DNA of 64,000 nucleotides from a virus: positions 23,573 through 87,572 of IMG/VR virus record IMGVR_UViG_3300028115_000009. One strand, written 5' to 3'. Position 1 is the first letter of the stretch; every line of letters starts with the position of its first letter. The notes beneath the pieces were generated by a model that made no database searches, was not told the DNA's origin, and saw only the letters and a program-made list of their open reading frames with translations. The position numbers and the translations under genes are program-made. Positions 1 to 64,000 of this stretch are shown piece by piece.

Positions 1-568
1 TACTTGCAAGTGGAGTATAATCGCCGCCGTCAAAATCTACAACACCGTCAGTAGTAGTAATTACAATAGGAGTCTTAGTTGTAAATGTTTGGCCGCCAGT
101 TGTAGTAACTGGTGCTCCGTTCCATTGTTGAATACCGTAACGTGAACTTGTGGTATCAAACCAATAAGTTCCTGCTAATGGGTCTGCACTAGGAGCAGTA
201 GCAGTTGGTTCCAATTCGCCTAAGTCAATGTCTGCACGTACTACCCACGCTCTGTTGCTAACACCTAACAAACTGTATGCTGCCTGCAAGCCGTATTCAT
301 TAAGTTCGCCACCGTGAATTGGATTGTTGTTTGCATCAATTTGGAACAGTGGATCACCAAATGTGTCCGCTAAATCTCGTTGTGATGTGAGCAAGTAAGG
401 TTTACCTGCGTTAGCTGCTAGTGTACCTTGTGCGGTTCCTGTTCCAGCTGCATTAGTTTTATTACTTGCAGTTGCAACAAATACCATTGGTACTGTACCT
501 GGTTCAGCCGGAGTGTAGAAACTCTCGTCAATTACGCTAACCTGTACGCCTGGTGATGTCAATGCCAT
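1..568 (-). CDS. gp18: Tail sheath protein gp18, N-terminal part (runs off window)
   Basis: Contractile tail sheath subunit of a T4-like myovirus. Only the first 189 residues are present; the gene continues past base 1. The start at 568 is supported by a GGAGAA ribosome-binding site a few bases upstream and by the N-terminus MALTSPGVQVSVIDES, the usual sheath opening in this family, where the N-terminal strand reaches into neighbouring subunits. A segment around residues 100-130 mentions orientation toward a Gly/Asn-rich loop and a phrase resembling RAWVVRADIDL, typical of sheath domain I. A late-promoter motif lies at 600-608. It is the leftmost of the minus-strand structural genes; gp19 would be expected further left, which cannot be checked here. 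Confidence 0.9.
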   Translation of the reverse strand, partial: MALTSPGVQVSVIDESFYTPAEPGTVPMVFVATASNKTNAAGTGTAQGTLAANAGKPYLLTSQRDLADTFGDPLFQIDANNNPIHGGELNEYGLQAAYSLLGVSNRAWVVRADIDLGELEPTATAPSADPLAGTYWFDTTSSRYGIQQWNGAPVTTTGGQTFTTKTPIVITTTDGVVDFDGGDYTPLAS

Positions 569-599
569 ATCGTTTTCTCCTATTGGATTGTTATTGTTA

Positions 600-608
600 G
601 TATTTAGC
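600..608 (-). promoter_or_regulatory. T4-type late promoter for gp18
   Basis: On the minus strand this reads GCTAAATAC, a variant of the TATAAATA late-promoter box. It lies about 32 bases upstream of the gp18 start, leaving room for a leader with its GGAG site. Confidence 0.6.
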
Positions 609-663
609 ATACTACAATAAATTTATACGAGTTATAGCGGTATAAAAGGGGCCGAAAAGGTGA

Positions 664-672
664 GGTAAATAC
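664..672 (+). promoter_or_regulatory. Late-promoter-like box touching the HNH gene start
   Basis: GGTAAATAC lies only a few bases before the ATG at 676. Spacing of a T4 late promoter (box at about -13 to -6) would put transcription start at about 677, effectively on the start codon. A GAGG element overlaps the box, so a normal ribosome site served by another promoter is also possible. Confidence 0.4.
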
Positions 673-675
673 AAT

Positions 676-1011
676 ATGAGACCATTATGCAAGTGCGGCC
701 AGCGTCCTGCGGCTATAAATTACAAGAAAGACGGTAAAATATATTATCGTAAATTATGCGAACGTTGCTTGCGCAATGGAGTTAGCCACGGCGTACCTAA
801 ATGGAAGCAGCGTGGCTATAAAAAGAAAGACTTTTGTGAAAAATGTGGATTCAAAAGTAAACACGCCGAACAATTCAACGTGTTTCACATAGACGGCGAT
901 CTAAATAATTGCAGTCCTACTAATCTTAAGACAATATGTGCGAACTGTCAACGTCTGTTGCAGAAGGAAGGTATCCGTTGGAAACAGGGAGACTTAGTCC
1001 CTGATTTTTAA
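676..1011 (+). CDS. Small HNH / zinc-finger endonuclease-like protein
   Basis: A 111-residue basic protein. It has a CxC...CxxC cluster near residues 5-31 and a second CxxC at about 54-57. These are followed by a His-Ile-Asp-Gly-Asp segment, an Asn-rich loop and a terminal CxxC (around residues 70-92). This is the layout of an HNH (beta-beta-alpha-metal) nuclease fold stabilised by zinc. Free-standing HNH proteins are common between genes of T4-like phages, where some act as homing endonucleases; that role is inferred. It lies on the opposite strand to its neighbours, between gp18 and the kinase gene, and its last 86 bases overlap the 3' end of the kinase gene in convergent orientation. Confidence 0.7.
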   Translation: MRPLCKCGQRPAAINYKKDGKIYYRKLCERCLRNGVSHGVPKWKQRGYKKKDFCEKCGFKSKHAEQFNVFHIDGDLNNCSPTNLKTICANCQRLLQKEGIRWKQGDLVPDF

Positions 1012-1504
1012 AGATAGTGCGTATTAATACTTCTACGTTGTTTTTAAGTCTTGCTAGATCGCCATTGTTGTCAATAGTGTAATCACACATCCATTGCTCA
1101 ATACTCATTGAACTAGGATCTTCTTTTGGCAAATGATCACACCGATCGACCCAAATAGCATAATCAAAAATTTCTTCATTTTGCATTGCGAAGAATTCTC
1201 TACGATTACGTAAGCCACAATAAATTTGATGATCTTTAAACAGGTTACGCCCCAGTCTTGCTAAATCGTCCTTGCAGTAATCATGAATCATATTGTACCA
1301 TTCAGTACGATGATTATGTCGGTCTGCATAACACTCTTCTTCGTTAGCATATCCGTATTTGTCTTTTAGTTCGTTAAAGATAAACAGCTCTGAACAGAAC
1401 TTTGAACTTGATTCAAACTTATAACCGTAATCTTGTAAAATTTCACAAACGGTATCTTTGCCATGTCTGCCATGACCAACTATTAATAATTTAGGTAAAC
1501 GCAT
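926..1504 (-). CDS. Deoxynucleoside monophosphate kinase-like P-loop protein
   Basis: A 192-residue protein opening with a Walker A loop, GHGRHGKDT, at about residues 10-18. This is the pattern seen in T4 gp1-type dNMP kinases, where GxxxxGKDT is characteristic. Such enzymes phosphorylate dNMPs to supply phage DNA synthesis in the cytoplasm. The remainder is helical and rich in charged and aromatic residues, and I cannot point to a lid domain with certainty. It sits between the gp13-like gene and gp18 on the minus strand, an odd place for a nucleotide enzyme. Its 3' end overlaps the convergent HNH gene by 86 bases. The precise substrate is inferred from the family resemblance only. Confidence 0.7.
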   Translation of the reverse strand: MRLPKLLIVGHGRHGKDTVCEILQDYGYKFESSSKFCSELFIFNELKDKYGYANEEECYADRHNHRTEWYNMIHDYCKDDLARLGRNLFKDHQIYCGLRNRREFFAMQNEEIFDYAIWVDRCDHLPKEDPSSMSIEQWMCDYTIDNNGDLARLKNNVEVLIRTIFKNQGLSLPVSNGYLPSATDVDSSHILS

Positions 1505-1507
1505 TAT

Positions 1508-1515
1508 TATTTAGA
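1508..1515 (-). promoter_or_regulatory. Late-promoter-like box abutting the kinase start
   Basis: TCTAAATA on the minus strand ends three bases before the ATG at 1504. A GGAG lies just upstream of the box, so the arrangement may be a coincidence of an AT-rich leader. Confidence 0.35.
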
Positions 1516-1568
1516 ACTCCATTGTTCTAAACAGTATATACTAAATTATTATAAATGTCAACTATTTT

Positions 1569-2318
1569 TTATCCGATTAAGAATCCGTATCCATTGCCGC
1601 CGGCCATTGCCATTGAAATTTCAGTTTCGAGCTTTTCCATTTCAGCCTGTGCTTCTGATTTTAAACTTGACCCGTTTAAACTTGTTCCGCCTTGTGGTCC
1701 TGCAATAGTAGCAAACTTTTCTCTTGCTTCGCCTAGCATATATTTGCAAGTTGCAAGAGTATAATCTTTAATCCATTGTACTGCCATGTAGTCTGATAAC
1801 AGTTGCTCATCTGGACGATAATTGTACACATATAACATTAGTGTTTCTTCTGTTCTAGGACGCTGAAGAATTGTTAACTTTTTAGTAGTGCTATTCCAAC
1901 TAAATTCAATAAAACTACCGAACATACGTCCTACAAGTTCTTGATATTGTGAAAACATATCGTATGTAGCAAGGCCGCCCATGTTACTAGAACTCAACAA
2001 GTATGTATTTGTGTACGCCATGTTAAACGGCTCGAATACTGTACCGCCGTCTCCGCCGCCAGTTCGCGATCCAATGCTTCTACGGAAAATTTGACGAACT
2101 TCAACAACTTCTCGGGGTAATGTATATTCGTTTTGATCTACTACTGTAGGCATAAACAAATAGCTCTCTTCTACTGAATTTTCAGTACGTTGTCTATAGC
2201 GTGTCAGTGCTTTCTTTAATGCAGTTTCGTAGTGGATCGGATCGAGTTCAACATCGACCATTCCACCGCCTAGTAGCGTGTGTACGTAATCATATACTTC
2301 TTGTTTTGTAGTTGCCAT
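1569..2318 (-). CDS. gp13: Neck / head-completion protein, gp13-like
   Basis: A 249-residue virion protein of the kind conserved next to gp14 in marine T4-like phages. The N-terminal half contains an Asp/Glu-rich turn followed by a helix reading roughly HYETALKKALTRYRQR, then VEESYLF and a Leu-Pro-(R/K)-E-V-V-E-V segment leading to an IFRR motif. This series is typical of the gp13-like connector proteins that join portal and tail. The C-terminus is Ala/Met/Gly-rich. The start at 2318 has a GGAGA site and a good late-promoter box (2338-2346). It is divergent from gp14, which begins 56 bases away. The assignment to gp13 rather than another neck protein rests on gene context and pattern. Confidence 0.65.
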   Translation of the reverse strand: MATTKQEVYDYVHTLLGGGMVDVELDPIHYETALKKALTRYRQRTENSVEESYLFMPTVVDQNEYTLPREVVEVRQIFRRSIGSRTGGGDGGTVFEPFNMAYTNTYLLSSSNMGGLATYDMFSQYQELVGRMFGSFIEFSWNSTTKKLTILQRPRTEETLMLYVYNYRPDEQLLSDYMAVQWIKDYTLATCKYMLGEAREKFATIAGPQGGTSLNGSSLKSEAQAEMEKLETEISMAMAGGNGYGFLIG

Positions 2319-2337
2319 GTTTTAATGTCTCCATTAG

Positions 2338-2346
2338 TATTTATCG
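2338..2346 (-). promoter_or_regulatory. T4-type late promoter for the gp13-like gene
   Basis: GATAAATAC on the minus strand lies about 20 bases upstream of the start, followed by a GGAGAC ribosome site. This is the form of late box most often repeated in the window. Confidence 0.65.
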
Positions 2347-2361
2347 TAACTGCTGCAAGAC

Positions 2362-2369
2362 GCTAAATA
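2362..2369 (+). promoter_or_regulatory. Late-promoter box exactly abutting gp14 start
   Basis: GCTAAATA is followed by five bases and then the ATG at 2375. If the box occupies -13 to -6 as in T4, transcription begins on the A of that ATG. No ribosome-binding site is visible upstream. Confidence 0.5.
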
Positions 2370-2374
2370 TGTAT

Positions 2375-3508
2375 ATGCCACGATTAAGTTTATATAAACC
2401 GCAAAAAGGTAACGACTACCACTTTATAGACAAGCAAGTGCTTGAGATGTTTACTGTTGGCGGTACTGACCTTCATGTACACAAATACTTGGGTACAGAG
2501 AATCCTACTGATGCAGATGCAACAGCAGATAAACCCCAATATGATAGTGTAAAACCTACTAACATACAAGATCTACTATTCCTTGAAAATAGAGATAGAA
2601 AATATGATCCTGACGTATACACGTTGCGTGGAATTTATAATGTACAAGACATTGACTTTAATATGAGTCAATTTGGTTTATTCTTAAGCAACGATACATT
2701 GATGCTTACTGTGCATATAAACAGTAGTGTAAAAACTATAGGCAGAAAGATTATTGCAGGCGATGTAATTGAATTGCCGCACTTAAAAGACGAATACGCA
2801 TTAAATGACTATAGCGTAGCACTTAAAAGATTTTATGTTGTAGAAGATGTAAATCGTGCAAGTGAAGGATTTAGCCAGACTTGGTATCCGCATTTGTATC
2901 GTTTAAAATTAAAACAAATAGTAGACAGCCAAGAGTTTAAAGAAATTCTTGACTTACCTGCAGAAGAAGAAAATCCAGGTGGAAATACATTGCGTGATTT
3001 GCTTTCAACATATGATAAAGAAATGCAAATTAATCAGGCAATTATTAATCAAGCAGAAGCTGATGCAGCGAAATCAGGATATGACACAAATCATTACTTT
3101 AGTTTGCAATTAGATGCAAACGGCAATACTGAATTAGTTGATACTGATGCTGATGGTGTTCCTGACACTATGCAAACAGTTGACCGTCCAGGATATAACG
3201 GTTATCTGTTAGGCGACGGTATCCCTACAAACGGTGAAGCATTTGGGTTTGGTATTACATTTGCAGCAGATCCACAAACTGGAGATTTCTTTCTACGTAC
3301 AGATTTTTCACCAAACAGATTATTTAGATACGACGGCACACGCTGGGTTAAACAAGAAGATAATGTACGTATGACATTGAGTAATACTGACACTCGTAGC
3401 ACTCAGAAAGGTACGTTTGTTAATAATACTAATACTAGTACAATTGCCGGTGATACTATTATTGAGCGCCAGAGCTTGTCAAACGCATTGAGACCTAAGG
3501 CAGATTAA
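2375..3508 (+). CDS. gp14: Neck protein gp14
   Basis: A 377-residue protein with the N-terminus MPRLSLYKPQKGNDYHFID that is characteristic of gp14 in marine T4-like phages. T4 gp14 sits at the top of the tail with gp13 and gp15. I chose the start at 2375 because the conserved part begins there; an ATG at 2369 lies inside a promoter box, and one at 2312 overlaps the divergent gene. T4 gp14 is about 256 residues, so there is an extension of roughly 120 residues. That C-terminal region carries an Asp-rich loop, DTDADGVPDT, resembling a thrombospondin type-3 calcium loop, and a GDFFLRTDFSP...YDG..W segment found in phage fibre-like proteins. It leads a plus-strand late operon of five genes. Confidence 0.8.
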   Translation: MPRLSLYKPQKGNDYHFIDKQVLEMFTVGGTDLHVHKYLGTENPTDADATADKPQYDSVKPTNIQDLLFLENRDRKYDPDVYTLRGIYNVQDIDFNMSQFGLFLSNDTLMLTVHINSSVKTIGRKIIAGDVIELPHLKDEYALNDYSVALKRFYVVEDVNRASEGFSQTWYPHLYRLKLKQIVDSQEFKEILDLPAEEENPGGNTLRDLLSTYDKEMQINQAIINQAEADAAKSGYDTNHYFSLQLDANGNTELVDTDADGVPDTMQTVDRPGYNGYLLGDGIPTNGEAFGFGITFAADPQTGDFFLRTDFSPNRLFRYDGTRWVKQEDNVRMTLSNTDTRSTQKGTFVNNTNTSTIAGDTIIERQSLSNALRPKAD

Positions 3509-3510
3509 TT

Positions 3511-4476
3511 ATGAAATATAGAGATATAAAGTTATCCGAAGTTAACATTAACGAAGTGGCAGATAAACCAACAGAATTGTGCAGGGCATTACAACGTGCT
3601 GCCCGTGAACAAAGACCTGTTGCTTTAAGACTTGCACGTACTCAAATGGACAGATATTTGGCACGTTATCCTGAATGGCGCGACTATTTAGAAAATTGTC
3701 TCGGTAGTGTTGGAGGCAGTGACGGAACAGGATTATCAGGTGACGGACCAGGTTCTGGAACAACAGGATCTGGTCAAGCAGCCGGCGGCAACGGAGATGG
3801 TGTTGCATCAGGAACAACAGGCGACGGACCAGGAGGAGATACTGCTGGTACAGGTCGTAAAGGCGATGCTGGTGAAAGTCCGGGCGCAGGAAGTGGTTCT
3901 AAATCTAATAGCGGCGTTCCTGATGGTGATGAAGCAGGAACAGGAACGGATCAACCAAGTACTTCAGATAAAGCTGCACAAGATGCTGCTAATCAAGCTG
4001 CCGCTGAAGCTGCCGAAAGAGAGGCTGCTGCCCGAAGGGCTGAAGAAGCTGCTGCTGAAGAAAAACGTGCAGCTGATGCTAGAGCTGAAGAAGCTGCTGC
4101 TGAGGCAAAACGTGCAGCTGATCGAGCTGCAAGAGAAGAAGCTGAACGTGCTGCACAAGAAGCTGAACGAGCTGCTGCTGCTGAACGTGCTGCACAAGAA
4201 TCTGCAAGAGCAGCAGCAGCTGAAAAAGAAGCTGCTGAACGTGCAGCGGAAGCAAGAGCTGCTGAGATTGCTGCTGAAGAACGTAAAAGAATCGAAGCTG
4301 AAAAAGAAGCTGCTGCAAGAGAAGCAGAACGAGTAGCAGCAGAAGAAGCTGCTGCTGAAGCTAAAGCAGAAGCAGACAAAGCTGCGCAAGAAGCGGCAAG
4401 AGCTAGTGAAACTCCAGCAACGCCTGATGGATCTGCTACTCCAGGTGGCAGTATCAAGTGGGGAGACTTAGAATGA
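3511..4476 (+). CDS. TolA-like protein with Gly-rich linker and long Ala/Glu coiled coil
   Basis: A 321-residue protein in three parts. Residues 1-65 form a compact basic domain ending YPEWRDYLENCL. Residues 66-150 are Gly/Ser/Thr/Asp-rich and look disordered. Residues 150-300 are almost pure Ala, Glu, Lys and Arg in heptad-like order (repeats of AAEAA, AAERAAEE) and should form one long helix, much like TolA domain II. The end is a short Pro/Gly tail. The first residues, MKYRDIKLSE, resemble the T4 capsid-targeting peptide with a possible gp21 cleavage site Leu-Ser-Glu. The start is 2 bases after gp14 and the stop overlaps the next start by ATGA. Function is not known; a packaged internal protein or a tail-associated rod are both possible. 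Confidence 0.6.
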   Translation: MKYRDIKLSEVNINEVADKPTELCRALQRAAREQRPVALRLARTQMDRYLARYPEWRDYLENCLGSVGGSDGTGLSGDGPGSGTTGSGQAAGGNGDGVASGTTGDGPGGDTAGTGRKGDAGESPGAGSGSKSNSGVPDGDEAGTGTDQPSTSDKAAQDAANQAAAEAAEREAAARRAEEAAAEEKRAADARAEEAAAEAKRAADRAAREEAERAAQEAERAAAAERAAQESARAAAAEKEAAERAAEARAAEIAAEERKRIEAEKEAAAREAERVAAEEAAAEAKAEADKAAQEAARASETPATPDGSATPGGSIKWGDLE

Positions 4477-5126
4477 GATTTAACGAATTTAAATCAATAA
4501 TTAAAGAAGCTGCTGATACACAGTCTATAACTGTACATTTTGCAGATGGCACAACTAAAGCCATCACTGATATTCCAATAACAGTATTTAATTCTTCAAA
4601 TTTTGAACAGTCTCTTAGAGATAAGATGAATAGGAATTTTCCTAATTCAGAATATAGTAGATTTACTGTCAAAGTAGATTTCGAACCAACTGCTGATGAA
4701 AAACAGCAAATGGAAAATGTTAATAATTTATATGATCTCATAAGAAGAGAGATTGCAAAACTATTTACTGCTGATGGTGCAAATACACCTTTTCCGGATA
4801 ATATTTCTTTTTCTTACAGGGTAGGCGATTCTAATAATTCAATACCCGACGTTAAAGAAGCATTTGATATTACAACATACAATAATACTAGAGATCCTAA
4901 GTCTGACAAATATGGAGCAATTCACGAAGAAGGTTGGCCAGTATCAGTCGGCGATTTTGATGATCTAAAACAAAAGATAATTGATAAACTTGAAGCAGGA
5001 GATGTGATTGCATTAGGTTCGGCTCCAAACGAAGCACAACAGGATGGGTCATACAGGATTACTATTGCTCCTAATTCATTCCAATATAAACGAGAATTAG
5101 ATATGTATAACGGAGGCAGTAAATGA
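4473..5126 (+). CDS. Accessory virion-operon protein with capsid-targeting-like N-terminus
   Basis: A 217-residue protein starting MRFNEFKSIIKEA at the ATG that overlaps the upstream stop (ATGA), with GGGGAG upstream; a longer in-frame start at 4458 would lie inside the previous gene. The opening matches the T4 capsid-targeting peptide MKTYQEF..IAE in shape, and Ile-Lys-Glu|Ala at residues 10-13 fits the gp21 protease consensus (I/L)-x-E|A. Residues 18-60 form a small domain (HFADGTT..I.DIP..VFNS..F) that recurs in the next gene. The rest is mixed alpha/beta with no family I recognise. The gene is co-translated with its neighbours between gp14 and gp15. Confidence 0.55.
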   Translation: MRFNEFKSIIKEAADTQSITVHFADGTTKAITDIPITVFNSSNFEQSLRDKMNRNFPNSEYSRFTVKVDFEPTADEKQQMENVNNLYDLIRREIAKLFTADGANTPFPDNISFSYRVGDSNNSIPDVKEAFDITTYNNTRDPKSDKYGAIHEEGWPVSVGDFDDLKQKIIDKLEAGDVIALGSAPNEAQQDGSYRITIAPNSFQYKRELDMYNGGSK

Positions 5127-6031
5127 GATATAAAGAATTTAGAGTATCGTTATCGGAACAAACAGCTCCAGGTACAGTAAGTGTCATGGTGTATTTTGAA
5201 GATAACACAACACAAGTCATTGATGATATTCCTTTATCAGTTTTCAATAGTCCTGATTTTATGTCTCAACTTAGAGAAAGACTATTAAGAAAATACAATA
5301 AAATTGTTGTAAGGTATGCAAAAGTAGGTGATACTAATACACAAGGCAATCCAGATGGTAATACACCTGATACTGAAATTCCTACAACGTTAACTACTAA
5401 GCAAGATAAGGATATTGAAATTCAACAACGTCCTGATGAGGTACAAGCGCCTGTAGATGATTCTGATAGAACAACCTGGTCCGGAGTTACTATATTATCT
5501 CAGTCTGAGGTTGCTGCGATGTACAATGCGCGAGCAGATAGACTTGACGCTGATAGAGATAACAAAGATGATGAAACTGGTGAAGAAGTTCTAAGACAAG
5601 ATAACCAAGGTAACTGGGTAGACGCCCAAGGAAATCCAGCAGGACCTACTATTTCAGTTCCAAAACTAGGCGGCGGCAGCGCAGGTGCAGAAGGCGAAGG
5701 AGGCGAAGAAGGCCAAGAAGGTGGACCAGGAAGCATAATAGGCGATTTATACGATGCTATAACTGGACCCGGTACTAATGAAACTAAATTAATCGATGCT
5801 CTAAAAAGAATTAAGTCTCCCGCACAGTTAACTCAAGTGGTTAGATCTTATAAAGAAGCACATAACAGTAGTTTACCTGACGATATAATAAATGAGTTTT
5901 TTTACGATCTCGGAAATAATACACCATCAGTTGTTGAAGAAGTTAATAATGTAATGGTTCCGTTAGGTTGGAGAATAGTAGGTAATAGATACTCAACCCT
6001 TAGATGGGAAAAAGTAACAGGTAATTCATAA
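5123..6031 (+). CDS. Accessory protein with C-terminal annexin-like repeat
   Basis: A 302-residue protein in four parts. Residues 1-12, MRYKEFRVSLSE, resemble a capsid-targeting peptide. Residues 18-58 hold the same small domain as the preceding protein (VYFEDNTT..IDDIP..VFNSPDF). An Asp/Gln/Gly-rich variable stretch follows. Residues about 205-270 contain GPGTNETKLIDAL, then an R/K helix, Val-Val..Tyr-Lys-Glu and LPDDI. This follows the annexin repeat pattern G-x-G-T-(D/N)-E..L...L, with an acidic residue (Glu) about 40 positions after the GT, near the calcium-ligand position of annexin loops. Annexin-like modules are known in some bacterial and phage proteins. The gene starts in an ATGA overlap and its stop TAATG overlaps gp15. 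The function is unknown; calcium or membrane contact is inference. Confidence 0.55.
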   Translation: MRYKEFRVSLSEQTAPGTVSVMVYFEDNTTQVIDDIPLSVFNSPDFMSQLRERLLRKYNKIVVRYAKVGDTNTQGNPDGNTPDTEIPTTLTTKQDKDIEIQQRPDEVQAPVDDSDRTTWSGVTILSQSEVAAMYNARADRLDADRDNKDDETGEEVLRQDNQGNWVDAQGNPAGPTISVPKLGGGSAGAEGEGGEEGQEGGPGSIIGDLYDAITGPGTNETKLIDALKRIKSPAQLTQVVRSYKEAHNSSLPDDIINEFFYDLGNNTPSVVEEVNNVMVPLGWRIVGNRYSTLRWEKVTGNS

Positions 6032-7506
6032 TGCAACATTTTTACGACGGTCAAATCCGCAGATATATTACACAAATAGTTCGCTTGATGAGTAACTTTA
6101 GTTACAAAGATGGCAAAGGCAACTTGACACAGATTCCAGTAATGTATGGAGATTTGACCCGTCAAGTTGCTAACATTATTAGAGAAAACAGCGAAAACAA
6201 AATTCCAAGTGCGCCTCGCATGGCGGTGTATATCACTGGTCTGGAACTTGATACTAATCGCCTAAGCGATAGTAGTTATGTTAATAAAATGAACATTAGA
6301 GAACGTGCATACGATGCTAATGGTCAAGAGTATTTAAATACCGAAGGTAAGAATTATACAGTAGAACGTCTAATGCCTACTCCGTATACACTAACAGTAA
6401 ATGTAGATATATGGAGTTCAAATACAGATCAAAAGCTACAAATATTAGAACAAATATTAATGTTGTTTAATCCAAGTTTAGAAATTCAAACAACTGATAA
6501 CTATGTCGACTGGACAAGTTTAAGTGTAGTAAATTTAACTGGGACAGTTTTTAGTAGTAGATCGATACCTACAGGAACTGAGAGCGACATTGATATTGCT
6601 ACATTAACTTTTACAACTCCAATCTATATTAGTCCACCTGTTAAAGTTAAACGTCTCGGAGTTGTTACGCAAGTCATTAATAGCATCTTTAACGATACCA
6701 GAGGTGAGATTGATCTTGATTTATCACGAGTAGCAGCAGCTGATATTAGAACTCAAGTAGTAGTTGCAAATACAGGCGAAATACAAGAAAAAATCGACAA
6801 TGAAGGTACATTTATTAATGGAGTTGACATTGCAATTTCGTCCGGTCATGACAACTACGGATTGCTAGTAATGGGAACAACTGCTAAATTAGTCAGAAAA
6901 GGCATAGTAGGCGCAGAAACTTGGCCAGGGTATTTAACATCTATGCCATTTGTATTTGATGCAGGCGTTACTGAATTAAGACTTAATCGCAGAGATTTAG
7001 ATAACGAAGTTGTGGGCACTGTTGTAGTTAATCCATTAGATCCATACGAATTATCAATTGTATGGGACGCTGACACGCTACCTGCAGATACAGTTATTAG
7101 TGGCCCGAATGGTGATCGTAACAAAATTGATTATATTATTAATCCGTATAAAACTAATCCTACAGATTTAAAATCAAGTAATCCTCGTATATTAATACTT
7201 CTTGATATTAATAATAGTGAAAACGTCGGGCAAGATGCAGGGTACGAAACCCCTGATAATTTTGCATACGACGGACCAGATGCTTGGAAAAATGCAGACG
7301 GTTCTGATTTTGTAGCAGGCGCTAACGACATTATTGAATGGGATGGCACTAACTGGATTGTAGTATTTGATGCTAGCGCTCAAGACGACACAGTTATATA
7401 TACTTCTAATCTTAATACTGGCAAACAATATAAATTTGAAAACGGCGAATGGATATTAGCATACGACGGTGAATATCCAAACGGCACTTGGAGACTCGCA
7501 TACTAA
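6031..7506 (+). CDS. gp15: Tail sheath stabiliser / completion protein gp15
   Basis: A 491-residue homologue of T4 gp15, the ring at the head-proximal end of the sheath that joins tail to neck. The N-terminus FYDGQIRRYITQIVRLMSNF matches the FY....RRY......LFS pattern of gp15. Further along come PV.YGD, a segment RLMPTPYTLTVNVDIWSS, and QILEQILMLFNPSLEIQTT, which corresponds to QIVEQILPYFQP in T4. Residues beyond about 250 form an extension absent from the 272-residue T4 protein. It includes two EWDG/ENGEW-type repeats at the C-terminus that resemble fibre or decoration modules. Translation is coupled to the previous gene (TAATG), and it closes the conserved structural part of the plus-strand operon. 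Confidence 0.8.
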   Translation: MQHFYDGQIRRYITQIVRLMSNFSYKDGKGNLTQIPVMYGDLTRQVANIIRENSENKIPSAPRMAVYITGLELDTNRLSDSSYVNKMNIRERAYDANGQEYLNTEGKNYTVERLMPTPYTLTVNVDIWSSNTDQKLQILEQILMLFNPSLEIQTTDNYVDWTSLSVVNLTGTVFSSRSIPTGTESDIDIATLTFTTPIYISPPVKVKRLGVVTQVINSIFNDTRGEIDLDLSRVAAADIRTQVVVANTGEIQEKIDNEGTFINGVDIAISSGHDNYGLLVMGTTAKLVRKGIVGAETWPGYLTSMPFVFDAGVTELRLNRRDLDNEVVGTVVVNPLDPYELSIVWDADTLPADTVISGPNGDRNKIDYIINPYKTNPTDLKSSNPRILILLDINNSENVGQDAGYETPDNFAYDGPDAWKNADGSDFVAGANDIIEWDGTNWIVVFDASAQDDTVIYTSNLNTGKQYKFENGEWILAYDGEYPNGTWRLAY

Positions 7507-7519
7507 GATAATTATTAGT

Positions 7520-7960
7520 ATGAAGACTGATAAGATTATTTGCAGTGGTGCAATCGTATATGCCCTTAATACTAAACGTTTTTTATTCTTACATAGGGTA
7601 AAAGGACGCTCTGGTAATTTGTGGGGGCTTGTCGGTGGCACTAATGAAGGATGCGAATCACCATGGGAAGGTCTTAAACGTGAGATCTTTGAAGAGATTG
7701 GTGAAATCTCTATTATAAAAACAATGCCGTTAGAAACGTTTATTAGTAATGATAGCCGATTCCATTTTCATACATACCTAAGTGTAGTCGATCAAGAGTT
7801 TATGCCTTTGCTCAACGAAGAGCATGACGGGTATGCATGGGTTGAATTCGGTAAATGGCCAAAACCTTTACACCACGGACTAAAAAACACACTTCAAAAT
7901 AAAGTTAATTTAAGCAAATTAGAAACAGTGTTTAAAGTAATTGATTTACTTGACAAATAA
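7520..7960 (+). CDS. Nudix hydrolase
   Basis: A 146-residue protein with a complete Nudix box. Gly at the start of GGTNEG is followed at the expected distances by Glu, then REIFEEIG, matching Gx5Ex7REUxEExG; the catalytic glutamates are in REIFEE. Nudix enzymes hydrolyse nucleoside diphosphates linked to another group. The segment FLFLHRVKGRSGNLWGLVGG and a His-rich C-terminal part recall GDP-mannose or NDP-sugar type members, so a sugar-nucleotide substrate would suit the neighbouring pathway, but that is inference. The start at 7520 follows gp15 by 13 bases; an in-frame ATG at 7469 lies inside gp15. No clear ribosome site is visible. The 3' end contains the -35 box of the hldE promoter. Confidence 0.75.
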   Translation: MKTDKIICSGAIVYALNTKRFLFLHRVKGRSGNLWGLVGGTNEGCESPWEGLKREIFEEIGEISIIKTMPLETFISNDSRFHFHTYLSVVDQEFMPLLNEEHDGYAWVEFGKWPKPLHHGLKNTLQNKVNLSKLETVFKVIDLLDK

Positions 7961-7978
7961 CTTAAGAGATAGTATAAT
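7950..7978 (+). promoter_or_regulatory. Perfect consensus sigma-70 promoter for the heptose operon
   Basis: TTGACA at 7950-7955 and TATAAT at 7973-7978 are separated by exactly 17 bases. The predicted start, seven bases after the -10 box, is 7985, which is the A of the hldE ATG, and no ribosome-binding site is present. The sequence is host-type (early) rather than the T4 late type used elsewhere in this window, so the cassette may be read before the structural genes. Confidence 0.8.
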
Positions 7979-7984
7979 TTAAAC

Positions 7985-9127
7985 ATGAAAGTTTTAGTTC
8001 TTGGTGATATAATCATCGACAAATACATCTACGGAACCAGCACAAGATTAAGTCCAGAGGCTCCTGTCCCTGTAGTTAAGTATCTGCGTGAAGTTGAAAC
8101 AATAGGCGGCGCAGGTCTAGTATATGAAAATCTTAAAAGTTTAGGTGTTGATGTTGAACTGTTTAAAACAGATAATGCTAGCAGTATCAAAACTAGAGTA
8201 ATTTGCGACGGTCATTATATCACACGCATTGATGATGACAAACACGCCAACGGCAATGTAGTGCTAGACACTATACGAGCAACTGATTTCTCGCAGTACA
8301 ACTATGTTATTCTCAGTGACTATAACAAAGGTGTGTTAGATCGTTCTTTAGAAATTATAGAACATCTTAATAGTTTTGGCTGTAAAGTTATTGTAGATCC
8401 TAAACGTCATTCTAGTTATTATAAAGGCGCATGGTTAGTTAAACCTAATAACAAAGAATATCGTGAGTTAGGATTTGATACTTGGCTAGGTAACATTATT
8501 ACAACTCACGCACATGACGCAGTACATGCTAAGATTGACAATGCTGATTATACCGCAATTGTAGATCAAGTCGAAGTATCAGATGTTACTGGAGCAGGTG
8601 ATTGTTTCTTAGCAGCATTTGTATACGGTATTGACATTGGAAAAAATTACGCAACTTGTTTGCAAATGGCTGTTGACGCAGCAACTGAAAGTGTAAAACA
8701 TGCAGGTACATATGTCTTAAGTAAAAAAGATTTTGAACAATCTATAGTGTTTACTAATGGCGTATTTGATATACTACACAAAGGACATTTTGAACTATTA
8801 AAACAAGCTCGCAGTTTAGGTACTAAACTTGTAGTAGGTATTAACAGTGACGCAAGTGTTAAAAGGCTTAAAGGCGACAGTCGACCGATTAATGATGAAC
8901 AAACTAGAATAGAGCAACTTGAAGCATTGCCTTGGGTAGATGAAGTGTTTGTGTTTAACGACGACACTCCGTATAACTTAATTAAAAGATTAAACCCTGC
9001 TCTTATTGTTAAGGGCGGAGATTATACTGTAGAAACTGTAGTAGGGCATGACTTAGCACCTGTGCATATTGTGCCTACAGTAGAAGGTTACAGTACAACA
9101 AGAATTATAGAGGCAAGCAATGCATAA
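7985..9127 (+). CDS. hldE: Bifunctional heptose-7-phosphate kinase / heptose-1-phosphate adenylyltransferase
   Basis: A 380-residue fusion matching HldE (RfaE). Residues 1-245 are a PfkB/ribokinase-type kinase: GDIIIDKYI at the start, the EAPVPVVKY lid strand, a GGAG segment, and the ATP/catalytic DVTGAGD motif at about 199-205. Residues 252-380 are a nucleotidyltransferase with NGVFDILHKGH at about 257-267 (the HxGH motif) and GGDYT near 340. HldE phosphorylates D-glycero-beta-D-manno-heptose 7-phosphate at C1 and, after GmhB acts, attaches AMP to give ADP-heptose. Escherichia coli HldE is 477 residues, so the kinase half is about 75 residues shorter here, with the loss after the VDPKR segment. 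It leads an operon with ATG-overlap coupling to the halogenase gene. Confidence 0.9.
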   Translation: MKVLVLGDIIIDKYIYGTSTRLSPEAPVPVVKYLREVETIGGAGLVYENLKSLGVDVELFKTDNASSIKTRVICDGHYITRIDDDKHANGNVVLDTIRATDFSQYNYVILSDYNKGVLDRSLEIIEHLNSFGCKVIVDPKRHSSYYKGAWLVKPNNKEYRELGFDTWLGNIITTHAHDAVHAKIDNADYTAIVDQVEVSDVTGAGDCFLAAFVYGIDIGKNYATCLQMAVDAATESVKHAGTYVLSKKDFEQSIVFTNGVFDILHKGHFELLKQARSLGTKLVVGINSDASVKRLKGDSRPINDEQTRIEQLEALPWVDEVFVFNDDTPYNLIKRLNPALIVKGGDYTVETVVGHDLAPVHIVPTVEGYSTTRIIEASNA

Positions 9128-10556
9128 CACAGTAAACAATATAACAATAGTAGGTGGCGGAACAAGTGGATGGCTAACTGCTGCTTATCTTTTAAAGAAT
9201 ACAGCCTGTAATATAACTGTTGTTGACAAAGAAGTTGGAACGCCTGTTGGAGTTGGAGAAGGCACGTTATTAGGTTTTAAACATTTCTTAGCAGAATGCG
9301 GATTTAAACAAGAAGAATGGTTTGATGCTATCGATGCAACATACAAAGCAGGCATTTTGTTCCCTCAATTTAATGGCGATAAAAACTTAGTATGGCATCC
9401 GTTTACATTAAATATGGATTATAGCAAATACGATGCCAATGTCTACGAAGCGTTAACATATATTGAACAAGAAAAAATTAACGAATTAATGATGTTTTTT
9501 AATATAAGTTTAGAAAACAAAGTAGACATTAATAATTTGAATTCTGCATATGCAATGCACATCGATTGCAGTAAGTTAGTTATTTGGTTACAAGAAAAAA
9601 TATTATCACGTATTACTTTAATTAAATCTGAAGTAGTTGCTATTAATCGTACAGACAATATCATTAATCATCTTACTCTTAAAAACGGTGATACAATTAA
9701 TTCTGACTTGTTTGTAGATTGTACAGGATTTAATCAAGTACTACAACATAGTCCACAACGAACCGATCTTACTAATAGACTGTTTTGTGACACTGCTGTA
9801 GCCGGTCATGTTCCTTACATAGATGCAGAAGTCGAATGTATGCCTTATGTAGAATGTCCAGCAGTCGACCATGGATGGATTTGGAAAATTCCTGTCCGAT
9901 CGCGAACAGGAACTGGTTTAGTGTTCAATAGAAGTATAACAAGCATTGACGAGGCGAAACAATATCTATGCAAGCATTGGAATGATAGAATCACTCCAGA
10001 TGATTTAAAAGTAATAGACTGGACCCCGTATTATAACAAAAATATGTGGGACGGTAATGTTGTTGCTATAGGCCTAAGTGGCGGATTTATTGAACCGTTA
10101 GAATCTACTGGTATAGGATCTATTACTAATGCTATTGTATATTTGACGCATAGTATTAATACAGGATATTATAATGAATATGATATCGAAATATTTAATA
10201 GTACAATGAATGCGCTATATGAAGACACTATTGATTTTGTTAATATGCATTACATTTATACAGATAAAAATACACCTTTTTGGAATCATGTTAAAGAAAA
10301 TATCATTCCGTCAGAAACATATTTGTATTACAAAAATATAATAGAAGCCGGAACACCTATTAACTATAACGGAAAGGGTTATTTGTTTGGCGGCGCAAAT
10401 TGGATTTGTTGGCTGCTGCAATTTGAAAAGAATATAGGAAAAAATAAAAACATCGATGATGATATTGCAAATGAAATATTATCAAATTGGAGCGAGACTA
10501 TTTCCGACGTTGATAATAGTCAATATATTATTTCTCACTTACAGGCAATTAAATGA
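9120..10556 (+). CDS. Flavin-dependent (tryptophan-type) halogenase 1
   Basis: A 478-residue flavin-dependent halogenase of the PrnA family. Visible landmarks are the FAD-binding GGGTSGW (residues 12-18), GVGEGT (44-49), the catalytic lysine in ATYKAG (K76, cf. K79 of PrnA), the hallmark WxWxIP motif (WIWKIP, about 253-258), and FIEPLESTG with the catalytic glutamate near residue 325. These enzymes use FADH2, oxygen and halide to make hypohalous acid, which the lysine delivers to an aromatic substrate. Related halogenases occur in cyanophages, including the characterised VirX1. No flavin reductase is visible nearby. It overlaps hldE by eight bases and hldD by four, so it is co-translated with heptose enzymes. 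The substrate is unknown. Confidence 0.88.
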   Translation: MHNTVNNITIVGGGTSGWLTAAYLLKNTACNITVVDKEVGTPVGVGEGTLLGFKHFLAECGFKQEEWFDAIDATYKAGILFPQFNGDKNLVWHPFTLNMDYSKYDANVYEALTYIEQEKINELMMFFNISLENKVDINNLNSAYAMHIDCSKLVIWLQEKILSRITLIKSEVVAINRTDNIINHLTLKNGDTINSDLFVDCTGFNQVLQHSPQRTDLTNRLFCDTAVAGHVPYIDAEVECMPYVECPAVDHGWIWKIPVRSRTGTGLVFNRSITSIDEAKQYLCKHWNDRITPDDLKVIDWTPYYNKNMWDGNVVAIGLSGGFIEPLESTGIGSITNAIVYLTHSINTGYYNEYDIEIFNSTMNALYEDTIDFVNMHYIYTDKNTPFWNHVKENIIPSETYLYYKNIIEAGTPINYNGKGYLFGGANWICWLLQFEKNIGKNKNIDDDIANEILSNWSETISDVDNSQYIISHLQAIK

Positions 10557-11362
10557 AAATATTAATAACAGGTCACGAAGGATTTATTGGTAAAAATTTA
10601 GCGCCATTTCTTGACAAAGATAATGAGTTATTCGGATATGAATGGAATCCAGCCGCGTTGCCTGATGTATCTCAATATGATTGGGTTATACATTTAGGAG
10701 CAATTAGTGCAACTACTGAACGCGACATAGATAAAGTAATGTTGCAAAATTATGAATTTTCAAAGTGGTTGTTTAATGAGTGTAACACCAACGGAGTAAA
10801 TCTACAATACGCTTCGAGCGCAAGTGTATACGGCTCTAACACTGATTTTAGAGAAGACGCACCAAAGCAGCCCCAGAGCTATTATGCAACAAGCAAGTAC
10901 TTGTTTGACCGTTGGGTTATGCAACAAAAGCACGACATTATAGTACAAGGATTTCGTTACTTTAATGTATACGGACCGTATGAAGATCACAAAGGAAATC
11001 AAGCAAGCCCTATAACCAAGTTCTTTAAACAAGCAAAAGAAGAAGGCGTTATTACACTGTTTGAAAATAGTGACAAGTATCTAAGAGACTTTATATATGT
11101 AGGTGATTGTTGTAACATACATCGTTACATGCTCACAACATCTGAGAAAGGTATATTTAATATCGGTACCGGAGTTGCAACAAGTTTTCAAACTATTGCA
11201 GAATTAGTTGCAAAACGATTTAAAGCTAAGATTGAATATATTCCAATGCCTGATAATCTTAAAGGACAATATCAAGAATACACATGTGCAAACATAGAAC
11301 GTTTAAGTAATATAGTAAACATTAACTTCACAACACCAAAGGATTTTATAAATGGAAAATAA
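10553..11362 (+). CDS. hldD: ADP-L-glycero-D-manno-heptose 6-epimerase
   Basis: A 269-residue short-chain dehydrogenase/epimerase resembling HldD along its length. It has an NAD(P)-binding GHEGFIG (residues 7-13), HLGAIS.TTE (48-56), SSASVYG (88-94) and the catalytic YATSK (111-115). The HldD-specific FRYFNVYGP.E.HKGNQAS, GIFNIGTG.A.SFQ and EYIPMPDNLKGQYQEYT segments follow. HldD converts ADP-D-glycero- to ADP-L-glycero-D-manno-heptose, the sugar donor for LPS inner core. It is about 40 residues shorter than the 310-residue Escherichia coli enzyme, mostly at the C-terminus. The start overlaps the halogenase stop (ATGA). This is the strongest single indicator that the cassette makes ADP-heptose and not another nucleotide sugar. 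Confidence 0.9.
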   Translation: MKILITGHEGFIGKNLAPFLDKDNELFGYEWNPAALPDVSQYDWVIHLGAISATTERDIDKVMLQNYEFSKWLFNECNTNGVNLQYASSASVYGSNTDFREDAPKQPQSYYATSKYLFDRWVMQQKHDIIVQGFRYFNVYGPYEDHKGNQASPITKFFKQAKEEGVITLFENSDKYLRDFIYVGDCCNIHRYMLTTSEKGIFNIGTGVATSFQTIAELVAKRFKAKIEYIPMPDNLKGQYQEYTCANIERLSNIVNINFTTPKDFINGK

Positions 11363-11744
11363 ACAGCCAACACGGTTAAGCGGCGCAGTACAAAAAGGCT
11401 GGGGCTACGAATTAATTTGGGCTACTAACGACAAGTACTGTGGAAAGATTATGTTTTTTAATAAAGAAGGCATGAAGACCAGCATGCATTTTCACAAAGA
11501 AAAAGACGAAACATGGTTTATAAATAGCGGAAAATTTAAAGTACGTTATATTGATACTGCTGATTCGATGCTATATGAAAAAGAATTAAATGAAGGCGAT
11601 GTTTGGCATAACCCGCCATTAATGCCGCACCAATTAGTAGCAATGCAAGATGAATCGAGTCTAACCGAAGTGAGTACTCCAGATAGCGTAGAAGATAATT
11701 TTCGTATCGGCCCAGGAGACAGCCAGACTGCGAGTAGCAAATGA
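11352..11744 (+). CDS. Cupin, mannose-6-phosphate-isomerase-like
   Basis: A 130-residue single-domain cupin. Motif 1 is HFHKEKDETWFINSG, with metal ligands His46, His48 and Glu53. Motif 2 is GDVWHNPPLMPHQ, with His93. The opening KGWGYELIWA is typical of the type II mannose-6-phosphate isomerase / sugar-phosphate cupin group. It overlaps hldD by 11 bases with an AAAGGA site and overlaps gmhB by ATGA, so it is an integral operon member. Since no GmhA (sedoheptulose-7-phosphate isomerase) is visible, this cupin could supply an aldose-ketose isomerase step; that is a hypothesis. A role as a sugar epimerase or a simple binding protein is equally open. Confidence 0.75.
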   Translation: MENKQPTRLSGAVQKGWGYELIWATNDKYCGKIMFFNKEGMKTSMHFHKEKDETWFINSGKFKVRYIDTADSMLYEKELNEGDVWHNPPLMPHQLVAMQDESSLTEVSTPDSVEDNFRIGPGDSQTASSK

Positions 11745-12388
11745 GTAATTATAACATAGTATGGAGCAACGAAGTTAAGAAACAAGAGTATGTTCCTGTA
11801 TATGACAATATACATAACATTGCTCCTAAGTGTGTTGTAGGGTTAGATCGAGACGGTGTAATTAATGTCGACAGAGGTACTTACACGTATCGTCCTGAAG
11901 ATTTCAAACCTATAGACGGTAGCTTAGAAGCAATTGCTAAACTAAGACGAATGGGTCACAAAATTGCCATTATTACAAATCAAGGCGGAATTGGTAAAGG
12001 GCTATACACAGAGTCAGATGTTGACAAAGTTCATGAGTATATGTTTCAATTGTTAGGCGAAGCAGGTTGTCCAAGTATTGATGCATTATACTATAGCACT
12101 ACAAGTTTGCGAGAAGACAATTTTGCAAAACCCAATACTGGAATGTTCAAACGATGCCAGGACGAGTTCAAATACATTAAATTCAAACACGGATACTTTG
12201 TAGGCGATAAAATATCCGATCTTAAAGCTGCATTTAAAATGAGCGCAGTACCAGTCCTTGTACGCACAGGACACGGTGAAGAAACTATCAAAGAACTAAA
12301 CAAATTCAGTAATCAAAAGATAAAGAAAAAGACCATCATTTTTGACGATCTTTCTCAGTTTGTTGATTGGTTGGAAAAGAAAAATTAA
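11741..12388 (+). CDS. gmhB: D-glycero-D-manno-heptose-1,7-bisphosphate 7-phosphatase
   Basis: A 215-residue HAD phosphatase matching GmhB. The nucleophile loop is GLDRDGVINVD (Asp36 and Asp38), followed by IDGSLEAI, IITNQGGIGKGLYTE (the Thr/Ser and GmhB-type loop), KPNTGM and the acidic VGDKISDLKAA motif. GmhB removes the C7 phosphate from heptose bisphosphate between the two HldE steps. Two differences from the Escherichia coli enzyme are visible. There is an N-terminal extension of about 30 residues, and the zinc-binding Cys/His loop (CPHH...C.C) is absent, the equivalent stretch reading YYSTTSLRED. It ends the plus-strand operon and its last four bases overlap the convergent oxygenase gene. 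Confidence 0.85.
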   Translation: MSNYNIVWSNEVKKQEYVPVYDNIHNIAPKCVVGLDRDGVINVDRGTYTYRPEDFKPIDGSLEAIAKLRRMGHKIAIITNQGGIGKGLYTESDVDKVHEYMFQLLGEAGCPSIDALYYSTTSLREDNFAKPNTGMFKRCQDEFKYIKFKHGYFVGDKISDLKAAFKMSAVPVLVRTGHGEETIKELNKFSNQKIKKKTIIFDDLSQFVDWLEKKN

Positions 12389-12960
12389 AAAGTTATTGCA
12401 AAGTTTGCACTAATTGTAACTCTTGTAGCTTGGGTTTGATTATACGTTACATAATGATCCAAGCTACTCGGAAACAATACAACACTTCCTTCTGTCATTT
12501 CTGGCACATACTTGTTACCATATATTTCTGTTTGTAAATTAACCTTTTGAAAAAAGTCATTGCTTGATTTATAGAAAACAAAATCACCACTATTTTCTGG
12601 TTTTTCTAACATATACGCACAACTAATAACATTTGATCCATTAGAGTGGGCATGCACTTCTTGATGTTGTCCATAGTTGTATCTATTCATCCAAGCCTGG
12701 CATCCAATGGAATATTGTCCTATTCCGCCAATGTCGTTTACATATTTTTCAACTAACGGTAACACACTATTAAAAAACTTATCCCACGGCATTCCTGCAA
12801 TCGGTTCGTTGCCAAATGTAGAATCTGCATTGCAACTCCATCCTACAGGAGTTGCAAAATTAGCATCGTCTACCGAAAATGGAAGAAAGGCTTCTTTAAG
12901 CCTTTCGTGGTCTGGCATCTTGCATTCGTAAATTGGAGTTGAGAAGATCTCATTAATCAT
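12385..12960 (-). CDS. Putative 2-oxoglutarate/Fe(II) oxygenase, TIGR02466-like
   Basis: A 191-residue protein with the double-stranded beta-helix pattern common in marine phages. The opening is INEIFSTPIY. It continues with NRYNYGQHQEVHAHSNGSNVISCAYML, whose His pair supplies the first metal ligands, and VLFPSSLDHYVTYNQ..ATRVTISANF, where the last His and Arg bind iron and 2-oxoglutarate. Enzymes of this type hydroxylate or otherwise oxidise small or macromolecular substrates; the substrate here is unknown. The start overlaps the 3' end of the carbamoyltransferase gene by eight bases, so the two are probably co-translated. It ends in a four-base convergent overlap with gmhB. Confidence 0.7.
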   Translation of the reverse strand: MINEIFSTPIYECKMPDHERLKEAFLPFSVDDANFATPVGWSCNADSTFGNEPIAGMPWDKFFNSVLPLVEKYVNDIGGIGQYSIGCQAWMNRYNYGQHQEVHAHSNGSNVISCAYMLEKPENSGDFVFYKSSNDFFQKVNLQTEIYGNKYVPEMTEGSVVLFPSSLDHYVTYNQTQATRVTISANFAITF

Positions 12961-14773
12961 TTTTAATAGTTACCAGTTTGTTATACTCAGGTAGATACAA
13001 ATATTCAATATCGCTACTTGCTAATGTTCTAAATGCATCATCTAATGTCTCAACTAATGGCTCGCCTCCTAAGTTAAAACTTGTATTAAATACAATCGGT
13101 ACTCCTGTTTGCTTATAAAGTTCTTTAATCAAATCGTAGTAATGCGGATTTTGTTCACGCTTGACTGTTTGGATACGACATGTACCGTCTACGTGAATAA
13201 TGCTTGGAATTTTTTCTGCAATACCTTCTTGACAATTCATAGCATACATCATATGCGGAGATTCTTCTAGGCCGCGCATATCAAACCATTCATGTGCATG
13301 CTCATGCAAAATAGATCCTGCAAACGGACGGAAGTACTCTCTACGTTTAACTTTATTAACAAAGTCTTTACCATTAGGATCAGTTGGGTCATACATGATA
13401 CTTCTATTTCCTAATGCACGAGGACCATTTTCTGATTTACCTTGGAACAAAGTAACAATATTTCTTTCACCGTTTGTTTTACCAGTCATAAGATTAATGA
13501 CTTCTGTGTTAGTAATATCAGATAATTCTGCATTATATTTTTCTGCTAACGTATTAATTTCTTCGTCAGTATAGTTGTATTGCGGGCCTAAATATAAGCT
13601 GTCTGCAAATGCTCGCTGAGTGTCATCGTTAGTTAACATATGATAGCCAAATAATGCTGCGCCAATGCACGTACCTGCATCGCTACTTATTGGTTCAACA
13701 TAAAAGTTTATGCCTTCGCCTTCTAATTCTTTTAAGTACCAGTAGTTAGCAACACAATTTAAGCCATAACCTCCGCTTAATACAATGTTTTTAATTCCTG
13801 TATCTGCAACTGCTTTTCGAATTAAACGCAGTACTTCTGATTGACTTTGTGTTTGTACTGCGTATGCCATATCACGACGATTCTGCAAATACGTTAATTC
13901 GTCTTTGTCTTGAATGTCAGTAGGTGTAAGTAGATATTCGTAACGACCTTCGTTAATAACAGCGCCGTTTGGATATGTAGGAATAACTAAATTCCTATCA
14001 GTTGTACGCCACATGCCGCCATTGCCGTCTGAGTAAATAGCAGGAACATTGTCGTTTTTCTCTCCGTACGGGAACAGTCCCATAGTCTTACCAGCCTCAA
14101 TCGGCGACCAACCGCAGTATTGCGTAACCGCTTCATATGCCTTTGTAATGCCTGCTGTGTCGTCTATTATTAACTCGTGAGTTTCGCCAGTTTCGCCAAA
14201 ATTATCACTTGGCATATCTTCAATATGTGCAGCAGGCCAAGGGCCTCTTCCTCCTTGATGTTTATACACTGTTTTAAAATTAGCAGGGTATCTACAAGTA
14301 AAGATAGATTCTAATTCCCAGGTCATTTCAGTAGTTTCACCCATTTGCATAGGAATAAATGTTCCTGCACCATCTACAATAAGTGCCACTGCATTATCAA
14401 AACCTGATCTATAAAATGCACATGCTGCATGAAGTTTATGATGCATGTGTGCTAAATCAATTACTTGTGGATGATTATATGGATCTTCTGTTCGAGAAAT
14501 TAATCCCAACTTACGAGCTAATCCTGTATAAACATCGTCACCTGTAAAATCAACAGTTCCTGCTGTTTCTTTTAAAGGCTGTGTATGTGCGATAAACAAG
14601 TAATCTAATTTATCAGTGTAATCTAATATTTTAAGCATTGATGCGTAAGGGCCGCCGTCGTACTTATGTCTACTTAATCGTTCTTCTTCGATTGCAAAAA
14701 CAATTTCGCCATCTTTTAATAAGCAAACGCCTGAATTATGGCCCCTTGCTATTGCTGCTATCCACTGTGCCAT
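12953..14773 (-). CDS. O-carbamoyltransferase, NodU/CmcH/TobZ family
   Basis: A 606-residue full-length member of the carbamoyltransferase family. The N-terminal YrdC/Kae1-like part has ARGHNSGVCLLKDG, FAIEEERLSR and the metal-binding helix HHKLHAACAF (residues 111-120) leading to DGAGT. The C-terminal part has GKSENGPRALGNRS, EYFRPFAGS, DGTCRIQTV and PIVFNTSFNLGGEP, all family hallmarks. These enzymes make carbamoyl-AMP from carbamoyl phosphate and ATP, then pass the carbamoyl group to a hydroxyl, usually on a sugar or antibiotic. An AGGAGA site precedes the start. Lying between oxygenases and near a GT9 transferase, it probably carbamoylates the product of this island; the acceptor is not known. 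Confidence 0.9.
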   Translation of the reverse strand: MAQWIAAIARGHNSGVCLLKDGEIVFAIEEERLSRHKYDGGPYASMLKILDYTDKLDYLFIAHTQPLKETAGTVDFTGDDVYTGLARKLGLISRTEDPYNHPQVIDLAHMHHKLHAACAFYRSGFDNAVALIVDGAGTFIPMQMGETTEMTWELESIFTCRYPANFKTVYKHQGGRGPWPAAHIEDMPSDNFGETGETHELIIDDTAGITKAYEAVTQYCGWSPIEAGKTMGLFPYGEKNDNVPAIYSDGNGGMWRTTDRNLVIPTYPNGAVINEGRYEYLLTPTDIQDKDELTYLQNRRDMAYAVQTQSQSEVLRLIRKAVADTGIKNIVLSGGYGLNCVANYWYLKELEGEGINFYVEPISSDAGTCIGAALFGYHMLTNDDTQRAFADSLYLGPQYNYTDEEINTLAEKYNAELSDITNTEVINLMTGKTNGERNIVTLFQGKSENGPRALGNRSIMYDPTDPNGKDFVNKVKRREYFRPFAGSILHEHAHEWFDMRGLEESPHMMYAMNCQEGIAEKIPSIIHVDGTCRIQTVKREQNPHYYDLIKELYKQTGVPIVFNTSFNLGGEPLVETLDDAFRTLASSDIEYLYLPEYNKLVTIKND

Positions 14774-14781
14774 ATTATCTC

Positions 14782-15312
14782 CTAATTATATTCAAAATCT
14801 ATTACAAAAACTTTACGTTCGTTAATTGCAGGATAAGATCCGTGATGTATCCCGCCGTCCATTATTATTACATTGCCTGCTTTTGGTTCCCATTCTTTAT
14901 ATCCAATCGCATTCGACATAGAATATAAATTTCCAGCATGTGGCCATTTTCTAATCCATTCATAATCTGATAAAAATAATATTGCACTAAATCTACGACT
15001 TTGTATATGTTGATGTGCCACAGAATACGATCCTGGCGGATAATCAATCCACCAACTACTTGCATATGTTGCATCTTGTAATGTAGTACTTACACTATTT
15101 CTTAGAAAGGTAAGGTAATCTTTGGCAGGATCAACTTCAGTGGGGTATCCGTAATCCCATTTATAAAACATTGTTGATCCACCACGTTCTAAATGATGCT
15201 GACAAGACACATCTTTATTATATAAATTTAAAAATCTTTCATATTCTGGATAATATGTTTCAGTTATCCAATGAAAATTAGTTTGATCAAAAAAAGGTAA
15301 ATCTATATTCAT
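14782..15312 (-). CDS. 2OG/Fe(II) oxygenase-like protein, tandem copy B
   Basis: A 176-residue protein with a cupin/beta-helix core: a WWIDYPPGSY strand, AHQHIQSRRFSAILFLSD with paired His, then AGNVIIMDGGIHHGSYP.INERKVFVIDF with the distal His and Arg. The pattern fits the putative 2OG-Fe(II) oxygenases of phages, although an HxD pair is replaced by HxH-type residues, so metal binding may differ. It is a clear paralogue of the gene just upstream (15309-15833), with aligned motifs throughout. Its start overlaps that gene's stop by ATGA. The product is unknown. Confidence 0.6.
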   Translation of the reverse strand: MNIDLPFFDQTNFHWITETYYPEYERFLNLYNKDVSCQHHLERGGSTMFYKWDYGYPTEVDPAKDYLTFLRNSVSTTLQDATYASSWWIDYPPGSYSVAHQHIQSRRFSAILFLSDYEWIRKWPHAGNLYSMSNAIGYKEWEPKAGNVIIMDGGIHHGSYPAINERKVFVIDFEYN

Positions 15313-15833
15313 ACTGCTAACCTATATGTAAAATCACACACAAACACTTTTCTCGGCTGTAATGTTGGATATGTTCCGTGCCACACAGTGCCATCAAATA
15401 TATGAAGATTTCCAGCAACTGGACGATACTCATTATAATCGCCATTATTTAAAGAATATAAAAATCCTTCATGCGGATTATAATCATCAACTTCTGATGT
15501 TGTTAGAAAAAGTACAGAAGTTAGTTGAGGTCCTGGATTGTGCGAATGAAATCCGTTATAAGAGTGTAGTGGATAATCTACCCACCACGCCTTAGAAAAC
15601 TCTACATCTTGTAGGAAAGGATATACAGTTAATGACTGTTTTACAAAATTAATATAATTGTTATTAGTATCAATTTCGTAAGGGTATTTAAATTCGTCTT
15701 TATAATAAACTGTTGATCCGCCGCTGTCTCTATGACTATTTTCATTTAATGAAAAACAATCTAATATATGTCTGTAGTCATTGTAATGCAAATCTAATGC
15801 AAACGAACTGTATATTTCAGACAAATAATTCAT
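15309..15833 (-). CDS. 2OG/Fe(II) oxygenase-like protein, tandem copy A
   Basis: A 174-residue paralogue of the next gene. It shares GGST.(Y/F)YK, the WW.DYP..SY strand, FHSHNPGPQLTSVLFLTT with paired His, NPHEGFLYSLNN, AGNLHIFDG..WHGTYP and PRKVFVCDFTY. I take the start at 15833, immediately after the TAA of the GT9-like gene; an in-frame ATG at 15878 lies within that gene. No strong ribosome site is visible, so translation may be coupled. The pair looks like a recent local duplication that has diverged, keeping fold residues but changing loops. The substrate is unknown. Confidence 0.6.
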   Translation of the reverse strand: MNYLSEIYSSFALDLHYNDYRHILDCFSLNENSHRDSGGSTVYYKDEFKYPYEIDTNNNYINFVKQSLTVYPFLQDVEFSKAWWVDYPLHSYNGFHSHNPGPQLTSVLFLTTSEVDDYNPHEGFLYSLNNGDYNEYRPVAGNLHIFDGTVWHGTYPTLQPRKVFVCDFTYRLAV

Positions 15834-15834
15834 A

Positions 15835-16830
15835 TTATACTGAGCAGCAACTATTGTCTTCTTCGTTAGGAGGAACATACTGTCCAGTAAATTTTGTAGA
15901 TCTTCCTAAGCGTTTTCTTACACTATGCAATACTGCTTGTGTTTGTTCTTTATTCATATCCATTACAGCATCATTTGCTCTATTAACTTCATCTTCCATA
16001 GTAAGACGAATAGGATCATATACACGTTTTCCTTCACCAATGTCAATGATATCAAATGTATCCGAACCAGGGTAGCTAATATTGACAGGGAACGTAGATC
16101 CTGTAATCACCGTTGCTGTTTTTCCTAAGCTCTTTGCAATATGTTGACCGACACTGTCTACTCCTAAAAAGTGATCTGAACAATCTATAACACTCGACCA
16201 TACACGTAGATCTGGAATCTGAGGCATTGCTACAGGAAACTTTCCAGTATCTTTTTCTTCAAATGCTACAGGAAATTCGCTCATTAAAATAATTGCATAT
16301 TCTTTTTTAAGATCGTTTACTATATTAATAACACTGTTTAAATGCATGCTTCGAGCAGTAGGATCAATTGTCATTTCTCCCATATTTTGAATTCCGCGAC
16401 CAAACGGCTGTACTACTAATACTTTATCAAAACCAGTCTTTGCACGTACTTCTTGTACAATGTTAAAACCTGATACCATCTCTATTTGATTTAAAACAAT
16501 TTTAGGGTCTTGTAATTCTCTTACACCTTTATTGTTAATAGCAATGTCAAATGCTTGAGCAAGATTACATTTTTGATTATAATACTCCCAAACACGATAT
16601 GGTTCTGGGCTTACAATATCACGATGTTTTAAGTGTTCTTGAAACAGTCCTTTGTGCCAATTATCGTATGCACGATTATGCAGTGTAGGATGTCCTTTGT
16701 AAAAGTCCATGCCGCCTTCGCATACAATAATAAAATCTTCATCAGTTTCTGCAAGTTTTTCAAATGCAGGAATTGAACTGATAACGCGGCCTGCACCTCC
16801 GTTTATAAAATACGCCTTTGGTCTTGACAT
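15835..16830 (-). CDS. GT9 (ADP-heptose:LPS heptosyltransferase)-like protein
   Basis: A 331-residue GT-B style protein. The N-terminus YFINGGAGRVISSIPAFEKL is a nucleotide-sugar transferase-like first strand and Gly-rich loop. In the C-terminal half, LVVQPFGRGIQ, then EYAIILMSEFP, and finally HFLGVDSVGQHIAKSLGKTATVITGSTFP follow the GT9 order (a D-S/G..H.A..LG....V..G.T.P donor site). GT9 enzymes such as WaaC and WaaF transfer heptose from ADP-heptose. Presence of HldE, GmhB and HldD nearby makes ADP-heptose the natural donor, though this is inference. The C-terminus ends in CCSV. A TATAAATA late box lies 64 bases upstream, and it heads a four- or five-gene minus-strand operon. Confidence 0.7.
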   Translation of the reverse strand: MSRPKAYFINGGAGRVISSIPAFEKLAETDEDFIIVCEGGMDFYKGHPTLHNRAYDNWHKGLFQEHLKHRDIVSPEPYRVWEYYNQKCNLAQAFDIAINNKGVRELQDPKIVLNQIEMVSGFNIVQEVRAKTGFDKVLVVQPFGRGIQNMGEMTIDPTARSMHLNSVINIVNDLKKEYAIILMSEFPVAFEEKDTGKFPVAMPQIPDLRVWSSVIDCSDHFLGVDSVGQHIAKSLGKTATVITGSTFPVNISYPGSDTFDIIDIGEGKRVYDPIRLTMEDEVNRANDAVMDMNKEQTQAVLHSVRKRLGRSTKFTGQYVPPNEEDNSCCSV

Positions 16831-16893
16831 TAGAACTCCTTAATTTTATTCATTATAACACTATTAGATGTATAGAGCAAGCATTTTCAAAAT

Positions 16894-16901
16894 TATTTAT
16901 A
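16894..16901 (-). promoter_or_regulatory. T4-type late promoter for the GT9/carbamoyltransferase operon
   Basis: TATAAATA on the minus strand, a perfect match to the T4 late consensus, lies 64 bases before the GT9-like start. It shares a 119-base divergent intergenic region with the promoter of the second halogenase. Confidence 0.7.
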
Positions 16902-16936
16902 AGGTATCGGGTTTACACTGTATAGATATGGCTTCT

Positions 16937-16944
16937 TATAAATA
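16937..16944 (+). promoter_or_regulatory. Perfect late-promoter box abutting halogenase 2
   Basis: TATAAATA followed by five bases and the ATG at 16950. With the box at -13 to -6 the transcript begins on the A of the start codon. No ribosome-binding site is seen in the preceding 20 bases. Confidence 0.6.
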
Positions 16945-16949
16945 TCAGT

Positions 16950-18431
16950 ATGAATAAACATATAAACAGTATAACAGTACTCGGAGGCGGTACAGCTGGA
17001 TTAGTATCTGCACTCATACTAAAGAAGTCATTTCCAGAAATTAATGTAACAGTTATACGATCATCTGATATCGGTATAATCGGTGTCGGTGAAGGATCAA
17101 CAGAACACTGGTCTGAGTTTATGGAATTTATGAATATTAACGCACGTACTCTTATACAAGAAACAGATGCTACCTTTAAGTCAGGAATTATGTTTAAAAA
17201 TTGGGGCGGCGAAGATTACTTACAAAGTATCGGTGATGGATTTAATATTACTCACAATGGCTATCCTTATATGTACGGACATCAAATTAGTCAAAATAAA
17301 AGTCCAAAAGAGTTAGCAAGTCCGCTTGCTTGGCACAGTAGAGCAAATGTATGGTTCTTAGGACAAGAATCTACTCAAGTACAACAATATCATTTTAATA
17401 CAAATAAACTTAATACATTCTTAGAAAATTTAAGTAATGATTATAATATAAACATCATTGACGACGAAATTATTAATGTTAATTCAAACGAAAATGGAAT
17501 TGTTAGTTTAGAAGGCAAACAACAATTATACGAATCAGATTTTTTTATTGATTGTACTGGGTTTCGCCGAGTATTAATGAACGAGTTAGGGTGTGAATGG
17601 GAGTCATATTCTAAATACTTAAAAATGAAATCTGCAATAGTTTTTCCAATTGAATTTGAAAAAGATGAAGAAATACCTTTGTGGACACTTGCACAAGGAA
17701 TGGATGCTGGGTGGATGTTTAGATTGCCAGTGTGGGGACGATACGGAAACGGTTATATATTTGATAGTGACTTTATCACAGCAGACGAAGCACATGCCGA
17801 AGTTAACAAATATTTTGGTCGAGAAATAGAAATTAGTAAACACATAAATTTTGATCCAGGAGCATTGAAAGATACATGGATTAAAAATTGTGTTGCAATC
17901 GGACTTAGTGCAAGTTTTGTAGAACCGTTAGAAGCAAGCTCTATCGGAACCTCAATACAACAAGCATTTTTGTTAACTGAACATCTTATAAATTACAACG
18001 ATACCAGCATAAAAGATTATAATGCAGATTGCAATGACATATTAACAAATATAAGAGATTTTGTTATTTTACATTATTTAGGAAATCGAACTGATACAGA
18101 TTTTTGGAAAGCTGTATCAGAAACTGAATTACCAGATTCACTGACTTCAAATCTTAGTAAATGGAAAAACACACTTCCTTCTGAAAAAGATTTTTCTAAA
18201 GTTACTGACAAAATATTGTTTAGTCATTTCCACTATATTTTAATAATGCACGGTTTAGGGTTATTCGACATTAATAATATTGCACATGAATATAAAATGC
18301 GAGTGCCGTATGACAAACAGTTAGAAGCAGAGCATACTATTACTGAAAACGCAAACGCACCGTATACTACTATACCGCATAAAACAATGTTAGAAGTATT
18401 ACGGACTATGCGTACTTGGCCTAACTTTTAA
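16950..18431 (+). CDS. Flavin-dependent halogenase 2 (divergent)
   Basis: A 493-residue relative of the tryptophan halogenases. FAD site GGGTAG (residues 12-17), GVGEGST (45-51), catalytic lysine in ATFKSG (K77), and FVEPLEASSIG with the Glu near residue 323 are all present. The WxWxIP hallmark is altered to WMFRLP (about 254-259). It differs from halogenase 1 over most of its length, so the two probably take different substrates and are not recent duplicates. It lies alone on the plus strand between two minus-strand operons, and its 3' end overlaps the convergent methyltransferase gene by 11 bases. No reductase partner is visible. It belongs to the same tailoring island by position. Confidence 0.85.
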   Translation: MNKHINSITVLGGGTAGLVSALILKKSFPEINVTVIRSSDIGIIGVGEGSTEHWSEFMEFMNINARTLIQETDATFKSGIMFKNWGGEDYLQSIGDGFNITHNGYPYMYGHQISQNKSPKELASPLAWHSRANVWFLGQESTQVQQYHFNTNKLNTFLENLSNDYNINIIDDEIINVNSNENGIVSLEGKQQLYESDFFIDCTGFRRVLMNELGCEWESYSKYLKMKSAIVFPIEFEKDEEIPLWTLAQGMDAGWMFRLPVWGRYGNGYIFDSDFITADEAHAEVNKYFGREIEISKHINFDPGALKDTWIKNCVAIGLSASFVEPLEASSIGTSIQQAFLLTEHLINYNDTSIKDYNADCNDILTNIRDFVILHYLGNRTDTDFWKAVSETELPDSLTSNLSKWKNTLPSEKDFSKVTDKILFSHFHYILIMHGLGLFDINNIAHEYKMRVPYDKQLEAEHTITENANAPYTTIPHKTMLEVLRTMRTWPNF

Positions 18432-19068
18432 AATACCAGTCTTCGTTTTCAGTATTAAAATCTGTAAAAAGGTTGTATCCGTTTTTAATCATTAAATCGT
18501 GAATCAATTGACGATTACTGGTAAATTCGTGTTCAATTGTAAAACATTTTACATTATATTTTTTAAAATCAAATGTTTTTAATATTTCGTATTCGCTGCC
18601 TTCGGTGTCAATACTAATATAGTTTATGTCTGTAGGGGCTTGATATAACGCTAATAAATCATTTAAAGTAATAGACAATACATTAATAGTCATAAAACTT
18701 TTATCAATATCTGTATCAATAGTGCCAAGATGCTTTTCTAATCCTGATCTAAAATTCCATCCGTAAAATTGGTTTTCATCTACACAAAACTTAAAAGGTA
18801 ATATTTTACCAGTCTCGTTGTATACGCACAATGTACTAACAAAGTTATCTCTACAGTTCATTAGGCTTTGCTGAAATGCAGGATTTGGATCTACACAAAT
18901 ACCTCTCCATTTGTAAAATTTTTCTAAGATAAATGTATTACTTGCTGTAATACCATCTGATGCTCCGATATCTACAAAAAAACCATTTTCTGTATATGCA
19001 CTACGATCAAGTGCAAAAAAATCTTGACCATTTTCTGATATTTTTAAATTGCTGCCTTCTGGTCCCAT
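18421..19068 (-). CDS. FkbM-family methyltransferase
   Basis: A 215-residue SAM-dependent methyltransferase of the FkbM type. The sequence shows GFFVDIGASDGITASNT (SAM-binding loop, about residues 29-45), GICVDPNPAF (the acidic ribose-binding strand), and INYISIDTEGSEYEIL near 140-160, the FkbM signature. These enzymes O-methylate sugars, amino acids and polyketides. An AAGGAG site precedes the start, and the gene follows the oxygenase-like gene by one base. Methylation of the island's sugar product is the likely job, but the acceptor is unknown. Confidence 0.85.
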   Translation of the reverse strand: MGPEGSNLKISENGQDFFALDRSAYTENGFFVDIGASDGITASNTFILEKFYKWRGICVDPNPAFQQSLMNCRDNFVSTLCVYNETGKILPFKFCVDENQFYGWNFRSGLEKHLGTIDTDIDKSFMTINVLSITLNDLLALYQAPTDINYISIDTEGSEYEILKTFDFKKYNVKCFTIEHEFTSNRQLIHDLMIKNGYNLFTDFNTENEDWYFKS

Positions 19069-19069
19069 T

Positions 19070-19669
19070 TTATTCTCCTTGATGTTTATTGCTAAAATTC
19101 ATTGCTATCATTATTCGTTCATTATCAGTTTTTTGTTGATCAACTTTATGCAAAAGATAACTTGGAAATATTAATAGCATTCCTGTTTCTGGTTGTACAC
19201 TAACTTGATTAGAATTAAACTCAGTTTTAATAGATTTAACTCCCATGCCCCAACCTGTATCGATAATATTTTTATTTAAAAAACATATAGGTGCATCAGT
19301 ATGTTCTGCTTGTAGATAATATACGGCACTCCACAAACAATCAGGATGCGTATGTGCTTCGTGATATCCGTACTTTTCTATAATACTAAACCAAGAATTT
19401 AGATAGTTAATTGGTTCTAAAAATCCAGCAAAGTTATTGACAGAATTCACTTCAGTTAAAATAAAATCTTTTACATCTTTTAATAGAGGATCGTCTATTA
19501 TATTGTTATCGTTATAAAAATCAGTATAATTTCCTAATGGTGCATTTTCCATTAATGAAATATCTTTTTTGCTTTTTAATTTGTTAATTATAGCATCTCG
19601 AGTATTATTTTCGATAGTAAAAAAAGACCTAAACAATAATGATGAAAATATTTGTGCTGGTTCTGCCAT
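19070..19669 (-). CDS. Putative 2OG/Fe(II) oxygenase, TIGR02466-like
   Basis: A 199-residue member of the same phage oxygenase family as the 12385-12960 gene. It has NSWFSIIEKYGYHEAHTHPDCLWSAVYYL with the first metal His residues, and LIFPSYLLHKVDQQ..NERIMIAMNF with the distal His and the 2-oxoglutarate-binding Arg. The fold is a double-stranded beta helix. The start has a GAGG site overlapping the end of the SGNH gene. Its substrate is unknown; context with FkbM and SGNH proteins points to tailoring of a glycan or small molecule. Confidence 0.7.
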   Translation of the reverse strand: MAEPAQIFSSLLFRSFFTIENNTRDAIINKLKSKKDISLMENAPLGNYTDFYNDNNIIDDPLLKDVKDFILTEVNSVNNFAGFLEPINYLNSWFSIIEKYGYHEAHTHPDCLWSAVYYLQAEHTDAPICFLNKNIIDTGWGMGVKSIKTEFNSNQVSVQPETGMLLIFPSYLLHKVDQQKTDNERIMIAMNFSNKHQGE

Positions 19670-19674
19670 GTAAA

Positions 19675-20580
19675 TTATCGTCCTCTTAATAAATTGTTAA
19701 CACCGATTACATCATTTGCAGTTAGTAGATTAAAAAAACATTGCATATCAGTTCCTGCTTCTTCTTTTAAATCTTCTACATATAATGCTATACTTTCATT
19801 ATTGTTTATATACTTTTCATCTATATTAAATAATTCGTATATCCCGTTATTTTTTAAGTAATTATGATACTGTAATGATGTTAGATGCGGTTCAGTATAC
19901 GTAGTGTCAGATGTTTTAAAATAATCTAATGCAGACAAATCTTGTTTGTCTATGTCAAACTGCCAATTTAAATCAGGGCTGTTCCATTTTTCTGTTAAGA
20001 TAGGAGGAAACCAATGTTCGTTGTTATCTTCCCAAATTCGTTCTTTATAAGGAGTTAATGTAGGATCCATATCCCATAGACTTATACTATTATCTGTATC
20101 AGAATTTTCGTCTAAATGCCCTACTTTTAATCGATAATCTTGTAAATCAGTTGATGCTGTCATAAACCAATAGCAACCGATACCTTTTAATAGTTCTTGT
20201 ACTAAAATAACATTATTCAATGTATGTATATAGTAGGCAGGTTCGTTCCAGAAGGTATTGATCCATTTTTTATCAAACACTTTTGAATTCCAGGAAGAAA
20301 ATATGTTACCACGAGTTTTCCACATTGTACAATCAGCTGACGGAATATCAGGCCGTGCATAATCGTGACGCACATAACTCGACCATTGTACAATAACAAG
20401 ATCATCTTTAGTAAATTTATATAATGCATGTGCTTCAGCTATTCTTTCAGCAATTGCACGATTGCCTATACCCGGATGTCCCCAATTATAATATTGATCC
20501 CATCCTATATTAATAAAGTCTGCCCAAGTAGGCCAATTGTACTTAGTGAAACTACATCCAAATGTGAATAATCGAGTCAT
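19675..20580 (-). CDS. SGNH/GDSL hydrolase or acyltransferase-like protein
   Basis: A 301-residue protein opening TRLFTFGCSFTKYNWPTWADF. Ser in GCSF(T) is the SGNH nucleophile and the oxyanion Gly comes in GHPGIGNRA. A strand DLVIVQWSS follows, and EPHLTSLQYHNYL near residue 245 supplies the catalytic His, with a preceding acidic residue. SGNH proteins act as esterases or O-acyltransferases on polysaccharides. Proteins of this GCSFT type are common beside glycan genes in marine phages. It precedes the oxygenase gene by five bases and follows the DUF6445-like gene by eight, so these form one operon. Whether it adds or removes an acyl group is not clear. Confidence 0.65.
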   Translation of the reverse strand: MTRLFTFGCSFTKYNWPTWADFINIGWDQYYNWGHPGIGNRAIAERIAEAHALYKFTKDDLVIVQWSSYVRHDYARPDIPSADCTMWKTRGNIFSSWNSKVFDKKWINTFWNEPAYYIHTLNNVILVQELLKGIGCYWFMTASTDLQDYRLKVGHLDENSDTDNSISLWDMDPTLTPYKERIWEDNNEHWFPPILTEKWNSPDLNWQFDIDKQDLSALDYFKTSDTTYTEPHLTSLQYHNYLKNNGIYELFNIDEKYINNNESIALYVEDLKEEAGTDMQCFFNLLTANDVIGVNNLLRGR

Positions 20581-20588
20581 ACACTGAC

Positions 20589-21287
20589 CTATATAAAAAA
20601 CATTTGATTTAATCTATAAACATCGTCATTATACATGTCATCAGTTATGTATGCTGCATGATAAATGTTTGCTTGATATATAACCATTCGATTATATTTC
20701 ATTTCTGTCATGTGATGCATTTTCCAATCACCCATATCACCATTTACATATATGTCGGTAGGTTTCCCGTTATCAGCTTTATATAAGCCAAATTCAGTTC
20801 CGCCTGTTTGCCCATCAAATGAATAAAATCCTGTTCCACCTTTACATTCTTCCGGAGTATTTAAAAATACCATTGCTGCAAATGCTGTAGGATATGGGCA
20901 ATCTATGTGCGGCGGGCGCGGCTCTAAAAATTTGGTATGCATAATATTAACAATAAATGTAGAATCACGAAACACATCGTTAATATGATTAGGAGGAAAT
21001 TGAAAATGTTGTTCTGGATATACTGTTTGTAGTATATTGTCAAATATAGGTCCCATATGATCCATTAAGTAAAATGCATTTATCCTGGGACCAGGTAACC
21101 TTGTGCGAATTCTTTCATTTATAGACGGCGGAATTCTTAATGCTAAATCTCTAACTTGGTCTGGATTTTTATAAAAGTTATCTACAGTAACAACTTTAGT
21201 TTCATTTGGACCAAATGTTTCAACATTTACTTTTAAATCTTCATTAACTGCAAACGTTTCTATTTCGTCTATAAAATATTTTTTCAT
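20589..21287 (-). CDS. DUF6445-like (Fe/2OG-type) protein
   Basis: A 232-residue protein. The region YKNPDQVRDLAL, GPRINAF, FIVNIMHTKF, PHIDCPYP.AFAAMVFLN.PEECKGGTGFY and a late MVIYQANIYHAAY..D matches the DUF6445 family. That family has a His-x-Asp...His metal triad typical of 2-oxoglutarate oxygenases and in bacteria is often found beside tryptophan halogenase genes. That co-occurrence supports a functional tie to the two halogenases here. The start has GGA at good spacing, and a CATAAATAC late box lies about 25 bases upstream. It heads the minus-strand operon DUF6445 - SGNH - oxygenase - FkbM. Confidence 0.7.
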   Translation of the reverse strand: MKKYFIDEIETFAVNEDLKVNVETFGPNETKVVTVDNFYKNPDQVRDLALRIPPSINERIRTRLPGPRINAFYLMDHMGPIFDNILQTVYPEQHFQFPPNHINDVFRDSTFIVNIMHTKFLEPRPPHIDCPYPTAFAAMVFLNTPEECKGGTGFYSFDGQTGGTEFGLYKADNGKPTDIYVNGDMGDWKMHHMTEMKYNRMVIYQANIYHAAYITDDMYNDDVYRLNQMFFI

Positions 21288-21311
21288 GTACTATCCAACT
21301 CTACTTATTGA

Positions 21312-21320
21312 GTATTTATG
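21312..21320 (-). promoter_or_regulatory. T4-type late promoter for the DUF6445 operon
   Basis: CATAAATAC on the minus strand, about 25 bases upstream of the 21287 start, with a GGA ribosome site between. Confidence 0.6.
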
Positions 21321-21344
21321 GAATATAGGATGTACATTCGTTAA

Positions 21345-21369
21345 AAAAGGAGAGCGGAGCCCTCCTTTT
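21345..21369 (-). terminator. Rho-independent terminator after the fibre chaperone gene
   Basis: An 8-base-pair stem (AAAAGGAG / CTCCTTTT) closes a 9-base loop and is followed on the minus strand by TTTTTT. It lies just after the stop of the 21388-22098 gene and separates the fibre module from the tailoring genes. A TATAAATA box sits directly upstream at 21369-21376, overlapping the stem edge. Confidence 0.7.
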
Positions 21370-21387
21370 ATTTATAGCAGTATAAGA

Positions 21388-22098
21388 TTATACTTCAGGA
21401 TCATCCACAGGCATTGTAGGGAACATTTGTGCTGCAATATACGGAGGGAACTCTGCTAATGCAGTTGGCAAGTCTCTTAACAACTGTCTGTATGTTTTCC
21501 ATCTATTTTTTAATTCTTCAGGCATATCGTCTGAAAACGCACCATCAGTATCTGCAAGTGCTTTGTTACGTACTTTTTTAATGTCGTCCCATGTCATATC
21601 TATTTTAATGTCTGTAGCCCAATCATGTACTGGAACATGGAACTCTTTAGTATCAAAGTCGTATGTAATGTTAAATTCATCATATACGTCACGAGGTTCA
21701 TATTCTGTTGGTTTTTCAATATTTAGATATCCTTCCGGGCTTGTGAAGTACGGAACCCAAGTACGGTTTGCTCTAAACTCAACTTGCGTCGAATCTCCCT
21801 GATCATTAGCTATTTCACATAGTAGACCGTTTTCTTCAAGTGAACAATCGATGCAAACTCTTTCAACATTAAGAGGAGTAGGCCTCTCGAGTTCTGCAGG
21901 ATATACCAAACACCATCCGCTTTCTTTACCTGTATCTTTGTCAATTTCAAATGTCAGGTAACGCGGGCCGCGATAAGTGAATGTATCAGTATAACCTTTT
22001 TCAAATGTGTTTTCTCTAAAATCGTCAGGGATTTTATAAGTGAAAGTTGTTTCACACATTTCAACTTCTGAGATTACTACTTCATTTTCTTCTGGCAT
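21388..22098 (-). CDS. Tail fibre assembly chaperone-like protein
   Basis: A 236-residue acidic protein. Its C-terminal region has an IKKVRNKALADTDGAF segment, followed by a Glu-rich turn and WKTYRQLLRDLPT. This matches the R..L...TD(W)...W..YRQ.LRDLP pattern of small phage tail-fibre assembly/chaperone proteins (XkdW-like and similar). The N-terminal 150 residues are beta-rich, with an IDCS pair of Cys and no family I recognise. It lies immediately downstream of three adhesin-like genes, the usual place for a fibre chaperone. It has a good AAGGAG site and late box, and is followed by a terminator. Confidence 0.65.
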   Translation of the reverse strand: MPEENEVVISEVEMCETTFTYKIPDDFRENTFEKGYTDTFTYRGPRYLTFEIDKDTGKESGWCLVYPAELERPTPLNVERVCIDCSLEENGLLCEIANDQGDSTQVEFRANRTWVPYFTSPEGYLNIEKPTEYEPRDVYDEFNITYDFDTKEFHVPVHDWATDIKIDMTWDDIKKVRNKALADTDGAFSDDMPEELKNRWKTYRQLLRDLPTALAEFPPYIAAQMFPTMPVDDPEV

Positions 22099-22120
22099 TT
22101 TTTAACTCCTTAACATAGTT

Positions 22121-22129
22121 ATATTTATG
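22121..22129 (-). promoter_or_regulatory. Late promoter for the fibre chaperone gene
   Basis: CATAAATAT on the minus strand, 23 bases upstream of the 22098 start, with AAGGAG in the leader. Confidence 0.5.
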
Positions 22130-22136
22130 TTTATCT

Positions 22137-22973
22137 TTAAGCATATGTAATTCTTACTATTCCTGAGCCGCCGCCCTGGCCGCCTGCACAACATTTTGCG
22201 TTATTACCACAATATGAGCTTAGGCCACTCGTTCCACCTGTTCCTGGAGGTGCTGCGTAACAACCACAAGTACACCAAGATTCAGATGCGCCACTTGCTC
22301 CTGATAATCCAATAATCGGAGCTTGTCCTGTCCATTGCATAACCCTCCAACAGTGACACCCGCCGTGACCTGGTTTCATTCCGACAGTACCCATCATTCC
22401 AAAATCAGAGCCAAACATTCCGCAAATATTACAGTTAGCACACCCCTGTGTATGATGTCTTGGTCCCCAAGCATCACCATTACACATCCATCCGCCACAA
22501 CCACCAGTAACACAGAAGTTACTTAGATTGTGTCCATTTACGTATGAACGACATCCCATACCTGCACTACAAGTATGCGATTTATTACAAGGCCAAGTTC
22601 CTCCAGCACACACGGTATATGTACATCCAGGGCTTGTTGATATCGTTCTAATGGCGTAGTTGCCTCCAGCGCCACCAATTGAGAACGAACAGCAGTTACA
22701 ACAGGTGTGACCTGCTCCGCCGCCCCCACCTGACCAAATTTCAAAAGTAACTCTACATACTTTTGATGGCACAGTAAATAAACAGCATGCGCCGCAATAT
22801 TGACAACAACATCCTCCAGCGCTTGCACACTGGTGACATTGCATCATTCTACTATTATATATCCAAACAGTGTTATATCTAACACCTGCACCATTTGCTA
22901 ATTGATTCGAATTAACAAAATTATCTGGTATTTGGTCTGTTTTTAGCTGTTTATAGCTGTCATACGTTGCCAT
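22137..22973 (-). CDS. Cys/Gly-rich adhesin-like tail protein, copy 3
   Basis: A 278-residue protein with 32 cysteines by my count (over 11 percent). An N-terminal segment of about 45 residues (ATYDSYKQLKTDQIPDN) resembles phage-fibre attachment sequences. Then come Cys-pair motifs (QCHQC, GGCCC, CxxCC), a CLFTVPSKV..VTFEIWSGGGGGAG strand and Gly run, paired CCNCC, GGAGGNYA, and a C-terminal Gly-rich end IVRITYA. Apart from the cysteines the plan is that of Gly-rich phage receptor-binding domains (F.VP.G...(V/L)..W(G/S)GGGGG). The density of paired Cys (CC, CxC, CxxC) suggests disulfides or metal sites. It is the third of three tandem paralogues; it has diverged most, with a C-terminal loop unlike the others. 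Confidence 0.7.
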   Translation of the reverse strand: MATYDSYKQLKTDQIPDNFVNSNQLANGAGVRYNTVWIYNSRMMQCHQCASAGGCCCQYCGACCLFTVPSKVCRVTFEIWSGGGGGAGHTCCNCCSFSIGGAGGNYAIRTISTSPGCTYTVCAGGTWPCNKSHTCSAGMGCRSYVNGHNLSNFCVTGGCGGWMCNGDAWGPRHHTQGCANCNICGMFGSDFGMMGTVGMKPGHGGCHCWRVMQWTGQAPIIGLSGASGASESWCTCGCYAAPPGTGGTSGLSSYCGNNAKCCAGGQGGGSGIVRITYA

Positions 22974-24451
22974 TTATTTTTTCCTTGTTATGCATAAGTA
23001 ATTTTTACTATTCCGCTTCCGCCTTGACCTATGCCACCTGCACAACATTTTGCATTGTTATTACAGTACGAGCTTACGCCACTCATTCCGCCACCTGCTG
23101 GCCAGTTTACGTAACAACCACATGAACACCATGCTTCTGTTGCTGCGGTGTGTTGCATTTTTCCAATAAGTGGTGCTGTTCCTGTAAAGCTACCGTCTGC
23201 TCCTCTACAGTGACAACCACCGTGACCTAATTTTCTTCCTGTTGTGCCCATTATTCCATAATCTGCACCAAATATTCCACAAATATTACAGTTAGCACAT
23301 GAGTTCAACGTTCTTTCACCCCAAGCATCACCATTACACATAATGCCTCCACAACCACCTGTAACACAGAAATTGCTTAGGTTACATCCTGTTACGTAAG
23401 AACGACATCCTTGTCCAGCAACACATGTATGTGATTTTGAACAAGGCCACGAGCCCCCTGCACACACTGAGTAAGTCCAACCAGGACTCGTTGATATTGT
23501 TTTAATTGCGTAGTTGCCTCCGGCACCACCAATTGAGAACGAACAGCAGTTACAACAGGTGTGACCTGCTCCGCCGCCCCCACCTGACCAAATTTCAAAC
23601 GTAAGTTTTGTTACACCTGTAGGAACTGTAAATAAACAGCACCTGCCACATGCTTGGCATACACATCCGCCTGCATTAGAACATTCTTGACATGCAAATG
23701 CTCGTGAGCTATACACCCATAATATACCAGATTTATTTGCTGCGCCTGCTTGTAATTTTACCTGATCAATTGAATTATCCGGGATCATTGTCTGGCTAAT
23801 TTTTCTATAACTTCCGTACGTTGCCATTATCTATTTCTTCCCTTAATAATACGTTATTTTAACTAAGCCGCTGCCGCCTTGGCCGCTGCCGCCTGCGCAA
23901 CATTTTGCGTAATTACCACAATAGCTGCTGCCGCCGCTTGCACCGCCGCCTGCTGGCCAATTCACATAACAACCACATGAACACCATGCTTCAGTATTTT
24001 GAGTACCGTCCCACTTACCAATGAATGGTGCAGTGCCGCTAAAACTTGTTACACCGGCACAACGACAAGAGGTTTGTCCCATTCTGCCACCGACAGAACC
24101 CATTATTCCCATATCTGCGCCAAATATTCCACAAATATTACAGTTAGCACAACCGCTTGTATGATGTCTTGGTCCCCAAGCATCACCATTACACATCCAA
24201 CCACCACAACCGCCTGTTACACAGAAATTGCTTAGATTATTGCCTGTTACGTAAGAACGACATCCCATAGCTGCACTACAAGTATGTGATTTTGAACAGG
24301 GCCAGCTTCCGCCGGCACATGCTGTGTATGTCCAGCCTGGAGTTACAGCGATCGTTTTAATTGCGTAGTTACCACCTGCTCCGCCAATTGAGAACGAACA
24401 GCAGTTACAACAGGTGTGACCTGCTCCGCCGCCTCCACCTGACCAAATTTC
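22675..24451 (-). repeat. Near-identical DNA block shared by the three adhesin genes
   Basis: Three copies of a block of about 68 bases occur at 22675-22742, 23529-23596 and 24384-24451. The first 50 or so bases are the same in all three and the remainder differs by a few bases, while flanking codons differ. The block encodes the GGGGGAG..CCNCCSFSIG core. Identity at synonymous sites points to gene conversion or recombination as well as protein-level conservation. Confidence 0.75.
22988..23827 (-). CDS. Cys/Gly-rich adhesin-like tail protein, copy 2
   Basis: A 279-residue paralogue of the flanking genes, with about 30 cysteines. It keeps CQECSNAGGCVCQAC, FTVPTGVTKLTFEIWSGGGGG, CCNCC, and the late CANCNICGIFGADYG and CSCGCYVNWPAGGG segments. 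Variable loops lie around residues 190-215 and at the N-terminus, positions where receptor-binding loops differ between related phage adhesins. A strong AAGGGAAG site precedes it. It shares a long identical DNA stretch with both neighbours. Confidence 0.7.
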   Translation of the reverse strand: MATYGSYRKISQTMIPDNSIDQVKLQAGAANKSGILWVYSSRAFACQECSNAGGCVCQACGRCCLFTVPTGVTKLTFEIWSGGGGGAGHTCCNCCSFSIGGAGGNYAIKTISTSPGWTYSVCAGGSWPCSKSHTCVAGQGCRSYVTGCNLSNFCVTGGCGGIMCNGDAWGERTLNSCANCNICGIFGADYGIMGTTGRKLGHGGCHCRGADGSFTGTAPLIGKMQHTAATEAWCSCGCYVNWPAGGGMSGVSSYCNNNAKCCAGGIGQGGSGIVKITYA

Positions 24452-24682
24452 GAATGTAGCACGAGTTACATTTGCAGGCACTGTCCATAGACAGCATCTT
24501 CCACATGCTTGGCATACACAACCACCAGCGTTTGCACACTGGTGACATGCAAATGCTCGTGAGCTATACACCCAAGTAACTCCGTATTGTAAACCTGTAC
24601 CTGGAGATAGCTTTGCTTCAGATACTATGCCGTTATCGACTTGGTCTGATATAATTCGTTTATAACTTGAATATGATGCCAT
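23843..24682 (-). CDS. Cys/Gly-rich adhesin-like tail protein, copy 1
   Basis: A 279-residue paralogue with about 29 cysteines, first of the three in transcription order. Residues 45-70 hold CHQCANAGGCVCQACGRCC; residues 76-90 hold the VTRATFEIWSGGGGG strand. The mid-region GGCGGWMCNGDAWGPRHHTSGC resembles copy 3 and the C-terminal EAWCSCGCYVNWPAGGG resembles copy 2, so it is a mosaic of the two. It has a GAAGGA site and follows the repetitive fibre gene by 18 bases, so the adhesins are probably read through from the fibre genes. Function as the distal receptor-binding part is inferred from position and the Gly-rich design. Confidence 0.7.
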   Translation of the reverse strand: MASYSSYKRIISDQVDNGIVSEAKLSPGTGLQYGVTWVYSSRAFACHQCANAGGCVCQACGRCCLWTVPANVTRATFEIWSGGGGGAGHTCCNCCSFSIGGAGGNYAIKTIAVTPGWTYTACAGGSWPCSKSHTCSAAMGCRSYVTGNNLSNFCVTGGCGGWMCNGDAWGPRHHTSGCANCNICGIFGADMGIMGSVGGRMGQTSCRCAGVTSFSGTAPFIGKWDGTQNTEAWCSCGCYVNWPAGGGASGGSSYCGNYAKCCAGGSGQGGSGLVKITYY

Positions 24683-24700
24683 ATTATATTGTATCCTTCA

Positions 24701-26698
24701 TTAGACTGAGAAGATTCTCCATCCGTAAGTTGTACCGTGCCATATAAGATCAAATGCAGCACCCTCTGTATTTACTGTTAAGTTGGCCGCGTCGCCTTGA
24801 ATCGGATTACCGTTTCGTGCAATAGTTAGTGCGTTTGAATCAAATGTTTTTCTTAAATCTAAGAATCTAATAGTATCACCTTTGATAAGTCCTGAAGAAC
24901 CTGGTAGTGTAATAGTTCTTGCCGCTGCTGAAGTATCAACGAAGTAACAGTTCCAAATAGCTGCTGTTATGTTTGATGTTACATCACTGTAGTAGAAACC
25001 TTGTCCTGCTGCACGCCATGACGTTCCGTCACTAAATTCAATACAATCAATATCTGTGTTGTAACGTAAAGCACCGTCTACACCAGTTCCGCGTTGTGCT
25101 GTAGTACCACGGGCAATTTGAGTATACCCTGTAACGTTGTGATTAAATCCACTTGAAATTGTTAAACTACCGTTAACTGTATGACTATCAGATGTAGCAT
25201 TACCTAAGGTTACGTTACCATTTGCACTTAATGTGCCGCTAACGCTTACGTTACTAGTAAATGTGCCTGATGTAAATCTACCAGTAGAAGCAGTTGTAGC
25301 ACCAATGCTCATGTTGTTGATTGAGCCGCCACCTGCTGGTGATAGTGTTACAGTACCTGATCCTGTTGGACTTAGTGTAACGTTTGCACCCGGGCTTAGT
25401 GTAACTGTTGAACTTGCAGTTAGTGTTGTAAATGCACCAGTGTTTGCACTAACGTTACCTACAGCACCTTGGAAACCGCCACCAGCGTATATACGTTTAG
25501 CAACAGCAACACCACCGTCAATTTGAACTGCACCAACTGTTGTGCTACTTGCTTCTGTTGTTGCGGTAAAGTCTACAGTTGAGTTTGATGCAAGTGTAGT
25601 AAATGCACCGCTATTACGTGAAGTATTACCAATTGGAGTATTTTGAATACTACCTGCATAAATTGCGCCACTTACACCCAATCCACCTGTTACAACAAGT
25701 GTACCACTTGTAGTGTTAGTTGATGCAGTGTTAGCTGTAAAACCTACACTACTGTTTGCTTCTATGCTTGTAAAGAAACCTGCATTACGAGTATTTTGAC
25801 CAACTGTTCCTGTAAAGTCTGATGCATTTATGCGGCCGCCTACACCTAATCCACCTGTTACAATTAATGCACCAGATGATGTACTTGTTGATGCACCAGA
25901 ACTTGTAGCAGTAATAGTTGGAGCAGTAACTGACGTAAATGCACCAGTACTAGGATTAGTACTACCGATACTCATGTTACTAATTGTGCCAAGTGTAGTA
26001 GAACTAATAGTTAATGTTCCGCCTGCATCAATACTAGTATTGCCAGCTGGATCGATAGTTACGCTACTGCCTGCTCCTGTTGGACTTAATGTTACTGTTT
26101 GCGCATTTGATATTGCACTAATATTACCAAGCATAGTTGTAGTCTTACCTACATCACCTACACTAACTGTGCCGCTTGCTGAACTAATGCTAGCATTGCC
26201 AGTTGGTCTAATAGTAACTTGTGCACCAGGTTGGATCGATACTGAACTTTGTGGACTAATGTCAACTAAACCTGTCCCAGTTGGTTTGATTTCAACATTG
26301 TTATCTAACGGATTAAGTTCTACTTTGCCATCTGCGTTTAGTAAATCATTAAATGTTACTGGTAATTCAAACGTAGTAGGACCCGACAATGCACTTGTTA
26401 AAACATAGTTAGTGCCATCCGAAGTTAAAGTATAAGTAGAGTTAGTTGGAATCTCAATGCTAACGCCAATTGTAACACCGTTACCAATAATTTGTCCTGC
26501 TGCTGTTTCTAGTGTAATACTACCAGCAGTTGCATTGTAAAATGTTTGCTTACTACCGGGGAAGAATACTGGACTAACAAGCGTTACAGTATAGCCCGGG
26601 GTACCAGTTAAGGAAATTATTCCTCCGGTAAATGCGTAAGTAAATGTCTGCGCACCCGTAACTTCTAATGTTTGAGGTGCTGTATTATAACGTGCCAT
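24701..26698 (-). CDS. Repetitive tail fibre protein
   Basis: A 665-residue fibre. Residues 120-480 are Ser/Thr/Gly-rich beta repeats of the kind (I)GN(T/V)S.N(S/T)GAFT(T/S)L....TV.F, and SSTT.GA(L/V)(V)(I/V).GGLGV...I(Y)AG, repeated about four to five times with shorter PTGSGTVTLSP-type units between. The N-terminal 100 residues resemble a virion-binding beta domain. The C-terminal 130 residues (ARGTTAQRGTGVDGALRYNTD..EFSDGT.W) are the common phage fibre segment found before an adhesin. The downstream adhesin genes presumably supply its tip. It has a good AAGGGA site and lies in the minus-strand fibre module. Confidence 0.75.
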   Translation of the reverse strand: MARYNTAPQTLEVTGAQTFTYAFTGGIISLTGTPGYTVTLVSPVFFPGSKQTFYNATAGSITLETAAGQIIGNGVTIGVSIEIPTNSTYTLTSDGTNYVLTSALSGPTTFELPVTFNDLLNADGKVELNPLDNNVEIKPTGTGLVDISPQSSVSIQPGAQVTIRPTGNASISSASGTVSVGDVGKTTTMLGNISAISNAQTVTLSPTGAGSSVTIDPAGNTSIDAGGTLTISSTTLGTISNMSIGSTNPSTGAFTSVTAPTITATSSGASTSTSSGALIVTGGLGVGGRINASDFTGTVGQNTRNAGFFTSIEANSSVGFTANTASTNTTSGTLVVTGGLGVSGAIYAGSIQNTPIGNTSRNSGAFTTLASNSTVDFTATTEASSTTVGAVQIDGGVAVAKRIYAGGGFQGAVGNVSANTGAFTTLTASSTVTLSPGANVTLSPTGSGTVTLSPAGGGSINNMSIGATTASTGRFTSGTFTSNVSVSGTLSANGNVTLGNATSDSHTVNGSLTISSGFNHNVTGYTQIARGTTAQRGTGVDGALRYNTDIDCIEFSDGTSWRAAGQGFYYSDVTSNITAAIWNCYFVDTSAAARTITLPGSSGLIKGDTIRFLDLRKTFDSNALTIARNGNPIQGDAANLTVNTEGAAFDLIWHGTTYGWRIFSV

Positions 26699-26712
26699 AT
26701 TCTTCTAATCCC

Positions 26713-27033
26713 TTATGTAGTTGATGTTTCAATGCCGTATACAGTACACCCAACGTTCGCTTGTGTTGAATACACAACTAAGTTTAATCCGCCCTGCATT
26801 ACTAAACCTGTACGCTCAAATACACCATTTGGAATTAATACAGTGTTGTACTCAATCCATTCTTGATCGGTGGGCGTAGCAGTTGTTGCCATTGCTACAC
26901 GTATATTTACCGAAGTTGTATTCCTGTTTGTTAGTGAGATATTTGCCACAGCGTAGGTTCCTACTGGAACTGTATACGCTGTAGTATTTGTTGTTGCAGG
27001 TATATCTACGTTACCTAGTCTTCCTGTTGCCAT
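26713..27033 (-). CDS. Small beta-rich virion protein between fibre genes (family member 1)
   Basis: A 106-residue protein with a strong GGAG site. The sequence reads as a single beta-sandwich: PVGTYAVANISLTNRN...VNIRVAMATT, EWIEYNTVLIPNGVFERTGL, and a closing VGCTVYGIE. The same layout (a strand with N.......V......I...L.PN...R......G) appears in the 109- and 116-residue proteins at 46788-47117 and 56716-57066. It sits directly after the largest fibre gene in transcription order. Likely a small connector or decoration protein for the fibre apparatus; no specific function is recognisable. Confidence 0.55.
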   Translation of the reverse strand: MATGRLGNVDIPATTNTTAYTVPVGTYAVANISLTNRNTTSVNIRVAMATTATPTDQEWIEYNTVLIPNGVFERTGLVMQGGLNLVVYSTQANVGCTVYGIETSTT

Positions 27034-27048
27034 TTGTTTTCTCCGTTG

Positions 27049-30000
27049 TTATCTTGCTAAGAAGAATCCTAGTGCAACTGGAGCACCATCAATTCCACCT
27101 GTAAAGTTCATCTTCGCTTTAATATTTAGCTGTCCGCCGTTGGTAGTTGTTATTTCATCGTTTGCAATAAACACAACACCTGAAGTTAGTGTGTTAACGT
27201 TCAAACTAGACTGACCGCCACCAATCTGTGCAGTAATGTACGATTTAATCGCACGTTGCGTTGGAACAATGTTATCACTATTTGCAGTAAAGAATGGATC
27301 TGTACTGAACTGAGTAATAACAGCTGAACCAATACCAAGTCCAATACCGTTAAGCTGCAACGATTGTAGACCTGCTAAGTTAAACGCATCTGCATCCAAT
27401 GTCGCTGTACCAGTACTCTGTTGAACACCGAACAATCCACCAACGTTAAAGTTACCGTCTTGGTCAGTACTTGTAAAGAACACTCGTCCGCCACCACTTG
27501 ATAGCTGTTGCACATCTTGGTTAGCTGTAGTAATATCAACATACGGATAGTTAGTATCAGCTTGGTTACCAGTACCAATGTACAAGAAGTCATGTCCTGT
27601 TAGACGTACTTGCGAGTACTTATTAGTTGTAGTAACTAATGTACCGTCTAGAGGTGCATCAAGTATAGTTAATGCAGGACTAATTTGGAAAGTTGCATTA
27701 TAGTTGCCTTGACTTCCAAGTATGCCGCTCACTGCTACTAGTTTGTACCAAGTACCAGTTTTGCTTGCAAACACAATGTTTGAACCAGGTATCGGTAAGT
27801 CAAACAATCCGCGTACAGCAATAAATGTACTTGCCTGGAACAAGTCTGAATAGCCATCGCCTGCTACTTCAACTGTTGCTGTTTGATAACCTGAACCTCT
27901 GTTAGTGAAGCTTGGGTTAGCAAGTGCGCCATTGCCTTGTCTTGCATGAACCGGAGCATCAATAGTTGAGTTAGGATCAGTAATAGTTGCAATCGGCCCT
28001 GCTTTAAATGTTGCTCCAGTTAATGTAGTAGTTTCAATAGCAACCGGTGTGCCACTACCTGCAATTAGACTTACAGTAATAGTTGTTCCACTTGGTATAG
28101 TGTTAATATAGTATGGTGTTTCATTTACTAATCCTGAATCAGTAACATTAGTAAATGTAATTGGTTGATTCTGTACTAAACGTGCTGTTGAATCTAAAGT
28201 GATTGTGTTCGCACTAGTAGTACTTACTACTGTTCCGTTTGGATAACCTGAACCAGGTTCAACCATTCTAGTCGAAATAATAGAACCATCAGTTTCTACT
28301 AGTCTACCTAATGCTTTAGCACCAGTTTCAACATAGTTAACAACATTATTTGCTGCATTAGTAAATGCTGCCCAGATTGGCTTGCTATTTGGATTACCAA
28401 ACACTAGCCCGTTCCACGCTGCGCTTGAACCAAGTGCTTGTTCATTCCATGTAATACCGTCTGTACTTGTTGCACACACCGCAGTACCTTCGGCTACTGC
28501 TATGAACAAACCTTGTCCATATTTAACTTTAGACCAGTTGCCTGCTGTTGGTAATCCTGCTGGTGATGCAACCCAAGTTGCACCTTTGTCGTAACTAACT
28601 GCAACTTCTCTGCTACCTGTTGCAATAGCAACAAATCTACCATTTCCGTATGCAACACTAGCCCAAGTATTTGAGGATGGTAATGTACCACCTTCTGCCC
28701 AAGTAATGCCGTTAGCACTTTTTGCTACTTTATTGCCACCTGTGTTGATTGCAACATAAGTAGCTGCGCCATATGCTACACCGCTAAATGTACCAGCACT
28801 TAATGTAATGTTAGTTCTTGAAACCCAAGCACTGCCATCTGTTGATGTTGCAGCACTTCCTGATCCGCCTGCGCCGCCTACTGCAACATACACTCCGTCA
28901 CCATAAGTTACAGAAGTAAAGTTGCTGTTTGGCAATGCAGTTCCTGCACTCCATGTATTGTCTGACTTAGCATTAGCAAGTGTTATGTTAGCGTTACTTG
29001 TACTACCGTTTGCAATAGCTACAAACTTGGCGCTTGCATCAATAATTTCAATAGTAGGAACACTAGTGTATCCAGCGCCTACTGTATCAATAGTGATACT
29101 TGCTACGCCTTCGTTATCCATAACTGCTGTTGCTGTTGCAGATTCTGATGCGCCTCCGCCACTAATTGTAACAGTAGGTGTAGTTTTGTAACCATTACCA
29201 AACGAGTCAACAATGATTTCAGTAACTTTATCAGTTTCAGCAGTAATAGTTGGAACTGCGCCATAACCAGCACCTGTACTTGTCATGATTACTTCTTGAA
29301 TCACTCCATTAAGAACTGTACATACTGCACTTGCGCCACCGCCGCCTGATGTTGGAGTAATAGTTATCGTTGGAGCACTTGAGAAACCTTTACCGCCATT
29401 AATAACATTAATCTGTTTAATCTGCGTCGGTCCTGGTAAGCCAATGCTGTTTAATTCTCCTAGTTCGGCCTCAAGCACTGCGCCTGATCCGCCTAATCCA
29501 CCAATAATAACACGAGCTGTTGCTCCTGTGCCGCCACCAAACGCAACATCTGCCCAGTTAGCACTTGTACTTAATGCACCACTTGATGTCCAAGTTTTGC
29601 CATCAGCAGATGCATAAGTAGCTGTTCCGCCATTCTGTAGAGCAACAAAGTGTCCATCAGCATATGATGCAGCTCTAATTGATTCTGTACCACTTGTAGT
29701 TGTTGCTGTAGCAACATAGCCTGGACCTGTAAACTTAATGCGAGGCTCAATTGTGTAGCCAGATGTTAGATCTAGACCAGCAGCAATTGGAGTTCCTGGA
29801 ATAACATGATCCCATCCCGCAGCATATAGTGTTACACTACCTGTAGCAGTTGACAGCGTTACATCTGCTCCGCCTTCTTCGTCGCTAACTGTAAACTGTG
29901 TTCCACTTGTTATAGCAGTTACATAGTAATCATTAGCAGCAGTTAATCCACCAATGTCATCGCTTAGATAAATTGGCATATCAACATACAATGATGCTGT

Positions 30001-33000
30001 GCTTGCAACTGTTAATACATTTGTAGTAACTGTAGTGTTAGTAACTGTTAAGTTTTCAAAGCTGTCTTTATAAACTTTAGCAACTTTAAGACCGTTGTTA
30101 TATGTTAAAATGTTACCATATTGTCCTACGCCAGTACCTGCTGTAATCTGAATGCGCATACCGTTGTATGCCCCAAGCAATGCTGTATCAGTAGCAGCAA
30201 TAGTAGCACTAATTAAGTCACCGCCCTGTGCAACGTTTTTAGCAGTTACATAATCTGCACCACCTGTCTCGTTACCGTCATCTAAGTCAATTAAGCGTGT
30301 TTCAAATATTGCACCGTCACGTGTTTCATCAGCAATAGTTGTTGCGTTAAAGCCTGATCCACTAATTGCATATTGTGCGTTAGTGTAATCGCGACCAGCG
30401 TTATCAAATTCGAAGCGGAATACTTGTTGATCACCATCAGTAATAACTTCTGATATGTATGCTTCTTGTGACAAGTTATCAACTTCACAGTACAATGGAA
30501 CTTCACCGGTATCTGTGCCTTCAGCAATCGTACCATATGTACCATATGAACTGTTACCGTTTGTAGCACGAATACGTCCACCTAAGTCGGCTAAGTATCC
30601 TGAATAGTTGTAGTATGCGAACACAGACACAAGTTCTGTTAGTGAGTTATTACCGCTACACCATACACCGATACCATCTGATAGTACTTGTGTAAAGTCG
30701 TTGCTAACTGTTGATCTGTTGCCGCCAGCGTGTAATGCACCATCAATCTTGTTACCAACACAACCAACACCAAAGTTAGTTACGTTCTGAATGTATGGAG
30801 ATTTATTAGTAATCCATGCTTCTGTATCCCATGGACCAAATCCTGGATCAAGCGATACATATGCACCTGCTGTTGGACGTCTTGTACCAAACTCATTAAG
30901 TTCAGTTAAGTTTCCTCTTAGACCGCTTAGTGTCATATTACGAACACCAGTTGAGTTACGTACATAGAACATGTCTGAGCGCTCTGAACCTTCTACTGCA
31001 TTCAAGTACAATATTGCAGCTCTTAATGCATGGTGGTTTCCTGGATACTGTAGATCATGTGCTACAGCTTCAACATAACGAATCATGTCTCTACGGCATG
31101 CAACAGGATCAAACGAGTATGTAACTGTAGCTTCTGTTACTCCGCCTGTTACAATAGTTACTTCTGTGCCACCAATAGTTGTGCTTACAGTGAATTGCTC
31201 AGGTGCTAATATCGCCTTTACATAATAAGTAATGCCCGGAGTCAATTCATCAATTGTATCACTAAACACTACAGGATCATTAACTGCTAAATTATGTGCC
31301 GTTGATGTTTGAACTGCGTTATTACCATTTGACACTGCTGTAACTGTATTACTAAATGTTTGTGTTACCCAAGCAGTTGCTTCATTTGCTAAGAAATTTT
31401 TGTTAGCTTTAAGAATTTCAACACCTTTTGCAACTTCAACGTTGTTGTAGTAGGCAATAGTGCCAGTAGTTTCCGGAGTTTCATTAACACCTTTGTCAAG
31501 CATATTAATGATAATATCCATTAAGCTATTTGCTCGTTTTACTGCTGTTGGAGAAGCGGTAATATATGATGCTATTTTATTTTTAAGTTCTCTGTATGAT
31601 TGTACAGTTGCAGTTTTCTGAGCACCTAGTACTAGATCTGCTTGCGCACCGCGATAATATGCACTTGCTGCTGCAATTGTGCGATAGTTACTATCGACCA
31701 TCATATCGTAACCAATAGCATCAACAATGTAGCCAACGTCTCTTGCACACTTATCTTCGTCGTACACTAGTGTTGGATAATTATCTGCAATATATTGAGT
31801 AATAGCAGTTTTAATAATTTCCTTAGATCCTGATAAGTTGAGATTTTGTTGCTTAATGACAGCATTAACACTACTAATATCTGGATTACTTTTATTAACT
31901 ATTAGTGTTTCTGTACTAGTACTATCTGATAGTACATGTGTTGTACCATTAAATGTTTCTGATATTGTAAAAGTAGTAGTATTTGGAACACTCTTAATAT
32001 AATAAATTTGACCGCCTGTGACTGTATCAAATCCGCTCACTGATGATACTTCATCGCCTATTTTAAAGTTATGTTCTGCATCTGACGTTAATACATTAGA
32101 TGTTACGTCAACAATTGTAACTGTGTCAAATGCTGAAACACCGTCATTAATAAGTGCAATAGCATAATCCATTAGTGCTACGACTCTTAATGCTGAGTTA
32201 GCATCACCAATAATTTGTACATTTTCGTCTCTAAATACAGGTGTTACTTCAGTTTGAATTGCATAAGGACTTCCTACTTGGTTTATTGCTAAATCACTTG
32301 CTAAGAATTTAACCCATTCGTAGGCTGCGATTGTTGCAACTTTATCGTTTTCGTCAATTTGTAACGTTGTGCCTACGTAGTATGCCATTGCTGCTTCTTG
32401 AGTTGCAGAAGTTCCGCCGTATACTAAGTCGTAACGTAATGCATCGATTAATAGTCCTACGTCACGAATACATTTTTCTTGACTAAATTCTACTAATGGA
32501 TATTCAGCTGCAATAAATGCAAGAACTTCTGCTTGTATAAACTCTTTGTTATCCCAAATAGTTATAGCAGCCGCAGCATCATTTTCGTCAACTGTTGATA
32601 ACGCTTTAATTCTAAGTGTAGGTTTCTTACCGCCGTCAATGTATGCTGTAATGTCATTAATAATAAGTTCTGCATGTGCAGACGCTGTTGTTGCTGCTAT
32701 GTGTTTAACTTTTTGTTTCAAGAAGTTAACAGCACCTACTGATGCATCTAACTGGTTGTTTGTAACAATTGCAGTTGATGCAAGTATTCTGTAGTATGCC
32801 ATTCCTGCTTTAATTGAAGCAAAGTTTGAACCAGTTAACATGTCACGTATTACTGCATCAGTCATTAGACCGGTGTCTCTACGACAAGTTTCTTGATTGT
32901 ATTGTAGTTTCTGCCAGTTCTTCTCTACCCAGTAAACTGTATCTTCAATAATTTCATATCTACGTGAAACTAATGCATCATAAGATGTTTTAACTTCAAG

Positions 33001-36000
33001 GCCAGCCCAATCAGTTGCAATTTCAATAGTAGCATTTGGCTCACCGTTGTTAATCCAATCTAATACATCGTCAACACGATCTTCAGCAAATTCAATAGAT
33101 GCTGCATTACCAGCAGTTCCACTAACATCTTGTGTTAAAGTATTGCCAGGTGACTTAGTCCATGAACCTGTGTCTTCTGCAATAACCCAACCAATAACAT
33201 CGCGCATTCTATCGTATGCACCTAGTGTTGCTGGAAGTTCGTTGGCACCAATTGTTAATACAAAGTTTGAGTAGTATGCACTACCTGCAATTAACGACTG
33301 TGTGTTACCACCGTATGTTAGATCGTAGCGGATAGCATCAATAATGTAACCAACATCGCGGATACACTTATCTTGTGCGTCTGCGCCTAGTGTAGCCCAG
33401 AATGTATCAAAACCGTTATTGCTATCTTCTAACCACTTGCGTACTTCTAATTGAATAAACGCACTGTTTACTGCTAATTGATCAGCTGCATTACCGTATG
33501 TAGTAGTAACACCAGTTGTGTTGCTAGTAGTTGCATATGCAGTATCTACTAGGTTAGCAGTGTTATAATTTGTCGGAGTCGGCAACACATAAGCCGGAAC
33601 AGCAGTTAATCCACTTTGAACAACTGTTTTAATTGTTTCTGCTTTTGATGCTACTGCAAGTGCTGCTGTTGTTGTACCAACTTCACTTGTTGAGCCTTCC
33701 GTAAGCTGTGTAAGTGCTTCATCAATAAAGCTAATAGTACTTAATGTTGCTGCTAATTGATTGTCAATGACATATTCCGTTGATGTAATACCTCTACGGT
33801 ATGCCATACCTGCTTTTGCACTACGGAAATCACTACCAAATAGTACGTCATATGCAATTGCGTCAACAATGTAGCCAACGTCTCTTGCACACTTAGCTTC
33901 ATCGTAAGTTAAGTCTGGATAGATAAAGTTAATGTAATCAATTGCACCCTGTTGTATAACAGAACGTCTAGCATCGATTACAGATTTTAGATCTACCAAT
34001 GCACTATCAACCCATGTTAGCGACGGACTAATTAATGCAGGTGTATCACCTGTATCAATTGTATTATAAATTTCGTTAATGCGATCTTGAGCAAATGCTG
34101 CTGCGCCTGCACTACCTGCTGTTCCAGTAATGTCTTGCGTTGCTGCGTTGCTTGATGACTTTGTCCAACCAGCAGTGTTACCGATAGCAATGTTATCAAT
34201 GATGTCTGCTAAACGTGCTTGTACAGCTAGTGCAGCAGTCTTTTGATCGCTTGGTTCTTGGAATACTCCATCAACATAGTAAGCTCTAGCAGCAACAATA
34301 GTTTCTAAGTTACCACGATATGTTAAGTCATACTCAAGTGCATCTAGAATGTATTCCATGTCACGTAAGCATGATGCTTTCTGATCTGAATCTAAGCTAA
34401 TCCATAATGCATTGTAGTTGTCAGTCATGTATGCTTCAACTTCTGCAACTAGGAAATCTTTGTTTAATTTAATTAAACGTCTTGCATTAAAGAATCCAGT
34501 ATCATATCCTGTTGGATCAGGAATTACAAAACTTGTCGGTATTGAACCAGATCCATTTTCTAAGATATCAGCGATAAGTGCAGTACTTTCAGCTACTTTA
34601 GTAGTACCTGTAGTAATAGCTTTGATTTGCTCTCTAACATAATCAATAGAACCGATAGTAGGTTCTAGCTGGCTGTCAAGAACTATTCCTGTAGAAGCAA
34701 TGCCTCTACGATATGCCATACCTGCTTTGAGTGAACGGAAGTCACTACCGAACATAATGTCGTAACGTAGTGCGTCAATAATATATCCTAAATCACGTGA
34801 ACACTTAGCTTCATCGTATGTTAAGTCTGGATAATTTTCATTAATCCAACTAATTGCGCCTGCTTGAATTGTTGCTTTTGCAGCTACGATTGCTGTATTA
34901 ACTGTAGTCAATGTAGTAGGCACCCATGTAATGTCAGCAGCAACTTCAGAAGCAAGTGTACCGTCTGTATCAATGGTGTCATAAACTTCTTGTACTAATG
35001 CTTCTGCTTTCGATGCTGCGCCTGCGCTGCCTGCATCATTATCTTTATTTTGTAATTCGCCATTATCTGGACTTAATACAACATCAGTTTCAAGAATAAC
35101 TTCGCCTACAATAGTTTTCAAACGTGCATAAGCAGCAAGTGTTTCGTCTTTTTCGCCAGCGCCGTAAACAGGACTACCTTCTACAAAATAAGCTCTTGCA
35201 GCTACAGTAGTTTCTAAATTTCCGCCGTATGTTAAATCGTAAATGATTGCATCAATAATGTAACCAGTATCTCTAGCACATGCTACTGCATCGTAAGTAA
35301 ATGCCGATGTAAATGGTGCAGTTTCATTTAATACTTGATCTGCAATCCAAGCTGTAATTTCTGCTTGTAAAAATGCCTTGTTAGCTGTTAACTGTGTTAC
35401 TGCATTTGCGTAGCCACTGTCACTGGCATTACCAGTTCCGCTTGTCGGTGTAGGATTAGATACTTCGTAAGCATTTGCAACAGATATACCATTTTCAAGA
35501 ATATCTGATATTAATTCAATGCCAGTGTTTAGTCTGTTAGTTGAAGTTGTTGTACCGCCATAACCGTTAATATACGCTTGAGAAGCAGTGTTTCCTGATG
35601 TTGGAGCAATTGCAATATTTTGCATTAGATCAGGAATTAAATCTTTAATTCTGTTCAAAGCACTTGTAGTTTTAGATTTATCATTAACAAGTAACGGAAC
35701 TGCCGGAGCAGGCTGTATTACAGAAGTACGTAATTCGTCACCAACGATTGCAGTGTATTCTGGTACAATAATTGGAAGTATTTCATTGTAAGTACCAGTT
35801 TTAATAAACACTGTTGTATTTGGATTTGTTACAGTAGGTATAGCTGTTGCAGAACCTGCACTAATACCAGTTGTAATAATATCAATAAGATTAGCTGCTT
35901 TAGAAATTCCAGTTGCTTCAGCTTCTAATGTAAAGTCGATGATTTGTACAGATCTATCTTCAAGTGCAACACCGTTTAAAGATTGGTAGCTAAGTGGTTG

Positions 36001-38217
36001 CTCATTTGACAGTACTGATGCTACTATACTTTTTAGATATGTGTATGCTTGTACTGTTTGCAGTGCTTGAGATCCGAAAGTACCATTAATATATTCGTTA
36101 CCTGCAGGAGTGAAATACGACTTAGCTGCTGTTACAGTTTTTAATGTGCCGCCTCTTGAAATATCATAAATTAAAGCGTCAACTATGTAACCTGTATCTC
36201 TCTCACATTTAACTGTGTCATATGCAAGATTACCTTGCATAGTTCCAGTTCCGTTTGTTAACACACGAGGAATACCGCTGTTCTGAACGTCACTGATTCT
36301 AAACTCAGTGTCAGACACAGCAGATTCAACATAATAGATTGTTCCTGCTGTAACGCCGCCCAAAGTGCCATTGAATACAATCGGCATTCCTGGATCTAAG
36401 TTAGCAGTTGATGTTGTTGTAAAGACCTGTGTTCCAGATGTAGCTGCGGTAATGTTAACTCTGTAATTGTAACTAATCCAGTTAGTTACTTCCTTCATTA
36501 AGAATTCTTTGTTATTTTGTAAAATATGCTTTGCTTGCGGATTTAAATATCCGTCACGTACTTGCTCTAGTGCATAACGTACACTTGCCCAAGGTTTGTC
36601 AACTGTTAAGCCTGAAGCTGGTGCAGGTTCATTAGCACCTAATGGTCCAACATAAACAACGTTGTCGATTAGACCGTAGTTTGCCCAAGCTGGGAAGCCA
36701 TCAGTTGCACGTAGAATCTGTCCATCGACACCAATTGGCAATCTTGTAGGACCGTTCTCACCGTAGTAAACTAAGTCGCCTTCTGTAGTTAATGATAGTG
36801 CTTCTGAACCTAATGTTAGTAGGTTCCAGTAGTCTGCTGTTAAATCATTGTCTGGACGATTTCCTGTTGCTGCTGTATGCTTTGTTACAGCAATAAAACT
36901 ACTTGCTCCGTATATTACAACATCGCCTACATGATAGTCAGTACCAGTTTTCCAAGTAGACGAATAACCTGTCCAAGAAACACTAGTAACTGTACCGCCG
37001 CTTACACCAGTAACAGTAACTTCTGCATCGTTTGCTGGACTTGTGCCGCCAATTGACGAGCCAAGTAGTTTAATAACATCGTTTGTAGCATAGCCAGTTC
37101 CTGCAAATCCTGTTGACACCGTAATAGTGTAAACTGATTTTGATTTAACAACGTCAAACCTAGCACCAGAACCTGAACCTACAACGTTACTACCTTGTAC
37201 TTGTAAGAATGTTTCTGTGCTATATGTCCAATTAATACCGCTGTTTAATCTGCTCCAGTATGTAGCATCTGGTGGCTCATTACCTGTATTGTCAGTAAGT
37301 GCAACATAAGTTGATCCGCCTAAGCGAACTACGTCGCCTACTTTGTAACTAGATAAGACGGTCCAATCACCTTGGAAACTAAATCCAGTTGTAAATACAT
37401 CCCAATCATCTGGATTAGAAGTAGGTTGACTGTTTGTGTTATTTGTTTTAGCAACATAAACATAACCACCATAAGTAACAGTGTCACCTATTTGATAGTT
37501 AGATATATTGTTCCATGAATCTTCGAACTGGAATCCTTCAACAAATGCTTCCCAATTTGATTCATCTGCTTCAAAGTTAGATGATGTATGTGCAGTAGTA
37601 GCAATCCAAATGTTACCACCGTACTTGATAAGATCGTTAATGCGGTATCTAGTAGCAGTTACCCATTCACCTGTGTAAACAATACCGTCGCTAAATAATG
37701 TCCAGTTGGCTTGGTCATTTTCTAAACCTAAGATTGATGTTGCAGCTGATACGTGAGCAGTGTTACATACATAAACATAGCCGCCGTAACGAACTAAGTC
37801 GCTAAGTTTATATCTTGTTGAAGTTGCCCAATCACCTTTAAAGTCGAATGATGTAGCAAATTCTGTCCAGTCAGCTAAGTTTTCTTCTAGGCCTAAAAAT
37901 GTAGGAGAATCAAAAGTTGCAGATACGTGTCCATTTTCACAAATATAAACGTTTGCACCGTACTTGACAACGTCACCTGGAGCATATTCTACTTCTGGCT
38001 CCCAATCACCTTGCCAGCTTGTTCCGTCGGAAACAATTTCCCATTTTGGAATTACATCAGTGAAATCTGTGTTGAATTCCGTAGAAGAAGTATGGTTTTT
38101 AACACATATATACGATTTACCGCCGAAACTAATAACATCGTCTGCAACATATGTTGTACTAGCAACCCAGTCACCTTGCCATACAAATCTAATTCTACCT
38201 AGTTTAAATTCTGCCAT
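27049..38217 (-). CDS. Giant tail fibre / baseplate-associated protein (3722 aa)
   Basis: The largest gene in the window. N-terminus (about residues 1-480): seven or so copies of a W.G.W......Y..GD(V/L)(V/I).(Y/F)GG..Y(V/I)(C/A)...H(T/V)S module like chitin-binding CBM5/12. A beta-solenoid follows, with a right-handed helix/pectate-lyase-like rung series (about 780-840 and 2410-2600). Between these rungs, and once before them, are ten copies of an alpha-helical C.RD.GYI.DA..YD module. The C-terminal third has Asp-box repeats (SYDKGATW near 28565-28610) and Gly-rich rungs. It ends with STDQDGNF.VG..F.V.Q.TG, VPTQ(R/K)AIK.YI, shared with the next protein. A GGAG site and late box precede it. 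Role in host binding is inferred. Confidence 0.75.
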   Translation of the reverse strand: MAEFKLGRIRFVWQGDWVASTTYVADDVISFGGKSYICVKNHTSSTEFNTDFTDVIPKWEIVSDGTSWQGDWEPEVEYAPGDVVKYGANVYICENGHVSATFDSPTFLGLEENLADWTEFATSFDFKGDWATSTRYKLSDLVRYGGYVYVCNTAHVSAATSILGLENDQANWTLFSDGIVYTGEWVTATRYRINDLIKYGGNIWIATTAHTSSNFEADESNWEAFVEGFQFEDSWNNISNYQIGDTVTYGGYVYVAKTNNTNSQPTSNPDDWDVFTTGFSFQGDWTVLSSYKVGDVVRLGGSTYVALTDNTGNEPPDATYWSRLNSGINWTYSTETFLQVQGSNVVGSGSGARFDVVKSKSVYTITVSTGFAGTGYATNDVIKLLGSSIGGTSPANDAEVTVTGVSGGTVTSVSWTGYSSTWKTGTDYHVGDVVIYGASSFIAVTKHTAATGNRPDNDLTADYWNLLTLGSEALSLTTEGDLVYYGENGPTRLPIGVDGQILRATDGFPAWANYGLIDNVVYVGPLGANEPAPASGLTVDKPWASVRYALEQVRDGYLNPQAKHILQNNKEFLMKEVTNWISYNYRVNITAATSGTQVFTTTSTANLDPGMPIVFNGTLGGVTAGTIYYVESAVSDTEFRISDVQNSGIPRVLTNGTGTMQGNLAYDTVKCERDTGYIVDALIYDISRGGTLKTVTAAKSYFTPAGNEYINGTFGSQALQTVQAYTYLKSIVASVLSNEQPLSYQSLNGVALEDRSVQIIDFTLEAEATGISKAANLIDIITTGISAGSATAIPTVTNPNTTVFIKTGTYNEILPIIVPEYTAIVGDELRTSVIQPAPAVPLLVNDKSKTTSALNRIKDLIPDLMQNIAIAPTSGNTASQAYINGYGGTTTSTNRLNTGIELISDILENGISVANAYEVSNPTPTSGTGNASDSGYANAVTQLTANKAFLQAEITAWIADQVLNETAPFTSAFTYDAVACARDTGYIIDAIIYDLTYGGNLETTVAARAYFVEGSPVYGAGEKDETLAAYARLKTIVGEVILETDVVLSPDNGELQNKDNDAGSAGAASKAEALVQEVYDTIDTDGTLASEVAADITWVPTTLTTVNTAIVAAKATIQAGAISWINENYPDLTYDEAKCSRDLGYIIDALRYDIMFGSDFRSLKAGMAYRRGIASTGIVLDSQLEPTIGSIDYVREQIKAITTGTTKVAESTALIADILENGSGSIPTSFVIPDPTGYDTGFFNARRLIKLNKDFLVAEVEAYMTDNYNALWISLDSDQKASCLRDMEYILDALEYDLTYRGNLETIVAARAYYVDGVFQEPSDQKTAALAVQARLADIIDNIAIGNTAGWTKSSSNAATQDITGTAGSAGAAAFAQDRINEIYNTIDTGDTPALISPSLTWVDSALVDLKSVIDARRSVIQQGAIDYINFIYPDLTYDEAKCARDVGYIVDAIAYDVLFGSDFRSAKAGMAYRRGITSTEYVIDNQLAATLSTISFIDEALTQLTEGSTSEVGTTTAALAVASKAETIKTVVQSGLTAVPAYVLPTPTNYNTANLVDTAYATTSNTTGVTTTYGNAADQLAVNSAFIQLEVRKWLEDSNNGFDTFWATLGADAQDKCIRDVGYIIDAIRYDLTYGGNTQSLIAGSAYYSNFVLTIGANELPATLGAYDRMRDVIGWVIAEDTGSWTKSPGNTLTQDVSGTAGNAASIEFAEDRVDDVLDWINNGEPNATIEIATDWAGLEVKTSYDALVSRRYEIIEDTVYWVEKNWQKLQYNQETCRRDTGLMTDAVIRDMLTGSNFASIKAGMAYYRILASTAIVTNNQLDASVGAVNFLKQKVKHIAATTASAHAELIINDITAYIDGGKKPTLRIKALSTVDENDAAAAITIWDNKEFIQAEVLAFIAAEYPLVEFSQEKCIRDVGLLIDALRYDLVYGGTSATQEAAMAYYVGTTLQIDENDKVATIAAYEWVKFLASDLAINQVGSPYAIQTEVTPVFRDENVQIIGDANSALRVVALMDYAIALINDGVSAFDTVTIVDVTSNVLTSDAEHNFKIGDEVSSVSGFDTVTGGQIYYIKSVPNTTTFTISETFNGTTHVLSDSTSTETLIVNKSNPDISSVNAVIKQQNLNLSGSKEIIKTAITQYIADNYPTLVYDEDKCARDVGYIVDAIGYDMMVDSNYRTIAAASAYYRGAQADLVLGAQKTATVQSYRELKNKIASYITASPTAVKRANSLMDIIINMLDKGVNETPETTGTIAYYNNVEVAKGVEILKANKNFLANEATAWVTQTFSNTVTAVSNGNNAVQTSTAHNLAVNDPVVFSDTIDELTPGITYYVKAILAPEQFTVSTTIGGTEVTIVTGGVTEATVTYSFDPVACRRDMIRYVEAVAHDLQYPGNHHALRAAILYLNAVEGSERSDMFYVRNSTGVRNMTLSGLRGNLTELNEFGTRRPTAGAYVSLDPGFGPWDTEAWITNKSPYIQNVTNFGVGCVGNKIDGALHAGGNRSTVSNDFTQVLSDGIGVWCSGNNSLTELVSVFAYYNYSGYLADLGGRIRATNGNSSYGTYGTIAEGTDTGEVPLYCEVDNLSQEAYISEVITDGDQQVFRFEFDNAGRDYTNAQYAISGSGFNATTIADETRDGAIFETRLIDLDDGNETGGADYVTAKNVAQGGDLISATIAATDTALLGAYNGMRIQITAGTGVGQYGNILTYNNGLKVAKVYKDSFENLTVTNTTVTTNVLTVASTASLYVDMPIYLSDDIGGLTAANDYYVTAITSGTQFTVSDEEGGADVTLSTATGSVTLYAAGWDHVIPGTPIAAGLDLTSGYTIEPRIKFTGPGYVATATTTSGTESIRAASYADGHFVALQNGGTATYASADGKTWTSSGALSTSANWADVAFGGGTGATARVIIGGLGGSGAVLEAELGELNSIGLPGPTQIKQINVINGGKGFSSAPTITITPTSGGGGASAVCTVLNGVIQEVIMTSTGAGYGAVPTITAETDKVTEIIVDSFGNGYKTTPTVTISGGGASESATATAVMDNEGVASITIDTVGAGYTSVPTIEIIDASAKFVAIANGSTSNANITLANAKSDNTWSAGTALPNSNFTSVTYGDGVYVAVGGAGGSGSAATSTDGSAWVSRTNITLSAGTFSGVAYGAATYVAINTGGNKVAKSANGITWAEGGTLPSSNTWASVAYGNGRFVAIATGSREVAVSYDKGATWVASPAGLPTAGNWSKVKYGQGLFIAVAEGTAVCATSTDGITWNEQALGSSAAWNGLVFGNPNSKPIWAAFTNAANNVVNYVETGAKALGRLVETDGSIISTRMVEPGSGYPNGTVVSTTSANTITLDSTARLVQNQPITFTNVTDSGLVNETPYYINTIPSGTTITVSLIAGSGTPVAIETTTLTGATFKAGPIATITDPNSTIDAPVHARQGNGALANPSFTNRGSGYQTATVEVAGDGYSDLFQASTFIAVRGLFDLPIPGSNIVFASKTGTWYKLVAVSGILGSQGNYNATFQISPALTILDAPLDGTLVTTTNKYSQVRLTGHDFLYIGTGNQADTNYPYVDITTANQDVQQLSSGGGRVFFTSTDQDGNFNVGGLFGVQQSTGTATLDADAFNLAGLQSLQLNGIGLGIGSAVITQFSTDPFFTANSDNIVPTQRAIKSYITAQIGGGQSSLNVNTLTSGVVFIANDEITTTNGGQLNIKAKMNFTGGIDGAPVALGFFLAR
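31060..36212 (-). repeat. Ten helical-repeat modules inside the giant fibre gene
   Basis: Ten degenerate protein repeats of about 150-200 residues, each centred on (C/x)RD.(G/E)Y(I/L).(D)A..YD followed by A..AY(Y/F). Their centres lie near 36190, 35260, 34780, 34355, 33870, 33340, 32860, 32445, 31730 and 31080. The sequence is divergent at DNA level. The equivalent gene at 38266-46362 has just one. Repeats 2-10 interrupt the beta-solenoid. Confidence 0.75.
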
Positions 38218-38244
38218 TTTAGCTCCATCAATTCTTTACTATTG

Positions 38245-38254
38245 TTATTTATCC
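38245..38254 (-). promoter_or_regulatory. Late promoter for the 3722-residue fibre gene
   Basis: GGATAAATAA on the minus strand, 28 bases upstream of the start, followed by TGGAGC before the ATG. Confidence 0.6.
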
Positions 38255-38265
38255 AATTACATATA

Positions 38266-41200
38266 TCAGCGTGTTGGATCGACAAATGTCTTCATAAAAT
38301 ACGCCATTGCAAGGCCATCGCCTGCCCATGCCGCAGTTGGTCCAGAAACATTTGCCTTTGTCCCTATTTCAACTTGCCATCCTTCAGCACCTTCTGGAAC
38401 TGTTGATGTAATTTCATCAGGTCCGCCAACTTTAACTGTACCTGCTGTTAGCAAGCCAGTAAATGTATCTGAGCCACCTTGCGATAGTCGACTTGTTAAG
38501 TATGTTTTAATTGCCTTCTGTGTTGGTACAAGGTTATTTGAGTTTGCAACAAACGTACCGTCTGTTGAGAACGCTGTAATAACTACCGGTGATCCACCAA
38601 GAGCAACACCACCAATTTCAAGTTGATCAAGACCTTGTAGACCAAATTCATCTGCACTCAAAGTAACAATACCAGTTGCCTGTTCAACCGCAAACAAGTC
38701 ACCAACTCTAAAGTTACCATCTTGGTCTGTTGAACTGTAGAACACACGCCCGTTGTTAGTTTCTTGAACTTCGTCTTGTGGTTCTAAGTTAGTTGTAATC
38801 GGTAAGTTAGGATAATTAGATTGAATCTGGTTACCGAAACCAATGTTCAAGAAGTCATGATTGGTTAAACGTACTTGACTAAATCTTGAACGTATTGTTA
38901 ACGGATCATCGTGTGCAGGTGATAAATCTTGTGTTAAGCCCGGTGAAAGTTGAATTTCACATTCTAAGAATGGCACTTCTGTTCCACGTAATATCGTTGC
39001 TTTTGCTACCCTGTATACTTCGCCGTTACCTGTAAATTCTAAGTTATCTCCAGGTTGTGGCAATCTTGTTAAGTTTTTAACAACAATGCGTAGCCCAGTT
39101 TGGAATTCGTCAGCATAGCCTCCGCCATTAATACTAATAGATGTTGAAGTTGTATTGTAACCTTGTCCATAATTTACAAACGTAGGCGAGCTTAATACTC
39201 CGTTACCTACACGAACCTGGAATGCAGCATCTTGCGAATTGTTAGGATCAAATATATCTATAGTCGGAGAAGTAGTATATCCTGATCCTGCCTGGAACAT
39301 GTTTACACTTGTAATAGTACTATCAGTAATAGTTACCCTTGCTTGTGCTCTTGAACCAGTTGAGATTTTATGTGTAACTCCAAGATCAGATATTGCTAAG
39401 AACCATCCGTCTTTATTAATATTATCAAAAGTAAATCCTAATGCTCTATATGGAGATATTTCTCCATCAAGAATCTTCCAATTAAATCCATCTTCTGATT
39501 GGCAACAAATTCCGTCTTCGACATTTATTAATACAAATACACCATTGCCGTATTCAAAAATCGTTCCTTTAACAGCTAAGTTTGACTGGTACCAAGTAAT
39601 ACCATCGAAGCTGTAAACTGACGGTTTTTCATCTGAAGACACTGCAACGAATCTTCCGTTACCAAATTTAATTTGTGTCCAGTTACCTGCTGTAGAATCT
39701 AAAGAAGTATCAAGTGTAGATTCTGCCCAAGTGGCACCATTATCTATGCTATATTTTACAGCATGACTATCTCCTGATATAGCAACAAACGTGTTTCGTC
39801 CATAATCAATATCAATCCATTTATCATCGTCAATTGATTGATCAACTTCTGTCCAAGTACTGCCGTTGTTAGCCGAATATGCAGAAATTGAACTATCTGA
39901 AACTGCAACAAATCTTCCGTTACCATAAGTAATTGCAGTGTAGTTTCCTGTGCTTAAAGTTGGAAGTGACGACGATAACCAAGTTACACCATCTGAAACA
40001 GAGTATAGGACATCGCCAGTTTTAGAAATAAGTACCCAAGTATTATTGCCGTAACAAGCATCAACCCATCCGCCGTTATAATCTGGGTTAGGAATTAATG
40101 TTCCAAATCCGTCATCGATCTCTGGAGCATCATCAGCGCCTTTTGGAAGTATAATATCGATATCCCAATTCTCATAATCTGATGTACTTACTGCGTTAAA
40201 TCCGTTAATTGGAAATGCTATTGGATAAAATCCATTTGATGCAATTATACTGTATTCAGATATATTTATATGTGGAATATCGTTCATTGCTATTTGTGTA
40301 AAGGTCGGGGCACCATATTTAACTCTTGGCTCAATAGTGTATACTGAAGTAGAGTCAAACGTATTAACTAATAGTGTACCTGGGTTAATATGATCCCATC
40401 CTACAGCATTTAATTGCATTGAACCTGTTTCTGTATCAAGTGCTGTTACTGCGCCACCTTCAGTTGCACTAATAGTAAATTCTTTAATATTTGGTGCGCC
40501 TGTTGGGAATGACATTGAAGAAATACTGCTTAAAGATCCTGGTGCAGTTTGTAAAGTCAATGCAGTAATTGTTGCGCCTGCTGCCGGAGTTGTGTTCCAT
40601 CCGCCGCCTGTAATTGTAATAGTCTGTTCGCCTTCAATGTCATCTACAATAGTAAATGCAGCGGCACTTGAATCTTCACCGAGTGTAGCAAGTGCTTGTA
40701 TAAAATCAGTATCAGCTGCTAGATCAATATCAATAGTTATGTTATTACCTACAAAGACAGTTGTTCCAGTTGCCCAGTTGCCGGCGTCAGCATACGTATC
40801 AACTACTACTGTATCAAATTTTTCTTTTACATAATACGAAGTACCTGCTGTTATTCCTCCAAATACTTCAGTAAAGAATGAAGCTCCCATAATTGAGCCA
40901 CCATCGGCAGTAACTTGTTCTTTGTCGCCCAACGAAGTTCCTAACATTGTTCCTGAATCAGTTGTTAACGTCACTGTATCAGCGGTAGTACGTGCTATAA
41001 TTTCGCCTGCTGCTGTTAATAACGGAACAGCAGCGCCTGCTGGAGTTTCAGAGATTGTAAATGATGTAGCATCGTTAACAACCTGAATGTAGTAAACTTT
41101 ATCGTTTTCTAATCCGCCAAACACTGTTCCACTAAACACAATCGGTGATCCTGCGATGAATCCGGTAGTACTATCAACAGTAATCAAGTTCGAAGTTGCA

Positions 41201-44200
41201 GTAGTAGCAGATGCAGTTCTTGTCAGTACTGAACTTGCGATAGTAAAATCAGTACCATCAATAATATTATTAACCCAATATTGCGTTTTTTCTACTATTC
41301 CGCCTAGTGTAGCTCCTTTAAAAATAATCGGAGTCATTGGAATTAACACTGATGTATCAGCTATAGTAATAACATTAGTGCTAGTAGTTGTATCAGTAGC
41401 AGTAACATCGATTTTGTTTGCTGATATAGAGAAGTTATTAGCATCATAAATTTCATGAATATAATAAGTTGTACCTAATTCTACATCGCCTAAACTTATT
41501 CCAGTAAACTGAATTGGATATGCAATTTGCATATCTGCTGTATTTGAACCAAATAAGTATCCATTATTTGCAGGATAGTTTAGAGACATCGAACCTGTTT
41601 CATTGTTTAACGGCCAAACACCTCCTCCTAAAGAAGTTGATATTTGAATAGTAGTTTCGTCAACAATATTAAGGATATAATAATCAAAACCTGTAATAAC
41701 GCCGCCAAACGCTTCACCAGTAAAGTTAATTTTCTGATTAACTTTTAATCGTGCAGTACTTACAACTTTCATTAGGTTATTTAAATCTCCTAATGTTTCT
41801 GTTGCTTCTACAGTTGCTTGAGCAGTTGATGTTATTTCAATATTAAAATATGTAGGTGTAAACTGTATAGGTTGATCTACATAAACTGTATGGAAGTCAG
41901 CTGCTGAATCTAATCTAAATCTGTCAGAAGTTGCATCTGCGGATGCAACTTCTAAGCTGTCAAACGATTCTTTTACAACGAACGCCTGTTTGCTGCTTTC
42001 ATCATAACGCGAGATAATTCCGTACTGACCAGCACCTCGTCCGCTTGATATGTTTAATCGCATACCTTCGTATTCTACAGGTGTTGCTACTTCAGAACCT
42101 GCTAATGTTAAGTATTGAGTGTTTCCTGACTGAGCGTTGTTAGTTTGTAATTTGTAAAGCAATCCGCCAGTTGTACCGTCACCATCGAGAATGCGTGTCT
42201 GGAATACACCGCCTGATCTTAATTCATCTGCAACAATGTTAGCATTTCGTCCTGCTCCTGATACATTGACATTTGCATATGAAGTAGGAATGTAGTCGTT
42301 AGTCTCTAAGAAGAATGTTGCAGCATCGCCGATCTGCAATTGTGCTCCGTAAAAATTAGTAGTTCCTGCAATACCATCGATACCTCTTGGATAAATTCTA
42401 TATTGTAAATTAGTATTTTGTGCCGTTTGATCCCAGAAGGTAAATGTTACTCTGTACCAACCATCTTCTTCATATTTCACAAACGCACCGTATACTGCTG
42501 TAGGAATTACGCCGCCGTCATCTGTTGTTAAAGATGAAACTTCGCCTGTTGCAAAATTAAAACGCACTCGACTTGTTTTAGTCTCATACCCAGAGAATGT
42601 TGCTAACATATCGAAATATTGCGCAGTTCCTTCTTTAGCATAAATGCTTGCAGTATATGCTAATGCACTACCCGGAGGCACTGTTCCTTCGTGAGTAACA
42701 GTTAAAATACTTGTAATAGAAAGACTGTCAACTGTTACTATAATATCGTATGTATCAGGCTGTGCTCCAAAGTTTTGACCACTAATTCTAATCTGATTCC
42801 CAACAACATAGCCGCTTCCGCCATTGTTTACTGCTACAACATATCTGTCACTAAACACTGTTATATCAAATGTTGCATCAACACCTGATCCTGATATATT
42901 TTCGCCTGCTATATTTGTATACACTCCGCCTTGTGGTGCTACATTTATATCTTGATAAAAATAGCTGGAATCAGTTAAGTTTGTAACACCTTCAACTTTC
43001 CAGGCACGTTGTCCAACATAAGGCGATGACGATGCAGTAGTAATATTAAGATTTGAATCTGTAGTCCATTTACTGCTATCTAAGAAGTTGTTACTATGGT
43101 ACAACAAGTTAGTTGTTGATTCGTAGTATTCTTCGCCAGCGTGATCAAATTGTAGTTTTAGTACTTCTGCGCTTGCCCCTAATGCAGATACTGGAGTTGC
43201 AGTTGCTTGATAACTTCTGTTGTTAACGTTGCCGACTGCTGGAATTTCTTCATCGTCGAACCCTTCTGCAACTACGCCGTACTTACCGTATGAGCTGTTA
43301 CCGTTTGTAGCACGAATTCTTCCACCGTCTTCTGCAAAATAGCCTGCGTAGTTGTAGTACGAGAACACCGAAACTGCTTCAACAAGTGCATCACCACCTG
43401 TACACCATAGGCCAATGCCGTCTGATATAATTTGTGTAAAGTCGTTACATACCATTGAACGGTTTCCACCATTATGTATTGTACTATCGATCTTCATGCC
43501 TACGCAGCCTAAACCAAAGTTAGTTACGTTTTGAACATACGGAGATTTAGTAGTAATCCATGCAGTAGTATCGTCCGGTCCTTCACCTGGATCAAAACTT
43601 ACAAATGACCCGCCTGATGGTCTACGTGTTGAAAATTCATTTTCAGGAGTTAACGTTCCTAATAATCCACTTAATGTCATATTACGAATACCGGTACCGT
43701 TTTGAACACGGAACATATCGCCAATTGCCTGACCTCCGTAGACATACATGTATCCAATATTAGTAAACAGCGGAACAGGGTCTCCATCTGGCTCTGCTGC
43801 TACTTGGAATGTAGTGTCTGTAATACTATCACCAATTACATAATATGTAATACCTTGAACAATATTGTCGCCGCCAATCATTGTACTAATTTCATCGACC
43901 GGATTTAATGATACAAACTGTACTGGAGTATTGTGTTCCATGTTAACAGTTGATCCAACTACGAACTGGTTAATGTCACCGATTGTTCTGCGGCAAAGTG
44001 TGTTAACAGGGTTAGCAGGTTTAACCGCTGCGCCACGTAATTCGTCACCGTTTAGAGCTGTTTTTGCAGGAATTACTATAGGAAGTATTTCTTCATATGT
44101 GCCTGATTTAACGTTAATAGTTGTATAAGCGCCTTGATTTGCTGGCGGAATACCATTAGGTGAACCTGCTGCAAATGCACTTCTAATAATTCCTTCTAAG

Positions 44201-46362
44201 CTCTGTACTATCGTTATAGTGTTAGGTTCTATAGTTAATGCACTGTTGATATACTGAGTTGCTGGAGATTGTACTCCTTCAAGAACTTGATAGCTTTGAG
44301 CAGGAACAGTATTTGTTAGAGCATTTTCAATATTGTTAAACAACTGACCAACTACTGCTGAGAAAAATTCAATTTGGTCAGCAACTGTTTGATTAGTAAA
44401 CTTATTTGTACTTTCTAAGTCAAAATATAGTAAAGCATTTGCAACAGTTCTTGCATTTTGTCCTCTTGCTAAGTCAGTAACTACACCGTCAAAGATGTAA
44501 CGTGCATCGCGTCTTGTTTTTTCATTGTCAAAGTTAACAGAACTATCAAACGGAGTTAAATTTTGGTTTTGTTGATATAAGAACCAATAGAATGTTTCTT
44601 CAATTACCCATTCTTTGTTTGCTTCAAGTAATGCTTTTTCGTTTTGTTTTAGCACACCTTCTGCTACACGCTCACATGCATATTTAATAGTGCGCCATGC
44701 AGTATCAGCAGTAGCACCTCTGTCAAGTGCGTCAATACCGTTAGTTGCAACATAATAAACATTTGGAGTAAAGTCTGTGTTGCTCCAAACAGGTAAGTCA
44801 CCTACAGTTTTTAAAACTTGAGATTGCAGACCAATTGCCAGCGCAGAATTTTGATCGCCTGAACGAACAATCATTTCGCCTGCGCTAGACATACTGTTTC
44901 TTTGATCGTGTTGTAAGTATACAACCCAATATGCATTTTGTAAATCTAAATCTGGTCTATTAACTAATGCAGAAGTATGCTCTCTTATACATTTAAATGT
45001 TGCGTTACCATAGTATGCAACATCGTCTTGGTTATATAACGTAGCTTCTGTCCATTTGCCTTCCCAGTTAAAACCTGGAATCAACAATTCCCAATATAGA
45101 TAATTAGTTCCAGAGAATGTGAGTACTGCACTATCACTTATTGCGCCATCTGGTGCGTAATTTAAAATTACTGTAGTTATGTTTCCGTCAACACTAACTG
45201 CTGTAACTTCTTGGCCCCTTGCAAACCCTTCTCCAGTAACTGTCATACCCGGAGTAATAGCTGCTGAACTTGTAGAGTCACCGGTGTCTAATTTAATAGT
45301 AGTACCTGCAGAGCCGTCTGCTTCGTAAATTGCGTTAACTACAAAATTGCCCGGAACTTCAGATGTACTATCTCTAAGAGCAACATATAAGTCTCCACCG
45401 TAGTTTACTACACTACCGACTCTATATTCAGTTGCAACATCCCATTGTCCTGATACATCGTATGCCTGGCTGATTATTTCCCATGCATCGGTAGAATCAT
45501 CAGCATTAAAAGATGGCTTGTTATTAATGTTATTAATTGTTTTACTTTGGTATAAGTATCCGCCGTATAATACAACTTCGCCTGGCTGATAAACTGCGTT
45601 CGCATCCCACACATTGTTAAAGTCAAGACCTGGCATCCAAAGTTCCCAGTTTTCTTGAATGAATGTTTCGTATAATTCTGTCGAATCAGCAAAGTCAACA
45701 AATTCGTTAGACGGAGCATGCCCTACAATACACTTATAAACACTAGGACCGTACTTAACTATATCGCCCAATTTGTATCTTAATACGCTACTATCTTCTG
45801 AAGACGTTGCATATTCGCCGCGCCACTGTACGCCTTCATTTGTTAATTTCCATTTTTGTACAGTACTGTCAAGGTTAAAATAATCAGCTTCAAGTCCATC
45901 TAAGTCTGTAGGAGCAGAAATATGAGATATTACACACTCGTATGCAGAACCGCCATATTGAACAATATCACCTACACCGTAAGTAGTAGACGATGTCCAT
46001 TCACTTTGCCAAGTTTTAGATTCAGCGTAAACGTCCCATTTATCAATGTCTGTATCAAGTACTGCACCGCCCAAGTGTTGTGTATTACATTTATAAACAA
46101 TACCACCGAAAATTACAATGTTATCTAAACTGTAGAATGTAAATTGCTGCCAAGGACCTTTCCAAGTCTGGCCAGTCATCATTAATTCCCATTTAGGTTC
46201 AACTGCATTTAAATCTGCGTAAAAGCCATTAGAGTTGTGAGGTATTAAACATACGTATGCTTTACCTTCGTATTGGACAACTTGGTCCTTGTTATAAGCA
46301 GTTTGATCTGACCATTCTCCAACCCATGAAAAACGTAATCTACTTATTTTAAATTCAGCCAT
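38266..46362 (-). CDS. Large tail fibre protein, paralogue of the giant (2698 aa)
   Basis: A paralogue of the downstream giant with the same order of parts. It has N-terminal W.G.W.....Y..(G/N)(D).V.(Y)GG..Y.C...H modules (about seven, residues 1-480), a single helical module with RRDARYIFDG, then solenoid rungs PIVIPAKTALNGDELRGAAV, IRNMTLSGLLG and CVGMKIDS. A lectin-like HSNNFLDSSKWT segment of about 200 residues follows. A series of beta modules around (L/V)..G.(T)YY(V/I)..(I/F)...TF.I(S/A) comes next, then Asp-box repeats (YSIDNGATW near 39725-39765) and the shared C-terminus with VPTQKAIKTYLTS. AAGGAA site and late box upstream. A receptor-binding or baseplate fibre role is inferred. Confidence 0.75.
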   Translation of the reverse strand: MAEFKISRLRFSWVGEWSDQTAYNKDQVVQYEGKAYVCLIPHNSNGFYADLNAVEPKWELMMTGQTWKGPWQQFTFYSLDNIVIFGGIVYKCNTQHLGGAVLDTDIDKWDVYAESKTWQSEWTSSTTYGVGDIVQYGGSAYECVISHISAPTDLDGLEADYFNLDSTVQKWKLTNEGVQWRGEYATSSEDSSVLRYKLGDIVKYGPSVYKCIVGHAPSNEFVDFADSTELYETFIQENWELWMPGLDFNNVWDANAVYQPGEVVLYGGYLYQSKTINNINNKPSFNADDSTDAWEIISQAYDVSGQWDVATEYRVGSVVNYGGDLYVALRDSTSEVPGNFVVNAIYEADGSAGTTIKLDTGDSTSSAAITPGMTVTGEGFARGQEVTAVSVDGNITTVILNYAPDGAISDSAVLTFSGTNYLYWELLIPGFNWEGKWTEATLYNQDDVAYYGNATFKCIREHTSALVNRPDLDLQNAYWVVYLQHDQRNSMSSAGEMIVRSGDQNSALAIGLQSQVLKTVGDLPVWSNTDFTPNVYYVATNGIDALDRGATADTAWRTIKYACERVAEGVLKQNEKALLEANKEWVIEETFYWFLYQQNQNLTPFDSSVNFDNEKTRRDARYIFDGVVTDLARGQNARTVANALLYFDLESTNKFTNQTVADQIEFFSAVVGQLFNNIENALTNTVPAQSYQVLEGVQSPATQYINSALTIEPNTITIVQSLEGIIRSAFAAGSPNGIPPANQGAYTTINVKSGTYEEILPIVIPAKTALNGDELRGAAVKPANPVNTLCRRTIGDINQFVVGSTVNMEHNTPVQFVSLNPVDEISTMIGGDNIVQGITYYVIGDSITDTTFQVAAEPDGDPVPLFTNIGYMYVYGGQAIGDMFRVQNGTGIRNMTLSGLLGTLTPENEFSTRRPSGGSFVSFDPGEGPDDTTAWITTKSPYVQNVTNFGLGCVGMKIDSTIHNGGNRSMVCNDFTQIISDGIGLWCTGGDALVEAVSVFSYYNYAGYFAEDGGRIRATNGNSSYGKYGVVAEGFDDEEIPAVGNVNNRSYQATATPVSALGASAEVLKLQFDHAGEEYYESTTNLLYHSNNFLDSSKWTTDSNLNITTASSSPYVGQRAWKVEGVTNLTDSSYFYQDINVAPQGGVYTNIAGENISGSGVDATFDITVFSDRYVVAVNNGGSGYVVGNQIRISGQNFGAQPDTYDIIVTVDSLSITSILTVTHEGTVPPGSALAYTASIYAKEGTAQYFDMLATFSGYETKTSRVRFNFATGEVSSLTTDDGGVIPTAVYGAFVKYEEDGWYRVTFTFWDQTAQNTNLQYRIYPRGIDGIAGTTNFYGAQLQIGDAATFFLETNDYIPTSYANVNVSGAGRNANIVADELRSGGVFQTRILDGDGTTGGLLYKLQTNNAQSGNTQYLTLAGSEVATPVEYEGMRLNISSGRGAGQYGIISRYDESSKQAFVVKESFDSLEVASADATSDRFRLDSAADFHTVYVDQPIQFTPTYFNIEITSTAQATVEATETLGDLNNLMKVVSTARLKVNQKINFTGEAFGGVITGFDYYILNIVDETTIQISTSLGGGVWPLNNETGSMSLNYPANNGYLFGSNTADMQIAYPIQFTGISLGDVELGTTYYIHEIYDANNFSISANKIDVTATDTTTSTNVITIADTSVLIPMTPIIFKGATLGGIVEKTQYWVNNIIDGTDFTIASSVLTRTASATTATSNLITVDSTTGFIAGSPIVFSGTVFGGLENDKVYYIQVVNDATSFTISETPAGAAVPLLTAAGEIIARTTADTVTLTTDSGTMLGTSLGDKEQVTADGGSIMGASFFTEVFGGITAGTSYYVKEKFDTVVVDTYADAGNWATGTTVFVGNNITIDIDLAADTDFIQALATLGEDSSAAAFTIVDDIEGEQTITITGGGWNTTPAAGATITALTLQTAPGSLSSISSMSFPTGAPNIKEFTISATEGGAVTALDTETGSMQLNAVGWDHINPGTLLVNTFDSTSVYTIEPRVKYGAPTFTQIAMNDIPHINISEYSIIASNGFYPIAFPINGFNAVSTSDYENWDIDIILPKGADDAPEIDDGFGTLIPNPDYNGGWVDACYGNNTWVLISKTGDVLYSVSDGVTWLSSSLPTLSTGNYTAITYGNGRFVAVSDSSISAYSANNGSTWTEVDQSIDDDKWIDIDYGRNTFVAISGDSHAVKYSIDNGATWAESTLDTSLDSTAGNWTQIKFGNGRFVAVSSDEKPSVYSFDGITWYQSNLAVKGTIFEYGNGVFVLINVEDGICCQSEDGFNWKILDGEISPYRALGFTFDNINKDGWFLAISDLGVTHKISTGSRAQARVTITDSTITSVNMFQAGSGYTTSPTIDIFDPNNSQDAAFQVRVGNGVLSSPTFVNYGQGYNTTSTSISINGGGYADEFQTGLRIVVKNLTRLPQPGDNLEFTGNGEVYRVAKATILRGTEVPFLECEIQLSPGLTQDLSPAHDDPLTIRSRFSQVRLTNHDFLNIGFGNQIQSNYPNLPITTNLEPQDEVQETNNGRVFYSSTDQDGNFRVGDLFAVEQATGIVTLSADEFGLQGLDQLEIGGVALGGSPVVITAFSTDGTFVANSNNLVPTQKAIKTYLTSRLSQGGSDTFTGLLTAGTVKVGGPDEITSTVPEGAEGWQVEIGTKANVSGPTAAWAGDGLAMAYFMKTFVDPTR

Positions 46363-46391
46363 TTTGCGGTTCCTTGATTCTGTTTATTAGC

Positions 46392-46400
46392 GTATTTATC
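46392..46400 (-). promoter_or_regulatory. Late promoter overlapping the preceding stop codon
   Basis: GATAAATAC on the minus strand shares bases with the TGA of the 46399-46776 gene. The box serves the 2698-residue fibre gene, about 30 bases downstream. Confidence 0.6.
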
Positions 46401-46776
46401 AGACTATTTGAGTCGGGTCGTAAGTATAAGATTGGTTAATTCTTACTACTAGTTCACCTTGTTCGTTTACATAATAATACATATTTTTATTATCCCAACG
46501 ATACTGGTCCCATTGCAAGTTATCATATGGTCTACTGTGATCTAATTCAATACGTCCATCAAAGAAATCTACACCGTATTCAAATTCAGTAAAGTCATCT
46601 TCTGATGATCCCGGATTGTTGATAGTAATCGCATCAACGTCTTTAAGTTGGTCGATTTTAGCAAAGAATAAAGTTCCGTCTTCGGTTCTGCGTAATGCAT
46701 AAAAGTATCTTGGTTGACCTTCACCTAACAGTTCATTATTATTAGGAGTTTGTCCTACGTAGTGTGTTGATGCCAT
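46399..46776 (-). CDS. Small virion-module protein of unknown function
   Basis: A 125-residue protein, STHYVGQTPNNNELLGEGQPRYFYALRRTEDGTLFFAKIDQL followed by an acidic, Tyr/Asn-rich second half (DHSRPYDNLQWDQYRWDN..YYYV). I set the start at 46776, where AAGGAGATATAAG gives an excellent ribosome site; a longer in-frame start at 46818 lies inside the upstream gene. No named family is recognised. The placement between a 109-residue beta protein and the 2698-residue fibre suggests a connector for that fibre. Confidence 0.6.
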   Translation of the reverse strand: MASTHYVGQTPNNNELLGEGQPRYFYALRRTEDGTLFFAKIDQLKDVDAITINNPGSSEDDFTEFEYGVDFFDGRIELDHSRPYDNLQWDQYRWDNKNMYYYVNEQGELVVRINQSYTYDPTQIV

Positions 46777-46787
46777 CTTATATCTCC

Positions 46788-47117
46788 TTAAACAATTTCT
46801 ACTGTACTTAGAATGCAATCAATGCTTGAATTAACATTTGAACTTACATACAAGTTATTATTTGGTGTTAAAATTAATTTTTCGCCGCCATTTAGAACAC
46901 GTAAACTTGTGTTCGGTGGAAGAATCATTTCTTTTGCGTAGTATCCAGTTACACTGTCTGCATCTTGCAGTTCTACGTTAACAAGTACTACACCTTCAGT
47001 TAAATTTGCTAAACTGAATCCTACTACTGTAATACGATTGTTATCGTTAGTAGCTAGTACTTCTTCTCTTGTAGTACCTATCTCTGTTACCACTTTGTTT
47101 CTAAATGTAGTTGCCAT
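46788..47117 (-). CDS. Small beta-rich virion protein (family member 2)
   Basis: A 109-residue protein with the pattern NDNNRITVVGFSLANLTEGVVLVNVELQD, MILPPNTSLRVLNGGEKLILTPNNNLYV, S...IDCILS(T). This aligns in layout with the proteins at 26713-27033 and 56716-57066. The strong GGGATA site overlaps the stop of the 1336-residue fibre gene. It precedes the 46776 gene by 11 bases. Confidence 0.55.
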   Translation of the reverse strand: MATTFRNKVVTEIGTTREEVLATNDNNRITVVGFSLANLTEGVVLVNVELQDADSVTGYYAKEMILPPNTSLRVLNGGEKLILTPNNNLYVSSNVNSSIDCILSTVEIV

Positions 47118-47123
47118 ATTTTT

Positions 47124-50100
47124 TTATCCCAATACTAATACTGTTGAAAGTGCAATTTCTTCTGCATCATTTCGTGTAATACCTGACGCTGCACCTGCAA
47201 CTGATACCCAGTTTGTTCCGTCCCAAATTTCAACACGAACATCATCAGTGTTAAATCGTATTTGTCCTGTTTCTGTATATTCTAGTGGAGGACGAGCGCC
47301 ACTTGCGCCCACTGGAATAACAATACCATATGTTCCGTCGAACTTGACATAACCGTTCGCTGTATTTTCAAAAGTTGTAACACTGTCAGTAACAGTATTT
47401 GTAATTGTATTACCTTTAAATGCAAAATTGTCAAACTTGACAGTGCCAGTGCCATTAGCAGTTAGCGTTAAGTCAGTATTAAGCGTAGTTGTAGTAATAA
47501 CATTACCATCTATACGAATGTCATCTACATCTAGTCTAGGAACAGTTAATTTAGTAGAATCTATAGTTGCAATAGTGTTGTTATCAACTATGAATCTAAT
47601 AACATTATCGTTTGCTCCTTCAGTAAGTTCAGCTGTAACACGAGTTGTACCATCTAAGTCTTCGACACCTTTAAGATTAACCCAATTAGTACCGTTGTAT
47701 CCTTCAAATCTACTTAATTCTGTGTTAAATCTTAGTTGTCCGCTTACTGCTGTAGGACGTTCTGATGTATCACCTGCTGGTAATTCCAATGCTCCAGTTG
47801 CATCAATAATTAAAACATCACTACCTGGCTCAATTGTGAAGTCTCCGCTAGTACTAATGGTTGAACTATTAATATCAAATGTATCAATAATGATCGATCC
47901 AGTGCCAGCAGCACGTAATTCTAAATTACTATTAGAAATTGTTGTGGTAATAAAATTATCATCAATTAATATATCACCAGTGCTAAAACTGTTTGCAGTA
48001 ATTAAACTTGTACTTGTAAGATTTCCAACAGTTATTGTTCCGTCAACGGTTAGATTGTTAGTAATTACTACATCGTTAGTTGGAACAAATATATTTCCTG
48101 TTCCATTTGCACGTAGTTCTAAATTTGCATTACTTTCAGTTGTAGTAATTCTGTTACCAGAAAGTTGAATTTCTTCAAACTGGATAACACTTGCACTAAT
48201 AATAACTTCACCAGTTACATCTAAATTACCAGTTAAGTTAATATTACCAACTTGATTAACATCGCCGGTATGTGTTATAGTTCCGACAATATTAGTATCT
48301 TTTAGGTATGTATCTGAATTAACTGTTAGGTCTTGTTCAATAATAACATTGTTACTAGGAACGTATATGTCCCCTGTTCCGTTAGCTCTTAATTCTAAAT
48401 CACTATTACTTGCGGTTGTAGTAATAAAGTTATCATCTATTAAAATATCGCCTGTACTAAATCTGTTAGCAGTAATAGTACCAGCACTATTAATATCGCC
48501 AACTGTTATTGTACCAGTTACATATAAATCATTATTAATCACAACATCGTTAGCAGGAATAACAACATCGCCGTATACTGTAGCACGAAGTTCTAAATCA
48601 CTATTACTTGCGGTTGTAGTAATAATATTATTTTCAATATTAATATTTTCAAACTGTGCTGCGGCAGATATTGTAAAATTACCAGTAATACCAAAGTCAC
48701 CAGTTAAATTAATATTACCAGTTTGTGTAATATTTCCTGTTTGTGTTATATTACCTTGTATTTCTAAATTATCTAAATTTGTAGTTCCGTAAACTCTTAA
48801 TTCTTGGTCTAATACTACATTATTGCTTGGAACATATATTGTTCCAGTTCCGTTTGCACGTAATTCTAAATTGCTATTAGAATCAGTTGTAGTAATAAAA
48901 TTGTCGCGAATAATAATATTGTCAAGATTTATTTGATTTACAAATAAGTTATTCCATATTTTAGACTCTTCGCCTAAGCTGTAAGTGCTACCAACTTTAG
49001 GAGTAATGTCGCTGTCAATACCTGCAACAATTTGAATAGTATCAGTTGCTTCATCGCCAATAGTAATGTTGCCGCCAATAGTTACGTTGCCAGTAACATC
49101 TAAACTACCATTAATAGCTACATCTGAATTTAAATTTATTTGGCCAGTTGCTGCGCTAAAATTAGCATCTTGTGTTAGTGTTTCTACAGTATTGCCACTA
49201 ATGCGCCAATCGCCTGTTTCAATTTTAGTTCCGTCAATATATGTAGTATCGCCGCCTGTTACAAAACTAACACCGTTTTCGGTATTAATTGTAAAGTCGC
49301 TAACTGCAAATGTTACATTTCCTGTTTCTTGGTTTACATAGAATAAATCGCCGACTCTAAAGTCGCCGTTATGATCAACAGAGTTGTATCGAACTCTTGC
49401 ACCTTGAGTTTCTACTATTTCGTTTTCTTGTATAACAGTTCCAGTGTCATTGGTAACTTCTTTACCGTTACCGATGTATGCTAAGTTTTGTCCAATAGCA
49501 TAAACAATTACGCCTAGGCCATCGCCTACAATACCGTAATTACCGTAAATAGCAGCAGAGCCAATCATACGTATCTCTGCACCAAACTCTCTTAAGTCAA
49601 AGTCCGTAATACTTGTTGCAGTTTCAACACCGTCTGAAATACTTTGTGGCGTTAAGTCAAAGCCAAATAAGTCTAAATAACCATTGACATATACGTCATC
49701 GCCGTCTATACTACTAATAGTTCCTGTAAGAACAGTAGAAGCATCTGTACTTGTAATAGTAAGAACATTGCCCGGTGTAAATGCACCAGACGTTCCTGCT
49801 AAAGTTAATTTTGTTTTACCTGCAGATCTACGGCCAGCCGTACCATCATATGCATACACTGACCTATTTGCAAAATATGTAAAGCTGTTTAGCCATTCAA
49901 TTCGTGCACCGTTAGTTGCTGTGATACAATCAACGCCTGGTGTAATAAATGTTGCACTATGGAATAGCATTGCAGTATTAGCACTTGAAACGCTTGCAAC
50001 ACTACCATCAATAAGTGCGCCCTTACCTGCATCACCTGCATTAAATCCTCTTGGATCTTCTACAGTAGTTGTACTACCATTAGTAATTACTGTAACGTTT

Positions 50101-51134
50101 TTAATATATGGGCTGCGATTTGTTGCTGTATAGCCTGGTGCAAATTTAAATGCATATCCTGGACTATAGAAACCAGTAACAGTCAAGTCACTAACAGTAG
50201 TTTCGCCGTTTAACAAAATAGCATCATTTGTGTTTGTACCTACTGTAGGTGTTATTGTTACTCCACGAATGCCTTCGCCCTTCAATGTTACGCCTGCTGG
50301 TATAGTTAATGGAAATACTTCTTCATAAACGCCCGGAGACACATGAATAACATCGCCGGCAACTGCTTGGCTTAATGCAAATTTAATTGTTGCAAATGGA
50401 TCCAATACATGGTCGCCTGATGCAGTATCGCTACCATTTGCTGCAACAAATATTAGGTTACCTGGACGTAATGTTACATCAATTCCGCCTAAATCTAAAT
50501 CATCTGTATTAACACTTGATGCAATGAGTCTGTTAACCCAAACGTCATTCCACTCTTTGCCACCTGTAGTTGGATCACTACCTAAAGCATAAGTGTCGGT
50601 AGTTGTAGGAATAATATCAGAAGCAATTTCTGCGTTAAAAATAACGTTGTCTGTTGCTGCGTCACCAATTACAATATTACCGTCAGCACTAATATTACCA
50701 GTAGCATGAATATTTCCGTCTACATTTAAATTGCTGTGGACATTAACTGCTCCAGTGCCGTTAGGTCTAAATTCTAAGTTTGCATTTGAACTATTAGTTG
50801 TAATAGCATTGCCTTCGATATCAATGCTGTCTATTCTAATTTTGTTAAGCGCAACTACAGTATCCAGTGTTGCTAGATTTAAAAACTGATTAGTAGTGCT
50901 AATAGTGTTACCTTCAATAGTAACTTCACCAAGGTCTGCTCGTGTGTCTACTATTAAATTTGTTGTTTTGCTAGTGCCGGAAACTTGTAGTTCGTGTGTA
51001 GGACTCGTAGTCTTGATACCGATACGCTGATTATTGACATCTAAATATAATAAGTCTGTTTCAAAAGCTAAATCAATCCCATTACGGATTAGATTTTCCT
51101 TCAGCAACGGACCGGATATGCGACCTACAGCCAT
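47124..51134 (-). CDS. Large repetitive fibre protein (1336 aa)
   Basis: N-terminus AVGRISGPLLKENLIRNGIDLAFETDLLYLDVNNQRIGI, near-identical in plan to the next upstream fibre. Residues about 210-420 form pectate-lyase-like solenoid rungs (GDVIHVSPGVYEEVFPLTIPAGVTLKGEGIRGVTI, YIKNVTVIT, ALIDGSVAS, AMLFHSATFI, IEWLNSFTYFANR). A VDHNGDFRVGDLFYVNQETGNV motif follows and is shared with all four large fibres. The second half is built of rungs ITTT.SN(S/A)(N/D)LELRANGTG..(Y/F)VP(S/T)N(D/N)VVI repeated about seven times. The end, QIRFNTDDVRVEIWDGTNWVSVAG, is a fibre trimerisation-like tail. The upstream leader is about 110 bases with hairpins. Confidence 0.75.
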   Translation of the reverse strand: MAVGRISGPLLKENLIRNGIDLAFETDLLYLDVNNQRIGIKTTSPTHELQVSGTSKTTNLIVDTRADLGEVTIEGNTISTTNQFLNLATLDTVVALNKIRIDSIDIEGNAITTNSSNANLEFRPNGTGAVNVHSNLNVDGNIHATGNISADGNIVIGDAATDNVIFNAEIASDIIPTTTDTYALGSDPTTGGKEWNDVWVNRLIASSVNTDDLDLGGIDVTLRPGNLIFVAANGSDTASGDHVLDPFATIKFALSQAVAGDVIHVSPGVYEEVFPLTIPAGVTLKGEGIRGVTITPTVGTNTNDAILLNGETTVSDLTVTGFYSPGYAFKFAPGYTATNRSPYIKNVTVITNGSTTTVEDPRGFNAGDAGKGALIDGSVASVSSANTAMLFHSATFITPGVDCITATNGARIEWLNSFTYFANRSVYAYDGTAGRRSAGKTKLTLAGTSGAFTPGNVLTITSTDASTVLTGTISSIDGDDVYVNGYLDLFGFDLTPQSISDGVETATSITDFDLREFGAEIRMIGSAAIYGNYGIVGDGLGVIVYAIGQNLAYIGNGKEVTNDTGTVIQENEIVETQGARVRYNSVDHNGDFRVGDLFYVNQETGNVTFAVSDFTINTENGVSFVTGGDTTYIDGTKIETGDWRISGNTVETLTQDANFSAATGQINLNSDVAINGSLDVTGNVTIGGNITIGDEATDTIQIVAGIDSDITPKVGSTYSLGEESKIWNNLFVNQINLDNIIIRDNFITTTDSNSNLELRANGTGTIYVPSNNVVLDQELRVYGTTNLDNLEIQGNITQTGNITQTGNINLTGDFGITGNFTISAAAQFENINIENNIITTTASNSDLELRATVYGDVVIPANDVVINNDLYVTGTITVGDINSAGTITANRFSTGDILIDDNFITTTASNSDLELRANGTGDIYVPSNNVIIEQDLTVNSDTYLKDTNIVGTITHTGDVNQVGNINLTGNLDVTGEVIISASVIQFEEIQLSGNRITTTESNANLELRANGTGNIFVPTNDVVITNNLTVDGTITVGNLTSTSLITANSFSTGDILIDDNFITTTISNSNLELRAAGTGSIIIDTFDINSSTISTSGDFTIEPGSDVLIIDATGALELPAGDTSERPTAVSGQLRFNTELSRFEGYNGTNWVNLKGVEDLDGTTRVTAELTEGANDNVIRFIVDNNTIATIDSTKLTVPRLDVDDIRIDGNVITTTTLNTDLTLTANGTGTVKFDNFAFKGNTITNTVTDSVTTFENTANGYVKFDGTYGIVIPVGASGARPPLEYTETGQIRFNTDDVRVEIWDGTNWVSVAGAASGITRNDAEEIALSTVLVLG
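47440..48930 (-). repeat. Tandem solenoid-rung repeats in the 1336-residue fibre gene
   Basis: About six of the seven copies of the ITTT.SN..LELRANGTG..VP.N.V unit in this gene lie here, at roughly 47440, 47890, 48090, 48360, 48570 and 48840, with a further copy near 50750. Each is followed by TG.(I)(N)(L)TG..-type alternating strands. DNA similarity between neighbouring copies (for example 47890-47980 and 48360-48450) is high. Confidence 0.7.
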
Positions 51135-51246
51135 TTCGTCTCCTATACACGGGGATCCTGTCCCTCCAGCCTCATTTTCAGCTTACGCTCTTTGCGGGTT
51201 GACCACAGTTTGACTGTGTAAAGCATTGGTCGCGCCTTACACAATA
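51135..51246 (-). promoter_or_regulatory. Structured 5' leader of the 1336-residue fibre gene
   Basis: Between the late box and the GGAGAC ribosome site there are about 110 non-coding bases. They include a stem-loop at 51204-51218 (CACAGT / ACTGTG) and a GGGA...TCCC stem at 51152-51164. It is longer than other late leaders in the window. No known riboswitch or tRNA is recognisable. Confidence 0.4.
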
Positions 51247-51255
51247 GTATTTATC
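51247..51255 (-). promoter_or_regulatory. Late promoter for the 1336-residue fibre gene
   Basis: GATAAATAC on the minus strand, about 113 bases before the start. Confidence 0.6.
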
Positions 51256-51277
51256 GTATTTGAGTTTTTGTGGGCGG

Positions 51278-54200
51278 TTACCCAAAGATTAGAGTGTATT
51301 CTAAGATAAGATCATTCATTTCTGCTTCGCTAATAGTTGCACTGCTACCAGCTGCTGATATGTATGTATTACCGTCCCAAGTTTCTAATATTTGTTCTTG
51401 TGTATTCCATCTAGTTAGCCCTACTTCAGGACTTACTGTTTGTTGTTCAGCTGTTGTTCCATAAGGTATTACTACACCAGTTTGAACATTAAATTTTACT
51501 TTACCGTACCCTGTGTTTTTAAGTATTAATGCCCCAGCATTATTATTTTGTATACTATTACTAGTTATAGTAGTACTATAAAGTGCTAATTTACCAGTTC
51601 CGTTTGCACGTAATTCTAAATTGCTATTAGATACATTTGTTCTAATATTATTAGTTTGGATTAAAATATCATCAACATCTAATCCGTGAATACTGATTCC
51701 GTCAGCATCTACATTACCTACTGCTACTTGATTTATAGTAAAATTAATAATATCATTAGTTGGATGTGTTAATACATTAGTTCTTCTATTAGCAGAATAT
51801 ACACCATTAAACGATAGGACTTTTGAATTATTAAATGCTTCAAATACGTTATCAGTAGTATTGAATCGTATACGATTATTTGCTACTTGTCGTTGTTCAG
51901 TTGTGCCAGCCGGTAAATTTATTGCGCCCGTTGCTGCGATTATTAGATTTCCATTAACAGCAAATGTAATATTAGTTGATGTAGTTTGTAGATTAGTATC
52001 TTTAAATCTAAAGTTTTCTAAAGTAATTCTAGAATCTAGTGATCTTAATTCTAAGTTACTATTTGAATTAGTAGTAGTAATAACGTTGTCATAAAGTTTG
52101 ATATTAGAACTTAATTCAAATTCTTCTGCACTAAGCGATTGAATTGTATTAATATTAACAGAGTTGAGTGTGCCTAAATACACGTTATCAATAACTTGTA
52201 CATTATTATCAGGTACAGATAAGATACCTGTTCCGTTTGCACGTAAGTCTAGATCTGCATTTGATTCAGTTGTTTCGATATAGTTGTCATTAAACAATAT
52301 ATCATCAAATTGTATTTCGCTTTCGATGTTAGTAGAACTTACTGTAACATTGCCTATAACGTTTAGATTACCTGTTTGATTTCTATCACCTGTTTGCGTT
52401 ACAGTGCCAATAACAATTAGATCATCAATATCTGTATTTCTATTAACTGTTAAGTCGGTATCAATTGTAACATTATTTGCTGGAACAACTACGTTTCTGT
52501 CAGCACGCAGTTCTAAATTTTCGTTTGAAATAGTTGTAGATACAAAATTATCATCAATTTGAATAATGCTATCTGTAATAACAATATCATTAAGATCTAA
52601 ATCTTGTATTACAGTAATATCATTTGCTATAATCGATGATACAAACAAGTCATTAGTTACTCTAACATCGTTGGCTGGGAAAGAAACATTTCCTGTGCCG
52701 TTTGCTTGCATTATGAAATCTGCTCTATAATAATCACCTAAGAATAAATTGCTGTTATATTTTCCTGGGTTTGCATATTCATCTTCTAACAGTTGTTCAA
52801 CAATAGGATATAAGAATTCGTCAAATGTAGTATTATTAGTAGTTCCGTTTGCAACATACTGTAACCAAGCAAGTGAATCTGCTGAAGTTAATGTTCCGCT
52901 AGCATTTACATCAATGTATGAGTATGCGTATGGTACGCTAGTTCCGTTAGCAAGAAAGTTAATTAAATTCTTTTCAGTTTGTTCAGCATAGTCGTCAGCA
53001 GTTGCTCCGTTTAATTGCATATCTTTAACAATCTGCGGAATTGATAACGGATCATATGGATCGTTAGGATTTAATCTAAGATCTTCTCTAATGTTTCTTA
53101 AAACATTATCATTAAAATTAAAACTACTTAATGTTGCTTCGTTACTAACAGTTAAGTTACCGGTAACAATAGTATTACCAGTTTGTGATATATCTCCAGT
53201 TTGTGATATATCTCCAGTTTGTACAGTATTTCCTGTTATGTTAACTTGTAGAGGAGTTATAGTTTCAACAAGACCGATATCTTCAATTAACGATACCACA
53301 TCCCATTCAACAATATTATCTACTGCACGAAAGATAATGCTAATTGCAGAACCTACAGGTTCAAATGATGCAGTCAGTATCTGATCGGCAACTAAGCCCG
53401 AAGATTCATTCCACTCAAATAAGGTGCCTACTCCTGATTCAAATATTCTCAAATAAAATGCATTAGCGTTTGCTGCACTTCTAAATGTTGTAGTAAAATC
53501 ATAAGTTTTTCCTGCTTCTACAGATACTACTTGAGAAATGTTTCTTGCACTTCCTGTTGCAATAATACGCAAGTTACCATCAATAGCTGTAGCAGAACCA
53601 CCGCCAGTTTGAGACCACCCTACTAAGTTACTATCAAATGTTCCGTTAACTATTAACTCTGGACCGTATTGATAAGATATAAAACTATCTTTCAATGTTG
53701 TCTGTTTAACAACAGTAAGATCATTATCTATAACTACATTATTAGTCGGAATTAATATAGTGCCCGTTCCATTAGCACGTAATTCTAAATTTGCATTACT
53801 TTCATCACTAGTAATATAGTTTTCATCGCTGGTAATATTTCCAGCTTGCATTCTACCTAAGTAAACATTGTTCCATTGCTTAACTTCGGTTCCTAAGTCG
53901 TGTACTAATGTTTGATGCGGATTAAAGTTTTGTTCAAAATTAACATTAAAGTCTACAGTATCAGTTGCTTGGTTACCTGCTAAGTTTAATGTGCCACCGA
54001 AACTAAAATTATCACGAATAACTAAATTGTTTGTAATGAGTGTGTTATCATTAAAGTTAATTGTATTAGAACCGCCTGACAATTCTAAATCGCCTGACAC
54101 TGTTAAAATATCATTATTTAAAATTTCAATGTTGCCAGTATTAACTATATTTCCGTTAATGACCGTAGATTGACCAGATGTGTTAATTACCAAACCGCTT

Positions 54201-56152
54201 AGTGATTCAACGTCACCTGTATCAATAGTTAAACTTGTATTACCAGTTTCTAAATCAATAAAGAAGTTGTTACCGACTCTAAAGTTACCTAACTGATCAG
54301 TACTAACATAATGTACCCTACCGGTGTTTAATTCAACAGTTTCGTTAGCTTGAATAACTGTTGATTGATCATTAGTAGTACTTGTGCCTGCACCGATGTA
54401 TGCAAAGTTATGCTGTATTAGATACATCAATGTATCAGCACCGTCTGCTACTGCACCGTATGTTCCGTATACGTTTGCTGATCCAATTGAACGTAGTTCT
54501 GCACCGTAATGTACTGTGCTTCCGTCTTCTGACGTTCTACCAGTTACACCTGCAAACGCATACAACCCTCTGTTAGCAAAGTAAGTAAAACTGTTAAGCC
54601 ATTCTACTCTAACGCCATTAGTCATATTAATAACATCTGCGTTAGGAGCAATAAATGTACAACTATGGAATAGCATCGTAGCTAACGTACTTGCTGTATT
54701 AAGTTCTGAACCGTCTATCCATGCGCCACGACCAGCATCTCCTACGCCTTCACTTGTTTCTTGTGTAATTACAGTTACGTTTTGAACGTATGGCGAGCGA
54801 TCACTTATAATTGTATTTGGTGCAAATCTAAATGCATAACCTGTGTTATTTCCGCTGTCGTAATAAAAGTTTTTAATAGTTAAGTCAGACACTGTGCTGT
54901 TATTAGACAGGTGGAATACATCTTCACTCTGGCTACTTGTGTCCGGAACAATGACACAGTTTCTTATGTCTTCGCCGACAATACTGACATTGTTTGGAAC
55001 AACTAACGGAAGTGCTTCTTGGTATTCACCCGGAGTAACATAAATGACAAATGGTTGTCCATCGCTAGAATCTGCTGCTTGTAATGCTCTGCCTATAGTA
55101 GCAAACGGACTTAATACATGATCGCCTTTATTTGCATCATCTCCGTTTTGTGAAACATATAATTTTCCACCGTTTCGAAAGTCAATATCAATGCCGCCAA
55201 CTGCTAGTGCTGCAACATTTACTGCGGTTCCATTGAGTAAGTTAGTATATAATGTATCCCAACGCTTTTCTTCAGAACCTATGTTATAGGTATTGCGTTG
55301 ATCAGGAATGATATTTGAAGTAACTACTGCATTAAAATCTACGGTATCAAGTGCTTGGTTACCTAATGTGATAGTACCATCAAAAGTAATATCACCTTGA
55401 GCGTGTATATTTCCAAATACATTTAAATCATTAATAATTTCTGTTGTTTTATAAGTTATAGGCCTAATTGTAATAGAGTTATCCCACCATCCTGCTACAA
55501 AATTTGGAATAGTTGGAGCATCGATATTCATAACATCTCGATAAACAAGAGAATCTTCCCATGATAAGACAGTAAACGGATAATCAACACCGCTAAATGT
55601 TATAATACCAATGTCGCCTGGCTCAAATGTTTGTATTGCTTGCCAAGTAGCACTTGTTGGTTCCCCTGTTCCTATATACTGATTTGGTAATACTTTTTGT
55701 ACAAATGCCTCGCCGCCACTGAATGTACTTGTAACTACGCCGTCGTTTGGCGGAAGGCCTGCGCCAAACGGTTTTAAATCAACATCAGCATTTGATTCTA
55801 TTGTACTAATAATATTATCGCTAATACGAATAGTGCCGTTTTCCATATTAGCCATTACTATAGCATCGGCAGCATTTAAATAAATGTCGCCAACTAACAC
55901 ACCTAATGTATTATTTTCAATTGTATAGTTTGCTATTGAATTAGTTGTAGATACTAGATTTGTAGACCTAGCAGTTCCATTAACTTCTAATTCGTACCCT
56001 GTTGTACTTTTATTAATACCTATCTTGCCGCTGTTTACATCAAGATAAAGTAGCTGAGTAGTCGATAGGTTATTTCTAAACGCAAGATTAATACCATTGC
56101 GCTCAAGGTTTGCTGTTAATAATGGTCCGGATATTCTACCGACTTGTGCCAT
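51278..56152 (-). CDS. Large repetitive fibre protein (1624 aa)
   Basis: A paralogue of the 1336-residue fibre, with a matching N-terminus (QVGRISGPLLTANLERNGINLAFRN), solenoid (GEYQEALPLVVPNNVSIVGEDIRN, WIDGSELN, MLFHSCTFI), VHYVSTDQLGNFRVGNNFF motif, SN(S/A)NLELRANGTG rungs and C-terminal TRWNTQEQILETWDGN. Two inserts are absent from the paralogue. One is a jelly-roll, carbohydrate-binding-like segment (ELIVNGTFDSNLVGWS...FRAVDNIVEWDVV, about 53270-53670). The other is a dockerin/EF-hand-like loop (DVNASGTLTSADSLAWLQY, about 52860-52920). AGGAG site and a perfect TATAAATA box lie upstream. Probably a side or baseplate fibre. Confidence 0.75.
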   Translation of the reverse strand: MAQVGRISGPLLTANLERNGINLAFRNNLSTTQLLYLDVNSGKIGINKSTTGYELEVNGTARSTNLVSTTNSIANYTIENNTLGVLVGDIYLNAADAIVMANMENGTIRISDNIISTIESNADVDLKPFGAGLPPNDGVVTSTFSGGEAFVQKVLPNQYIGTGEPTSATWQAIQTFEPGDIGIITFSGVDYPFTVLSWEDSLVYRDVMNIDAPTIPNFVAGWWDNSITIRPITYKTTEIINDLNVFGNIHAQGDITFDGTITLGNQALDTVDFNAVVTSNIIPDQRNTYNIGSEEKRWDTLYTNLLNGTAVNVAALAVGGIDIDFRNGGKLYVSQNGDDANKGDHVLSPFATIGRALQAADSSDGQPFVIYVTPGEYQEALPLVVPNNVSIVGEDIRNCVIVPDTSSQSEDVFHLSNNSTVSDLTIKNFYYDSGNNTGYAFRFAPNTIISDRSPYVQNVTVITQETSEGVGDAGRGAWIDGSELNTASTLATMLFHSCTFIAPNADVINMTNGVRVEWLNSFTYFANRGLYAFAGVTGRTSEDGSTVHYGAELRSIGSANVYGTYGAVADGADTLMYLIQHNFAYIGAGTSTTNDQSTVIQANETVELNTGRVHYVSTDQLGNFRVGNNFFIDLETGNTSLTIDTGDVESLSGLVINTSGQSTVINGNIVNTGNIEILNNDILTVSGDLELSGGSNTINFNDNTLITNNLVIRDNFSFGGTLNLAGNQATDTVDFNVNFEQNFNPHQTLVHDLGTEVKQWNNVYLGRMQAGNITSDENYITSDESNANLELRANGTGTILIPTNNVVIDNDLTVVKQTTLKDSFISYQYGPELIVNGTFDSNLVGWSQTGGGSATAIDGNLRIIATGSARNISQVVSVEAGKTYDFTTTFRSAANANAFYLRIFESGVGTLFEWNESSGLVADQILTASFEPVGSAISIIFRAVDNIVEWDVVSLIEDIGLVETITPLQVNITGNTVQTGDISQTGDISQTGNTIVTGNLTVSNEATLSSFNFNDNVLRNIREDLRLNPNDPYDPLSIPQIVKDMQLNGATADDYAEQTEKNLINFLANGTSVPYAYSYIDVNASGTLTSADSLAWLQYVANGTTNNTTFDEFLYPIVEQLLEDEYANPGKYNSNLFLGDYYRADFIMQANGTGNVSFPANDVRVTNDLFVSSIIANDITVIQDLDLNDIVITDSIIQIDDNFVSTTISNENLELRADRNVVVPANNVTIDTDLTVNRNTDIDDLIVIGTVTQTGDRNQTGNLNVIGNVTVSSTNIESEIQFDDILFNDNYIETTESNADLDLRANGTGILSVPDNNVQVIDNVYLGTLNSVNINTIQSLSAEEFELSSNIKLYDNVITTTNSNSNLELRSLDSRITLENFRFKDTNLQTTSTNITFAVNGNLIIAATGAINLPAGTTEQRQVANNRIRFNTTDNVFEAFNNSKVLSFNGVYSANRRTNVLTHPTNDIINFTINQVAVGNVDADGISIHGLDVDDILIQTNNIRTNVSNSNLELRANGTGKLALYSTTITSNSIQNNNAGALILKNTGYGKVKFNVQTGVVIPYGTTAEQQTVSPEVGLTRWNTQEQILETWDGNTYISAAGSSATISEAEMNDLILEYTLIFG

Positions 56153-56170
56153 GCCCTACTCCTATATGTA

Positions 56171-56180
56171 GTATTTATAG
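56171..56180 (-). promoter_or_regulatory. Perfect T4-type late promoter for the 1624-residue fibre gene
   Basis: CTATAAATAC on the minus strand, 20 bases before the start, with AGGAGTAGGGC leader. It lies within 12 bases of the upstream gene's stop. Confidence 0.75.
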
Positions 56181-56182
56181 GA

Positions 56183-56716
56183 TTACTTGTCGAAGTTGTG
56201 TAGTACTGTTATTGGTTTATCTAAATCAGGAGCAGATGTAAATTTAATATACCATCCGTCTGCGTATGGTGCATTAGGACCGGCTAAACTTCCTGACACA
56301 CTTTGTTCTAATGTATAGTTAGTAGTTGCAAGTTGAAAAACGTTTTCTACTAAAACTAATACGTTTTGTGCTGCTGCTGGCACTGGGTAATCTGCATCTC
56401 CGCTAGCAAGTGGCCCGAATACAGTTTCGTCGGCATCACCATTGCCTAAATTTTGTTGTACAATTCCTGGATCTTGATTTGGCTCTTTAAAACGTAGTTC
56501 TCTCCAAGCGCCATTTTGATATGCTTCAAATTGTTCATCAGTTGTATTGTATCTTAAATGCCCATTATTAGGTGATGACGGACGTTCTGCTAATGTACCT
56601 TTCGGTACTAGCATAACATTAGTTGATTCAAGTATTACTTGATCATTTATATCATATTTTACTCCGCGTCCTAAGACACTGCGTAAATTTGTTGTCTGGG
56701 CTTTAATTAATCTCAT
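56183..56716 (-). CDS. Virion structural protein of the fibre module
   Basis: A 177-residue protein: RLIKAQTTNLRSVLGRGVKYDINDQVI, PKGTLAERPSSPNNGHLRYNTTDEQFEAYQNGAWRELRFKE, and a beta-rich C-terminal half (VLVLVENVFQLATTNYTLEQ, GWYIKFTSAPDLDKPITVLHNF). The ERP..P..G.(L/I)RYNT....EAY..G.W segment is the common phage fibre tip motif also seen at the end of the large fibres. It begins at TAATG overlapping the upstream gene and leads to the 1624-residue fibre. A fibre-attachment role is likely; specific function is unknown. Confidence 0.6.
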   Translation of the reverse strand: MRLIKAQTTNLRSVLGRGVKYDINDQVILESTNVMLVPKGTLAERPSSPNNGHLRYNTTDEQFEAYQNGAWRELRFKEPNQDPGIVQQNLGNGDADETVFGPLASGDADYPVPAAAQNVLVLVENVFQLATTNYTLEQSVSGSLAGPNAPYADGWYIKFTSAPDLDKPITVLHNFDK

Positions 56717-57066
56717 TATACTTCCAAATAACTTATTGTTGCTGCTAAGTCAGTTAAACTGCTGCCTATGTCTGGACTTGCTACAAATACAATAGCATCT
56801 CCTGCTTCAAGTACAATTCTTTCGCTATCAAAAGTAAATGTTTCTGCTGCCGGTAATGTTAAATTATTAATTACTCGTGTAACTTTATTATTTAAAGAAC
56901 TTCCATCAGGTATTAAATGCATGTCAAAATTTGCATCAGCTGAACCTGTATTACATACTAAAATGTTTGTAATTGCATAGCTCTTTCCTGCCGGTACGCC
57001 TTGACTGCTTGCTTGATCAATAATATCTAATGCAGTTGTCTTTAATTGTGCGTTTACTATTGCCAT
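56716..57066 (-). CDS. Small beta-rich virion protein (family member 3)
   Basis: A 116-residue protein, GVPAGKSYAITNILVCNTGSADANFDMHLIPDG followed by LTLPAAETFTFDSERIVLEAGDAIVFVAS. It aligns in layout (beta strand, N.G, V.....L, PA.....R.VL..GD.I.V) with the 106- and 109-residue proteins elsewhere in the module. The AAGGAA site is good, and its stop overlaps the next start. A decoration or connector function is inferred. Confidence 0.55.
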   Translation of the reverse strand: MAIVNAQLKTTALDIIDQASSQGVPAGKSYAITNILVCNTGSADANFDMHLIPDGSSLNNKVTRVINNLTLPAAETFTFDSERIVLEAGDAIVFVASPDIGSSLTDLAATISYLEV

Positions 57067-57075
57067 TTGTTTTCC

Positions 57076-58107
57076 TTAAAAAAGCATACTAAAAAGTAAT
57101 GCTCTATTTTTACTTATTATTTCGTCTGTTTTGTTATCTTCATTTACAAAGTATAAACCAGAGCCTCCAGTACTTTCAGTTGTAGAATATAACTTAATTC
57201 CACTGTCAGGTGCAACTGCTGTAGGTAATCCAACATCATCATCGTACGGAGTTGCTGTAATTTCTAGTGCATCTTTCACTACAACACTTTGCGGGCCATT
57301 GGCACTTAAAATCAAATCTTTATTAGTGTCAGTAGTAGTAATTAAATTATCAATAATTTCAATACTGTTTAACGAAAGTCTGTTTGTATAAAAATTAGCT
57401 GTCTCTATTCCATCAACAGTTACTCTAATTCTGCTTTCGCCTAATCCGGCACCAACATCTAAAACTGCAACTTCTGAATCATTTTGTGCAATATTATCAT
57501 CGTTGTATATTGACAATTCATAAGCAACATAATCTTGTACACCTTTGGCATTCGGAATAAAGTCGTTATTTAAAATTACACCACTTCCTGAATCAGTTAT
57601 TACTCCTGCAACATAATTGTAAACGTTTTCTTCGTAATCAACTGTACCAGCTACATTAATTGCACTGTTAGGAGTTGTTATGTACAACGGTCCTTCTGCA
57701 TTAATGCTATTAACATTAAGTGGAAGAAATGCACCAGTTTCGTCTTCCAACCTAAATGCTCCATTGCCGCTGCTTCCGCCAGCAACATACGGACTTTGTT
57801 CATCAAATACTAATCTTGCTGTAGGTAAACTACCGCGATCTATTTCGATGCCAGCTTTATAGTCGAAGCTGGCACGTATTCCAGCACCAGCTTCTCCTTC
57901 GTTTAGTGTTAGTATGTTATCAGCAATAGTAGTAACAGTAGACTCTACAGTAGTTGTAGTGCCTCTAACTTCTAAGTCGCCAGTAATTACAACAACTCCT
58001 CTAGGAGTTATTGCGCCACTAGTAGTATCTAAGTAGATAGTTCCGGTATCACCGTTATCTACTATGATTCTATAGTCACCGTCTGTTACTCTTAATACCT
58101 TTGACAT
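57076..58107 (-). CDS. Virion structural protein, fibre-related
   Basis: A 343-residue protein. The N-terminal RVTDGDYRIIVDNGDTGTIYLDTTSGAITPRGVVVITGDLEVRGTTTTVESTVTTIADNILTLNEGE segment is a beta-solenoid rung series typical of T4-like marine phage fibre proteins. Residues 200-300 contain IEIIDNLITTTDTNKDLILSANG, a rung related to those in the 1336- and 1624-residue fibres. The end SGLYFVNEDNKTDEIISKNRALLFSMLF is predicted to be beta/alpha. It follows the 58524 gene by 15 bases with an AGGATAATAG site. I regard it as a short member of the same fibre family. Confidence 0.65.
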   Translation of the reverse strand: MSKVLRVTDGDYRIIVDNGDTGTIYLDTTSGAITPRGVVVITGDLEVRGTTTTVESTVTTIADNILTLNEGEAGAGIRASFDYKAGIEIDRGSLPTARLVFDEQSPYVAGGSSGNGAFRLEDETGAFLPLNVNSINAEGPLYITTPNSAINVAGTVDYEENVYNYVAGVITDSGSGVILNNDFIPNAKGVQDYVAYELSIYNDDNIAQNDSEVAVLDVGAGLGESRIRVTVDGIETANFYTNRLSLNSIEIIDNLITTTDTNKDLILSANGPQSVVVKDALEITATPYDDDVGLPTAVAPDSGIKLYSTTESTGGSGLYFVNEDNKTDEIISKNRALLFSMLF

Positions 58108-58122
58108 ACTATTATCCTAAAA

Positions 58123-58524
58123 TTAGATAGCTGTTAGAACAATATAATCGCTTGAACTATCGTTTTCTAATACCCATTTGTAACGGTTGCCGCTGAAGTC
58201 AGTAGCTACACGTTTAGTAATTTTTCTAATCGGAGTAGGTGCTGATCCATTACCATCTACATATCCATTGATGCGCATTTGGCCTTCTGCTGTTGGAACT
58301 GTAGCTTGTAATACACAAGTACCTAAGTCGCCATCTTGGTTAGCAACTACAAAAGTTTTTGCGCCGCGTTGCTTAACAATATAAGCAAAGTTTGTTGTTG
58401 TGTTATATGTTGCATCAGTGTATGCTTGATCAGTATATGCTTCTACGCGAATACCAGTTGCTGTGCTTAGTGGTGTACCAATAGCGTCTGTGCCAAGTAC
58501 ATCTTTCTTTAGTGGACGTCCCAT
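58123..58524 (-). CDS. Conserved marine myovirus structural protein
   Basis: A 133-residue protein starting MGRPLKKDVLGTDAIGTPLSTATGIRVEAYTDQ. I chose 58524 because it has AAGGAGAAACAA directly upstream and the MGRPL.K opening is conserved in many marine phages; an in-frame ATG at 58623 falls within the promoter. It is beta-rich (NFAYIVKQRGAKTFVVANQDGDLGTCVLQ), with a Gly-rich loop and a C-terminal NRYKWVLENDSSSDYIVLTAI. It lies directly after the capsid gene terminator and before the fibre genes. A small head- or fibre-decoration protein is likely; no biochemical function is known. Confidence 0.65.
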   Translation of the reverse strand: MGRPLKKDVLGTDAIGTPLSTATGIRVEAYTDQAYTDATYNTTTNFAYIVKQRGAKTFVVANQDGDLGTCVLQATVPTAEGQMRINGYVDGNGSAPTPIRKITKRVATDFSGNRYKWVLENDSSSDYIVLTAI

Positions 58525-58612
58525 TTGTTTCTCCTTATAAAACGTTCTAGGTCTACGCAGTGGGTCAGTTCTGCATAAGTCTATCATTTCGATAGCACGA
58601 TTTACGACATAA

Positions 58613-58621
58613 GTATTTATC
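58613..58621 (-). promoter_or_regulatory. Late promoter and hairpin leader for the MGRPL protein gene
   Basis: GATAAATAC on the minus strand, 89 bases upstream of the start at 58524. The leader includes a CTATC / GATAG hairpin at 58581-58595. Confidence 0.6.
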
Positions 58622-58640
58622 AAAGTTTACTCAAGTCATA

Positions 58641-58666
58641 AAAATAGGCCCCGAAGGGCCTATTTT
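58641..58666 (-). terminator. Strong terminator after the capsid gene (UUCG tetraloop)
   Basis: An 11-base-pair perfect stem (AAAATAGGCCC / GGGCCTATTTT). On the minus strand the loop is TTCG closed by C-G, the exceptionally stable C(UUCG)G tetraloop, followed by a T-rich tail. It lies directly downstream of gp23 and should end the head operon. The symmetric stem could also act on the plus strand. Confidence 0.85.
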
Positions 58667-58681
58667 AGTTTCAGTAATAAA

Positions 58682-59860
58682 TTACTGGAATGATACGCTT
58701 GCGTAAGCAGTCATACCAACTTTAGCTAGGTAATCAGCAGCATTGCCAAGTGACGATGCTGTGTTGTTTAGCTCAACATAACCATAACGTGTCATGAATG
58801 ATACGACTGGTTCGAATGTTGCTGGATCTAGTACAACACCTGAAGACATTAGCGGGATGTATGGGCAGTAGAATGCCGCTGCATCTGACTCGCTAGCACC
58901 TTTGTAACCGATAAGTACGTCAGCACTATCAGCAGCATATGTGTTAACATAAACTTTCATAGCGTTGTTCAATGTACCAACCATCTTAGTGTTAGTTGGA
59001 GCTTCGAATGTACCTTCAGTAGTACGAGCAAACGCTGAAGTAGTTGCAGATTGTAGGATTGTTAACGCGAATGGCGATACAACAGCCCAGTTACCTGCGC
59101 CACGACGTGTGCGCTGTGCAATCTTGTTTGCTTCACGGTTGATTAGAACAGCTAGTGCAGCATGCTCGTCACCAACGAAAGTAGCAGTACCAGAAACAGT
59201 AGATTGATCATACTGTGAACCAGCTGTACCAGCAAGAGTGCTTAGTGAACCAAGAACTTCTTGGTCGATTTCAGCAGTAATCTCTTGAGCAAGTGCTGCC
59301 ATGATTTCTGCTTCAACGTCAATACCGTGCATTGACTGTGCATCCTGAGCAGCTTCAAAAGTCCAACGAGCTGATAGCTTGCGTGACTTAGCTTCTACAG
59401 TTTGCTTCAAGATCTGGATGCTTAGTTTATTACCAGCAGCACCTTCTAGTGCAGCAGTTGCGGCTGCTTTACCAGTTGAAGTGTTACCTGAATATGCTTC
59501 AGCAATCTTGAATGGGCTTAGTGCCTCTTCACCAGCTACGGCGCCTGATGCACCTGAGCCAGCTGTGTCGCTATAGCGAACACGTAGTGTGTGGATTTGA
59601 CCCACTGGACCAGTCATAGGCTGAACACCAACTAACTCGTTAGCAATAACGGTTGGCATTACACGTCTAATGACAGGTAAAATAACTCTGTTAAGAGTTG
59701 CGACATTACCGGCTGATGTTGCACCTGCAGTTGCACTCTCTGAAAGATACTTGCGAGTATTTTCCAAAGTAGTTGCCATTACAGATTTCTTAGTGCCACT
59801 TAGGCCTTCGAGTAGTGCGCTTTTTGTATCAGACCAGCGGCTTTCTAGTAGTTCCGACAT
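58682..59860 (-). CDS. gp23: Major capsid protein gp23
   Basis: A 392-residue homologue of T4 gp23, the hexameric shell subunit. The N-terminus MSELLESRWSDTKSALLEGLSG begins a scaffold-facing pro-region. A likely gp21 cleavage site is Leu-Ser-Glu|Ser at residues 39-42, giving a mature N-terminus in the AGATSAGNVATLNRVILPVIRRVMPTVIANELVGVQPMTGPVG block that is characteristic of all T4-like capsids. GAGNWAVVSPFALTIL, the AMKVYVNTYAADSADVLIGYKG strand and YCPYIPLMSSGVV, PATFEPVVSFMTRYGY near the C-terminus are also typical. T4 gp23 is 521 residues, the shorter form being usual for marine relatives. GGAGAA site; terminator immediately downstream. Confidence 0.95.
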   Translation of the reverse strand: MSELLESRWSDTKSALLEGLSGTKKSVMATTLENTRKYLSESATAGATSAGNVATLNRVILPVIRRVMPTVIANELVGVQPMTGPVGQIHTLRVRYSDTAGSGASGAVAGEEALSPFKIAEAYSGNTSTGKAAATAALEGAAGNKLSIQILKQTVEAKSRKLSARWTFEAAQDAQSMHGIDVEAEIMAALAQEITAEIDQEVLGSLSTLAGTAGSQYDQSTVSGTATFVGDEHAALAVLINREANKIAQRTRRGAGNWAVVSPFALTILQSATTSAFARTTEGTFEAPTNTKMVGTLNNAMKVYVNTYAADSADVLIGYKGASESDAAAFYCPYIPLMSSGVVLDPATFEPVVSFMTRYGYVELNNTASSLGNAADYLAKVGMTAYASVSFQ

Positions 59861-59870
59861 AGTTTTCTCC

Positions 59871-60962
59871 TTATTTTAAACCAGCTAAACGTCTAATGTC
59901 AACGACATTATCATCTTGCATTGAACTAACGTTAATTTGTGTATCTCTGTTGCCTGTGATTTCTTTTGCCTCTGATAAGACTGCCTTCTTTGCCGGAGTA
60001 TGTCCATCAATAACTGATGGTAGGTACTTGTCAAAAGACTTTTGAAGTCTATCGGTTTGTACTGATTCCAGTAAATCTGTCATGATTTCTCTTTGACCTT
60101 TATTCAAAGGTGCTAAGAGTTCATTAAGTCTGTTTTTGCGTTCAGCAATAGCTGTTATACGCTTAATTTCGGCTTCTTTAGATTCTGCTAATACTTTTGC
60201 TTTAGTAGCAAATGCTTTAGCTTCAGCTAACTGCTTGTCTTTCATAGCAACAACTTGCATTAATTTTGCAGTTTCTGAATTTTCGTTCAGATGGCTTGTT
60301 GCATATTCTGAAGCAAATGCTTCGAACAATTTACGACCGAAATCGTTTCTACGTGCTTCTTCAATATCTTCTTTAAGCTGAGTCATTTCTCCCTTAAGAG
60401 TTGATTCAACAATAGCAGATACTTTAGCTGCACTCTTTGCGATAAAAGTTTGTTTAACTTCTGCAAATTTTGTTTTAGCTTCTTTAATAAGTTTTACCTT
60501 AGTTTCAGCTAAGTCTTTTTTGTCTTCGTGGAATTCTGCAATTTCTTTTGCAAGTGCATCGACGATGAAATTCTCAAGCATGCTAAACTTGCTAGCAATT
60601 GCCTTTTGATCTTCATGCAATTCAGAAACTTCTTTTGCTAGTGACTCAGTAACAAAGCGCTTCATTAGGTCTGCGTTTTCACGCATAGCTACTGCATACT
60701 TTGCTTTTGCTTCTGCTAGTTGTTTGCGATCTTCTGCAAACTCAGCAATTTCTTCTGCAAGACGCTCAGAAAGCATAGAGTCGATAGCTTCAACCATAGT
60801 TGACTTATCATGCTCATACTTCTTTGCAAATTCTTCACGTAACTCAGCAGTTACCTGCATTTTGTTTTCTTGAATCTTTGCATTCCATGCGCCTTCGATG
60901 TCTGCACGTACTTCTTCTGATACTACATCATTTTCGAAAAGTGTTTTAAGTGCTTCCAACAT
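59871..60962 (-). CDS. gp22: Prohead core scaffolding protein gp22
   Basis: A 363-residue, highly charged protein that is almost entirely helical: Glu/Lys/Ala coiled-coil segments (VTAELREEFAKKYEHDKS, repeated EIAEF(H)EDKK(D/Q)LAE units, about residues 45-200). This repeat of an (A)EFHED.K.LA motif three to four times is like the scaffold cores of T4-like phages. C-terminal LSEAKEITGNRDTQ supplies a gp21 site (Leu-Ser-Glu|Ala). T4 gp22 is the major prohead core and is degraded during maturation. It sits in the standard place between gp21 and gp23 with an AAAGGAGAC site. Confidence 0.9.
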   Translation of the reverse strand: MLEALKTLFENDVVSEEVRADIEGAWNAKIQENKMQVTAELREEFAKKYEHDKSTMVEAIDSMLSERLAEEIAEFAEDRKQLAEAKAKYAVAMRENADLMKRFVTESLAKEVSELHEDQKAIASKFSMLENFIVDALAKEIAEFHEDKKDLAETKVKLIKEAKTKFAEVKQTFIAKSAAKVSAIVESTLKGEMTQLKEDIEEARRNDFGRKLFEAFASEYATSHLNENSETAKLMQVVAMKDKQLAEAKAFATKAKVLAESKEAEIKRITAIAERKNRLNELLAPLNKGQREIMTDLLESVQTDRLQKSFDKYLPSVIDGHTPAKKAVLSEAKEITGNRDTQINVSSMQDDNVVDIRRLAGLK

Positions 60963-60975
60963 ATTTTGTCTCCTT

Positions 60976-61599
60976 TTATTGGAGTCGACTGATTATATTA
61001 ATCAGCGATTCTTTTAAGTACTTCTGTGCCTTAGTGTCGTGTTTTGTTGCCTGTGCTAATTCATATGCCTTATACCCTCCACGAGCATTCATAAGATGCT
61101 CATAGATTGGTGTAGGATATGCTCCAGGGGCGCTAGGCTGGGCCACGACGTCCACTGTGATAATTTCGAAGTCGCTAACGTTACCGCTACCGTCTTCACT
61201 AACATTTCCAGATCCACGTGATGAAACACCTAGTTTCACACCGCTTTCAAGCATAGTGCGAACTAGGTTTCCCATTGGAGTTGGTAATATCTTTAGTTTT
61301 CCGTAACCGTTTGGGCCATCCATCCAGCATTCGCTGATCATATGACTTACACGATCCAAGTTAATGTTAAGACCTTCTGGATGATCAACTTCACCGAGTA
61401 CACTGTATCCACCCTCGATTTGTTCGCTGAGAGTTTTGACAGCCCTGCCAATTTCATTCACAGGATACACACGCTGGTTAGCGTTGCGTACTCCGCCCTG
61501 TATACAAATGCCCTTCATATACAGGTCTTTTCCTTCGTTAGCAGACTCAACGACAATTTTCGCTTGGTCGAAACTTAGGTGTTCTCGTAAGTTTTTCAT
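60976..61599 (-). CDS. gp21: Prohead protease gp21
   Basis: A 207-residue homologue of the T4 prohead serine protease, which cleaves capsid and core proteins after (I/L)-x-Glu. Landmarks are NANQRVYPVNEI (about 39-50), GEVDHPEG with the catalytic His73, and KLGVSSRGSG around residues 123-132 with the catalytic Ser, the same His-Ser order as T4 gp21. The C-terminal half has FEIITVDVVAQPSAP, a conserved feature. It precedes gp22 with 13 bases between, and carries an AAGGAAG site. The preferred substrates in this phage probably include gp22, gp23 and, by motif, several internal proteins. Confidence 0.92.
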   Translation of the reverse strand: MKNLREHLSFDQAKIVVESANEGKDLYMKGICIQGGVRNANQRVYPVNEIGRAVKTLSEQIEGGYSVLGEVDHPEGLNINLDRVSHMISECWMDGPNGYGKLKILPTPMGNLVRTMLESGVKLGVSSRGSGNVSEDGSGNVSDFEIITVDVVAQPSAPGAYPTPIYEHLMNARGGYKAYELAQATKHDTKAQKYLKESLINIISRLQ

Positions 61600-61613
61600 T
61601 CAAACTTCCTTAC

Positions 61614-62522
61614 TTATTTGCCGACGATAGATTTTTTATTGTCAGCAGTCTCTGGCTTGCCCTTTTTCTCAGCGCCGTGGCCAGGTTGTGATGCTGTTTT
61701 AGTAGCACCTTTAGCGCCAGGAACATTTACGTTTCCAGCGTTATCTTCTTTAGCAGTAGGAGCAGCTAGTCCACCTTTAGTGCCTTCGCCTTTGCTTACG
61801 CCTGCTTTTGCGATGTTAGCAGTTGTACCGCCCATGTCGTTTTTACCAGCAACAGTTGACTTAGTGTTAGCACCGTTGTCGCCCATTTTAGCAGTTACTT
61901 TTTCAACATACTCGCGCATTTGCTCGCCTGCTGTTTTAGGAGTCTTTGACTCTTCAACTTCTTCATCAGCTGCTTCAAAGTTAAATGATTCTTCTTCTGG
62001 CTCTTCTTCGCCTTCGTCTTCTTCACCTTCTTCGTCGCCCATGTCCATGTCCATGTCGCCGTGCTCTTCTTCACCAGCTTCACCAGCCATCATAGCTTCA
62101 AATTCTGCTTTTAATTCTTCAAGTGCGTCTTCTAGGTCTTCAACACGATCTTCCATGTCGCCTTCTTCGCCTTCTTCGTCGCCCATGTCCATATCTGAAC
62201 CCATGTCGTCAGCAGCAGGCGGCTGCATGTCGCCCATCATTGCGTCCATTGGATCTGCTTCAACTTCAAATTCGTCTAGGTTAAAATCTTCGTCGAGCTC
62301 TGCGTCATCTTCTGACTCGTCGACTTCTTCGTCGTCTGCTTCATCAACTTCTTCATCAGTTGACTCTTCAACTTCGTCATCTTCTAGATCTGATTCTAGT
62401 AGTGATTCGTAAATATCACGAGACTTTTCAACTACAATCTCGTGGAATAATTCTTCTGCGCCTGCTTTGTCTTCATTGACAAGTTTTTCAAGCATCTGTT
62501 CAAACTTATTTAAATCTGCCAT
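61614..62522 (-). CDS. Acidic prohead core protein (T4 gp67/68 position)
   Basis: A 302-residue protein. Residues 1-42 (KFEQMLEKLVNEDKAGAEELFHEIVVEKSRDIYESLLES) match the N-terminus of prohead core proteins conserved in marine T4-like phages. Residues 43-185 are extremely acidic, with two copies of a DMDMGDEEGEE unit separated by a helix VEDLEDALEELKAEFEAMMAGE. The last 110 residues switch to Lys/Gly/Ala/Thr-rich and appear disordered. The gene is in the position of T4 genes 67-68 between gp20 and gp21, so it is probably a minor core component, cleaved by gp21 in maturation. An AGGAGA site and a late box lie upstream. Confidence 0.75.
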   Translation of the reverse strand: MADLNKFEQMLEKLVNEDKAGAEELFHEIVVEKSRDIYESLLESDLEDDEVEESTDEEVDEADDEEVDESEDDAELDEDFNLDEFEVEADPMDAMMGDMQPPAADDMGSDMDMGDEEGEEGDMEDRVEDLEDALEELKAEFEAMMAGEAGEEEHGDMDMDMGDEEGEEDEGEEEPEEESFNFEAADEEVEESKTPKTAGEQMREYVEKVTAKMGDNGANTKSTVAGKNDMGGTTANIAKAGVSKGEGTKGGLAAPTAKEDNAGNVNVPGAKGATKTASQPGHGAEKKGKPETADNKKSIVGK

Positions 62523-62565
62523 TTTTTTCTCCTATAAATGTGTACCTATGGTAAGGCTGTCACTT

Positions 62566-62574
62566 GTATTTACT
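62566..62574 (-). promoter_or_regulatory. Late promoter for the prohead core / gp21-gp23 operon
   Basis: AGTAAATAC on the minus strand, 44 bases before the 62522 start. A T-to-G change from TATAAATA makes it a weaker match than others. Confidence 0.5.
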
Positions 62575-62601
62575 ATATATAAGAAATATGGTATGATAAT
62601 A

Positions 62602-62616
62602 GGCTCAAAACGAGCC
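62602..62616 (-). terminator. Short hairpin after the Rossmann-like gene
   Basis: A GGCTC / GAGCC stem with a five-base loop, directly after the stop of the 62619-63335 gene, without a long T run on the minus strand (TATTATC). It may be a weak terminator or processing/stability hairpin. Confidence 0.45.
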
Positions 62617-62618
62617 AT

Positions 62619-63335
62619 TTAGGGCAGAGAGTACATTTTTTTGAATGTATCTACAGTAATATGTGTTAAGTTAGCTATTTTATTTAGTTCATCAGGAATA
62701 AAATTATCTGGTGCTATTACTCTTACATACTTAATTCTACCGTTTGATTCTATAACATTTTTAGTTTGACGAAGCCAATTACCGTAATAAGTTGCAGTAT
62801 CGTTACTACGTTTATAGTTTTCAGTATCAGCATAAATGTTATTAAAAGTTTTTCCGCTGTTATTACCTTTGTAATCAAACCCTAAAATGTATATTGTTGT
62901 GTAGTTGTGTTGACTTGCTAACCATAATGCGGTAGGACCGCTGCTCCATCCTTTACTAGGTTGAAAGAAATTAAATCCTTCCATCGATGAATAAAGTTTA
63001 TTTGGATTTGTCCATACTTGATTAGTCTTTTGATATCCTGCTTTATTAATTTCTACAATCATTTTTGTATCAACGGCAATTAGATAATCAGGCGAGAAAC
63101 TTCTATACAATGCATTACATCCGTACACTTTTCCTAGTTTCTGCAGAGCGATAGGATCTATCCCATCTCTACTTGTGCCATTACCTAACACAAAAGAAAT
63201 TGGAGTTTTTAATCGAAGGTGTTCCTGTATAGGAATAGATGATACAATTTTTGAGGCAGCTTTTTCTGCTTTTGCAGCAGCTTTTAATGCTTTGTATTGA
63301 TCTTTTGTATATTGAGTTTTATCTATCTTTGCCAT
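62619..63335 (-). CDS. Rossmann-like protein, possible glycosyltransferase (DUF115/GT29-like)
   Basis: A 238-residue protein inside the head operon. The N-terminal 45 residues are Lys/Ala-rich and helical. The core starts ISFVLGNGTSRDGIDPIALQKLGKVYGCNALYRSFSPDYLIAVD (strand - Gly loop - helix - strand). It continues with WSSGPTALWLASQ, YILGFDYKGN, a Tyr/Asn stretch and IKYVRVIAPDN. The pattern (V.G.G.S....(D)..L...G.(V)(Y)..N..YR...PDY....D) is that of DUF115 and some sialyltransferase-like families; assignment is by pattern only. Proteins of this kind occur among head genes in marine T4-like phages. The gene overlaps the previous stop (TAATG). Function is unknown; a virion glycosylation role is a guess. 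Confidence 0.55.
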   Translation of the reverse strand: MAKIDKTQYTKDQYKALKAAAKAEKAASKIVSSIPIQEHLRLKTPISFVLGNGTSRDGIDPIALQKLGKVYGCNALYRSFSPDYLIAVDTKMIVEINKAGYQKTNQVWTNPNKLYSSMEGFNFFQPSKGWSSGPTALWLASQHNYTTIYILGFDYKGNNSGKTFNNIYADTENYKRSNDTATYYGNWLRQTKNVIESNGRIKYVRVIAPDNFIPDELNKIANLTHITVDTFKKMYSLP

Positions 63336-63583
63336 TACACTCCGGCAGCGGCTGCTTGTGCTGCTATTCCATACATTTGTCTAACGAAATCTAATTCACC
63401 AGCTTTCTCAGTTGTATGTAGCTCACTTGCTTTCCTTGCACGGTTTATTTGGCGTAGGGTAAGACGTGTTTTACGAGTGTCGTTCATTTTAACAATACTG
63501 TCGTCGTACTGAGGATCATATCGATCATCCTCAGTAGGTTCGATTGTTTCTTTGTCAAAGTAAAATAGCTCACGTAATATCAT
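63335..63583 (-). CDS. Small head-operon protein (T4 gene 67 position)
   Basis: An 82-residue protein, ILRELFYFDKETIEPTEDDRYDPQYDDSIVKMNDTRKTRLTLRQINRARKASELHTTEKAGELDFVRQMYGIAAQ. This sequence type is conserved just after the portal gene in marine T4-like phages, where it holds the place of gp67, a prohead core component. An Asp-rich N-terminal part is followed by a basic helix (RKTRLTLRQINRARK). Ends with Ala-rich tail and TAATG overlap. The start lies just beyond the gp20 stop, with a TATAAATA box but no ribosome site before it. Confidence 0.65.
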   Translation of the reverse strand: MILRELFYFDKETIEPTEDDRYDPQYDDSIVKMNDTRKTRLTLRQINRARKASELHTTEKAGELDFVRQMYGIAAQAAAAGV

Positions 63584-63587
63584 ATTG

Positions 63588-63595
63588 TATTTATA
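63588..63595 (-). promoter_or_regulatory. Perfect late box overlapping the gp20 stop and abutting the next start
   Basis: TATAAATA on the minus strand contains the gp20 stop codon and ends four bases before the ATG at 63583, with no ribosome-binding site. T4 geometry would start the transcript at 63582, next to the A of the start codon. The overlap with a stop codon means the match may be coincidental. Confidence 0.45.
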
Positions 63596-64000
63596 TCGTT
63601 TGTGCCGTTGCTGCTCCGCCCGCCGGTGCTGCTCCTGGTGCTGTTCCTGTAGCAGTCTCTGGTGGTGCTGCTTCTCCGCCTACTTCAGGCTCGCCTTCGT
63701 CTGGTAAAATGTCTTCAGCGCCGTCAATGTCTGCACTAATGCCTGCACTACTAATACCAGCTGTACGCATTTCTGCGCTTGCGTCTTCACCGTTAGCAGT
63801 AATGTTTTCGTCGTTTTCTTCTTTCCATAGACGTTCATTTTCTGCAACTTCTTCTTCACTCATACCTAAGAAACGCATCATAGCAAAGCGATTTGAAATA
63901 TAAGGTATAGCACTCATTTGTGTAAATGTTGGTACACGAGCATTGTCAAGTTCTGATTGACGATATGCTGCAAAGTTTTGCGGAGTTTCAAATTCAAGAT
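63591..64000 (-). CDS. gp20: Portal protein gp20, C-terminal part (runs off window)
   Basis: The last 136 or so codons of the portal vertex protein; the gene enters from beyond base 64000. The in-frame sequence from the window edge reads EFETPQNFAAYRQSELDNARVPTFTQ, then SAIPYISNRFAMMRFLGMSEEEVAENERLWKEE, followed by a Glu/Gly/Ala-rich tail. This is the typical gp20 C-terminus of marine T4-like phages, in which the FAAYRQ(S/A)ELDN stretch is diagnostic. Gp20 forms the 12-subunit DNA entry ring and starts head assembly. It heads the minus-strand order gp20 - small protein - Rossmann-like protein - acidic core - gp21 - gp22 - gp23. Confidence 0.93.
   Translation of the reverse strand, partial: LEFETPQNFAAYRQSELDNARVPTFTQMSAIPYISNRFAMMRFLGMSEEEVAENERLWKEENDENITANGEDASAEMRTAGISSAGISADIDGAEDILPDEGEPEVGGEAAPPETATGTAPGAAPAGGAATAQTI

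Follow-up and report, generated by a model that had tools for sequence, protein, structure and literature searches.

A candidate glycosyltransferase gene at a fixed place in the head operon of T4-related jumbo phages, with alleles replaced between near-identical phages

Maf glycosyltransferases are described in PMC11339370 as protein-directed, three-domain enzymes that modify Ser/Thr of flagellin with nonulosonic acids and can also use CMP-linked Neu5Ac and Kdo as substitutes for their native donor. Sialyltransferases of family GT42 (PF06002) include CstI, CstII and the Pasteurella multocida protein 9c08, and PMC4202792 gives the general base as His188 in CstII and His202 in CstI. Among phages, mycobacteriophage Che8 gp110 and Corndog gp38 are phage-encoded glycosyltransferases needed for capsid glycosylation (PMC12363180); their likeness to the gene described here would be one of proposed function. 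A study of aquatic ‘moraphages’ reports four putative core glycosyltransferase groups, and the place in the head operon considered here does not appear in its available text (PMC12619734). The literature searched, largely without subscription journals, contained no description of a glycosyltransferase gene at this place or of its replacement.

The DNA analyzed was a stretch of 64,000 nucleotides (the window) from an IMG/VR virus record of 87,572 bases. Its end carries a T4-type head cluster, transcribed in the order gp20, p82, GT, acid302, gp21, scaffold-position ORF and gp23, in which GT denotes the candidate glycosyltransferase gene:

63591-63998, minus strand: C-terminal part of portal gp20, truncated at the window edge (Pfam Portal_T4, E 4.3e-9)
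63335-63583, minus strand: p82, the 82-aa ORF preceding GT
62619-63335, minus strand: GT, 238 aa, with a predicted GT42/DUF115 fold (ORF list, profiles, model)
61614-62522, minus strand: acid302, an acidic 302-aa ORF at the core-gene position
60976-61599, minus strand: gp21 prohead protease (Pfam Peptidase_S77, E 7.7e-25)
59871-60962, minus strand: ORF at the scaffold (gp22) position (PHROG 10922, E 7.4e-81, function unassigned)
58682-59860, minus strand: major capsid protein gp23 (Pfam Gp23, E 6.1e-98)

The GT reading frame was confirmed in the window; it starts with an ATG that overlaps the p82 stop by one base (TAATG). It is a real gene under purifying selection rather than a chance ORF, because dN/dS was 0.04-0.25 in eight of ten locus pairs; of the remaining two, one was identical in GT and the other had a dS of only 0.01 (ratio 0.23). 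An earlier note on this DNA had placed the gene between a prohead component and the acidic core gene. The position between p82 and the acidic ORF stands; ‘prohead component’ is not shown by family search, which assigns p82 to PHROG 13986, where no function is attached. At the p82 place, phage PA5oct has an ORF annotated as ‘structural protein, ESI-MS/MS’. At the other end of the cluster, the scaffold-position ORF matched the scaffold family PHROG 237 at E 0.02 only. The minus strand of the window contains five copies of TATAAATA, the late-promoter motif of T4, including one at 63588-63595 just before p82 and one at 56172-56179 before a 1624-aa ORF. By gp21 identity, the nearest jumbo phages are Sinorhizobium phage Phosso (63.6%), PA5oct-type Pseudomonas phages (54.1%), Agrobacterium phage Atu_ph07 (53.3%) and Salicola phage SCTP-2 (51.9%); megablast of the 4-kb head region matched no phage record.

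Relatives were collected by two IMG/VR searches, one of which gave 371 confirmed stretches encoding a relative (80 of them kept) and the other at least 600 rows. The V.G.G.S and PDY...D layouts that had drawn attention to the protein are both present, as FVLGNGTSR (residues 48-56) and PDYLIAVD (residues 82-89). In a set of 75 sequences (the window protein and 74 relatives, six shorter sequences dropped), long motifs were unvarying; G51, N52, G53, S55, D83 and D89 were each found in all 75, P82 in 64 and Y84 in 67. The stretches of the protein referred to below are as follows:

63201-63335, minus strand: Lys-rich N-terminal extension, approximately residues 1-45, with an M-x-K-x-D-K motif
63168-63185, minus strand: GNGTSR, residues 51-56; G51, N52, G53, S55 and R56 invariant in alignments of 30 and 82 rows
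63102-63125, minus strand: YGCNALYR, residues 71-78; C73, N74 and R78 invariant in both alignments
63060-63080, minus strand: IAVDTKM, residues 86-92; D89 invariant in both alignments
62925-62951, minus strand: GWSSGPTAL, residues 129-137; aligns with the TSG stretch of CstII
62874-62888, minus strand: ILGFD, residues 150-154; aligns with GID of CstII
62763-62792, minus strand: TYYGNWLRQT, residues 182-191; stretch near the GT42 general-base His, here N186-W187

N186-W187 does not vary in the 30-row alignment and occurs in at least 90% of the 82 rows. Across the 82 diverse rows, whose alignment numbering is converted to residue numbers by adding 40, 17 columns are invariant, including N52, N74, D89, D154, N165 and N166. 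Within the N-terminal extension, [LI]xE after residue 20 occurs in 36 of the 75 proteins and is not conserved; a search of the window for the N-terminal motif pattern returned the GT protein as its sole match.

On its own, the window protein matched PHROG 30607 (E 2e-31), a family without attached function that all 30 aligned members also match, and a PHROG sialyltransferase family (E 0.0017); it had no match in Pfam (even at E≤10), NCBIfam or the PDB. Profiles reached further. Nine of the ten PDB chains matched at E≤10 by a profile of 30 relatives were GT42 sialyltransferases (E 1.3e-4 to 8.1e-3), the tenth being a non-GT42 chain at E 1, and all nine matches of an 82-relative profile at E≤1 were GT42. 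A bacterial GT42 domain, itself matching CstII at E 3.9e-19, aligned with the two phage profiles in hhalign at E 4.3e-6 and 7.1e-7 (probability 92 for the latter). Pfam CST-I (PF06002) matched 14 of 30 family members and MptE-like (DUF115, PF01973) matched eight of 30 (best E 4.9e-4), both at E≤0.1 and neither in the window protein. A bacterial DUF115 profile, built from only five near-identical sequences of the 25 fetched, aligned with the phage family at E 0.054 (probability 1). The GT family, PHROG 30607, includes proteins of Pelagibacter phages HTVC008M and Mosig EXVC030M (HMM E 7.9e-37, 4.5e-16 and 3.3e-28); unlike GT of the window, these are encoded close to gp59 and to carbamoyltransferase or dioxygenase genes rather than among head genes.

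An AlphaFold2 model of residues 41-238 computed from 82 rows had a pLDDT of 95.1 and a pTM of 0.91. It replaced a first model from 29 rows (pLDDT 76) that was too weak, giving mixed folds by both Foldseek and VIA-align, with 9c08 and the Maf glycosyltransferase 5mu5 already high among them. In VIA-align, the top of 50 rows was 5mu5 (Z 12.3, rmsd 4.1, 172 of 198 residues aligned), then CstII (Z 10.5, 175 aligned) and CstI (Z 10.4, 172 aligned), the latter two at rmsd 3.8; archaeal HPPK (8sd5, Z 9.4), 9c08 and thiamin pyrophosphokinases (8.9), SteA (8.4) and human sialyltransferases (7.9) came next, and other folds began at 6.8. With neither model did Foldseek match a PDB entry at E≤0.001; for the 82-row model its top rows were other folds at a probability of about 0.6, and the best relative was HPPK (E 2.2e-3, probability 1.00). 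The case for the fold therefore rests on VIA-align, profiles and motifs. Against predicted viral proteins the model gave 16 matches at E≤0.001, mostly unnamed, with one DUF115 and one MptE-like protein among them. Together, the profile comparisons and the model show a predicted GT42/DUF115 (Maf) fold and homology to those families. The guess of a DUF115/sialyltransferase-type Rossmann protein was thus right, and the profile search and modelling proposed as its check, once run, returned a sugar-nucleotide-enzyme fold.

The structural neighbors also raise the reading that GT is another nucleotide-using enzyme of the superfamily, either a pyrophosphokinase (MptE/HPPK or thiamin pyrophosphokinase) or a transferase with modified DNA or some small molecule as its substrate. 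The Z scores of 8sd5 and the thiamin pyrophosphokinases, the first place of HPPK among relatives in Foldseek, the MptE-like matches in eight of 30 members and the location of the pelagiphage genes near gp59, away from head genes, would all fit it. Sequence profiles, however, match sialyltransferases and not kinases, the Maf and GT42 alignments score higher and extend over 172-175 residues versus 132, and the fixed place in the head cluster described below suggests a head-related substrate. We consider this reading rather unlikely.

Aligned on CstII, residues N52, N74, S132-G133 and D154 fall on its GNG, RCN, TSG and GID motifs. GT resembles CstI, CstII and 9c08 in profile similarity, fold and GNG/CN/SG/G-x-D motifs. 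Unlike those enzymes, the phage protein is shorter, and R129 and Y156 of CstII (numbering derived in this analysis) fall on G129 and K156 of the window protein and are not conserved as aligned. The general-base His is not conserved either, with no alignment spanning the exact H188 counterpart: His occurs in at most 56 rows of any column of the 82-row alignment and exceeds 30% only at residues 103, 143 and 225. Filing GT under GT42 proper was rejected for this reason. The likeness to Maf lies in the best structural match and in the G-x-G-x-S and A[IV]D(P) motifs; Maf has three domains and the phage protein is a lone domain. The invariant D89 in AVD/AVDP resembles AIDP of the five DUF115 proteins, a likeness of motif only, as the profiles align poorly. 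Judged by these alignments, the family is related to both GT42 and DUF115, with a putative pocket of its own.

The place of GT was compared across 155 loci from the two GT-baited IMG/VR searches, representing 147 contigs (8 present twice). Within the reach of each contig, all 155 show the same order and strand of gp20-p82-GT-acid302-gp21-gp22-gp23, and GT lay among virion structural genes in all of them to the same extent and in 55 of 55 with both flanks. Because the first bait was GT itself, the search was repeated with gp21, a bait that returns close relatives only: 55 of 80 loci held both p82 and the acidic gene, and all 55 had GT; GT is also present in six of the remaining 25, while the other 19 start downstream of it. 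GT occupies the same place in a sister clade whose proteins lack the Lys-rich N-terminus. Tandem doubling of a GT-like gene was seen in ten loci (L051-L053, L059, L061-L064, L067 and L068), and two long records (G008 and G014) contain a second, more distant copy.

The cultured jumbo phages PA5oct, CBB, Vibrio 2.275.O and SCTP-2 share with the window a portal gene, a small ORF (approximately 73-80 aa), one ORF, the protease, a scaffold-position ORF and the capsid gene; unlike the window, their slot between the small ORF and the pre-protease ORF is empty. In Phosso and Atu_ph07, the stretch is instead occupied by other genes. The GT family HMM found nothing at E≤0.01 in 86 Phosso/PA5oct-type loci (L163-L248), many of them not long enough to cover the slot; both p82 and gp21 are present in 24 GT-less loci, which were eligible for a gp21 tree. 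In that tree (105 rows from 202 after removal of near-copies, 85 with GT and 20 without), GT presence needs one change, with support 99/96, under a midpoint root, with an unsettled bootstrap and some long branches. One gain and no sampled loss would therefore be the simplest reading. Searching genome contigs gave four relatives, all beside phage head genes and thus phage sequence binned with bacteria; the loci concerned (L084, L085, L086 and L087, from MAGs labeled Neomarinimicrobiota, Rickettsiales and Betaproteobacteria) carry the head cluster or part of it. A recent bacterial donor was sought with PF06002 in 398 genomes of one phylum, which gave two matches, one of them over the cut-off.

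A fixed place among head genes could also mean that GT is a head-assembly or prohead-core protein that has kept the fold and lost catalysis. The Lys-rich extension encoded next to an acidic core gene and the unconserved GT42 His are compatible with such a part. Its demands sit badly with the 17 polar or glycine columns that stay invariant over 82 rows, relatives outside the head cluster included, with a sister clade that has no extension, and with frequent allele replacement (below), which would be odd in a part that has to fit conserved partners. We regard a purely structural role as improbable. An active glycosyltransferase directed at the host surface or another host target, located in the head cluster by chance, seems to us equally improbable: GT42 enzymes do act on lipooligosaccharide and the family is also present outside the head cluster, but chance does not readily account for one place across a whole lineage, coupled to p82.

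The ADP-heptose made by an accessory island of the window had been proposed as a possible donor for GT. The island contains the following genes:

7985-9127, plus strand: HldE-like gene with both domains (NCBIfam E 1.2e-79, below the curated cut-off)
9120-10556 and 16950-18431, plus strand: two genes of the tryptophan-halogenase family
10553-11362, plus strand: ADP-heptose epimerase-like (HldD-like) gene (NCBIfam E 3.4e-73, below the curated cut-off)
11741-12388, plus strand: GmhB-like gene (NCBIfam E 8.3e-43, below the curated cut-off)
12385-12960 and 19070-19669, minus strand: two 2OG-Fe(II) oxygenases
12953-14773, minus strand: carbamoyltransferase
18421-19068, minus strand: FkbM methyltransferase

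The HldE-, HldD- and GmhB-like genes make up an ADP-heptose pathway. A carbamoyltransferase gene also adjoins the GT relatives of Pelagibacter phage HTVC008M. A 331-aa ORF of the window (15835-16830, minus strand) matched an NCBIfam heptosyltransferase III model at E 0.0037 and 16.4 bits, far below the cut-off, with no Pfam match and no convincing PDB match; it is a possible user of ADP-heptose.

That GT itself uses ADP-heptose gains from the presence of this pathway and from full-length HldE-like enzymes in four of 13 long GT-holding records, with partial matches in two more. The other nine records have no full-length HldE match, which weighs little as the records are fragments; GT9 (PF01075, heptosyltransferase) was found in none of the 13, and the GT protein has no GT9 match in Pfam at E≤10. 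The characterized relatives of the same fold use CMP-linked ulosonic acids, according to PMC11339370 and PMC4202792. The proposal was weakened accordingly, and we hold it to be highly improbable. A CMP-sugar synthetase family gene was present in one of the 13 records (G004, the record of locus L123; 9001-9558, minus strand; PF02348, E 1.8e-20).

Comparison of near-identical loci revealed that GT alleles are replaced. Per 100 bases, L013 and L007 share 94-100% identity over the stretch from portal to p82 and 95-100% in the acidic gene and gp21, and only 66-81% in GT, with both breakpoints at the GT borders. The dS values were 0.01 for the portal C-terminus, 0.04 for p82, 0.01 for acid302 and 0.08 for gp21, versus 1.15 for GT. 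Each version was seen in assemblies from several metagenomes (L007, L008 and L009 versus L012-L015; seven IMG numbers), so chimeric assembly is unlikely. Among nine loci, the L007 allele is nearest to that of L006 (0.88 at the DNA level) and the L012 allele to that of L005 (0.86), while p82 and acid302 of L007 and L012 are 0.99 alike. L013 and L007 also differ strongly in the gene that precedes the portal (688 and 710 aa, difference at approximately 900-2650), except in its C-terminal part; the PA5oct ORF at the corresponding place is annotated as a structural protein (ESI-MS/MS).

The L100/L135 pair showed the same pattern (dS 1.50 for GT, 0.00-0.13 for the other genes). It recurred at greater depth between the window and L001, where dS was 1.10 for GT, 0.21 for p82 and 0.17 for gp21 and acid302 had diverged too (0.91), and likewise at greater depth in L375/L379, L152/L159 and L159/L347. 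L272/L273 gave it with a saturated value.

Two scans placed these cases against the neighboring genes; in both, the swap counts are small and the pairs not independent. At the DNA level (both neighbors at least 97% alike, the gene below 90%), GT was swapped in eight of 123 locus pairs, which are six loci and one L007/L012 event, and the same criteria gave 0/173 for p82, 0/110 for acid302, 0/93 for gp21 and 0/104 for gp22. The second scan used 180 haplotypes from 265 loci and third-position identity (≥0.80 in both flanks, ≤0.60 in the gene). GT, flanked by p82 and gp21, was swapped in 6/18 pairs and acid302 in 1/9, with 0/11 for p82, 0/12 for gp21 and 0/17 for gp22; with the portal replacing p82 as left flank, GT fell to only 1/11. 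L007/L013 lies outside this count, L007 gp21 being incomplete, and the thresholds, set after the first swap was known, were one of three pairs tried (GT 1/7, 2/9 and 6/18). Fisher tests that treat the pairs as independent, which they are not, gave 4.6e-4 for GT against p82, gp21 and gp22 and 1.1e-3 with acid302 added. The converse pattern, one GT allele in clearly different backbones, was found in 0/118 and 0/123 pairs at the thresholds used. A search for a covarying acceptor among 62 haplotypes gave partial correlations of 0.01-0.20, the highest for the portal, and no neighbor stood out.

The swaps might reflect modular recombination of a neutral kind or fast local divergence, without selection for allelic differences. 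Modular recombination is usual in phages, the L013/L007 difference also takes in most of the gene before the portal, acid302 has diverged too between the window and L001, and the counts are small. On the other side, GT alone of the five inner head genes was swapped at the DNA level, even if by one event, and, in the nine-locus comparison, the closest counterparts of the L007 and L012 alleles sit in other backbones, which is not expected from fast mutation. For the swaps taken by themselves, we lean away from the neutral explanation while giving it considerable weight.

The reading that we prefer, with a probability of roughly 0.45, is that GT encodes a protein-directed glycosyltransferase particular to one lineage, with recombination exchanging its alleles. 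The gene would have become fixed once, between p82 and the acidic gene, in the head cluster of one T4-related jumbo phage lineage, and the start-stop overlap with p82 would have it made together with the head proteins. The probable donor is a host-supplied CMP-activated ulosonic acid, whose sugar the enzyme would probably transfer to a co-produced head protein or another virion protein, as Maf does to flagellin. CMP-Kdo would be the most widely available CMP-ulosonic acid in Gram-negative hosts. A host-made donor would make donor genes dispensable in the phage, which fits a CMP-sugar synthetase in one of 13 records. If the alleles have different specificities, homologous recombination within the conserved genes on either side would swap the GT allele with the rest of the head operon unchanged, and near-identical phages would come to differ in the protein modification. 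We infer the enzymatic activity, the donor, the acceptor and selection as the cause of the swaps, including that alleles are exchanged because different products are favored.

A more specific extension, which we think unlikely though worth stating, is that GT may act as a phage ‘serotype’ locus. Allele exchange would then give near-identical jumbo phages different glycans or glycosylation sites under negative frequency-dependent selection, with the selection coming from whatever recognizes the particle or its proteins.

GT thus combines a known fold, here predicted, with a new setting and an unusual exchange pattern. The gp23, p82 and acidic-protein masses are defined targets, and L007/L013 and L100/L135 are natural allele pairs. 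Few systems with glycosylated phage particles are known; if the preferred reading is true, a glycosyltransferase gene with replaced alleles in the head operon of an uncultured jumbo phage lineage would suggest that head proteins are under natural selection through being recognized.
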